In this document: in pieces, positions 1 through 28,925 of the stretch
Layout: each line of letters begins with the position of its first letter
How positions within the stretch are numbered: the stretch's first letter is position 1
DNA from: a virus
Strand: one strand, 5' to 3'
Virus record (IMG/VR): IMGVR_UViG_3300043331_001017
Span: 1 to 28,925 of that record
DNA: 28,925 nucleotides
Program-made: the position numbers and the translations under genes
Notes under the pieces: generated by a model
The model's input: only the letters and a program-made list of their open reading frames with translations
Database searches by the model: none
What the model was told of the DNA's origin: nothing

Positions 1-978
1 CCGGATCTCCTCGGAATCGAGCACGAAGACCGAGTTGACCGAGGAGATCGAGTGCTGATCGGGGAGGGTGAACGCCGGCTCCGCTCCGCGCTTCGGCACC
101 CGGAATCGGTCGCCGTTGGTCAGCGTGGCGCCGACCGGCCAGTAGAGCCGGGCCTGGTTCGAGATCGAGCCGACCCCCGCCGTGTCCGTCTTGGGGCCAA
201 TGCGGAAGCCGTTCGGCAGGTAGAGCCGGGCGCCCGGGTGGGTGCCGAGCACGTAGACCTGGTTCGCCGACCACGAGCCGGGCGCCGACGCGCCGCCGTA
301 GTTCGAGCGGATCGTGATATTCGCGCCGTCGACGTTCACGACCTCGACCCAGATGTCGCCATCGATGGCGTCGGCCGCGAAGTGGTGCTCGGAGACGCCA
401 GTCACGACCGGCGGGGTCGAGCCGCTGCCCGCGGCCTGCACCACGGTCCCGTGGAAGAGGTGCGAGCCGAAGCCCACCGGGAACTGGATCGCGAGGTTTT
501 GGCCAGCCTGCGCCCCGAGCTGGAACCCGCCGATCATCCCGTCGAAGGCGGTCACGAGAGGCAGGACGTCGGTCCAGTCGAGCACGCCGAGGTAACGATC
601 GGCGATCTCGGCCTGGTCGAGGTCGTAGCGCCAGAGGAGCGCGCCGTTGCCGAGGTCCGTGCGGCTGTACCGGCGGAAGAAGTTGGCGAGGAACAGGTGC
701 AGGTGGGCGTTCGCCGGATCGAGGTCGCCGAGGAGCCACGGCCCGGCCGCCATCGGGGACTTGCCTGGGAGCGCGCGCAACGGCACGCCCCCGAGCGCGA
801 CAGCCTGCGGCGCGATCGTCTCGGGCGCCGGCGCGATCGACCCGCCGTAGCCGGCGGCGTCGTGGTAGCCGTTGGTCGGGATCGGCAAGCCGAGGGTGGG
901 GTGGGTGAAGACGCTACGCTCGAAGCGCTTGGGATCGCCCGAGAGCGCGGATGGCAGCGAGAAGAACGGGGTGCCCAT
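1..978 (-). CDS. Probable phage tail structural protein (possible tail tube), C-terminus cut by window edge
   Basis: The frame is open from the ATG at 978 to the window edge without a stop, giving 326 residues of an incomplete protein. GGGAGGG lies 7 bases before the ATG, which supports this start. The protein begins MGTPFFSLPSALSGDPKRF and is rich in beta-type sequence, Gly and aromatic residues. It has no signal peptide or membrane segment. I do not recognise a specific family motif. The assignment comes from position: it follows connector, virion-morphogenesis and terminator-like genes, which is where siphoviruses usually encode the major tail (tube) protein. A minor tail or another virion protein remains possible. 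It starts 3 bases after the stop of the preceding gene, so it belongs to the same late operon. Confidence 0.6.
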   Translation of the reverse strand, partial: MGTPFFSLPSALSGDPKRFERSVFTHPTLGLPIPTNGYHDAAGYGGSIAPAPETIAPQAVALGGVPLRALPGKSPMAAGPWLLGDLDPANAHLHLFLANFFRRYSRTDLGNGALLWRYDLDQAEIADRYLGVLDWTDVLPLVTAFDGMIGGFQLGAQAGQNLAIQFPVGFGSHLFHGTVVQAAGSGSTPPVVTGVSEHHFAADAIDGDIWVEVVNVDGANITIRSNYGGASAPGSWSANQVYVLGTHPGARLYLPNGFRIGPKTDTAGVGSISNQARLYWPVGATLTNGDRFRVPKRGAEPAFTLPDQHSISSVNSVFVLDSEEIR

Positions 979-981
979 CGA

Positions 982-1299
982 CTACCCTCCCGTGGCCTTG
1001 CGGCGAGCCTTGCGGCTGGTCTTTTCCTTGAGTTCTCGGGCTGCAAGCCCCTCGGCGACGCGCCCGAAGTGCTCGGCGAGAGCTTCACCTGCCGGCCCGC
1101 GATCGCGATCAGCGATCACCTCGAAGCGCTTCGCCCGGAGCGCCGCCTGCTGCGCGGCGTCGAGCTGGACCCGCCGCTCGTCCACCGTGCCGCGGGTGAA
1201 GCGCAGAGGCGAGCCGCCACCCGGTACGCGCACGGTGACCGCGACTGAGCCCCGGGCGACCTCCGGAGTGATGCGGACGATGCAGGGGATTCGCTCCAT
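982..1299 (-). CDS. Small phage protein of unknown function in the late operon
   Basis: This is a 105-residue protein starting MERIPCIVRITPEVARGSV. The first 50 residues look like beta strands (VAVTVRVPGGGSPLRF). The C-terminus is helical and ends in a strongly basic stretch (ELKEKTSRKARRKATGG). The ATG overlaps the TGA of the upstream gene as TGATG, so translation is probably coupled. It lies between a terminator-like tail gene and a probable tail protein, so a role in head-tail joining or tail assembly is likely. No catalytic motif is visible. A longer in-frame extension exists upstream, but it has the composition of a frame shadow of the neighbouring gene, so the coupled ATG is preferred. 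Confidence 0.7.
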   Translation of the reverse strand: MERIPCIVRITPEVARGSVAVTVRVPGGGSPLRFTRGTVDERRVQLDAAQQAALRAKRFEVIADRDRGPAGEALAEHFGRVAEGLAARELKEKTSRKARRKATGG

Positions 1300-1928
1300 C
1301 ACGCCTCCCTGAGATGCCAGAGCGCCCCCGTCCGGAAGTCGCTCATCAGCGTGTAGGTGACCACGGTGTCGGCATTGTACCAGACCTCCGAGCCGTCTGG
1401 CGAGGGGTCGGCGGTGACGCCGAAGGCCCGGGGTCCGTACTCCGCCGACCGGGCGAGCGCGAGCTGCACGCCGTCCACCGTCACCAGGAGCTTCGGATCG
1501 GCCCGCAGCGCTCGGATGACCGCGGCATCCCAGGCACCGATCCCGCGCGCCACCGGCACAGCGTTGACCGGCGCGCCCGCCCCCGTCTCGAACTGGAGCG
1601 GCACAGGGACTCCCGAGTAGACCGCCGGCCAGTTGTCCGACCACCGGAAGCGGAGGCGCACGAGCACGGCCAGCGTGGTCTCCGAGTAGCCCCAGGGACC
1701 ATCGCGGTCGGGGCCGGCGGGCTGGAGGCCTACCTGGCAGATCGGCCCGCCGCGGTTGTCGAGCGGGTTGAACCAGTCCACGACCTCGAACCGCTCGGCC
1801 GGGTTGACGTCGGTCGCCCCGCCGGTCACAACGCCCTGACATTCCTCGGAGGTGGCGAGGAGCTGGCGGACGCGCTCGAGGGCGACGTCGGCGCCGGAGG
1901 GCGGGAGGTGTGCGAAGAAGGGGAGCAC
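1299..1928 (-). CDS. Putative tail terminator / tail completion protein
   Basis: A 209-residue soluble protein from a GTG start, 13 bases after the upstream stop. The N-terminus predicts a helix (VALERVRQLLATSEECQGVV). It is followed by alternating strands with many Trp, Phe and Tyr residues (e.g. FRWSDNWPAVYSGV and EVWYNADTVVTYTLMSDF). Siphovirus tail terminators (gpU and gp17/STF-like proteins) have this outline: a first helix followed by a beta sheet that ends in a strand of type VVTYTLMSDFRTG. Position after a virion-morphogenesis protein and before a probable tail protein agrees with it. The family assignment rests on synteny and general pattern and has no signature residues behind it. 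A minor tail protein is the alternative. Confidence 0.5.
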   Translation of the reverse strand: MLPFFAHLPPSGADVALERVRQLLATSEECQGVVTGGATDVNPAERFEVVDWFNPLDNRGGPICQVGLQPAGPDRDGPWGYSETTLAVLVRLRFRWSDNWPAVYSGVPVPLQFETGAGAPVNAVPVARGIGAWDAAVIRALRADPKLLVTVDGVQLALARSAEYGPRAFGVTADPSPDGSEVWYNADTVVTYTLMSDFRTGALWHLREA

Positions 1929-1941
1929 TGGCGCCAGCCTA

Positions 1942-2544
1942 CTACGACTCGATCTTGAGCCGCCCCGTCGGCAGGTAGCGGATCAGGGCGTTGCCGGCGC
2001 GCACGAGCATCCGGCGCGAGATCGCGACCGGCCGCGGCACGTTGCGCAGGCCCCGACGCAGCGTCTCGGTCCTGATCCACGCCCCCTTCGCCAGGCCGAG
2101 GTAGACCTGCATCGCGAAGACCCGACGCGAACCCTTCGCCAGCCGCTTCGCCCGCACGAGCCAGGGCACCGAGCGCTGGAACAGGGCGCCGTAGCCGGTG
2201 ACCCCGATCTCGACCTTGGTCGAGGTGGCACGCGTGATCGCCCCGGGACCGACGCCCGCCCACTGCGCGTCGAGGGCGCCCGAGCCGTACAGCGTCCGCC
2301 GGGGCTCCGGCTGATCTCCGAAGGGGCCTGAGCGCTTCCACGGATTCTCACCCCCGCGGCCGGGCTGCGTCGCCTGCCGGCGCCGTTGCTCGGCGACCGA
2401 GCCGCCACCCTGGCGCATCACGCGGTCGGCCAGCTCGCGGGTGATCGTCGGTTTCAGCGGCAGTCGCGCCCGGAAGCGGGCATAGGGCTTCTCGCTGTCG
2501 CCCCGGTGCGAGGGCCGGAAGCCGAGCTTGAGCCGTGCGGGCAT
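1942..2544 (-). CDS. Phage virion morphogenesis protein (Mu gpG / tail completion-like)
   Basis: A 200-residue basic protein. The central part has the pattern of the phage virion morphogenesis family: NPWKRSG, then RRTLYGSGALDAQW, then VEIGVTGYGALFQ. This matches the family layout of a 'W...K' segment, an 'L...G.L..S/W' segment and a 'v.vG...YA..hQ' segment. Such proteins join head and tail, or complete the head, in Mu-like and lambda-like phages. The ATG at 2544 lies just after the TAG of the connector gene, with GGAGAG upstream. The N-terminus is Arg/Lys-rich, as expected for a protein near DNA or capsid. A close alternative is an HK97 gp10-type head-tail protein, which has the same position and general pattern. 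Confidence 0.6.
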   Translation of the reverse strand: MPARLKLGFRPSHRGDSEKPYARFRARLPLKPTITRELADRVMRQGGGSVAEQRRRQATQPGRGGENPWKRSGPFGDQPEPRRTLYGSGALDAQWAGVGPGAITRATSTKVEIGVTGYGALFQRSVPWLVRAKRLAKGSRRVFAMQVYLGLAKGAWIRTETLRRGLRNVPRPVAISRRMLVRAGNALIRYLPTGRLKIES

Positions 2545-2547
2545 GCC

Positions 2548-3177
2548 CTAGAAACTCTCCGGCGGAGGCCGTACCGCGTCGACCGCCTTCCAGAACGTCT
2601 TCGGCAAGCTCGGCGTCGATCCCGGCTCCAGAATCTCGAGCCCAGGCTGAGCCTTCGTCCTCTGCCGCCACTCGGCCGCCGCAGCGTCGAGCACGCCGAG
2701 CTTCACGCTCGCCGGCATCGGCGAGACTTCATCGTAGCCGGCCCGGTAGGTGACGCGGATGGCGGCCGCGAACGGCGGCCACTCGACGCCGCCGACGCGC
2801 CGGAGCAGCCGGCCCTCGAGCAGCCAGTCCGCCGCGGTCAACGCCGACCACGTGCCCCCGGGCGCCTGCCGGATCTCGACCAGGGTGACCGGGTTGCCGC
2901 CGACCGTGACCGGTGCCGGCGGGTGCGGCAGGTAGAGCGCCAGCTTGCCGCGCGGATAGGAGGCCGGACCCTCGGCGAGCCGGTGCGCTCGCCCGCTGCC
3001 GCCGTCGAGGATCGCGGTCTGAGACTTGGCGGGGCCGAGGTACACGCCCCGCGCCTGCTGCGAGACAAGGTCGAGCACGCCCGCCAGGATTGCTCCGAGT
3101 TGGCCGGTGTCTCCACCGCCCGTCGCCCCCAGGTGCGCCTGGAGATCGGCGAGCGTGGGGATGCCGTCCTTGGCCAC
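2548..3177 (-). CDS. Head-tail connector protein (HK97 gp6 / phiE125 gp8-like)
   Basis: A 209-residue protein from a GTG start. The second half contains AIRVTYRAGYDEVSPMPASV followed by the helix KLGVLDAAAAEWRQR. This 'v.Y.AGY....vP..ik.a.l..va..w..R' segment is characteristic of the gp6/gp8-like head-tail adaptors. They form a ring under the portal and provide the surface for the stopper and tail. The middle carries strands and a proline-rich stretch (LALYLPHPPAPVTVGGNPV) as in phiE125 gp8-type proteins, which are longer than HK97 gp6. It is placed two genes after the capsid gene, as is usual. The family is fairly clear from the motif. The exact subfamily is inferred. Confidence 0.75.
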   Translation of the reverse strand: MAKDGIPTLADLQAHLGATGGGDTGQLGAILAGVLDLVSQQARGVYLGPAKSQTAILDGGSGRAHRLAEGPASYPRGKLALYLPHPPAPVTVGGNPVTLVEIRQAPGGTWSALTAADWLLEGRLLRRVGGVEWPPFAAAIRVTYRAGYDEVSPMPASVKLGVLDAAAAEWRQRTKAQPGLEILEPGSTPSLPKTFWKAVDAVRPPPESF

Positions 3178-3195
3178 GAAGCGAGCCCTCGGCTC

Positions 3196-3525
3196 CTACC
3201 CGGCCCCGAGGCCGGCCGCCACGAGCCGCTTCGCCACCCCCGCGTGCTTGCCCTTCGGGGAGCGCTGGAGGTAGACGGCGGGCGCGCTCTTGAGCCCCGT
3301 CTCTGCCCACTCGGAGCGGAGCTGCTCCTCGGGGGTGGTCGGGGCGGGGAGCTTGTCCTCGGGGGTGACGGCGCCGGGTGGGCGCTGCGGGAGCCGCCGG
3401 ACCATTCCGGCGCGCTCCAGCGCGGCCGCCGTGGCGCCATCGACTACCGCCTGGGCGCCCGCGACAAGGTCGTAGCGGCCGTGCGAGATGCTGCGCAGGG
3501 GCATGACCTCGACCGGATCGTTCAT
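3196..3525 (-). CDS. Small head/neck-associated protein following the capsid gene
   Basis: A 109-residue protein. The start at 3525 is chosen because AGGAGG stands six bases before the ATG. In-frame starts further upstream (MSQDGRF and MARRKTM) lack a comparable site. The N-terminus (VEVMPLRSISHGRYDLVAGA) followed by a helix and AALERAGMVRRLP matches a common pattern of small proteins encoded right after major capsid genes. In those, a strand plus 'G..y..Gd' is followed by a helix ending 'L..aGlV'. Their function is not settled in most phages, and decoration or neck roles have been suggested. The C-terminus is rich in Pro, Lys and Ala. No catalytic residues are visible. Confidence 0.65.
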   Translation of the reverse strand: MNDPVEVMPLRSISHGRYDLVAGAQAVVDGATAAALERAGMVRRLPQRPPGAVTPEDKLPAPTTPEEQLRSEWAETGLKSAPAVYLQRSPKGKHAGVAKRLVAAGLGAG

Positions 3526-3612
3526 GGTCTTCCTCCTCGCCATGCTCTGCGCCTGCGCCGCGAGTTGAGCGGCGATGGCGCCCGTGAATCTGCCGTCTTG
3601 GCTCATGGTCCC

Positions 3613-3655
3613 GATGGACCGGGGGCGAGGGCGGCGCTCCCGCCCCCGGACCATC
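3613..3655 (-). terminator. Strong stem-loop after the capsid gene (attenuator or mRNA 3' end)
   Basis: Arms 3613-3629 and 3639-3655 pair at 15 of 17 positions with a 9-base loop. The structure begins nine bases past the capsid gene stop codon in the direction of transcription. No U-run follows, so it is not a textbook intrinsic terminator. Its position fits a partial terminator or an RNA-stabilising hairpin that would raise capsid expression over the downstream connector genes. Function is inferred. Confidence 0.5.
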
Positions 3656-3663
3656 CCCTTGAC

Positions 3664-5244
3664 CTACGTGGCCGCCACCGGCTCCGCGTCGAACGTCACG
3701 GCGCAGAACGCCTCCGGGCGGTTCAGCTCGAAGACCTCCCGCTGTGAAGCCTTGATGCGCAGGATGTCGGAGGTGAACTCCGCCTCGTGGCTGTCGGTGA
3801 TCCGGACCTGGATCTCGTTGCGGATCCAGAGCCGAGCCGCGAGGCCGAAGCTGCCGACGATCGCCGTGCCGGCCGCGAGCGCGATCGTCTCGACCCGGGG
3901 CAGCGAGAAGAAGGTCGGCATCCCGCCCGGCGAGACGACCTGGAGGACGATGTAGTGGCCGTCCGTCCCCTTCTGGAGGTCGATGGCCTGGTTATCCTCG
4001 GGCGCGAGCAGCAGGCCGGTGCCCGGGTACTCGGCGATCCGGAGGATCGTCATCGCCTTGCGGATCGCGTCGATCTGGGTGTCGCCGGCGTCGCCGTTCG
4101 ACCACTTCCACTCCGGGACCAGCGCGTTCGTGAGGATGCCCTCGAAGTTCGCGCCGACGCCCGAGCCCGAGATGATCTGGATCTCCTCGCGGCGCAGCAC
4201 GCCATCCTCCATCCGCTGGTCGAGATAGGCGGCGAGCCGGGCGTCGTCATCCCGCAGGCGCTCCGTGATCGGCATCTGGTGCCCGATCGAGACGTCCGGG
4301 GCGGTGATGAGCTGCGGCTTCCAGGTGGCCTCCGGGTAGGCCGAGCCCTCGGCGGTGCCGGCCGCGGCGCCGTGGACGCGCAGGCGGATGAAATTGCCGG
4401 CATCGACGATCACGCCGGGGTCGGCGCTCCGCTTCACGACGTACTGGGTCGCGCTCGGGATCAGGTGGACGACGTAGATCCCCGCGAGCGCCGCCGGGTT
4501 CTGGTCGACCAGCTCGACCCACTCGCCGAGGCGGAGGTTGTGCGCCGCCGCGGTGTTGATCGTCAGGAGGTTGCCGGACCAGGACGCCGAGGCGATGTCC
4601 ACCTCGACGCCGCCGTGGAAGCCCACCTCGCGGATGTACTCGATGCCGCCCGAGGACGGCCCGATCGGCGCCGTCGGGATCAGGTCGCGCACCGTGAGGG
4701 CCGCCGGCACGCCCACGAAGTCGCGCCGGACCGGCGGGATCAGGCGCGTCGCCGCGGTCGTGCTGAGGAGCGCCTTGAGCCCGTCCGCCTGCTGCGACAC
4801 GATGCGCGGCCCCTGGACGGAGCCGATGCGCCCGAGGACGCCGCCCTTGTGGATGTAGACGTCGGACTTGCGAGCGCCGGCGTTGGCCTTCCAGTCCCGA
4901 TACGCCTGAGACTCGGCGAAGGCGAGCGACAGCGGCCGCGGGTCGGAGTCCCCCGCGCCCCTCTGGAGCGGCGCGGAGAGCCTGCCGAGCTTCTCGTTGA
5001 GGTCGGCGATCGTCTGCTCGACCTGCTTGGACAGCCCGTCCACCTTGGCGGAGAGCGCGTCGCACTTCTTGCCGGTCTCCGCCGTGGCCTCGCCGTGCTT
5101 GGCGACCTCGGCCTTGCGCTGCTCCTCGGCCTGGTCGAGTTCCGCCAGCGTGGCCTGGATCTCGGCGAGCGCTGCCGCCGGGTCCTTGACCGCTGCCTTG
5201 CCATCGGCGTCGGTCAGCTTCTTGGGGTCCTTCTCGTCTGCCAT
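3664..5244 (-). CDS. Major capsid protein, HK97 fold, with N-terminal scaffold-like coiled coil and inserted domain
   Basis: A 526-residue protein starting at an ATG preceded by GGGGAG. Residues about 20-90 form a charged helical, coiled-coil-like region (AALAEIQATLAELDQAEEQR) like the delta domain that HK97 capsids lose to the prohead protease. The core shows HK97 signatures: TVRDLIPTAPIGPSSGGIEY at about 184-203, the EGSAYPEATWKP segment at about 299-310, and LDQRMEDGVLRREEIQIISG at about 341-360 with a following glycine-rich turn. The C-terminal part ends with SFGLAARLWIRNEIQVRIT, typical of the A domain. Residues about 212-291 interrupt the family pattern with a beta-rich insert (see findings). 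The length, about 526, exceeds the roughly 380-420 of simple HK97 capsids because of this insert. The protease gene lies directly upstream, as expected for a processed capsid. Confidence 0.9.
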   Translation of the reverse strand: MADEKDPKKLTDADGKAAVKDPAAALAEIQATLAELDQAEEQRKAEVAKHGEATAETGKKCDALSAKVDGLSKQVEQTIADLNEKLGRLSAPLQRGAGDSDPRPLSLAFAESQAYRDWKANAGARKSDVYIHKGGVLGRIGSVQGPRIVSQQADGLKALLSTTAATRLIPPVRRDFVGVPAALTVRDLIPTAPIGPSSGGIEYIREVGFHGGVEVDIASASWSGNLLTINTAAAHNLRLGEWVELVDQNPAALAGIYVVHLIPSATQYVVKRSADPGVIVDAGNFIRLRVHGAAAGTAEGSAYPEATWKPQLITAPDVSIGHQMPITERLRDDDARLAAYLDQRMEDGVLRREEIQIISGSGVGANFEGILTNALVPEWKWSNGDAGDTQIDAIRKAMTILRIAEYPGTGLLLAPEDNQAIDLQKGTDGHYIVLQVVSPGGMPTFFSLPRVETIALAAGTAIVGSFGLAARLWIRNEIQVRITDSHEAEFTSDILRIKASQREVFELNRPEAFCAVTFDAEPVAAT

Positions 5245-5262
5245 GGGTTTCTTCTCCCCGGT

Positions 5263-6096
5263 TCAGGCGGCCCAACGGTCTCGGAGCCGCCGCGTTGCTT
5301 GGAGCGCCTCGGCGATCTTCTCGGCGAGGAGCACGGTTGCAGCACTGTCCGGGGTGGTGGCCGACGCGGGCTCCGGCCCCTGCTTGTCGGTGCGGGTGGT
5401 GCCCATCAGGGGGTCCGGCCCGCCGGCGGCGACCTCGATCTCCCGCAGGCGATCGACGAACGGCGCCAGGTCCTTGAGGGCGGCGGAGATCTCCCGCCGC
5501 TCGTAGTCGGTTAAGTGGTCGCGGCGCGCGAGCGCCTCGAGGCCGGCCTTCGCCGGCGCGAGAAGATCCGTCAGGGCGAAGTCGATCAGGGCGGCGTGCG
5601 ACGGCCGCCCCGACTTCTGGACGGCGAGGATGGCGGCGAGTTCCATCGCCGGGAAGTTGACCGGCCCCAACTCGAAGAGCTTCAACTCGGTGAGGAAGAG
5701 CGTCTCCTCGCCGCCCTCGCCGTCCTGCTCGCGGCGCCACTGGAGAATCCGGTACATGAACGAGGCGTGAGCGAGGGTGCCGCTTGCGACCTGTTCCAGC
5801 GTCTCATCGCCGGCGGCGGTGTTGTCGATCTTCGCGCGACAGAAGAGCCCGAACTCATCTTCGCGCAGCTCCTCGGGCATGCCCACCGGGTCATAGTGGT
5901 TTCGGAAAACCTTGATGAGCTTCCGCGGCCAACGCTCCCTGATCGACTTCGCGAAGGCGCCGCGCTCCACCACGTCGCCGTAGGTATCGCGTACCCCGAA
6001 GACGGAGCCGTAGAACTCGATCGTCCGCCCGGTCGAGTCTGCCTTGCAGCCCCGCGCGTCCTCGAGCGCCACGCTCTTGATCCGCATGCCTTCCAT
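5263..6096 (-). CDS. HK97 family prohead protease (peptidase S78)
   Basis: 277 residues from the ATG at 6096, which has GGGAG seven bases upstream. A GTG 21 bases further up is possible but has no such site. Family motifs are clear: IEFYGSVFGVRDTYGDVVER near the N-terminus, KVFRNHYDPVGMPEELRED carrying the likely catalytic His (about H67), and SGTLAHASFMYRI carrying the likely nucleophile Ser (about S112). These are the His and Ser of S78 prohead proteases, which cleave the capsid scaffold domain and then themselves during head maturation. The region after about residue 160 is a helical, charged tail, often used for incorporation into the prohead. The gene sits between portal and capsid as in HK97. 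Confidence 0.9.
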   Translation of the reverse strand: MEGMRIKSVALEDARGCKADSTGRTIEFYGSVFGVRDTYGDVVERGAFAKSIRERWPRKLIKVFRNHYDPVGMPEELREDEFGLFCRAKIDNTAAGDETLEQVASGTLAHASFMYRILQWRREQDGEGGEETLFLTELKLFELGPVNFPAMELAAILAVQKSGRPSHAALIDFALTDLLAPAKAGLEALARRDHLTDYERREISAALKDLAPFVDRLREIEVAAGGPDPLMGTTRTDKQGPEPASATTPDSAATVLLAEKIAEALQATRRLRDRWAA

Positions 6097-6129
6097 GGTC
6101 GGCTCCCGATTGTACACCAGTAGCGCCTA

Positions 6130-8433
6130 CTACGCCGCCGAGACCTCGATCTCGAAGTAGATCTCCCCGCACCGGCACTTCGGATGCGGGTCGCCGGGCC
6201 ACATGTACGAGGCGCCCGAAAGGGGCGAGACGTAGGGCTCGTCGAGCGCTGCTTCCTCGCCGTCGAGCTCTCCGCACTCAAGGCAGACTCGGCCATCGTC
6301 GGAGTCCACCCACCCCCGCCGGCCGGCGGTCAGAACTCCGCGGTGGAGCAGGTCGGCCGCCGCCTGCTGCTGGCCGCCGAAGACCGCCCGGGTCGCGTTC
6401 TGCTCGCCCAGGAGCAAGCCCCGGGCGGCGGCCGCCTTGCCGGCCAGCCGCTCGGCCCGCCGGATCGCCTCCTCGAGACCGCGCGCCTCGATCAGGCCGG
6501 CCAGCATGCCGGCCACCGCTGCAGCCTGCTCCCCGTTGACTGCGGCGAGGCCCGCGTAGAGGCCGGCGAGCGCCGCCGCCATCGCCTCGCCCCACCCGGG
6601 CAGAGACCGCCAGGCGACCGCGGTCTCGGTAAGTCCGCGCTCAGTCGAGCCGACCGCCTGCTCGGCGCGCTCGGGCGCCCACGACGCCGCCCACGTCGCG
6701 CCGACCACGGCCGGCACCGAGAGCTCGCGACCGGTCGCCTCAGAGAGCGCTGCCGCCCCAAGCCGGACGCCCTCCTCGGCTCCTCTCGTGACCAGGCCCA
6801 CAATCGGCACGAAGCCGGCACCGAGCGCCTCGAGCCCTTCCTCGGCGACGCCCAGCCCGGCGCGCAGCGTCGCCAGGCCGGCAGCGGAGAGGGCGGCGCC
6901 GGTGTCGCCCGACAGGAGCGCGCGCGCGATGCGCCCGAGACGGTCTTCGTCGGCGTCCCGGATGCGGGCGGCGATCACTCGGTAGCTCGCGGCGATGCGG
7001 TGCTCGAGGGTGGCGGCGGCGGCGAACTGGCGGGCGGCGCGCTCGCGGGCCTCGGCCTTCGAGACGGGCATCGGTAGCGCCTTGCGGGACGCGGCCGGGG
7101 CGAGCCGACCGCTGATCGGCCGAGCACTCGCCAGCCGTTCCGCGCCGAGCCCCAGCTCCGACCGCACCCGCTGGATCATCACCGCGACGTGGGTCCCGTG
7201 AGGTACGCCGCCGATCTCCTCGTCCAGTTGGGGCAGCGGTAGGCCGGTCAACTCGATGGCGTGGTTGTAGGGGGTCCCTGTGCCGACGAGCTGGGCGAAG
7301 GCTGTGACTCGCTTCAGGAGGAGATCGCGCAGGGCCTCGATCTGAGCTGCGTCCGGCCGCCAGCGGATCTCTCCTGGGCGACCAAAGTGGGGTCCGAGCT
7401 GCCGCGTGACCTTTCCGGCGACCGCCGCCAGCATCGGGAGGACGTTCTCTGTCCAGAGCGAGTTTCGGCTCTCCTCGAGGTTCGCGTATTTGGCCTCCGG
7501 CACGAGCAACGCCGGCCGGAGGTTCACGGCGCCGCAGATCTCCTCGAGGATCGCCCGCCGGGTGCCGAGGTAGTCGGCCTCAAGCGCGGTCATGCCGGCG
7601 CGCTCGAACTTCCAGCCCCCTTCTAGGAAGAGCGCCTCTCGCGCAGCCGACGGCCCCGACTTGCCCTCGATCGTGTCCTTGACCACGCGGCGCTGATCCT
7701 CGGTGAACACGCTCGGCGCTACGAACGCCCCATCCGGCACGAGCCGATTCTCGTAGCTCTCCTGCTGCCACTCGGCTGTGGCGATATCGGACGCGATCAC
7801 CCGCGCCGCGGCGCCGACCACGCCTGAGCCCCAACCGAGCCGCCGGGCGTTGACGCGCTGGAAGTGGATGACTTCCTCCGGCAGGTAGTCGCGGCCCGGC
7901 CCGCTGCTGTAGCCGGCCCCGAAGATCAAAGCCCGGCGGGTGTAACGAAGCGGGTAGTCATCCTCCCCGAGTTCCGCCTGGTAGACCGGGAGCAGAGGCC
8001 AGAGCTTGAGCACCGGCGGCAACTTCGCGGAGAACTGGCGCCCGACGCCGGTCACCTTGTGCCAGAGATGGTTTCCCGTGGGCACGAGGCAGAAGACCAG
8101 CCGCTCGAGGAGCGAGCGCCAGTCGTCGAAATCGTTGGGGGCGTCGAGCAGCGCGGCGGCCGGATGCTCGCTCGGCAGCGCCTCCCACCCATCACCGCTC
8201 CGGCGCTCCGCCACCCAGGGCGGGCTCGAGGCCGCGACCGCGATGATCCGCAGCGCGGCGTAGAGGATCGTCGACCCCTCCTGTGCGAGCTTGAGCTGCT
8301 GTTCCTCGGAGAGCTGATCCCAGGAGCCTGAGCGCCACCGGCCGGCGGCCCGGTGAATGCGCGGCGCGGTCTCGTAGGCGGCGGCCTTGCGGCGGAGCGC
8401 GGCGGCTTCCGCGAGCTTGGACGCCAGGCTCAC
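6130..8433 (-). CDS. Portal protein fused to a MuF-like (SPP1 gp7-type) C-terminal domain
   Basis: A 767-residue protein. Residues about 1-430 have HK97-type portal features: a helical N-terminus, HPAAALLDAPNDFDDWRSLL, the LLERLVFCLVPTGNHLWHKV strand-helix segment, DYLPEEVIHFQ, and the AILEEICGAVNLRPALLVPE segment followed by NLEESRNSLWTENVLP. These dodecameric portals form the DNA channel at the capsid vertex. After an alanine-rich helical stretch (about 470-700) the C-terminus has a MuF-type ending: WVDSDDGRVCLECGELDG, then GDPHPKCRC. Cys717, Cys720, His750, Cys753 and Cys755 could bind zinc. MuF/gp7 proteins are normally encoded by a separate gene after the portal; none is present here, which supports a true fusion. 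Tandem TAG codons end the frame. The ATG overlaps the upstream stop as ATGA. Confidence 0.88.
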   Translation of the reverse strand: MSLASKLAEAAALRRKAAAYETAPRIHRAAGRWRSGSWDQLSEEQQLKLAQEGSTILYAALRIIAVAASSPPWVAERRSGDGWEALPSEHPAAALLDAPNDFDDWRSLLERLVFCLVPTGNHLWHKVTGVGRQFSAKLPPVLKLWPLLPVYQAELGEDDYPLRYTRRALIFGAGYSSGPGRDYLPEEVIHFQRVNARRLGWGSGVVGAAARVIASDIATAEWQQESYENRLVPDGAFVAPSVFTEDQRRVVKDTIEGKSGPSAAREALFLEGGWKFERAGMTALEADYLGTRRAILEEICGAVNLRPALLVPEAKYANLEESRNSLWTENVLPMLAAVAGKVTRQLGPHFGRPGEIRWRPDAAQIEALRDLLLKRVTAFAQLVGTGTPYNHAIELTGLPLPQLDEEIGGVPHGTHVAVMIQRVRSELGLGAERLASARPISGRLAPAASRKALPMPVSKAEARERAARQFAAAATLEHRIAASYRVIAARIRDADEDRLGRIARALLSGDTGAALSAAGLATLRAGLGVAEEGLEALGAGFVPIVGLVTRGAEEGVRLGAAALSEATGRELSVPAVVGATWAASWAPERAEQAVGSTERGLTETAVAWRSLPGWGEAMAAALAGLYAGLAAVNGEQAAAVAGMLAGLIEARGLEEAIRRAERLAGKAAAARGLLLGEQNATRAVFGGQQQAAADLLHRGVLTAGRRGWVDSDDGRVCLECGELDGEEAALDEPYVSPLSGASYMWPGDPHPKCRCGEIYFEIEVSAA

Positions 8434-8684
8434 CGGGCGATCCTCTGCGGCCCGCCGGTGGCTTCGCGGAGCTGCACGACCTCAGCTTCGGCTCGGGCGT
8501 ACCACCAGAGCCCGCCGCCGACTGCCACTCCGAGCACGCCAGCGCCGAGCACGAGCCACCACCAGGAGCCGAGGAGCGCCGCTCCGGCGAGCCAGGCAAG
8601 CAACCATCCGCCAGCGGCGAAGATGGCCGCGAGCGTCTCCAGGCCGGGGCGGCGGAGGCGGGTCACGGGACGTGAGTCTAGCAC
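8430..8684 (-). CDS. Small two-helix membrane protein between terminase and portal genes
   Basis: An 84-residue protein with two adjacent hydrophobic segments (about residues 18-40 and 42-63), the second containing GSWWWLVLGAGVLGVAVGG. The N-terminus is basic (RPVTRLRRPG), favouring an inside orientation, and the C-terminal tail is polar. It starts with a GTG directly after the TAA of the large terminase gene and its TGA overlaps the portal ATG as ATGA. The gene is therefore fully embedded in the late operon. Holins can have this size and topology, but they usually lie beside an endolysin, and none is visible in this window. Function is unassigned. A GTG seven codons later is an alternative start. 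Confidence 0.7.
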   Translation of the reverse strand: MLDSRPVTRLRRPGLETLAAIFAAGGWLLAWLAGAALLGSWWWLVLGAGVLGVAVGGGLWWYARAEAEVVQLREATGGPQRIAR

Positions 8685-10313
8685 TTACCGGCGTCGTGTC
8701 GGCCATTTCGCCCGCCAGGCGTAGGCGCCGCCGCCGAGCACGTCCGGGTCGTGCAGGACGGCGTAGGCGTCCGCCGAGGCATCCGCCGTGTCGTCTCGGC
8801 CCCCCTCGCGGCCGGTGAAGTGGTGCAGCGCGTTGACGTACCTGCCCGCCCACGGCCCCGCCGCGACGTCGACGTTGCCGGGGATGAAGCCCTCTCTCTG
8901 GCCGGTCGTGCCGCTCAGCGCCCCCTCCCAGGCCGGCTGGGCGGCAGCGGCGAACGGCTTGAAGCGCTCGAGCTTGTCGCCCCCGTCGGAGCGGTAGGAA
9001 CGGAAGACGAGCTGCGGCGGGGGGACGCGTTCCTTCGCGCACGCTCCCCGGATCGCGTCGGCGTAGACCTGTGCCTGGTGCTTGCCGGCCTGGCCGGGGT
9101 CGATCCGGAGCGAAACGATTACGCCCGGACCGTCCGGCCCGCGGCCCTCGGTGCCGTAGAGGATAGTTCCGATGACGCGAGCGAGGACGCCGCCGGGCGC
9201 CTCCTGGAAGCGCTCCTCGTGGCGCACCACGATCCGGCCGCTCTCGCGGACCCGACCCATCAGCACGCCGGAAGTCTCGTCTCCGCCGCCCTCGGTGCCC
9301 GCCAGATCCCACGACCGCACCTGCATCGAGTAGACCGCATCGCCCGCCGGATGCCCAGTGTCGGCGAGCGGCGCGAGCGCGGGGTCGGTGATGATCGGGA
9401 ACCACCAGTCCTGCACTACGCCGCCGCCCTGGTCGCGCACCAGGAAGTTGCCGCCCTCGAGTCGCTGGCGGTCTGTCCAGTGGAGCAGGCGCAGGCGCGA
9501 ACGGTATAGGGGGTCGGCCTCGGTCAGCTTGGGGTTGTCCTCGAGCTTCGCCCCGATGAAGGTGACGCTGGTCGGATCGGTCGGCTCCGCCCGTGGGTGG
9601 CGCTCGCACAGCTCCTCGGGCGAGTCTGCCCAGTCCCAGGCGTCCTCGACGCGCAGGCACCAACGAATCACCCCGGCGCGCTCCGGGATCGGATAGCCGG
9701 TCTCGTGGTCCCACCACCAGCGCAGGAACTCGTTCACCCAGTAGCCGGGGTCGCCGAGCGGCGCCGGGTTGAACGTCGCGCGGGTCGCGCACGGATGTCC
9801 GGCCGCCGAGCGGTTGCGGCTCTGCATGAACCAGAACTGCGTCTCGGTCAGCTCCTCGACCTGATCGAAGAGGAGCAGTGGGATCTGCGAGCCCTGCCAG
9901 GAGAGCTTCGATTTCTCATGCTCGAGGTGACCGAACTGCACGACTGACCCGCCGGGGAACCGCCACTCCATTCGTGGGCTCTGGCGCGGCGATCCGCCGT
10001 AGTCTGGGTACAGCTTCATCGACTCGTCCCACAGGCCACCCTCGGAGGTGATGCGGGTCAGCTCGCGGCGGAAGATCACCGCCCCGAAGCGCGGCCGGCG
10101 AACGTGCTTGAGTGGCTCGGCGAGCAGCGCCCACGACTTGCCGCCGCCGGCGGCGCCGCCGTAGAAGACGATTTGCGCCTCGGAGTCGCGGAAGAGGGCC
10201 TGTGGGCCTGGATTGTAGAGCGGCAGGGACGGGGCGCCCGACCGGCGCCGGCGCAGCTCCAGGATCGCCGCGGCGCGCGTCTCGACCGCGACCTCAGCCC
10301 TTGCCGGCGGCAA
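8685..10313 (-). CDS. terL: Terminase large subunit (DNA packaging ATPase/nuclease)
   Basis: A 542-residue protein with the two domains of TerL. The ATPase domain has Walker A GGAAGGGKS (about 52-60), Walker B LLLFDQVEEL (about 146-155) and a coupling motif ATFNP (about 179-183). The nuclease domain has VRSWDLAGTEGGG (Asp336), RIDPGQAGK (Asp405) and GRDDTADASADAY (about 505-517). These three acidic sites match the metal-binding triad of the RNase H-like TerL nuclease. The protein pumps DNA into the prohead through the portal and cuts the concatemer. The start is uncertain: the first available start is a TTG at 10313, overlapping the small subunit gene by 20 bases with only a weak GAGG upstream. 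A closer ATG or GTG is not available before the conserved part. Confidence 0.93.
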   Translation of the reverse strand: MPPARAEVAVETRAAAILELRRRRSGAPSLPLYNPGPQALFRDSEAQIVFYGGAAGGGKSWALLAEPLKHVRRPRFGAVIFRRELTRITSEGGLWDESMKLYPDYGGSPRQSPRMEWRFPGGSVVQFGHLEHEKSKLSWQGSQIPLLLFDQVEELTETQFWFMQSRNRSAAGHPCATRATFNPAPLGDPGYWVNEFLRWWWDHETGYPIPERAGVIRWCLRVEDAWDWADSPEELCERHPRAEPTDPTSVTFIGAKLEDNPKLTEADPLYRSRLRLLHWTDRQRLEGGNFLVRDQGGGVVQDWWFPIITDPALAPLADTGHPAGDAVYSMQVRSWDLAGTEGGGDETSGVLMGRVRESGRIVVRHEERFQEAPGGVLARVIGTILYGTEGRGPDGPGVIVSLRIDPGQAGKHQAQVYADAIRGACAKERVPPPQLVFRSYRSDGGDKLERFKPFAAAAQPAWEGALSGTTGQREGFIPGNVDVAAGPWAGRYVNALHHFTGREGGRDDTADASADAYAVLHDPDVLGGGAYAWRAKWPTRRR

Positions 10314-10746
10314 GGTCCTCGAGCTCCTGGTCGGTCAGGCTGGAGAGGTCCTCGAGCTTCACCTGCCGGAGGTTCGTGTACCGGCCTCCGGCATCCTCGG
10401 CGCTCTCCCGGATCGCCTGTAGCTCGACGATCGGGTTGCCCGCTTCGGCCGCCTTCTCGGCGATCTCCTGTCGGCGGCGGAGACGGTAGACGAGGGACGC
10501 AATCGGGATCTCGTCGAGCGCCTTGTCGACCCGCTTCCGCTCGCGCCAGAAGATCTCGGCGTAGCGCTTCCCGAGCGCCTGTCCCGCGACCTTCGTCGGG
10601 TCGTAGTGCTCGACGTTCTGGACGGTGAAGCGGGGGGCCTTCGGGTAACGAGCGCGGAAGGCGTCCGTCGCCCGGCTCGGGCTCATGTAGCCGGCGAGCA
10701 GCTTGACCAGGTAGACCTTCTGCGGGTGGGAGAGCTTCTGCGGCAC
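10294..10746 (-). CDS. terS: Terminase small subunit (DUF2280-like)
   Basis: A 150-residue protein from a GTG. The sequence follows the DUF2280 pattern: an N-terminal helix-turn-helix region (KVYLVKLLAGYMSPSRATDAF), then the diagnostic VQNVEHYDPTKVAGQALGKR, an arginine-rich ERKRVDKALDEIPIASLVYR and RRRQEIAEKAAEAGNPIV. DUF2280 proteins are found beside large terminase genes and are regarded as small terminase subunits that recognise the packaging site. The gene directly precedes and overlaps terL, which supports the role. Upstream, 42 bases separate it from the next gene; this AT-richer stretch shows no convincing promoter. It is the first clearly packaging-related gene of the late operon. Confidence 0.82.
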   Translation of the reverse strand: MPQKLSHPQKVYLVKLLAGYMSPSRATDAFRARYPKAPRFTVQNVEHYDPTKVAGQALGKRYAEIFWRERKRVDKALDEIPIASLVYRLRRRQEIAEKAAEAGNPIVELQAIRESAEDAGGRYTNLRQVKLEDLSSLTDQELEDLAAGKG

Positions 10747-10788
10747 GGCGGGGTCATTATTTCAAGATCGGTCAACGGCGTGTCGGGC

Positions 10789-11121
10789 TCACTCCCCGCC
10801 CTCCGGTGAACCGCCACCGCTACCCCGAGGCGGGATTGCCTCGGCCGTCTCTAGGAGAAGTCTCGGTAGCGGCTCGCCGGGGAGTGCCGAGAGTCTGTCG
10901 CGCGCACAATAGCCCGACATGTAGCGCTGGAACATCTCCCTGCCGTCCTGATCTTCGCCGAAGCGGTCGATCGAGTGTGGCTCGAATCCCGCCTCGCCGT
11001 CGTAGAGACCCAGCGCCTCGCAGTCTGCGAACGTGTCCTCGCCGGCAGGCACCGGCGTCTCCGACAAGTAAAGCGACGCCTTCTCGCTCTCGCGTTCGAA
11101 GCGCCAATCCGGAAGCTTCAC
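10789..11121 (-). CDS. Hypothetical protein upstream of the terminase genes
   Basis: A 110-residue protein. The GTG at 11121 is preferred because GGAGGGG lies six bases upstream and because it overlaps the TGA of the HNH gene as GTGA. The protein is acidic in its middle (SETPVPAGEDTFADCEALGL and FGEDQDGREMFQRY) and ends in Gly/Ser/Pro-rich disorder (PRGSGGGSPEGGE). It starts KLPDWRFERESEKASLYLS, which may form a strand-helix unit. I do not recognise the family. Its place between an HNH nuclease and the terminase genes suggests either a packaging accessory role or simply an unrelated small cargo gene. Confidence 0.65.
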   Translation of the reverse strand: MKLPDWRFERESEKASLYLSETPVPAGEDTFADCEALGLYDGEAGFEPHSIDRFGEDQDGREMFQRYMSGYCARDRLSALPGEPLPRLLLETAEAIPPRGSGGGSPEGGE

Positions 11122-11609
11122 GGCGGCCCCTCCACCCTCGCCGCTTCGATCTCCCGCCACGCCGCCGCCGTCCGGTCAGCGATCGCGTAGAGGTGGGCTG
11201 GCATCGAGTTGCGGCGGGCGCAGAACGTCTCGATCCCTTGGGCATGCAGCGCCAGGTGACAGGATCCGCACTGCGCGATGATGTCCTCCGGTCCGCCGAA
11301 GGCTCCCCGCGAGTGCCGCACGTGGGAGTTGTGGTTCGGCACGTCCTCGGTTGCCCGCCTCCCGCACGTGGCGCAGGGGAGGCTCGCGACCCAGGCGCGG
11401 CGCTCGGGGGAGCCGTACTGGCGCTCGTGGGTGCGGGCGAGGCGTTCGCGGTTGATCGGATTCAGCCGCTTCTGCCGGAGCCCGGCGCCGCTCCGGGCGA
11501 CAGCACCGGGCTTGCCCACCAGCCGCGACTTCGGCGGCTGGGCCGTCGCGCGGAGCGGAGTCCGGCGGCCGAGCCGCGAGCGGGGGCGGAGGGAGGGGTG
11601 GCGGATCAC
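11118..11609 (-). CDS. HNH-type nuclease encoded next to the terminase genes
   Basis: A 163-residue protein from a GTG overlapping the previous stop as GTGA. The first 60 residues are strongly basic (SLRPRSRLGRRTPLR and LRQKRLNPINRERLAR), suited to DNA contact. The core has LPCATCG (Cys79, Cys82), then VPNHNSHVRHSRGAFGG and AQCGSCHLALH (Cys114, Cys117, His118). This layout of a zinc knuckle plus His/Asn residues is that of small phage HNH nucleases related to NinB/YbcO and DUF968-type proteins. HNH proteins beside terminase genes are known to assist cutting of DNA during packaging in HK97-like phages, which would suit the location. A recombination-type nuclease is the alternative. Confidence 0.72.
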   Translation of the reverse strand: MIRHPSLRPRSRLGRRTPLRATAQPPKSRLVGKPGAVARSGAGLRQKRLNPINRERLARTHERQYGSPERRAWVASLPCATCGRRATEDVPNHNSHVRHSRGAFGGPEDIIAQCGSCHLALHAQGIETFCARRNSMPAHLYAIADRTAAAWREIEAARVEGPP

Positions 11610-11833
11610 GGCGAAAGTCCTCTCTCGCGCCTCATGCGCTCCCAGGCTTCGTCTTGGGCCGTGAGCCGCCGGCGGCGTTCGACACCGGCCACAAGGGTCT
11701 TCCGCGCTTCGCCGACGACACTCGCATCGATCCAATCGCAGTCACTCTCCGCGAGCAGACGCCGGATCTCTGCGGTGCCGACCTCGGCCTCATCGACCCT
11801 TGTACCGCTCGGCAGCACGAGCACCCGGAGCAT
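11606..11833 (-). CDS. Small hypothetical protein coupled to the XRE regulator
   Basis: A 75-residue protein starting MLRVLVLPSGTRVDEAEVG and ending in a charged helix (RRRRLTAQDEAWERMRRERG). Both ends are coupled: its ATG overlaps the XRE gene stop as TGATG and its TGA overlaps the HNH gene GTG as GTGA. The first 20 residues predict two strands and the rest helices. No known motif is recognised. As it lies directly downstream of a regulator gene it is expressed from the same promoter at 12104-12132. Confidence 0.65.
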   Translation of the reverse strand: MLRVLVLPSGTRVDEAEVGTAEIRRLLAESDCDWIDASVVGEARKTLVAGVERRRRLTAQDEAWERMRRERGLSP

Positions 11834-12096
11834 CACCGCGGCTCCCTCTCCCCCGGCACCGTCCGGGGCTCGACGGGGCGGCCGGAGGTCTCGAGCGGGG
11901 GGAAGCGCACGCGGGCGCGCCGGCGAATCTGATCGGCAAGGTCGGCTCCCGGCCGCCGCTCGCCGCTCTCGATCCGGGCGAGGTGCGACTGCGAGACGCC
12001 GAGGTCGGCGGCGAGATCGCCCTGCTTGATCCGCCGGCCCGCCCGCCACGCGCGGAGCTGATCGCCGGGGGACAGCGCGCCGTCCGTCTCGTTCAT
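11833..12096 (-). CDS. XRE-family helix-turn-helix regulator (Cro/CI-like)
   Basis: An 87-residue protein. Residues 11-64 form a typical XRE helix-turn-helix: LRAWRAGRRIKQGDLAADLG, VSQSHLARIESGERRP and ADLADQIRRRARV. The second helix pair carries the Q/S-S-H-L-ARIE-G-R-P pattern that reads DNA. The C-terminal 25 residues are proline-rich and probably unstructured, so there is no separate dimerisation or peptidase domain. The ATG lies seven bases after a -10 box (TACACT), so the message is probably leaderless, as known for the lambda repressor transcript from PRM. One copy of the operator-like repeat ATGCCGCAT overlaps the start codon, suggesting autoregulation. The gene leads toward the HNH and terminase genes, so it may gate late or middle expression. 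Confidence 0.88.
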   Translation of the reverse strand: MNETDGALSPGDQLRAWRAGRRIKQGDLAADLGVSQSHLARIESGERRPGADLADQIRRRARVRFPPLETSGRPVEPRTVPGEREPR

Positions 12097-12162
12097 GCCG
12101 CATAGTGTAGGCGGCAACCGACCCGGTGTCAACCCCGGCCGCTTGACATCCGCATGCCGCAT
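12095..12162. promoter_or_regulatory. Paired operator-like repeats in the divergent promoter region
   Basis: The ten bases CATGCCGCAT occur at 12094-12103 and again at 12153-12162. The inner nine, ATGCCGCAT, are a perfect palindrome around a central C. The first copy covers the start codon and expected transcript start of the XRE gene. The second lies in the spacer of the plus-strand promoter, followed by an overlapping partial copy (ATGCCTTAT, 12161-12169). The two centres are 59 bp apart. Binding by the neighbouring XRE protein is inferred. Confidence 0.6.
12104..12132 (-). promoter_or_regulatory. Promoter for the XRE gene, leaderless
   Basis: On the minus strand TTGACA (12127-12132) and TACACT (12104-12109) are separated by exactly 17 bases. 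The expected transcription start is about 7 bases after TACACT, which coincides with the ATG at 12096. No Shine-Dalgarno sequence fits between the -10 box and the ATG. This supports a leaderless message. Confidence 0.78.
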
Positions 12163-12172
12163 GCCTTATGCT
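12143..12172 (+). promoter_or_regulatory. Promoter for the plus-strand methyltransferase cluster
   Basis: TTGACA (12143-12148) and TATGCT (12167-12172) are separated by 18 bases, close to the general bacterial consensus. It faces away from the XRE promoter; the two -35 boxes are 10 bases apart. The spacer contains an operator-like repeat. The first good start with a ribosome site is about 140 bases downstream, leaving a long GC-rich leader. Confidence 0.72.
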
Positions 12173-12221
12173 CCCTCCTGCGAGGCCGCCCCCGATGCCC
12201 ACCCCGAAGACCAACGCCCTT

Positions 12222-12295
12222 CCCGCCGCCCCCGGCACCACCGGCCCTGCCTCAGCGGCCTCGCACCCGCCGGCATCCGGACCGGGGGCGGCGGG
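12222..12295 (+). promoter_or_regulatory. Long stem-loop in the 5' leader of the plus-strand operon
   Basis: Bases 12222-12235 pair perfectly with 12282-12295 (14 bp, nearly all G-C), enclosing a 46-base interior. The 3' arm ends a few bases before the AGGGAG ribosome site of the first gene. It may influence message stability or access to that site. No ligand-binding riboswitch class is recognised. The leader (about 12180-12300) also has an open frame rich in Pro/Ala, without good coding features. Confidence 0.45.
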
Positions 12296-12314
12296 CGGGA
12301 TGAAGGGAGCGATG

Positions 12315-12596
12315 ATGATTTCGAACACTCTTGATCTGACAGTTCTTCTCGCGATCGAGGCCCACATAGCCGAGGAGAACGGCGACAGCGCGGCTGCCGA
12401 AGATCTATGGTGGTATGCAGAAATGGCCGAAGCCGACGACGAGCCGCAGTCAGACGAGGACCGCCGTCGTGCCGCAAGGGTGGGCGACGTTCTCCGGGGA
12501 CTGGCCGCCACCGCCGACCGCGACGAGGCGACGAAGGCTGACCTTCTCATGGCCTCCGAGATCGCCGCCGGCTTGTCCAAGGAGGTCTCCCCGTGA
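12315..12596 (+). CDS. Small acidic hypothetical protein, first gene of the plus-strand cluster
   Basis: A 93-residue protein beginning MISNTLDLTVLLAIEAHIAE. It is acidic and helical throughout (AEMAEADDEPQSDEDRRR in the middle). The start is chosen between two adjacent ATGs (12312 and 12315); AGGGAG five bases ahead of 12315 favours the second. A further in-frame ATG at 12300 has no good ribosome site. Composition would suit a DNA mimic or a small scaffold, but no family is recognised. Its TGA overlaps the next gene's GTG. It is the first gene after the promoter at 12143-12172, so it is probably made early or strongly. Confidence 0.65.
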   Translation: MISNTLDLTVLLAIEAHIAEENGDSAAAEDLWWYAEMAEADDEPQSDEDRRRAARVGDVLRGLAATADRDEATKADLLMASEIAAGLSKEVSP

Positions 12597-13051
12597 CCCG
12601 CTTCACCGTCCACCGCGTTTCCTGTGACCGCTGCGGCGGCGCCGGGGAGCTGCTCGACTCGGGCGGCCCGCACGCCCGCTCTCGGAGGTGCTCGTGTGCT
12701 GAGGGAGTGAGCGGGTGGGAGATCCGGGAGACGACGATCCCGGACGATCTTTCGCCCGGCCTCTCTCACGCCGTCCGCGCCTGGCTCGACGGTCGCGGAC
12801 CGGCCCCGGCGGGCGTGACGCAGTTCAAGACGCACCTGATCGGCACCCTCCCCGCTGGCGGCACGATCGACCGCGACTCCGCCGAGACGTTCGCGAGCTG
12901 CCTGGAGTGCGTCCCCGGCCGGGAGGTCGAGGCGCTCGAGGAGTTCGCCGAGACGGAGGTGTATCCGACCTGGATGATCGAGGCTCTCGGCGCGCAGTTC
13001 CTCGCCGAGAGCGAGCTGCCGGAGCGGGAGCGGGCGGGGGTGCGGCCGTGA
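12593..13051 (+). CDS. Hypothetical protein with N-terminal zinc knuckle
   Basis: A 152-residue protein from a GTG that overlaps the upstream stop as GTGA. The N-terminus carries CDRCGGAGELLDSGG, then RRCSC, giving a four-cysteine arrangement (CxxC...CxC) like the zinc-binding repeats of DnaJ central domains. The remainder is acidic with helices (RDSAETFASCLECVPGREVE, EALEEFAETEVYPTWMIEAL). It may be a small nucleic-acid or protein-binding factor. No enzyme motif is present. It is translationally coupled to both neighbours. Confidence 0.65.
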   Translation: MTRFTVHRVSCDRCGGAGELLDSGGPHARSRRCSCAEGVSGWEIRETTIPDDLSPGLSHAVRAWLDGRGPAPAGVTQFKTHLIGTLPAGGTIDRDSAETFASCLECVPGREVEALEEFAETEVYPTWMIEALGAQFLAESELPERERAGVRP

Positions 13052-13407
13052 TCGCGCGCCCGAAGCCGGGCCTCGACACGTGGCCGCGCGCCGCCCTCGG
13101 TGAGCCGATGAAGACTGTCCTGCGTTTCGAGTGCGGCGCGTCGCTGACAATCGAAGGCCCGGGGACGTGGGCCGGGCACTGCCGCTCGCTCGGAAGTCGG
13201 CCGCGGCGCCGCGACGGGCGCTACCGTTGCGTCGTCTATGCCGGAGGCGAGAAGCACGACCGGCCCCGGTTCGCCGACGGGTCCACGCCGCCCTGCCTCG
13301 GCTGCCCGAAGGCCGAGGAGTCCGGGGTCAAGATCGAGCGGACGATGGAGCGCCACCTGGTCGTTAGCTGCTACCCGGAAGCGACGGAAGAGGCGGAGGC
13401 CCGGTGA
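13048..13407 (+). CDS. Hypothetical cysteine-containing protein
   Basis: A 119-residue protein from a GTG overlapping the previous stop as GTGA. A later in-frame ATG (MKTVLRFECGASLTIEGPG) could also start it. It shows FECG, a lone Cys in AGHCRSLG, YRCVVYAGG and PPCLGCPKAEESG, so four to five cysteines are available for zinc. The core is likely beta-rich. The C-terminal end is Glu-rich. I do not recognise the family. Downstream lies a small coupled gene and then a methyltransferase that also has internal cysteine pairs. Confidence 0.6.
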   Translation: MIARPKPGLDTWPRAALGEPMKTVLRFECGASLTIEGPGTWAGHCRSLGSRPRRRDGRYRCVVYAGGEKHDRPRFADGSTPPCLGCPKAEESGVKIERTMERHLVVSCYPEATEEAEAR

Positions 13408-13553
13408 CGCAACCTCTCCGCGACTACCTCGCCCGGCTACGCGCCGGGCTCAACCTCGACCGGCTGCGGTGGGAGTACCGGGCGCTGGTCGGGGGTGGTA
13501 GTGGAGCCGCCGCGGTGAGGCGGTGGGTAGACTCGGGGGTGGGAGGAGCCTGA
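13404..13553 (+). CDS. Very small coupled protein before the methyltransferase
   Basis: A 49-residue frame starting GTG, overlapping the previous TGA as GTGA. It begins MTQPLRDYLARLRAGLNLDR and continues with LRWEYRALVG and a Gly-rich stretch, then VRRWVDSGVGGA. It is basic and helical. Support comes from the coupled start and the tight fit before the methyltransferase gene: the TGA is three bases before the next GTG, whose ribosome site GGGAGGAG lies inside this gene. It is too short for a family call and could be a spacer with chance coding. Confidence 0.45.
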   Translation: MTQPLRDYLARLRAGLNLDRLRWEYRALVGGGSGAAAVRRWVDSGVGGA

Positions 13554-13556
13554 GCC

Positions 13557-15083
13557 GTGAGTTGGACGGTGCTCTGTGCCGACGTGCTGGAGGGGCTGGC
13601 GGCGATCCGTCCGGGCTCTGCGCAGTGCGTCGTGACGAGCCCGCCGTACTACGGGCTGCGGTCCTACTCCGGTGTCCCGCCGCGGGCGTGGGGCGGTGAT
13701 CCCGAGCATGCGCACGAGTGGTCGGAGGTCGGCGTGCTCGACTCGCGCGGCCTCCAGATCGGCAGGGCGTCGAGCCCAGACGCGCGCGGCCAAGAGCGGG
13801 GCGCCTTCTGTCGCTGTGGCGCGTGGCTCGGCTGCCTCGGCCTGGAGCCGGCGCCTGATCTCTACCTCGCCCACCTGGTCGAGGTGTTCCGCGCGGTGCG
13901 GGGGGTGCTCCGGGATGACGGGGTGCTGTGGCTCAACATCGGGGACAGCTACGCGAACGATACGAAGTGGGGCGGCGCCACGGGCGGCAAACACGTCGAT
14001 GGGTTGCACGGCGGCGACTCGACCATCGGGCGCGGGCGCCGCGAGACTGGCCTCAAGCCCGGCGACCGCATCGGCATCCCGGAGCGCCTCGTGCTCGCCC
14101 TCCGAGACGATGGCTGGTACTGGCGGCAGACGGTGATCTGGTCGAAGGTGAACCCGTTGCCGGAGAGCGTGAGCGGGTGGCGGTGGGAGCGGTGCCGGGT
14201 GAAGGTTGGGGACGGCGAGCGATCCGCGACCCAGTGGGGTCAGGCCGCGGGCGAGCAGGCTGTCGGATTCCACGGTCACTGCGCGCCCTCTTGGGCGCCC
14301 TGCCCCGGCTGCCCGAAGTGCGAGCCTAACGGCGGCCTCGTGCTCCGCCGCGGCTCGTGGCGGCCGACCACGGCGCACGAGTACCTCTACATGCTCACCA
14401 AGAGCGCCGACTACTTCGGGGACGGGGACGGGGAAGCGGTCCGGGAGCCTCATGCAAGCGGCGAATGGTGGAATCGTCCGATGTACAACATCAAGGGCAA
14501 CGAAGACCGCGGCGACAAGGGGCAACCGCCGCACAGCGCCAACCCCTCCGGCCGCAACCCCCGTTCCGTCTGGGAGATCCCGAGCGAGCCCTTCCCGGAC
14601 GCCCACTTCGCCACCTTCCCGCGCCGCCTAGTCGAGCCCTGCATCCTGTCGAGCACGCCGGCAGCGGGGAGCTGCTCGGAGTGCGGGGCGCCGTGGGCGC
14701 CGATGGTCGAGGTCGAGGGGCGGCGCGGCTACGACTACAACCGCGCCAATCGTTCCGGCTGCGACCGTCTTGTGGCCGGCCGTAACGCCTCCGAGCATGC
14801 GCCGAGTATCACCCGCTCCACCCACCGCCCCACCTGCTCATGCTCCGCGCCCGCCCGCCCCGCTCTCGTGCTCGACCCGTTCGCTGGCAGCGGGACGGTC
14901 GGCCTGGTCTCCTTGCAGCACGGTCGCCGCTTCCTCGGCATCGAACGCTCGCCCGCCTACTGCGCGATGGCCCGGTCACGGATGGGCTCGGTTCACCAGC
15001 CCACCGCAACCCGCCGGCATCGCGCCATCTTGCAGAAGCCGCCGCAGATGCCCGAGATCACCGGCCCGCTGTTCGACCGCTAG
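13557..15083 (+). CDS. Site-specific DNA methyltransferase (SPPY type, N4-cytosine or N6-adenine)
   Basis: A 508-residue protein starting GTG with GGAGGAG upstream. Motif IV, TSPPYYG, is at residues 27-33 and motif I, the S-adenosylmethionine site DPFAGSGT, is at 440-447. This is the beta-class order. The PFAM family N6_N4_Mtase includes such enzymes. SPPY is more often found in N4-cytosine enzymes, though adenine is not excluded. A long central region holds the target recognition part and paired cysteines (Cys85/87/93, Cys242/249/252/255, Cys373/376, Cys427/429) that could bind zinc. No partner endonuclease is next to it. It probably modifies phage DNA to block host restriction, or marks replication or transcription sites. 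Confidence 0.88.
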   Translation: MSWTVLCADVLEGLAAIRPGSAQCVVTSPPYYGLRSYSGVPPRAWGGDPEHAHEWSEVGVLDSRGLQIGRASSPDARGQERGAFCRCGAWLGCLGLEPAPDLYLAHLVEVFRAVRGVLRDDGVLWLNIGDSYANDTKWGGATGGKHVDGLHGGDSTIGRGRRETGLKPGDRIGIPERLVLALRDDGWYWRQTVIWSKVNPLPESVSGWRWERCRVKVGDGERSATQWGQAAGEQAVGFHGHCAPSWAPCPGCPKCEPNGGLVLRRGSWRPTTAHEYLYMLTKSADYFGDGDGEAVREPHASGEWWNRPMYNIKGNEDRGDKGQPPHSANPSGRNPRSVWEIPSEPFPDAHFATFPRRLVEPCILSSTPAAGSCSECGAPWAPMVEVEGRRGYDYNRANRSGCDRLVAGRNASEHAPSITRSTHRPTCSCSAPARPALVLDPFAGSGTVGLVSLQHGRRFLGIERSPAYCAMARSRMGSVHQPTATRRHRAILQKPPQMPEITGPLFDR

Positions 15084-15098
15084 AGAGGGAGCCCGCTC

Positions 15099-15392
15099 AT
15101 GCGCTCAACGATCGACGAAGGCATTGCCGAAGCCGCCCGCCGGGTAGCCTCCGCCTTCCACCTCCCGCGCGAGCGAGTGGAGGCCGTGGTCAAGAGGCTA
15201 CGCGCCGAGTCCCTCGCCCGCACGTTCGGCGACGACCCCGCCGCCGTCATCGGGGACGAGTTGGCCCGCGAGCTGCGCGCGGAGGCGGCCTCAGGGCTGG
15301 AGAAGGTGGTCGGCCACCTCGGCGACGCCAGCCCGGTGATCGACTTCCCCCAGGAGCTACGGCCCGCGCGCGCCAGGCCGCCCAGGAGTTAG
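15099..15392 (+). CDS. Small helical hypothetical protein
   Basis: A 97-residue protein with an ATG preceded by GAGAGGGAG at a good distance. It is predicted to be almost entirely helical (IAEAARRVASAFHLPRERVE, VVKRLRAESLARTFG, ARELRAEAASGLEKVVGHLG) with alternating charge. It ends with Pro/Arg-rich residues. It is the last gene of the plus-strand cluster and overlaps by 36 bases the end of a convergent minus-strand gene. No family is recognised. A DNA-associated role is possible from the Arg and Lys content. Confidence 0.6.
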   Translation: MRSTIDEGIAEAARRVASAFHLPRERVEAVVKRLRAESLARTFGDDPAAVIGDELARELRAEAASGLEKVVGHLGDASPVIDFPQELRPARARPPRS

Positions 15393-15569
15393 CGCCCGAA
15401 GCTGCGCCGGGCGGTGTAGGGCTGCGATTCTGTCGAGGACGTGGCGGGCGGGGAGGGGCGGAGACGGCTGCTTTGCCCGGCGCCGCCCGTGCTCGTAGAT
15501 CTGCAAGCGCCCCCGTTCCGGCCCGGCGGCCAGGCGGTCGAGATCGGAGAGGAGATCCGCCGGCCTCAC
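15357..15569 (-). CDS. Small basic hypothetical protein downstream of the metallopeptidase
   Basis: A 70-residue frame from a GTG overlapping the metallopeptidase stop as GTGA. It begins MRPADLLSDLDRLAAGPERG with an amphipathic helix, then a basic middle (YEHGRRRAKQPSPP) and another helix (ARHVLDRIAALHRPAQL). It ends in a Pro/Gly/Arg tail. Coupling to the upstream gene and helix-like composition support it as real. It overlaps the end of the plus-strand gene by 36 bases, so the two operons converge here without an obvious terminator. Confidence 0.5.
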   Translation of the reverse strand: MRPADLLSDLDRLAAGPERGRLQIYEHGRRRAKQPSPPLPARHVLDRIAALHRPAQLRALTPGRPGARGP

Positions 15570-16393
15570 GCCACCGCTCGCAGACAGGTACCGCAGATGG
15601 CCGCGACGCGGGCGGCGCCGACCTCGGGCGGGCGACCGGCCGCCGCGACCAGCTCGGCCGTGGCGCCCGCCCCCGCGCCAGCGCCGTAGCGCCGTACCAC
15701 GCCGACGAACTCCTCGACGTCGTGACCGCGGATCGCGTAGACCGGCCGGCCCGTCCGCCGGTTGAACTTCGGCCCGCCGAAGCGGTCGCGCGACTGCGCC
15801 GCGTGGTAGAGCTCGTGCTCGACCAGGGCGCACCAGTCTGCGTCCTCGGCCTCCGTCGCGTAGGGTGCCGAGAAGGTGAGCATGAAGTCCGGTAGGGTCT
15901 CCCCGAACCAGGCATGGAGCTGCGCGAGCTGCCGGGCCTTCACCCAGGGCATGCCCCGCGGAGTCGCGGTCTCGCAGGTGCCGACGATCTCGCGCATCTG
16001 ACGCTTGGCCCGGGCGTTCGTCCAGAGGGCGCCGAGACGGGCCGGCTCGAGGTGGTCGTGGTCGGGGTTGCGGAGCGTCGCTCCCTCGCCGATGAAGCAG
16101 GCGCGCGCCCAGGCGATCACCTCCGGGGCGGGGACGAAGAGCGGGGGCTCGTGGTGGTAGGGGTGGCGGGTCAGCTCGGCCGGGGGTTGCGGTCGCCCAC
16201 CCTTGCGCGCGGCAGCCAGCGCTGCCGCGATGCGCTGGCGCTCCTCCGCTTCGCTCGCCTGTCGGCGCTCCGTCTCGGCGTCGATCGACGGCAGCAGTTC
16301 GCGGGTCAGGAGCCGGAGCACGCTCCGCGGCTGACCGCCGGCGAGCGCCGCCCGCACCTTGGCCGCAGCAGTCTCGATCCGCTCCAGGCTCAC
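15566..16393 (-). CDS. Putative phage zinc metallopeptidase (HELYH)
   Basis: A 275-residue protein from a GTG overlapping the XRE gene stop. The catalytic zinc motif is VEHELYHAAQ (HExxH, His193-Glu194-His197), followed by GPKFNRRTGRPVYAIRGHDV and EEFVGVVRRYG, where His224 or a Glu at 227/228 could be the third zinc ligand. This whole block is characteristic of the putative phage metallopeptidase family. The N-terminal 70 residues are a helical, charged arm. No membrane or signal sequence is seen, so it acts in the cytoplasm. Translational coupling to a small helix-turn-helix gene resembles regulator-protease pairs (ImmR-ImmA); a substrate is not known. A host-directed protease or a virion factor is also possible. 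Confidence 0.8.
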   Translation of the reverse strand: MSLERIETAAAKVRAALAGGQPRSVLRLLTRELLPSIDAETERRQASEAEERQRIAAALAAARKGGRPQPPAELTRHPYHHEPPLFVPAPEVIAWARACFIGEGATLRNPDHDHLEPARLGALWTNARAKRQMREIVGTCETATPRGMPWVKARQLAQLHAWFGETLPDFMLTFSAPYATEAEDADWCALVEHELYHAAQSRDRFGGPKFNRRTGRPVYAIRGHDVEEFVGVVRRYGAGAGAGATAELVAAAGRPPEVGAARVAAICGTCLRAVA

Positions 16394-16590
16394 CGGCCGA
16401 TCATCTCCCGGATCAGGCGCTCAACCGCGGCCGAGGGCTGGCGAAGCCCGCTCTCGTAGCGGCTGACTGCTGCCTGGGAGACGCCGAGGCGTGCGGCGAC
16501 GACCTCCTGGTCGACGTCGTGTATCGCGCGCCAGGCGGCGAGCTGGCGGCCAATCGGCGCCTCGGCCAGCGCGGCGCTCAGACCGCGCAC
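16390..16590 (-). CDS. Short XRE-type helix-turn-helix protein coupled to the metallopeptidase
   Basis: A 66-residue protein. Residues 14-64 give a complete XRE fold: IGRQLAAWRAIHDVDQEVV, AARLGVSQAAVSRYESGLRQ and SAAVERLIREMIG. The GTG at 16590 is chosen because GGGAG stands six bases ahead; it overlaps the DUF5131 gene by 13 bases. Its own TGA overlaps the metallopeptidase GTG as GTGA. There is no dimerisation or cleavage domain, so it is either a minimal repressor or an adaptor for the peptidase. Longer in-frame extensions have the composition of a frame shadow of the upstream gene. Confidence 0.78.
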   Translation of the reverse strand: MRGLSAALAEAPIGRQLAAWRAIHDVDQEVVAARLGVSQAAVSRYESGLRQPSAAVERLIREMIGR

Positions 16591-17372
16591 AGGAGGCTCC
16601 CTTGGCGAGCGCCGACCGCGCGGCGGGGCACCGGATACTCGCGCACGATCTCGCCGTCGAGCTCGATCCCGAGTTCCGTCCGCCAGCCAGCGGACTGCTT
16701 GTGGAAGAACGCGGTGCCCTCGGCGGCGCACCGCGCGCGGATCGCTCGCGCCCACGCCTTAGGGTCCTCGGCCGTGCCCTCCGGCCGGTGGCCGGGGCCG
16801 CTCTCGCCGCCGTAGATCAGCCAGTGGATGCCGGTCAAGTTGATCGTCTCGAGCGGCCCGATGGCCGGCTCGTAGCTGATGAACCGCACGTGCGCCGTGA
16901 CGGCGCGCAGCGCGTCCGCGCGCTCGGCGACGCGCATGTCCTCGATCGACGTGCCGAGCCACACGTGGCACCAGCCGGCTCCCCAGTCCGACGGGAGCAT
17001 GCCGGCGATGTTCTCGGGGCGCTTGGTCAGGATCTGGTAGTCGAGTGCGTCGTGCTCCCGAATCCAGTCCCACAGCCGCGGCCGAGTCGCGTTGGCGACC
17101 GGGTGATCCTCGAACACGTCGAGGAGCGAGCCGGTGAACACCCGCAGCGACTCGCCGGCGGCGCGCGCCTCGGCGTCCCACCCGCGGACCTTGTTCCAGG
17201 TCGCCAGGGAGGTCACCTGCCGGGCACCGCGCGGCCCCCACAGGGACAGCCCCATGCGGTTCTTGGTCAGCGTCTCGGCGTAGCAGTGCTTGCAGCCCTG
17301 GGAGACCTTCGTGCAGCCCATCCAGGGGTTAAAGGTCCGATCGGTCCAGGCGATGATCGTCTGGTCGGCCAT
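16578..17372 (-). CDS. DUF5131 / phage Gp37-Gp68 family protein (radical SAM-like)
   Basis: A 264-residue protein starting MADQTIIAWTDRTFNPWMGC; the ATG overlaps the upstream TGA as TGATG. Family signatures include the N-terminal WTD.T.NPW.GCTKVS.GC..CYAE segment with Cys20, Cys27 and Cys30, then FTGSLLDVFED, LTKRPENIAGMLP, WLGTSIED and ISYEPAIGPL. The cysteines are spaced C-x6-C-x2-C, which in this family may hold an iron-sulfur cluster similar to radical SAM enzymes such as spore photoproduct lyase. No substrate is established. It is common in phages of high-GC bacteria. The C-terminal part contains GESGPGHRPEGTAEDPKAWA, also conserved in the family. It heads a coupled group with the XRE protein and the metallopeptidase. 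Confidence 0.85.
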   Translation of the reverse strand: MADQTIIAWTDRTFNPWMGCTKVSQGCKHCYAETLTKNRMGLSLWGPRGARQVTSLATWNKVRGWDAEARAAGESLRVFTGSLLDVFEDHPVANATRPRLWDWIREHDALDYQILTKRPENIAGMLPSDWGAGWCHVWLGTSIEDMRVAERADALRAVTAHVRFISYEPAIGPLETINLTGIHWLIYGGESGPGHRPEGTAEDPKAWARAIRARCAAEGTAFFHKQSAGWRTELGIELDGEIVREYPVPRRAVGARQGSLLCAV

Positions 17373-17776
17373 CAGGCAGCCCCTTCCAGTCGGTGCGCGA
17401 GCCGCGCGCGCAACTCCCGCGGCACACCATGCGGTCGAACGATCAGGCGCGGAGTGTTCACGTCGTGCGCGGCGCGCCGCGCCCAGGCTTGCCAAGACGG
17501 ATCCAGTTTGCGCCAAGCGGGCGGCCGGTAGGGCGGGACAGCGCGCCGGCCGCGGGCGGCGACCGGGATGCGCTCGTTGATCCGCGCCACCATGCCGCGG
17601 CGGAACTGCGCCAGAACCTCGGCGGCGGTCCGCGAACCGAGCCCGTCGAGCCCCTGTGTGTACTCGAAATCAGGCTCGGCCGCGGCGCGCGCGCGGACCT
17701 CGCGCCAGGCGCGCACATAGCCACCCAGGGACACTCGGCGGCCATTACCAAGCGTAATGCAGCGGGTGCTTGCCAT
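17372..17776 (-). CDS. Basic hypothetical protein, coupled to the DUF5131 gene
   Basis: A 134-residue protein. The ATG at 17776 is preferred because GGAGGAG lies just upstream; a longer frame begins inside the hairpin loop at 17793-17809 and is unlikely. It starts MASTRCITLGNGRRVSLGGY, followed by an Arg-rich helix (VRAWREVRARAAAEPDFEY), a Gly/Leu segment and a basic C-terminus (PHGVPRELRARLAHRLEG). Charge suggests nucleic-acid binding. No family is recognised. Its TGA overlaps the ATG of the DUF5131 gene, so both are translated together. Confidence 0.68.
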   Translation of the reverse strand: MASTRCITLGNGRRVSLGGYVRAWREVRARAAAEPDFEYTQGLDGLGSRTAAEVLAQFRRGMVARINERIPVAARGRRAVPPYRPPAWRKLDPSWQAWARRAAHDVNTPRLIVRPHGVPRELRARLAHRLEGAA

Positions 17777-17792
17777 GCTCTCCTCCTCTCCA

Positions 17793-17809
17793 GGCCGGTC
17801 CATCCGGCC
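17793..17809 (-). repeat. Hairpin element, class 1, copy 1
   Basis: The 17 bases GGCCGG-TCCAT-CCGGCC form a perfect six-pair hairpin. The same element recurs at 23907-23923 (one change) and 24295-24311 (identical). In all three places it lies between a stop codon and the Shine-Dalgarno site of the next minus-strand gene. Here it follows the 101-residue protein gene and precedes GGAGGAG of the next. Confidence 0.7.
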
Positions 17810-17821
17810 TCGGGTCTAGCG

Positions 17822-18127
17822 CTAGGTCCGGCATTCCGGGCAGCCCGGCGTGCAGGGCGTGTCCGGCCAGTAGCCGAGGGTGTCATAGGACTCGACCTCG
17901 GAGTCCAGCCCCGCCGTGCCGCCCCTCACCGACCAATCGACGTCGTTCGGCGAGCCGCCCCGCTCGCGCACCCAAGCGATCAGCCCGGCGGTCGCCTCAA
18001 GTGTGTCGAACTCGGCATCATCGCCGGCGCCCCGGCGGGCGTCCTCGATCGCCGCCTCCGGCGTCTCGCCGATCCCGTAGATGGCCGTCCAGCAGTCCTT
18101 GCCTCCCGTGTCCGTCGCGATGTACAT
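17822..18127 (-). CDS. 101-residue hypothetical protein, paralogue 1
   Basis: The protein starts MYIATDTGGKDCWTAIYGIG and ends PDTPCTPGCPECRT. The C-terminal CxxxCxxC could bind zinc together with Cys12. The middle is helical and acidic (TPEAAIEDARRGAGDDAEF, LEATAGLIAWVRERGG). It has no recognised family. A second copy lies at 23969-24274 with the same length and about 84 of 101 residues identical. A 67-base stretch (18030-18096) is identical in DNA, so the duplication is recent or is kept alike by recombination. The ATG has GCGAGGA upstream. Both copies are followed by a similar hairpin element. Confidence 0.8.
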   Translation of the reverse strand: MYIATDTGGKDCWTAIYGIGETPEAAIEDARRGAGDDAEFDTLEATAGLIAWVRERGGSPNDVDWSVRGGTAGLDSEVESYDTLGYWPDTPCTPGCPECRT

Positions 18128-18140
18128 GGTCCTCGCCTCC

Positions 18141-18539
18141 CTATCCACGTAGCGCCGCAGCGTAGCTGCCCCGGCGCGCGATCAGCTCTTTCGCCTCGTC
18201 CAGCGGCACGGCCCGGCGGCGCACCAGCGTCACGTGCGCCAGGATCTCCGCCGGCTCGATGCCGTGGTTCAGGTAGCCGGCCACGGCGCGCGCGAACTCG
18301 GCGAGCGTCCGGTTGCCCCGGCTGCTGTTGCACCGCCGGCAGGCGGTCAGCAGGTTCTCACTCGCGTTCTTCCCGCCGCGACTGTGCGGCTTCGCGTGGT
18401 CCAGCGTCAGCTCGGCGCCATCCTCCACGCCCTCGCCGCACCAGCAGCACGCCAGCCCGTCGCGCAGGTAGATCGCCAGCCGGCGCTCCTGCCGGATCCA
18501 CTTCCCGCCCTGGGCTGCCGGGTGCCGCGTCCCTGTCAT
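18141..18539 (-). CDS. HNH endonuclease, probably leaderless
   Basis: A 132-residue protein with classical HNH features: RRLAIYLRDGLACCWCG (Cys31 or Cys32, Cys34), the AELTLDHAKPHSRGGKN segment (Asp47-His48 as the metal-activating pair), Asn62 in ENLLTACRRCNSSRG, and Cys67-x2-Cys70. Such enzymes make a nick or double-strand cut using one metal ion. Of two nearby in-frame ATGs, the one at 18539 fits the predicted transcript start 6-7 bases after TACAGT; the other (18545) touches the -10 box. It could be a homing-type nuclease or part of a phage exclusion function. It directly follows the ParB-methyltransferase-HNH gene, with its promoter inside that gene's end. Confidence 0.87.
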   Translation of the reverse strand: MTGTRHPAAQGGKWIRQERRLAIYLRDGLACCWCGEGVEDGAELTLDHAKPHSRGGKNASENLLTACRRCNSSRGNRTLAEFARAVAGYLNHGIEPAEILAHVTLVRRRAVPLDEAKELIARRGSYAAALRG

Positions 18540-18545
18540 GGTCAT

Positions 18546-18574
18546 ACTGTATACCAAGCCGGCCCGGGTGTCAA
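18546..18574 (-). promoter_or_regulatory. Promoter for the HNH gene, leaderless
   Basis: TTGACA (18569-18574, minus strand) and TACAGT (18546-18551) are 17 bases apart. The -35 box overlaps the stop codon of the upstream gene. Six bases separate the -10 box from the ATG at 18539, which gives a message starting at or next to its start codon. The -35 context (CTTGACACC) matches other promoters in this window. Confidence 0.72.
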
Positions 18575-20121
18575 GCCGTGGCGACTCGTAACTCACTGTA
18601 GCAGCGTGACTTACGGTCTGAAAAAATCGTGGGGCGCCGGGGACGGCCGAAGGCTTGGTCGCGGTACGTGCGCCGGTCGTGGTGAGGCTTGCAGAGCGGG
18701 CGGAGGTTGGCCTGGTCGTTGTTCCAAGGGTCGCCGTCGATGTGGTCGACCTCCGTGGCCGGGGTCTCGCGCCCCTCCTCGGCGCACAACCGGCAGAGCG
18801 GCTCCTTGGCGAGGACCGCCGCGCGCCGGCGCCGGTGCTGATGGCCGTACCCCCGCATGGCCGCGCTCGGCCGTGACGCGCTGCCGCCCTTGGCTTGCTT
18901 ACCGCCCTCGCCCGCCAGCTCCGCTCCGCCCCCGGAGTCCAGACGGAACGTTCGCCGGCTCTCGCCCCGCTCCAAGACCGCCGGCCGGCCGACCACCTTG
19001 CACCACCGGCGCCCGATCAGCTCGGCCCACTTCGGCAGCAGCTCGGCACCTCGCCACAGGCGGCCGTGCTGCTCGGCGGCGATCAGCGCGGAGCCCGAGC
19101 CCGCGCACGGGTCCCAGACGGCCGAGCCCGCCGGCACGCAGGACAGGCCGACTGCCATCGAGAGCAGTCCCTTCCCGTGGCCCATCTCGGAGCGCACGAG
19201 GCCGGACGCTTGGACGCTGTGAGGCCGTCCATCCTCCGAGACCTTGGCCCCGGCCGCGAGGAGCAGGGCGGTATCAAAGCCGCACGCCTTGCCGCGCCGC
19301 CAGACGGTGCAGAGATCATGGACGCAACAGGCGACGTGCTTTATCCGGTTGCCGATGCCGCGCGCTTGGCCGGTAAAGACCACCTCGTCATAGCTAGACC
19401 AGCCTGGCACGAGACCGGCCTCGAATGGTAGGCGTCGCGCTCCCCTCCCCCACACCATCAACACCCGCGCCGACTCCGGCACCGACCAAGCCGAGTAGTC
19501 GAGGTCGAACGGCGGGTCGAAGATCATCAGTAGCGGCTCGCCAGCCAGCGCGAGCCCTGCCTCCCCCGTCGAGTCCGCACAGTAGAGCCGGTGCTCCCCG
19601 CGCTCGCCGCTGAACACCAGCACGTCACCGGGCTCGACGACCCGGGCCTCCTCCGGCTCCTCCTCGCCCTCTTCTTCGTCCTCGCCGGCCGCCGCCTTCG
19701 CATGCGCCTTGACCGCCGCGTCGAACTCCTTCAGTTCCTCGGCGGTCAGGCCCCACTCGCCGAGTTGCTCGCCCTCGAACTCCTCGGCCATCCGCTCGTA
19801 GTCCCAATCCCCGCCCCGGGCGTTCAGCCGGATGTTCAGCTCCCGCTCGCGCGTCTCGTCGAGGTCGACCTCGATCACACCGGCGGTCACCTCCCCGCGC
19901 TCCAGGAGCAGCGCCCACCGCTGGAACCCGCCGACGATGTTCCCCCGCCGCCCCTCGTGGGTGTTCACCACGATCGGCTCGACCAGGCCGAAACGCGAGA
20001 GCGACGCGGCGAGGTTCTTGCGCGCCGCGTCGTCGATCCGCCGCGGGTTGTAGTCGAGCGGCCGGAGGTCGGCGAGCTTCCAGGAGACGAGCCGGGGCTG
20101 GCCCGGTCGGCGGCGCGTCAC
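18571..20121 (-). CDS. ParB-like domain fused to a DNA methyltransferase and an HNH nuclease
   Basis: A 516-residue protein from a GTG overlapping the previous TGA as GTGA, with GGGAGAGG ahead. Residues about 12-105 match the ParB/sulfiredoxin-like domain (WKLADLRPLDYNPRRID, RFGLVEPIVVNTH, VGGFQRWALLL). An acidic linker (about 146-160) precedes a methyltransferase domain with motif IV DPPF (202-205) and motif I DPCAGSGS (337-344). ParB-methyltransferase fusions are common in phages and usually modify adenine. The C-terminus (about 437-490) adds an HNH domain: Cys443-x2-Cys446, ATEVDHIDGDPWNNDQANL and Cys477-x2-HH. The order of modification and nuclease in one chain is uncommon. Asp459-His460 and Asn468 supply HNH active-site candidates, so the domain looks intact. 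Confidence 0.9.
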   Translation of the reverse strand: MTRRRPGQPRLVSWKLADLRPLDYNPRRIDDAARKNLAASLSRFGLVEPIVVNTHEGRRGNIVGGFQRWALLLERGEVTAGVIEVDLDETRERELNIRLNARGGDWDYERMAEEFEGEQLGEWGLTAEELKEFDAAVKAHAKAAAGEDEEEGEEEPEEARVVEPGDVLVFSGERGEHRLYCADSTGEAGLALAGEPLLMIFDPPFDLDYSAWSVPESARVLMVWGRGARRLPFEAGLVPGWSSYDEVVFTGQARGIGNRIKHVACCVHDLCTVWRRGKACGFDTALLLAAGAKVSEDGRPHSVQASGLVRSEMGHGKGLLSMAVGLSCVPAGSAVWDPCAGSGSALIAAEQHGRLWRGAELLPKWAELIGRRWCKVVGRPAVLERGESRRTFRLDSGGGAELAGEGGKQAKGGSASRPSAAMRGYGHQHRRRRAAVLAKEPLCRLCAEEGRETPATEVDHIDGDPWNNDQANLRPLCKPHHDRRTYRDQAFGRPRRPTIFSDRKSRCYSELRVATA

Positions 20122-20315
20122 CGCCTCTCCCTCTCCCGCCGCCGCCTCACCGCTGCCGCGTAGGCCGGGCACCGCTCATAGGCTACGTCCGCCATCCGGT
20201 TTGCCGGCTGCTGCTCGCTCCGCCGCCAATGCCAGCCTCCGGCGCCGTAGGTGAGCGGCGGGGTGAGCCCGGCGCACGAGCAGGCCGAGGAGCGCTCCAG
20301 CAGGTCGCTGTTCAT
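20118..20315 (-). CDS. Small cysteine-containing protein in the replication operon
   Basis: A 65-residue protein. Its ATG overlaps the stop of the DnaC-like gene as ATGA and its TGA overlaps the next gene's GTG as GTGA. It has CSC near the start (Cys12, Cys14) and ERCPAY later (Cys49), with Trp/His-rich GGWHWRR between. It ends with a basic run (VRRRRERERR). It may bind zinc or nucleic acid and is co-translated with the helicase loader. No family is recognised. A much longer in-frame extension upstream is a frame shadow of the loader gene and is not adopted. Confidence 0.65.
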   Translation of the reverse strand: MNSDLLERSSACSCAGLTPPLTYGAGGWHWRRSEQQPANRMADVAYERCPAYAAAVRRRRERERR

Positions 20316-20956
20316 CCGCCACCGCCCCGCCGGTCCTCGCCGAGCGCGCCGGGCACCCGCACCACCCGCCGCTCGATCGCCTCGAGGCGGCGGTCCGGCC
20401 CCTCGCACTCGATCACCAGCCCCGACAGCAGGCGCGAGCCGAGGCGCGGCTCCGACTTGTAGAGGTCCTCGGCGGTCTGGTTCGTGGTGAAGATCGTCGG
20501 CCGAGCCTGCGCGTACCGCTCGATCACCACGCGCGCCGTCACGTCGGCCGTCCAGTCCGTCCGCCGCTCCGCGCCCCATTCGTCGATCACCGCGAGCCGA
20601 GAGAGCCGGAGCTTGCGCAGCAGCGACTCGTCCCCGCCGTCCTCGATCAGGTCGCGCATGCGCTCGATCACCAGCGGGAGCACGAAGAGGCGGGGCAGGA
20701 GGTCGATCGGCGACGGCGCGTCGAGCGGCCGGTAACTGCCCTGCTCGGACGGCTCCTCGACCAGCCACGAGTCCGCCGCCCGGCGCAGCGTGGCGACGGC
20801 AAGGTGCGTCTTGCCGTTGCCGGGCTCGCCGCAGATCGCGACGAAGGGCGGCGAGCCCTCCCAGGCCGCCAGCGCGGCCGGGAACGCGCCCTCCCAGGTG
20901 TTCACCCTCATGCGCTCGTACTCGGCGGGGAGCCGCAGCACGGAAGCCCACGTCAC
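20312..20956 (-). CDS. DnaC-like helicase loader ATPase
   Basis: A 214-residue AAA+ protein from a GTG overlapping the upstream stop. Walker A is ICGEPGNGKTHLAVATLRR (GKT at 48-50), Walker B is LAVIDEWGAER (Asp125, Glu126), sensor I is FTTNQT (about 156-161) and the SRL box (RLGSRLLSG, about 171-179) supplies the arginine finger region. These features identify DnaC/IstB-type loaders. In phage replication such proteins place the host DnaB helicase on the origin, together with an initiator, as lambda P does. It lies just after the probable initiator gene. No phage helicase is present in this window, which agrees with use of the host enzyme. Its N-terminus is short, so partner contacts may be distinct. 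Confidence 0.9.
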   Translation of the reverse strand: MTWASVLRLPAEYERMRVNTWEGAFPAALAAWEGSPPFVAICGEPGNGKTHLAVATLRRAADSWLVEEPSEQGSYRPLDAPSPIDLLPRLFVLPLVIERMRDLIEDGGDESLLRKLRLSRLAVIDEWGAERRTDWTADVTARVVIERYAQARPTIFTTNQTAEDLYKSEPRLGSRLLSGLVIECEGPDRRLEAIERRVVRVPGALGEDRRGGGG

Positions 20957-21861
20957 CCGGCCGCCCCCTTCCCCGTCGCCGCCCGGATCTTGTCGAGCGA
21001 CGCCTGGCTGAAGCCGGCGCGGCGGCGCTCGAGGTCGGGGGAGAGGCGCCCATTCCCGGCAGGCCGCGGCGCCGGCGGCTCGTTGCCCCCGTGTGCGAGC
21101 CAGGTCGGCAGGATCTTCGCCACCCAGGCGAAGCCGCGGGCGAGGTGGTTTTGCTCACCGAGCTTCCCGAGGGCCGCGAGCAGGCGGTCCACCCCGGGGC
21201 CGCCGTCGCCGTTCCACTCCTTGGCCCACTTGCCGGCGACCGGCCACGGGGGCCAGAGCTTCTCCGGGACCTCGTGATCGGCAAACACCTTGCGGACCGC
21301 TTCCGCTGCGGGGTTGTTGGAGGGCGGCTTCTCGGGTGGAGGGCCGAGCGGTAGCTCGGCACCCTTCTGATCTGAGCCTGCATCTGCATCTGAGCCTGCA
21401 TCTGCATCTGAGGGCTTACCTTGCTTGACCGGGGCTGATCCGCGCTTACGCCTGCTTACGGCGGGCTTACCGGCTTGCTCCTCGGCTTCGGCCTGCTGAC
21501 GGTCTCTCCACCGCTGTTGCGCATCGCGGTTTTGGCGCCGCCGATCCTCGCGGTTTCCCATCGCGCGGTAGAGCGCGTGGTTCACGAGTTGCCACCCGTA
21601 GGGCTGCCCATCGATCGGCAGGATGCGGCGGCCCTCGGCGTCCGGGGTGCGGCTGAGAGGATCTGGAGTGGAGAGCGCCGCGGCGGCGGAGTCGACGTCG
21701 ACGAGCGGGATGTTGGTCCGGCGCGCGAAGGCGGCGGCGGTCATGTCCACTCGCCCGTCCTCGTCAGCGAGCATAATCATGTAGTGCCAGATCAGGCGGG
21801 TGATCGGGGGCAGCTCGACCATCGTGGAGTCGAGCTCGCGCTCGAAGATCTTGCCGTACAT
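20953..21861 (-). CDS. Phage replication initiator / replisome organiser-like protein
   Basis: A 302-residue protein; the ATG overlaps the upstream TGA as TGATG. The N-terminal 110 residues form a winged-helix-type region (FERELDSTMVELPPITRLIW, the VDMTAAAFARRTNIPLVDVD segment, DPLSRTPDAEGRRILPIDG, YGWQLVNHALYRAMGNRED) found in phage replication proteins that bind the origin. A charged, low-complexity linker follows (about 115-195), with repeats of SDADAG and proline runs. The C-terminal 100 residues are helical with a Trp-rich segment and may contact the helicase loader. The linker overlaps an 18-base tandem repeat (21373-21411). Direct linkage to a DnaC-like gene supports the assignment. 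The origin may lie within or near this gene, but none is identified. Confidence 0.72.
   Translation of the reverse strand: MYGKIFERELDSTMVELPPITRLIWHYMIMLADEDGRVDMTAAAFARRTNIPLVDVDSAAAALSTPDPLSRTPDAEGRRILPIDGQPYGWQLVNHALYRAMGNREDRRRQNRDAQQRWRDRQQAEAEEQAGKPAVSRRKRGSAPVKQGKPSDADAGSDADAGSDQKGAELPLGPPPEKPPSNNPAAEAVRKVFADHEVPEKLWPPWPVAGKWAKEWNGDGGPGVDRLLAALGKLGEQNHLARGFAWVAKILPTWLAHGGNEPPAPRPAGNGRLSPDLERRRAGFSQASLDKIRAATGKGAAG
21373..21411. repeat. 18-base tandem repeat within the replication initiator gene
   Basis: The unit TGAGCCTGCATCTGCATC begins at 21373 and again at 21391, and a third partial unit begins at 21409. It encodes repeated SDADAG residues in the linker of the replication initiator. 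In lambda and relatives, direct repeats in the initiator gene form the origin, so this is a weak origin candidate. The unit is short and has few copies. Confidence 0.6.
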
Positions 21862-22067
21862 CAGCCCCCCGCAGCCCCCGCCGGCTTGAGCATCATCGTC
21901 TCGCCACAGCAGCGCGGCCAGCCGTGCTCGAAGTACTCGGCGGCCTGTACTTCGTCGAGTTGCTCGATTCGCCGGCACCGGGCGCAGCGAAGGTGCTTGA
22001 TCCGGCCGTCGGCCGAGTAGACAGTAGCGGCGATCCTCTCGGCCAACTCCTCCAGCCCGGCGCTCAC
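21861..22067 (-). CDS. Small zinc-ribbon-like protein
   Basis: A 68-residue protein from a GTG overlapping the previous stop as GTGA; its TGA overlaps the initiator ATG. It has LRCARCRRI (Cys-x2-Cys) and WPRCCGETM (paired Cys), with IEQLDEVQAAEYFEHG between. The four cysteines are spaced for one zinc. It may be a DNA- or protein-binding accessory factor for replication. No family is recognised. Confidence 0.68.
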   Translation of the reverse strand: MSAGLEELAERIAATVYSADGRIKHLRCARCRRIEQLDEVQAAEYFEHGWPRCCGETMMLKPAGAAGG

Positions 22068-22312
22068 CCCTCCCCGCCCTCCCCGCCGCGCTTCGCCGCC
22101 CGCTCCATGATCTCCCGCATGGAGAGCTGGCCGGCGGGGCGCAGCAGGCGGGCCTCGGCGGCGTCCAGTCGCTCACGTAGCGCGGCGCAGAGCGCCTTGA
22201 GCGTCGCCGGCGGGGTGTCGCCGGGATCGGTGTCGCCGAGGGCGGCGAGCGCCTTGTCGGCGCGCCTGCCGCGGTCCTCGAGCAGGGCGATGGGGGTTCT
22301 ACGTTCGGCCAC
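22064..22312 (-). CDS. Small helical hypothetical protein
   Basis: An 82-residue protein from a GTG with GGAGGGAGGG just ahead, a strong ribosome site. It is helical and charged (LEDRGRRADKALAALG, LKALCAALRERLDAAEAR) and ends in a Gly/Glu tail. The TGA overlaps the next gene's GTG. It starts a coupled run that leads into the zinc-ribbon, initiator, loader and ParB-methyltransferase genes, so it is the first gene of the replication group. No family is recognised. Confidence 0.65.
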   Translation of the reverse strand: MAERRTPIALLEDRGRRADKALAALGDTDPGDTPPATLKALCAALRERLDAAEARLLRPAGQLSMREIMERAAKRGGEGGEG

Positions 22313-22333
22313 GGGTCCCTCCCTCCTGGTAGA

Positions 22334-22351
22334 GCGGCGAGGCTACGCTGC
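22334..22351 (-). repeat. Hairpin element, class 2, copy 1
   Basis: On the minus strand GCAGCG-TAGCCT-CGCCGC forms a stem with five of six pairs and a six-base loop. It lies 22 bases before the GTG of the next gene, ahead of its GGAGGGAGGG ribosome site. A second copy with a perfect stem is at 22667-22684, within a longer related stretch of about 45 bases (22334-22380 and 22667-22713). Confidence 0.55.
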
Positions 22352-22376
22352 GGGTTTGATGACGGCCCCTTGGCCT

Positions 22377-22643
22377 CTACTTCGTTGGCTTGTTGGCTTC
22401 TGGTCCAGCGGTGCCTTCCGGGGCTGCTCCCTTCATCGGGACCGGCTCCATGACTCGCTGGTCGCCGACGCGTTCCAACCGCACGAGATCGAACCAGGCG
22501 GACTCTGCGGGCTTGCCGTCATCCCGCACCGTGCCCCAGACGATCCCCTGGACACAACCGTACAGATCGAGCCCGATGTGCGTTACCACGCCCGTATATC
22601 CGGTCACGCGGTCCTTGACTTTCCATCCCAGCAGATCGAACAT
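22377..22643 (-). CDS. Small hypothetical protein with beta-barrel-like start
   Basis: An 88-residue protein with ATG preceded by AAGGAGGGGG at a suitable distance. It begins MFDLLGWKVKDRVTGYTGVV, continuing THIGLDLYGCVQGIVWG and then VRDDGKPAESAWFDLVRLER. The pattern of a short strand-rich domain with 'D.vTG.tGvvt.ig..l.Gc.q..v' is seen in many phage proteins of unknown function and could be a KOW/SH3-like barrel. The C-terminus is disordered. It lies between a lone antitoxin-like gene and the replication group. Confidence 0.72.
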   Translation of the reverse strand: MFDLLGWKVKDRVTGYTGVVTHIGLDLYGCVQGIVWGTVRDDGKPAESAWFDLVRLERVGDQRVMEPVPMKGAAPEGTAGPEANKPTK

Positions 22644-22666
22644 GCGCTGCCCCCTCCTTCGGTTGT

Positions 22667-22684
22667 GCGGCGAGGCTACGCCGC
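22667..22684 (-). repeat. Hairpin element, class 2, copy 2
   Basis: GCGGCG-TAGCCT-CGCCGC on the minus strand makes a perfect six-pair stem. The TAG in the loop is the stop codon of the Phd-like gene. The element precedes AAGGAGGGGG and the ATG of the 88-residue protein. Confidence 0.58.
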
Positions 22685-22870
22685 GGGTTCTTGAGCGGCC
22701 CCCCGCCTCTCGGCCAGCGGGGCGCCGGATTCGTCTACGGGCACGAGCAGCGCGACCGGGCGCCCGTTGCGGACGACCAGCACCCGCCGCCCGCGGAGCA
22801 CACGGTCGAGCGTCGCCCCCGTCAGGCGGTTCAGCTCCCGCGCCGTAACCGCGTCCGTATTGTCTGTCAT
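22676..22870 (-). CDS. Phd/YefM-like antitoxin, no adjacent toxin
   Basis: A 64-residue protein. The sequence AVTARELNRLTGATLDRVLR followed by GRRVLVVRNGRPVALLVPVD matches the Phd/YefM antitoxin fold: an N-terminal DNA-binding strand-helix unit, then the 'v.v.r.Grpva.Lvp' strand. The toxin-binding C-terminal helix is short and the tail ends in Ala/Glu. Neighbouring genes show no Doc, RelE or PIN toxin features. It may neutralise a host toxin or act alone as a repressor. A promoter-like site places the ATG six bases after TACGAT, so it may be leaderless; the ATG also overlaps the upstream stop as ATGA. Confidence 0.77.
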   Translation of the reverse strand: MTDNTDAVTARELNRLTGATLDRVLRGRRVLVVRNGRPVALLVPVDESGAPLAERRGAAQEPAA

Positions 22871-23025
22871 GGGCGGATCGTAGCCTCGGCCTTCGGCGGT
22901 GTCAAGCCCGGCACCTCCGCCAGCAGCCGCTCGCGCATCTTGGGGCTGAGCCGCTCGAACCAGTCGTGCGGCACACGCTTTCGGAGTTCGGCGGCGAGGC
23001 GCTCGAGGTCGGCCCGCGCCGTCAC
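22867..23025 (-). CDS. Very small helical protein upstream of the antitoxin-like gene
   Basis: A 52-residue protein from a GTG overlapping the previous TGA as GTGA. It starts MTARADLERLAAELRKRVPH and continues DWFERLSPKMRERLLAEVPG, with a helix-loop-helix feel and balanced charge. Its last codons contain the promoter of the next gene and its TGA overlaps that ATG. It may be real because both ends are coupled. No family is recognised. Confidence 0.5.
   Translation of the reverse strand: MTARADLERLAAELRKRVPHDWFERLSPKMRERLLAEVPGLTPPKAEATIRP
22877..22905 (-). promoter_or_regulatory. Promoter for the Phd-like gene, leaderless
   Basis: TTGACA (22900-22905) and TACGAT (22877-22882), minus strand, are 17 bases apart and lie inside the end of the upstream gene. 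The bases between -10 and ATG, CCGCCC, are the same as for the plus-strand promoter at 28376-28405. The shared layout supports a real site even though it overlaps coding sequence. Confidence 0.62.
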
Positions 23026-23432
23026 GCCGCAACCTCCGCCAGCCTCGCCAGCCGCCCCGCATGCGCTGAGATCCTCTCCGGGTAGCTCACGATCCTGATC
23101 CTCCCCCGCTGCCGCCCCTCGGCCCACTCCGCGAGCGTGCGCCCGGCCCGGCAAAGCGCCGCCAGCCCCTCGGCGAGCCAGCCGTCCGGCGCTCCGAAGT
23201 GGTCGAGCCGGGAGCAGGGCAGGCAGACCTCGCCGCCCTCACTCGGGAGTAGGCAGCGGGGGCACGGCTCGGGCGGTGTCGCTGATACCGCTGATACCGG
23301 CGGGGCAGCCGCTCGCCGGGGCACTGACCGCACCCGCGGACCGCCGCCCGGCATCGGGAGCTGCTGCGGCCCCTCCCGGCACAGCGCGCAGACCGCTGGG
23401 CCGCCGGGGAGGCCGTGGCGGCACTTCACCAT
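23022..23432 (-). CDS. Zinc-finger hypothetical protein
   Basis: A 136-residue protein; the ATG overlaps the previous TGA as TGATG. It has two Cys groups: MVKCRHGLPGGPAVCALC (with His) and EPCPRCLLPSEGGEVCLPC, each spaced to bind a zinc. Between them a Pro/Arg/Ser-rich linker is probably disordered. The C-terminal third is helical and basic (AEWAEGRQRGRIRIVSYPER, ISAHAGRLARLAEVAA). Such paired knuckles often bind nucleic acid or protein partners. No family is assigned. Confidence 0.66.
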   Translation of the reverse strand: MVKCRHGLPGGPAVCALCREGPQQLPMPGGGPRVRSVPRRAAAPPVSAVSATPPEPCPRCLLPSEGGEVCLPCSRLDHFGAPDGWLAEGLAALCRAGRTLAEWAEGRQRGRIRIVSYPERISAHAGRLARLAEVAA

Positions 23433-23656
23433 CAGCGGAGCCTCGCCAGCTCCCGCCGCCGCTCGCGCACGAGCGCGCGGAGTTGCTCGCGCACCCAGGC
23501 CGGGATGGGCCGCTCGCCGCTCGCCCACCGGCGCACGAGGCGGGGGTCGATGCCTGGGGCCTCGGCGCCGGGGCGGTGGAGCTGCCGGGCGAGCGGCTCC
23601 TGCCAGCGCTCGCCGAGCAGGAGCGTGCCGTAGCGGGCGAGGGCGGCGGGGGTCAT
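23432..23656 (-). CDS. Small helix-turn-helix-like DNA-binding protein
   Basis: A 74-residue protein with AAGGAG five bases before the ATG. It has the pattern ALARYGTLLLGERWQEPLAR, then GIDPRLVRRWASGERPIPAW and a helix VREQLRALVRERRRELARL. This 'yG..l.G..W...la..l' plus 'v..rlVrRW.sG.rpiP' arrangement is common in small phage and prophage regulators related to XRE proteins. A longer frame upstream starts inside the hairpin at 23907-23923 and has poor composition. It is basic overall. It may control the surrounding early genes. Confidence 0.72.
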   Translation of the reverse strand: MTPAALARYGTLLLGERWQEPLARQLHRPGAEAPGIDPRLVRRWASGERPIPAWVREQLRALVRERRRELARLR

Positions 23657-23697
23657 GTCGTCTCCTTGGGGCGCCTGTGAGCGCTCCCGTGGTGCTT

Positions 23698-23880
23698 CTA
23701 GGCGGCGCTCTGACGGCGCCGGTGCGCCGCGTCGGCGTAGATCTGCCGAGCCTCGACCGGCGCATCCTTGGGCGGGGCGGGCCGGTCCAGCAGGCCATCG
23801 GCGTAGGCCTGGCGCAACACCGCGGAGTCGGCGTAGCCATAGAACGCGATCGCCTTCGAGTATCCGGGCTCGATGTTCAT
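23698..23880 (-). CDS. Very small hypothetical protein
   Basis: A 60-residue protein, ATG preceded by GGAGAG. It begins MNIEPGYSKAIAFYGYADSA and includes Tyr-rich segments (FYGYADSAVLRQAYADGLL) and a basic C-terminus (YADAAHRRRQSAA). It lies between a class 1 hairpin element (23907-23923) and the helix-turn-helix gene. No family is recognised. The clear ribosome site supports a real gene. Confidence 0.55.
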   Translation of the reverse strand: MNIEPGYSKAIAFYGYADSAVLRQAYADGLLDRPAPPKDAPVEARQIYADAAHRRRQSAA

Positions 23881-23906
23881 GGAGTGCTCTCCATTCGCTG
23901 TCGGTA

Positions 23907-23923
23907 GACCGGTCCATCCGGCC
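23907..23923 (-). repeat. Hairpin element, class 1, copy 2
   Basis: The element differs from copy 1 at one base (GACCGG-TCCAT-CCGGCC), so five of six pairs form. It lies between the 101-residue paralogue 2 stop and the GGAGAG site of the 60-residue protein. Confidence 0.62.
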
Positions 23924-23968
23924 CCCGATCGAGCGCCCCGGCCGTCCGAGGCGCTCTCGGGGGGTCGG

Positions 23969-24274
23969 CTAGGCGCGGCACTCCGGGCAGTCGGGCGTGC
24001 AGGGCGTGTCCGGCCAGTAGCCGAGCGCCTTGTAGGACTCGACCTCGGCGGGCAGCCCGGCGATGCCGTTCGCGTGCGACCAGTTCACGTCGCGCGGGGA
24101 GCCTCCGTTCTCGCGCACCCAGGCGACCAGTCCGGCGGTCGCCTCCAGCGTGTCGAACTCGGCGTCCTCACCAGCCCCCCGGCGGGCGTCCTCGATCGCC
24201 GCCTCCGGCGTCTCGCCGATCCCGTAGATGGCCGTCCAGCAGTTCTCGCCCCCTGTGTCCGTCGCGATGTACAT
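23969..24274 (-). CDS. 101-residue hypothetical protein, paralogue 2
   Basis: Same length as the protein at 17822-18127, and 84 of 101 positions agree. The N-terminal half is almost unchanged (MYIATDTGGENCWTAIYGIG, then the TPEAAIEDARRGAGEDAEF segment). Differences cluster at about residues 56-85. The end PDTPCTPDCPECRA keeps the Cys residues. It is flanked on both sides by class 1 hairpins. The ATG has AAGGAG upstream. One copy could have arisen from the other by duplication with its hairpin. Function is unknown; conservation of both copies implies some use or recent origin. Confidence 0.8.
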   Translation of the reverse strand: MYIATDTGGENCWTAIYGIGETPEAAIEDARRGAGEDAEFDTLEATAGLVAWVRENGGSPRDVNWSHANGIAGLPAEVESYKALGYWPDTPCTPDCPECRA

Positions 24275-24294
24275 GGTTCACTCGCTCCTTTCCG

Positions 24295-24311
24295 GGCCGG
24301 TCCATCCGGCC
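24295..24311 (-). repeat. Hairpin element, class 1, copy 3
   Basis: Identical to copy 1: GGCCGG-TCCAT-CCGGCC. It sits between the HNH gene stop (24318) and the AAGGAG site of the 101-residue paralogue 2. Confidence 0.7.
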
Positions 24312-24317
24312 CCCGGG

Positions 24318-24779
24318 TTACTGCGAGCGCAGCCGTTCGCGGCGTCGCTCGGATATTAGGGCTTTCTGAATCGTTCTTTTGTGGACGCCAAAGTAGGCGG
24401 CCAGCTCGCGCAGCGTGGACCCGCCGCGGCGTTTCGCGAGGACAAGGGCGTTGCGCGCGTTCTTGCGCGACGGCATGCGGTCGCGCTTGATCGTGTCCGC
24501 CCGGTTGTCGGCGTCGGTGCCTAGGCGCAGGTGCAGCGGGTTACAACAGGGCGGGTTGTCGCATGAGTGCAGGACGTGGAGTCCTTGCGGTATCGGCTCG
24601 CCGATCATCAACTCGTAGGTGACCCGGTGAGCGCGGCACCGCTTGCCCGCGATCCGAAAGAGCCCGTAGCCGGCGCGAGTACGATGGCGGCCGGTCCATA
24701 AGTGGCAGGCGTTAGGTCCGCTGGAGCGGTCCACCTTGCGCGCCAAGACATCTCGCGGGTTGTTCGTTCTCGGGTCCAT
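24318..24779 (-). CDS. HNH homing-type endonuclease with C-terminal helix-turn-helix
   Basis: A 153-residue protein; ATG at 24779 follows AAAAGGA. The core matches HNH_3-type homing nucleases: CHLWTG, AGYGLFRIAGKRCRAHRVTY, then IPQGLHVLHSCDNPPCCNPL and HLRLGTDADNRAD. These include the Cys/His ligands and the conserved Asn (Cys73, Cys78, Asn80, His83). Residues about 120-145 (GSTLRELAAYFGVHKRTIQK) form a helix-turn-helix, likely a DNA-binding module that gives site choice. Free-standing homing nucleases of this type spread between phage genomes. A longer in-frame start (24824) lacks a ribosome site. Confidence 0.88.
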   Translation of the reverse strand: MDPRTNNPRDVLARKVDRSSGPNACHLWTGRHRTRAGYGLFRIAGKRCRAHRVTYELMIGEPIPQGLHVLHSCDNPPCCNPLHLRLGTDADNRADTIKRDRMPSRKNARNALVLAKRRGGSTLRELAAYFGVHKRTIQKALISERRRERLRSQ

Positions 24780-24815
24780 TCTCAAGTCCTTTTCCGTCCC
24801 TGCCGTCCGGCGAGC

Positions 24816-24839
24816 GGCCGACAAGGGCTGAGGTCGGCC
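24816..24839 (-). terminator. Stem-loop at the end of the XRE/winged-helix gene
   Basis: GGCCGAC (24833-24839, minus) and GTCGGCC (24816-24822) pair perfectly over seven bases with a ten-base loop. The stem starts at the stop codon of the regulator gene. There is no U-run, so complete termination is unlikely; it could be an RNA end-protecting hairpin. Confidence 0.4.
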
Positions 24840-25372
24840 TACGAGTCTCGCTCATCCTCCCGCAGATCAGCCCCCAGGGGCACGAGCAGGTAGCGTCGCC
24901 CGTCGCTGCCCATCACGATCTCGGCGGTGACCTCCGCGAGCCGCTCTAGGATTCCCGGAACTCGGCGAGTCGCGGTCCGGCTCCAGCGATGCGGACGCAC
25001 CGTCCGATCGCAGGTGACGAGCCCGCGCCGCCGGAGCGCGTCGAGCATGCGCCACGCATCGCGGCCGCCGTACTCACGGTCAACCTCGCGGCAGCTCAGC
25101 CGCCGGCCGGGCCGGAGGATACCGAGCACCCGAGCTTGGCCACTCGGCGCTTCGCCCCGCCCCTCAATGAGGACGGCGGCGTCGACGCCAAGCACGCGCG
25201 CGAACCGCTCGACCGTGGCCACCCGCATGCGCAGGGTGCGTCGACTCTGCGTCTCAATCTGGCTGATCCTGGCCAGCGTGACGCCCGCGCGCGCAGCCAG
25301 CTCCGCCTGCGTCCAGCCGAGCTGTCGGCGAAGCCGGGCCACCGTGGAGGCGACATGTCGGGAGGTGACCAT
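24839..25372 (-). CDS. XRE-family regulator with a second winged-helix-like domain
   Basis: A 177-residue protein. The N-terminal 70 residues are an XRE helix-turn-helix: VARLRRQLGWTQAELAARAG, VTLARISQIETQSRRTLR, VATVERFARVLGVDAAVLIE. The part from about 80 to 130 (ARVLGILRPGRRLSCREVDR, AWRMLDALRRRGLVTCDR) resembles a winged helix with a conserved 'L..RGLV..' strand. The C-terminus is strand-rich (GRRYLLVPLGADL). Two DNA-binding-like domains in one chain are less usual than a repressor with a dimerisation domain. Its ATG overlaps the previous gene's TAA as TAATG, so it is translated with the ART-like gene. Confidence 0.83.
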   Translation of the reverse strand: MVTSRHVASTVARLRRQLGWTQAELAARAGVTLARISQIETQSRRTLRMRVATVERFARVLGVDAAVLIEGRGEAPSGQARVLGILRPGRRLSCREVDREYGGRDAWRMLDALRRRGLVTCDRTVRPHRWSRTATRRVPGILERLAEVTAEIVMGSDGRRYLLVPLGADLREDERDS

Positions 25373-25788
25373 TAGATCTCCCGGCACACGATCGCCGCCT
25401 CGTAGGGCTCATCTCCGCGGTCGGCATGCCACTGCATGCCGGTCACGAGGTCGTAGCCGGCGGCGGCACAGGCGGCGAGGAAGTCCGGCTGCTCCATCAC
25501 CTGGTAGAACTCGACCCACGGCCGATCCATCGCGAACCGGTCGGCGTCCTCTTGCTCGATGCCGGCGTCGATTAGGGCGTTCAGGAGCGCGGTACGATCC
25601 TCGCCCCCGAACCGCTCGCCGTCGCCGACGCCGAGGGCGGTGAGGTCGAGCACGCGGGGCTCGTCTATGTCGTAGCGGTGCGCGGCGCCGTACCAGCACG
25701 CCACGTCGGCGTCAGGGGTGAGCCAGGTGCCGACGGTCAGCGCCGGGGGCTCGGGGCGGCTGGTGTCTCCGCGGTAGTAGGTGGTCAT
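25372..25788 (-). CDS. Hypothetical early protein, possible ADP-ribosyltransferase fold
   Basis: A 138-residue acidic protein with GAGAGGAGAG before the ATG and a strong promoter (25832-25861). It begins with YYRGDTSRP, then LTVGTWLTPDADVACWYGAA, PRVLDLTALGVG, and ends GYDLVTGMQWHADRG then EPYEAAIVC. This order (Y-R-G start, 'g.wlt.d...A..Y' segment, 'aGYD.v' and a late acidic strand) resembles small ADP-ribosyltransferase-fold proteins, including some phage anti-defence factors. The match is by pattern only and key catalytic residues are not certain. It is translated before the XRE/winged-helix gene. A purely structural small protein is the alternative. Confidence 0.6.
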   Translation of the reverse strand: MTTYYRGDTSRPEPPALTVGTWLTPDADVACWYGAAHRYDIDEPRVLDLTALGVGDGERFGGEDRTALLNALIDAGIEQEDADRFAMDRPWVEFYQVMEQPDFLAACAAAGYDLVTGMQWHADRGDEPYEAAIVCREI

Positions 25789-25831
25789 CGGGGTCTCTCC
25801 TCTCTCGCGGGCGTCATTGCCCTATGTCCCT

Positions 25832-25861
25832 ACTATACGGGACGGACGCGGCCGGTGTCAA
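25832..25861 (-). promoter_or_regulatory. Strong promoter for the ART-like gene
   Basis: TTGACA (25856-25861) and TATAGT (25832-25837), minus strand, 18 bases apart. It lies immediately after a run of eight C bases (25863-25870) that ends at the stop of the gene at 25871. The predicted transcript has a leader of about 37 bases with a normal ribosome site, so it is not leaderless. Confidence 0.75.
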
Positions 25862-25870
25862 GCCCCCCCC

Positions 25871-26698
25871 TCAATCTTCCTCCTCCACCTCCCACAGCGC
25901 CCGCTCCCAGCTCCCCGCCGCCGGCCGGTCGCTGCCCTCGGCCCGCTCTCGCCCGCCCTCTCGCGCGAGCGCGGCCTTCCGGCGCACGTCCGCGCGGTCG
26001 AGCATCTCCTGGAGCTGCTTCTTCGTCCGCTGGTCGCTCGTCTGCGCGAGCAGGAAGCGGAGGTTGGCGACGCCGAGCGTCTCCTTCACCCCCTCCTGGC
26101 TCCCGAGCTTGTCGGGCCACTCGACCTCCCACAGCGCCTCGAACGCAGCCCGGCCGGCCGCCTCGACTTCCTGCTCGCTCGGCTCGACCAGCCCCGCGCG
26201 CAGCTCGGCCTCGGCGTGGCGCGCGAGCGCCGAACGGCAGGCGCCGGCCTTGAGCCCTGACGCCGAGACGAAGCTCGCCGCGAACTGCTCGAGCGCCCCG
26301 AACAGCATCGCCGCGGCGTCGACGTCGCCGGCGGTTGCCCGGCCGACCGGCTCGGCCAGCTCCGCCCGGGCGAGCGCCCCGAACGCCTTCGGCAGGTCGC
26401 GCACCTTCTCGCGCTTTACCCGCTCCCCGTAGAAGCGGAACTCCCCGACCACGACGTCCCGGTGCCCGTGCTTGTTCGAGCGGAACCAGGCGAGCACCCG
26501 CTGATCCGCCGCCGCGGCGAGGTCGCGGGCGAGGGCGGATAGCTCGCGCGCTCGCAGGATCAGCTCGGCGGCATCATCGTGGGCGCCGTCGGCGAGGTCG
26601 AGGGCCTCGACCAGGATGGTGAAGCGCAGGTGCAGGAGGGCGAGAGCTTCGCCAACCGACTTGCCGAGCGCCTCAAGAGCAGGGCGGCCGGCGGTCAC
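25871..26698 (-). CDS. Hypothetical helical protein downstream of the ERF gene
   Basis: A 275-residue protein from a GTG overlapping the ERF gene TGA as GTGA. It is helical (LGKSVGEALALLHLRFTILV, AAELILRARELSALARDLA) with a KHGHRDVVVGEFRFYGERVK strand segment and FEALWEVEWPDKLGSQEGVK. It ends in a short acidic Trp tip (ALWEVEEED). Phage annealing proteins are commonly paired with an exonuclease or accessory protein; the catalytic motifs of lambda exonuclease/YqaJ or RecE are not seen here. Its role is therefore an open question, with recombination accessory as the leading guess from position. Confidence 0.7.
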   Translation of the reverse strand: MTAGRPALEALGKSVGEALALLHLRFTILVEALDLADGAHDDAAELILRARELSALARDLAAAADQRVLAWFRSNKHGHRDVVVGEFRFYGERVKREKVRDLPKAFGALARAELAEPVGRATAGDVDAAAMLFGALEQFAASFVSASGLKAGACRSALARHAEAELRAGLVEPSEQEVEAAGRAAFEALWEVEWPDKLGSQEGVKETLGVANLRFLLAQTSDQRTKKQLQEMLDRADVRRKAALAREGGRERAEGSDRPAAGSWERALWEVEEED

Positions 26699-28224
26699 GA
26701 GGCGCCGCCTTCCTCGGCGATCCCGTGCCGCCGCACGGCCGCCTCGACCAGGGCGATCGCCGCCGCCTTGGAGAGCTTCTCGCCGGCCGCCGGCAAATCC
26801 TCTTCGGGGATGGAGCCCTGCGCGACCATGGCGCGCACGAGCTGCCCGAGCATCTTGGCATCCATCGCGCGCCACCCCGCCGGCATCTTGCCGCGGTCGC
26901 CGGCGTGGCCGTTGGTCGCCGGAGGCGCCGCGGGCTCGGAGGTTGCCGTCGGCGCCGCCGGGAACGCCGCGAGCACCGCGGAGACCGCCGGGGCGAGGAC
27001 CAGCGGCAGATCCGCGAGCGTCTCCAGCTCCAGCGCCGCCACGACCGCCGCCTCAGCCTCCGCGCTCGTGCGGCCCCCGTTGTCGCCCTTCCGGTAGATC
27101 GCCATCTTGGCGGCGCCGCCCTCCGTGCCGGTGAGGCCCTGGCGGATTGCCTCCGGGTAGTGCTCGGCGAGCCGGTCGCGAACATCGCGCAGCACGGCCC
27201 ACGCCGCCGCTTCGTCCTCGCCCGGGAAGTCCTCGTGCGCTCCTGAGAGGCGGTCGAGAATGTCGGCGATGTGAGGGATCGCCAGCCCATCGGCCCCTTG
27301 GGCAGGCTCGCTCTCGGCCGTGGCCGCTGGCCCCGGCGTCGCCACCGGCTCGTCCGCTCCCTCCGACGCGTCCTTGGCGCGGTCGTACTCGGCGAGGATC
27401 TCGGCCTCGGGGAAGCGCTTCAAGGCGCGCGCGACCCACGTCTGCCCGAACGGCCGCTTGCGGGCGTCCACCCGCGGCAGGTCCTCGAGCATGCAGCTCA
27501 GCTCCGTGCCGACCGCCCGCTCGACGCCGACGATCGACCAGCCGGACCGCTTGACGATCTCCGGCAACAGCAGCCGGGTGGCGTAGTCGTGGCCGATGGG
27601 CTCGGATTCGGAGCGCTTCAACTCGGCGCGGATCGCATCCCACACCGCTGGCCAGGGCGGCGGCTCCTGGTTCTCGTCCTCGGCGCTGGGCTCGATCGGC
27701 GGCGCCGGCTCGGCGCGCTGCGGTTGTGCCCGGTGCGCGCGGCCGACGGCATGATCCCGCCGGTCCTGCCAGCGCTGCGCGGACTGCTGCGCCCGCTGGC
27801 CGTCGTCGTCGTCGGCCGGGGCGAGGTTGAGGAGAGCCAGGTAGGCGTACCGGCGTGCGTAGGTGATCGCCGAACCCACCGACTGCGGCTCCGGGCCGCA
27901 CGGCAGCCGGAGCCGCCGAGAGATCCACTCCCCCGACTCGTGGAGCAGGATCGTCTCGACCGCGACCCCGCCGGACTCGTGGGAGTCGGGGAGCTGCATC
28001 ACGATCAGGCCGTGCTCCGCGAGCGCCGGCGCGGTCGCCCCGATCGCCGCATCAAGCGAGGCGTAGCGCCAGCGCTTACCGCCCTCCTTGCCGGCCGTCT
28101 GCTCCTTCTCGATGCGCTCGAACTTCGCCCGCGCCGCCGCGAGCGCCTTCACCAGGTTCCCGAGTTGCGGGCTCTGCCCGCCCGCCGCCACCGGCCCGCC
28201 GCCACTTCCGTTCTCTGTCGCCAT
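26695..28224 (-). CDS. erf: ERF-family single-strand annealing protein
   Basis: A 509-residue protein with GGGGAGG nine bases before the ATG. The N-terminal domain (about 20-145) is ERF: RYASLDAAIGATAPALAEHG, the VAVETILLHESGEWI segment and GSAITYARRYAYLALLNLAP followed by ADDDDG. ERF proteins anneal complementary single strands in phage recombination and genome circularisation. After a long charged linker, two further helical segments (about 190-290 and 320-509) are not part of the minimal domain; the protein is about twice as long as typical ERF proteins. The linkers are rich in Pro/Ala/Glu. The gene heads the early right-hand operon and is driven by the promoter at 28342-28371. Confidence 0.87.
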   Translation of the reverse strand: MATENGSGGGPVAAGGQSPQLGNLVKALAAARAKFERIEKEQTAGKEGGKRWRYASLDAAIGATAPALAEHGLIVMQLPDSHESGGVAVETILLHESGEWISRRLRLPCGPEPQSVGSAITYARRYAYLALLNLAPADDDDGQRAQQSAQRWQDRRDHAVGRAHRAQPQRAEPAPPIEPSAEDENQEPPPWPAVWDAIRAELKRSESEPIGHDYATRLLLPEIVKRSGWSIVGVERAVGTELSCMLEDLPRVDARKRPFGQTWVARALKRFPEAEILAEYDRAKDASEGADEPVATPGPAATAESEPAQGADGLAIPHIADILDRLSGAHEDFPGEDEAAAWAVLRDVRDRLAEHYPEAIRQGLTGTEGGAAKMAIYRKGDNGGRTSAEAEAAVVAALELETLADLPLVLAPAVSAVLAAFPAAPTATSEPAAPPATNGHAGDRGKMPAGWRAMDAKMLGQLVRAMVAQGSIPEEDLPAAGEKLSKAAAIALVEAAVRRHGIAEEGGAS

Positions 28225-28260
28225 CGTGCTATCCTCCCCTTGGTCATCCGGTCATCCACC

Positions 28261-28330
28261 GGGCCGCCCTCGTTCCCCGGCGGCCCCGCCCCGACCCGCC
28301 CTCCTCGTCAACCCTCCCGGGGAGGGCGGG
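28261..28330 (-). promoter_or_regulatory. Structured 5' leader of the ERF operon
   Basis: The leader between the promoter and the ERF ATG is about 110 bases. It can form several GC-rich stems: 28261-28268 with 28279-28286 (8 bp); 28295-28304 with 28321-28330 (10 bp); or instead 28312-28317 with 28321-28326. The second and third share an arm and exclude each other. This looks like an attenuator-type switch, but no U-run is present, so control by folding is an inference. Confidence 0.5.
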
Positions 28331-28341
28331 ATCGGGCTGTC

Positions 28342-28371
28342 AGTCTACTCGCAGGCGGGACGGCGTGTCAA
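28342..28371 (-). promoter_or_regulatory. Promoter for the ERF operon
   Basis: TTGACA (28366-28371) and TAGACT (28342-28347) on the minus strand, 18 bases apart. The -35 box forms one half of a palindrome (28364-28383) shared with the divergent promoter. The transcript would carry a leader of about 110 bases. Confidence 0.75.
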
Positions 28372-28375
28372 CATC

Positions 28376-28405
28376 TTGACACGACACCGCGACCGCGCGT
28401 AGACT
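28376..28405 (+). promoter_or_regulatory. Promoter for the ribbon-helix-helix gene, leaderless
   Basis: TTGACA (28376-28381) and TAGACT (28400-28405), 18 bases apart. The ATG at 28412 is six bases after the -10 box, with CCGCCC between them and no ribosome site, so the message is probably leaderless. Confidence 0.77.
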
Positions 28406-28411
28406 CCGCCC

Positions 28412-28606
28412 ATGAGCGAATCTACCGTCCAGGTACGTGTCAGCGCCGGGCCGAAGCGTGCGCTCTCGAAGGCGTCGAAGCGCCTCCGGGTGCCCGAGCG
28501 CTTCCTGCTCGACCGCCTGATCGAGCAAGACCTGCCCGACCTTGAGGCGCGGCTGAGCAAGCCCGCGCCCGTCGTGCCGACGGCGGTCGGGGAGGGCGCG
28601 CGATGA
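28412..28606 (+). CDS. Ribbon-helix-helix-like small regulator
   Basis: A 64-residue basic protein. It begins with a strand STVQVRVS and then helices AGPKRALSKASKRLRVPERF and LLDRLIEQDLPDLEARL, which is the ribbon-helix-helix layout of Arc/CopG-type regulators. The strand would enter the DNA groove in a dimer. It is transcribed from its own promoter facing away from the ERF operon, so control of both promoters is likely through the palindrome at 28364-28383. The ATG lies six bases after the -10 box. The TGA overlaps the next ATG as ATGA. The remainder after residue 50 is disordered. Confidence 0.72.
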   Translation: MSESTVQVRVSAGPKRALSKASKRLRVPERFLLDRLIEQDLPDLEARLSKPAPVVPTAVGEGAR

Positions 28607-28925
28607 CCGCCGCACCGCCGCCGCTCCTCTCCTCCACCCCCGACGGCTCCGCCGTCCCGCAAGCCTTCGCCCTGATCGGCGAGGCCGAGATCAAGACCGA
28701 CGCTCGCGGCCGGCAGCGGCTCACCGGGCAGCTCGTGGACATCGGCGGCTCCATTCCCTTCGTGCTCTGGGAGGTCGGCTTCGCGCCGCCGGACCTCGTG
28801 CCGGGCGACGCGGTGTCCGTCACGGGATCGATGGGCTCCTACCGGGGCGAGCCGCAGTTCACGGTCAACGGGATGCGCCGGGCGACCGAAGCGGATCGCG
28901 GGCGAGGGCTCGACGAAGGGCGGCT
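28603..28925 (+). CDS. OB-fold nucleic-acid-binding protein, incomplete at window edge
   Basis: The frame is open from the ATG at 28603 to the edge (107 codons). Its ATG overlaps the upstream TGA as ATGA. The region FALIGEAEIKTDARGRQRLT, GQLVDIGGSIPFVLWEV, LVPGDAVSVTGSMGSYRGEP and QFTVNGMRR follows an OB-fold: strand with Lys/Arg, 'g.l.D..G.i...vw', 'l..Gd.v.v.G....Y.G..qf.v'. This is close to the OB domain of YhaM-type exoribonucleases and to small single-strand-binding proteins. Only the first part is present, so the rest (a nuclease domain or none) is unknown. Partnership with ERF in recombination is possible. Confidence 0.7.
   Translation, partial: MTAAPPPLLSSTPDGSAVPQAFALIGEAEIKTDARGRQRLTGQLVDIGGSIPFVLWEVGFAPPDLVPGDAVSVTGSMGSYRGEPQFTVNGMRRATEADRGRGLDEGR

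Follow-up and report, generated by a model that had tools for sequence, protein, structure and literature searches.

A single gene from an uncultured phage that joins a ParB-like domain, a DNA methyltransferase (MTase) and an HNH nuclease raises the questions of whether the three truly share one reading frame, how rare such a union is and what it might do for the phage. We analysed this gene in the whole of its IMG/VR virus record, a linear fragment of 28,925 bases with a GC content of about 72%, which we call the window. Judged by codon-position GC, its real genes are mostly encoded on the minus strand. The phage origin proposed by the first-pass annotation, which was made from the sequence alone, is borne out by genes for portal, TerL, capsid, protease and ERF. 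Together with DUF2280 and a DnaC-like loader, these identify the source as a tailed phage:

3664-5244, within the mostly-minus-strand gene set: capsid
5263-6117, within the mostly-minus-strand gene set: protease
6130-8433, within the mostly-minus-strand gene set: portal
8685-10313, minus: TerL (Terminase_6, phrog_979)
10294-10746, minus: DUF2280, probably TerS, forming a packaging module with TerL (8685..10746)
20312-20956, within the mostly-minus-strand gene set: DnaC-like loader
26695-28224: ERF

No sibling phages of the window were found in searches by the DnaC-like protein, by TerL or by DNA similarity. The packaging module lies about 8 kb from the fusion gene, and a related DUF2280-TerL module in a Rhizobium phage has no adjoining HNH gene.

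One reading frame with three domains

The fusion gene and its parts are placed as follows, together with the gene directly downstream:

18571..20121, minus: fusion gene, ParB - beta-class DNA MTase - HNH, 516 aa (open reading frame and codon-position signal)
19687..20094, minus: ParB/CTPase-fold N-terminal domain, aa 10-145 (Pfam ParB_N, phrog_498, Foldseek 6sdk)
18940..19644, minus: beta-class DNA adenine-type MTase domain, aa 160-394, of a divergent DPPF subfamily (with the viral contigs L002 and L060)
19507..19518, minus: MTase motif IV, DPPF, aa 202-205
19090..19113, minus: MTase motif I, DPCAGSGS, aa 337-344
18862..18939, minus: low-complexity Gly/Ala/Lys linker without Cys, aa 395-420
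18655..18861, minus: HNH nuclease domain, aa 421-489, with C443, C446, D459-H460, N472, C477, H480 and H481
18141..18545, minus: separate gene for a further HNH protein, from a different subfamily (Pfam HNH_5 1.6e-11, HNH 1.8e-10), starting at ATG 18545 or 18539

The frame at 18571-20121 opens with GTG and runs for 516 codons without an internal stop, and a purine-rich, Shine-Dalgarno-like run (GGGAGAGGGAGAGG) lies upstream of the GTG at 20121. Its codon-position GC of about 0.74/0.53/0.88 agrees with the pattern of the other genes of the window and marks the same frame in the ParB part, the linker and the HNH part. The contrast between codon positions at the MTase/HNH junction is weakest in the low-complexity linker, yet the same pattern is kept there. 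Inspection of this junction on the contig revealed no stop, no frameshift and no Shine-Dalgarno-like sequence or internal ribosome-binding site. An in-frame ATG is present at aa 422, and one free-standing HNH relative (L003) starts at a comparable place. The three domains are thus confirmed to lie in one uninterrupted reading frame.

Structure models were made for two parts separately with AlphaFold and compared using Foldseek. These comparisons and the sequence profiles uphold the order ParB, methyltransferase, HNH that had been read from the translation, and they establish the three folds. The N-terminus matches Pfam ParB_N at 2.3e-5, slightly below the curated cut-off, and the model of the ParB part matches ParB-CDP (6sdk) at 8.9e-8. 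The arginine of its P-motif GGFQR (R68) is kept in all aligned relatives. The protein also matches phrog_498, named 'DNA methyltransferase' and corresponding to the ParB-MTase family, at 5.7e-48.

Both motifs that had been taken as signs of an adenine-type MTase, DPPF and DPCAGSGS, are located in the second part, and their order, with motif IV before motif I, is that of the beta class. Pfam MTase models do not match this part because the domain is divergent, and the region with DPCAGSGS is matched by PHROG and PADLOC MTase models. Foldseek pairs the MTase model with M.BceJIV, TTHA0409, MboIIA and M1.HpyAVI, and the middle region of the domain is modelled poorly. The two nearest relatives are encoded on L002 (45% identity over aa 161-399) and L060 (34% over aa 10-384), and both proteins end where the HNH starts in the fusion. 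By sequence, the MTase belongs with them to a small divergent subfamily. A search for the pattern VLMVWGRG returned the L002 contig, already known, and two unrelated matches. Searches of cellular genome contigs for the closest subfamily, using narrow patterns, gave no confirmed relative.

ParB-methyltransferase fusions were stated beforehand to be known, and they are indeed common in phages (phrog_498). Examples are BCE_0392 of a Bacillus cereus ATCC 10987 prophage and proteins of Streptococcus Javan, NatCom gut and Parageobacillus phages. The fusion shares with them a ParB fold followed by a beta-class MTase in one chain, the P-motif arginine, motifs IV and I, and the phage setting. It differs in motif IV, which is mostly DPPY in these proteins and DPPF here, and in a shortened region after that motif. 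The 89 best-matched ParB/MTase frames span 379-504 aa and end after the MTase, whereas the fusion has an added HNH. This addition makes the protein a variant of the phrog_498 ParB-MTases with the core features kept.

The HNH part matches phrog_2323 at 2.1e-21 and Pfam HNH_3 at 1.8e-5. It is modelled at a pLDDT of 92-97, with the GVE2 HNH endonuclease (5h0m) as its best Foldseek match (1.4e-4). The nuclease had been described as apparently intact, with zinc cysteines and a DH pair. The catalytic residues H460, N472 and H481, invariant in 34 of 34 compared relatives, are established as intact, as is the D459-H460 pair. All four zinc ligands are also present (C443, C446, C477 and H480), but the fourth is a histidine and not a cysteine. 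As 5 of the 34 relatives share this Cys-to-His change, it does not by itself imply that function has been lost. Two other positions, almost invariant among the relatives, are changed in the fusion (W429H and H440E). The linker stands where most free-standing relatives have a zinc ribbon: an N-terminal CxxC..CxxH ribbon is present in 117 of 142 of them and absent here. The closest HNH relatives (L114-L116 and L003) also lack the ribbon, and its loss therefore need not stem from the fusion.

These relatives place the domain in the terminase/cos-associated HNH family and not among the homing type. TerL lies within 2.5 kb of the HNH gene in 48 of the 71 nearest relatives where this could be tested. 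In phi105 the HNH gene adjoins the annotated cos (cohesive) end, and in phiKM1 and Psp6 the gene order is HNH-TerS-TerL. The HNH of GVE2 nicks DNA and needs for this the H/N/H residues that the fusion also carries (PMC5304195), cleavage at cos is stimulated by HK97 gp74 (PMC11331095), and the characterised free-standing members nick one strand with a specificity of 3-5 bp (PMC5304195, PMC8845596). Compared with the terminase/cos nickases as a set (HK97 gp74, GVE2 HNHE 5h0m, phi105, phage Gamma HNH; phrog_2323/589/144), the domain of the fusion has the same beta-beta-alpha metal fold, H/N/H residues and four-ligand zinc site, and is 35-62% identical to free-standing members. Those are separate proteins encoded beside TerS/TerL and in many cases bear a zinc ribbon at the N-terminus, whereas the domain here forms the tail of a longer chain, lacks the ribbon, is encoded 8 kb from TerL and has histidine as the fourth zinc ligand.

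A rare joining of familiar neighbours

The HNH tail had been singled out as the unusual part, and the surveys agree. None of 94 other ParB/MTase frames (from 80 viral loci and other fetched records) is fused to an HNH, and the 80 nearest HNH relatives include no fusion with a ParB-MTase. A search for homologues with the same domain order in phage and plasmid collections, a weaker test, returned no record in which a single match covered 80% of the query; in these samples the HNH is not a routine tail of such proteins. The ParB-MTase survey is limited to the 80 best among at least 326 relatives and the HNH survey to the 80 best among at least 545, and cellular genomes were searched by narrow patterns only, so further fused cases may exist. 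A DNA pattern combining MTase motif I and the HNH at the spacing of the fusion gave 16 matches, all due to chance.

As separate genes, the two parts often occur together. An HNH gene of the same family as that of the fusion lies near the ParB-MTase, within the few kb fetched and mostly upstream, in 51 of 80 loci. In four annotated records (L007, L008, L013 and L016) the HNH gene is followed by a small gene or TerS and then by the ParB-MTase. One of these, the phage-plasmid of Corynebacterium atypicum (L013), has HNH, TerS, a SAM synthetase (metK), ParB-MTase and a cytosine MTase in succession; a SAM synthetase is also found near the ParB-MTase of Streptococcus phage Javan181 (L015). With neighbours in many loci and no other fused case, the fusion represents a rare joining of two familiar neighbours. 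Its rarity is established in these samples; it is possibly unique, and it is not an established system. The component parts are ordinary, and their union in one chain is unusual.

A PNAS 2025 survey of proteins in which a ParB fold is joined to other domains lists, in its main text, fusions with an MTase in phages and with an HNH in bacteria; a search of passages of that text turned up no triple ParB-MTase-HNH case (PMC12704722). The bacterial ParB-HNH fusions and the GmrSD-type ParB-HNH enzymes resemble the present protein in having a ParB fold and an HNH in one chain, and differ in that the main texts describing them mention no intervening MTase (PMC5512222, PMC12704722).

What the fused protein may do

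We tentatively favour, as the best explanation of the whole, a ParB-MTase whose methylation would mark phage DNA and which would serve as the anchor for a tethered HNH nickase acting on it. The gene would be expressed as a single protein whose ParB-MTase part methylates phage DNA, of the adenine type by its motifs, mainly as protection against host restriction. The ParB fold would probably bind NTP and hold DNA. The C-terminal HNH would serve as a nicking module of the terminase/cos family that lacks the usual ribbon and stand-alone position, with the flexible linker tethering it to the MTase and the MTase providing the anchoring. Nicks would then fall close to MTase-bound sites, with phage DNA that is being replicated or processed from concatemers as the most likely target, and the methylation state might determine where.

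Several lines of evidence lead us to prefer this explanation. Besides the domain and motif matches, the ending of the L002 and L060 proteins where the HNH starts, the frequent neighbourhood of the two genes, the known roles and gene context of terminase/cos HNH proteins and the missing ribbon, they include the B. cereus prophage ParB-MTase BCE_0392, which produces m6A in vivo in E. coli (PMC3459991) and has a reported nicking-associated activity, with a suggested role in phage replication or packaging (PMC3459991, PMC5512222). Another is an engineered precedent, in which a 76-aa phage HNH nicking domain was joined to a DNA-binding BamHI mutant and efficient nicking was confined to the vicinity of the anchor site (PMC8845596). 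This construct, BamHI*-gammaHNH, likewise carries a small phage HNH nicking domain at the C-terminus of a site-binding enzyme (PMC8845596). It is man-made and its anchor is an inactivated restriction enzyme, whereas the fusion is natural, has a ParB fold and includes an MTase that appears active from its sequence. Since TerL/DUF2280 lies 8 kb away and the Rhizobium phage module has no HNH, we infer a role in packaging only from the HNH family, and the strict version of that role is weakened. Several observations speak against the anchored nickase: the fusion is known from a single metagenomic contig, with no second fused case, it carries W429H and H440E, and the MTase mid-region is poorly modelled.

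It is doubtful that methylation and nicking are coupled at the same site, with the ParB-MTase reading and writing the mark and directing the HNH nick, such that methylation state would set the nick position for the phage's own concatemers or against unmarked DNA. If this were true, the protein would be a naturally occurring equivalent of the engineered nickase with its BamHI anchor. ParB-MTases and cos-type HNH proteins stand side by side in many phages without a known functional link, and the fusion suggests that the two may share both a DNA substrate and the step at which they act. It offers a direct handle on whether phage methylation governs a cutting step, and a natural anchored nickase would be of interest to enzyme engineers.

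Nearly as likely as a tethered nickase is an uncoupled or accidental fusion, neutral or almost so, in which an ordinary anti-restriction MTase carries an HNH tail that acts as if alone or not at all. The frequency with which the two genes are neighbours (51/80 loci) would make accidental joining easy. There is a single case, the linker is of low complexity, and W429H and H440E alter otherwise nearly invariant positions. Against decay, every catalytic and metal residue of the HNH is retained and the codon-position signal persists throughout the domain.

The self-contained restriction-modification role suggested by the first-pass annotation is possible, though we think it unlikely. The MTase would shield the phage's own sites while the HNH cut unmethylated DNA, whether from the host or from competing phages, in the manner of type IIG enzymes, which also have nuclease and MTase on one polypeptide. 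Type IIG enzymes usually combine a PD-(D/E)XK nuclease, a specificity domain and a gamma-class MTase. The presence of another MTase gene (13557-15083) and of two more HNH genes indicates that this phage invests in enzymes of these kinds. But the characterised relatives of the HNH nick one strand at sites of 3-5 bp (PMC5304195, PMC8845596). Among the relatives of either half that we met, none is known to restrict, and their known roles are phage DNA methylation and cos nicking or packaging. PADLOC gives MTase_II models only, and none of its models for a restriction system spans the protein.

An error of assembly or sequencing, or a very recent stop loss, with MTase and HNH (from the ATG at aa 422) being truly two genes, is quite improbable: the single contig and the ATG, matched by the start of L003, would fit it, but the junction is clean, the codon-position signal is unbroken and the linker looks like a typical tether. 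The other role first suggested, a homing element that protects its own site, would have a selfish HNH endonuclease carried on and protected by the MTase gene; HNH domains are common among homing enzymes and one HNH gene of the window (24318-24824) weakly matches a homing-endonuclease model, but this idea is very improbable because the HNH follows the natural C-terminus of the MTase (as marked by L002 and L060) instead of interrupting a gene, and it is of the terminase-associated family.

Several other genes of the window deserve mention. The second DNA MTase lies on the opposite strand (13557-15083, plus; N6_N4_Mtase 3.2e-28, phrog_67), has a CcrM-like C-terminus and contains an unusually long stretch separating its matched parts. 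The HNH genes at 18141-18545 and 24318-24824 (both minus) are of different families; the one at 24318-24824 matches the endonuclease family phrog_1872, and its match to the homing-endonuclease model comes from PADLOC.

Radical-SAM-like genes lie near the few relatives of the divergent MTase subfamily. In the window, a DUF5131 gene lies downstream of the fusion (16578-17516, minus). In L060, DUF5131 (4130-4900) overlaps the end of the MTase, and in L002 a Radical_SAM protein (8919-9839) is encoded about 2 kb downstream of it. The other ParB-MTase loci searched had no DUF5131 nearby, and the adjacency of DUF5131 and a methyltransferase in Gordonia phages was dropped as a link, the methyltransferase there being unrelated to that of the fusion. 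The gene at 15566-16393 (minus) is named 'transposase' by PHROG (phrog_513) and PhageMetallopep by Pfam (1e-31), and the PHROG name looks wrong; in the Gordonia phages L201 and L202, a metalloprotease gene is likewise close to DUF5131.
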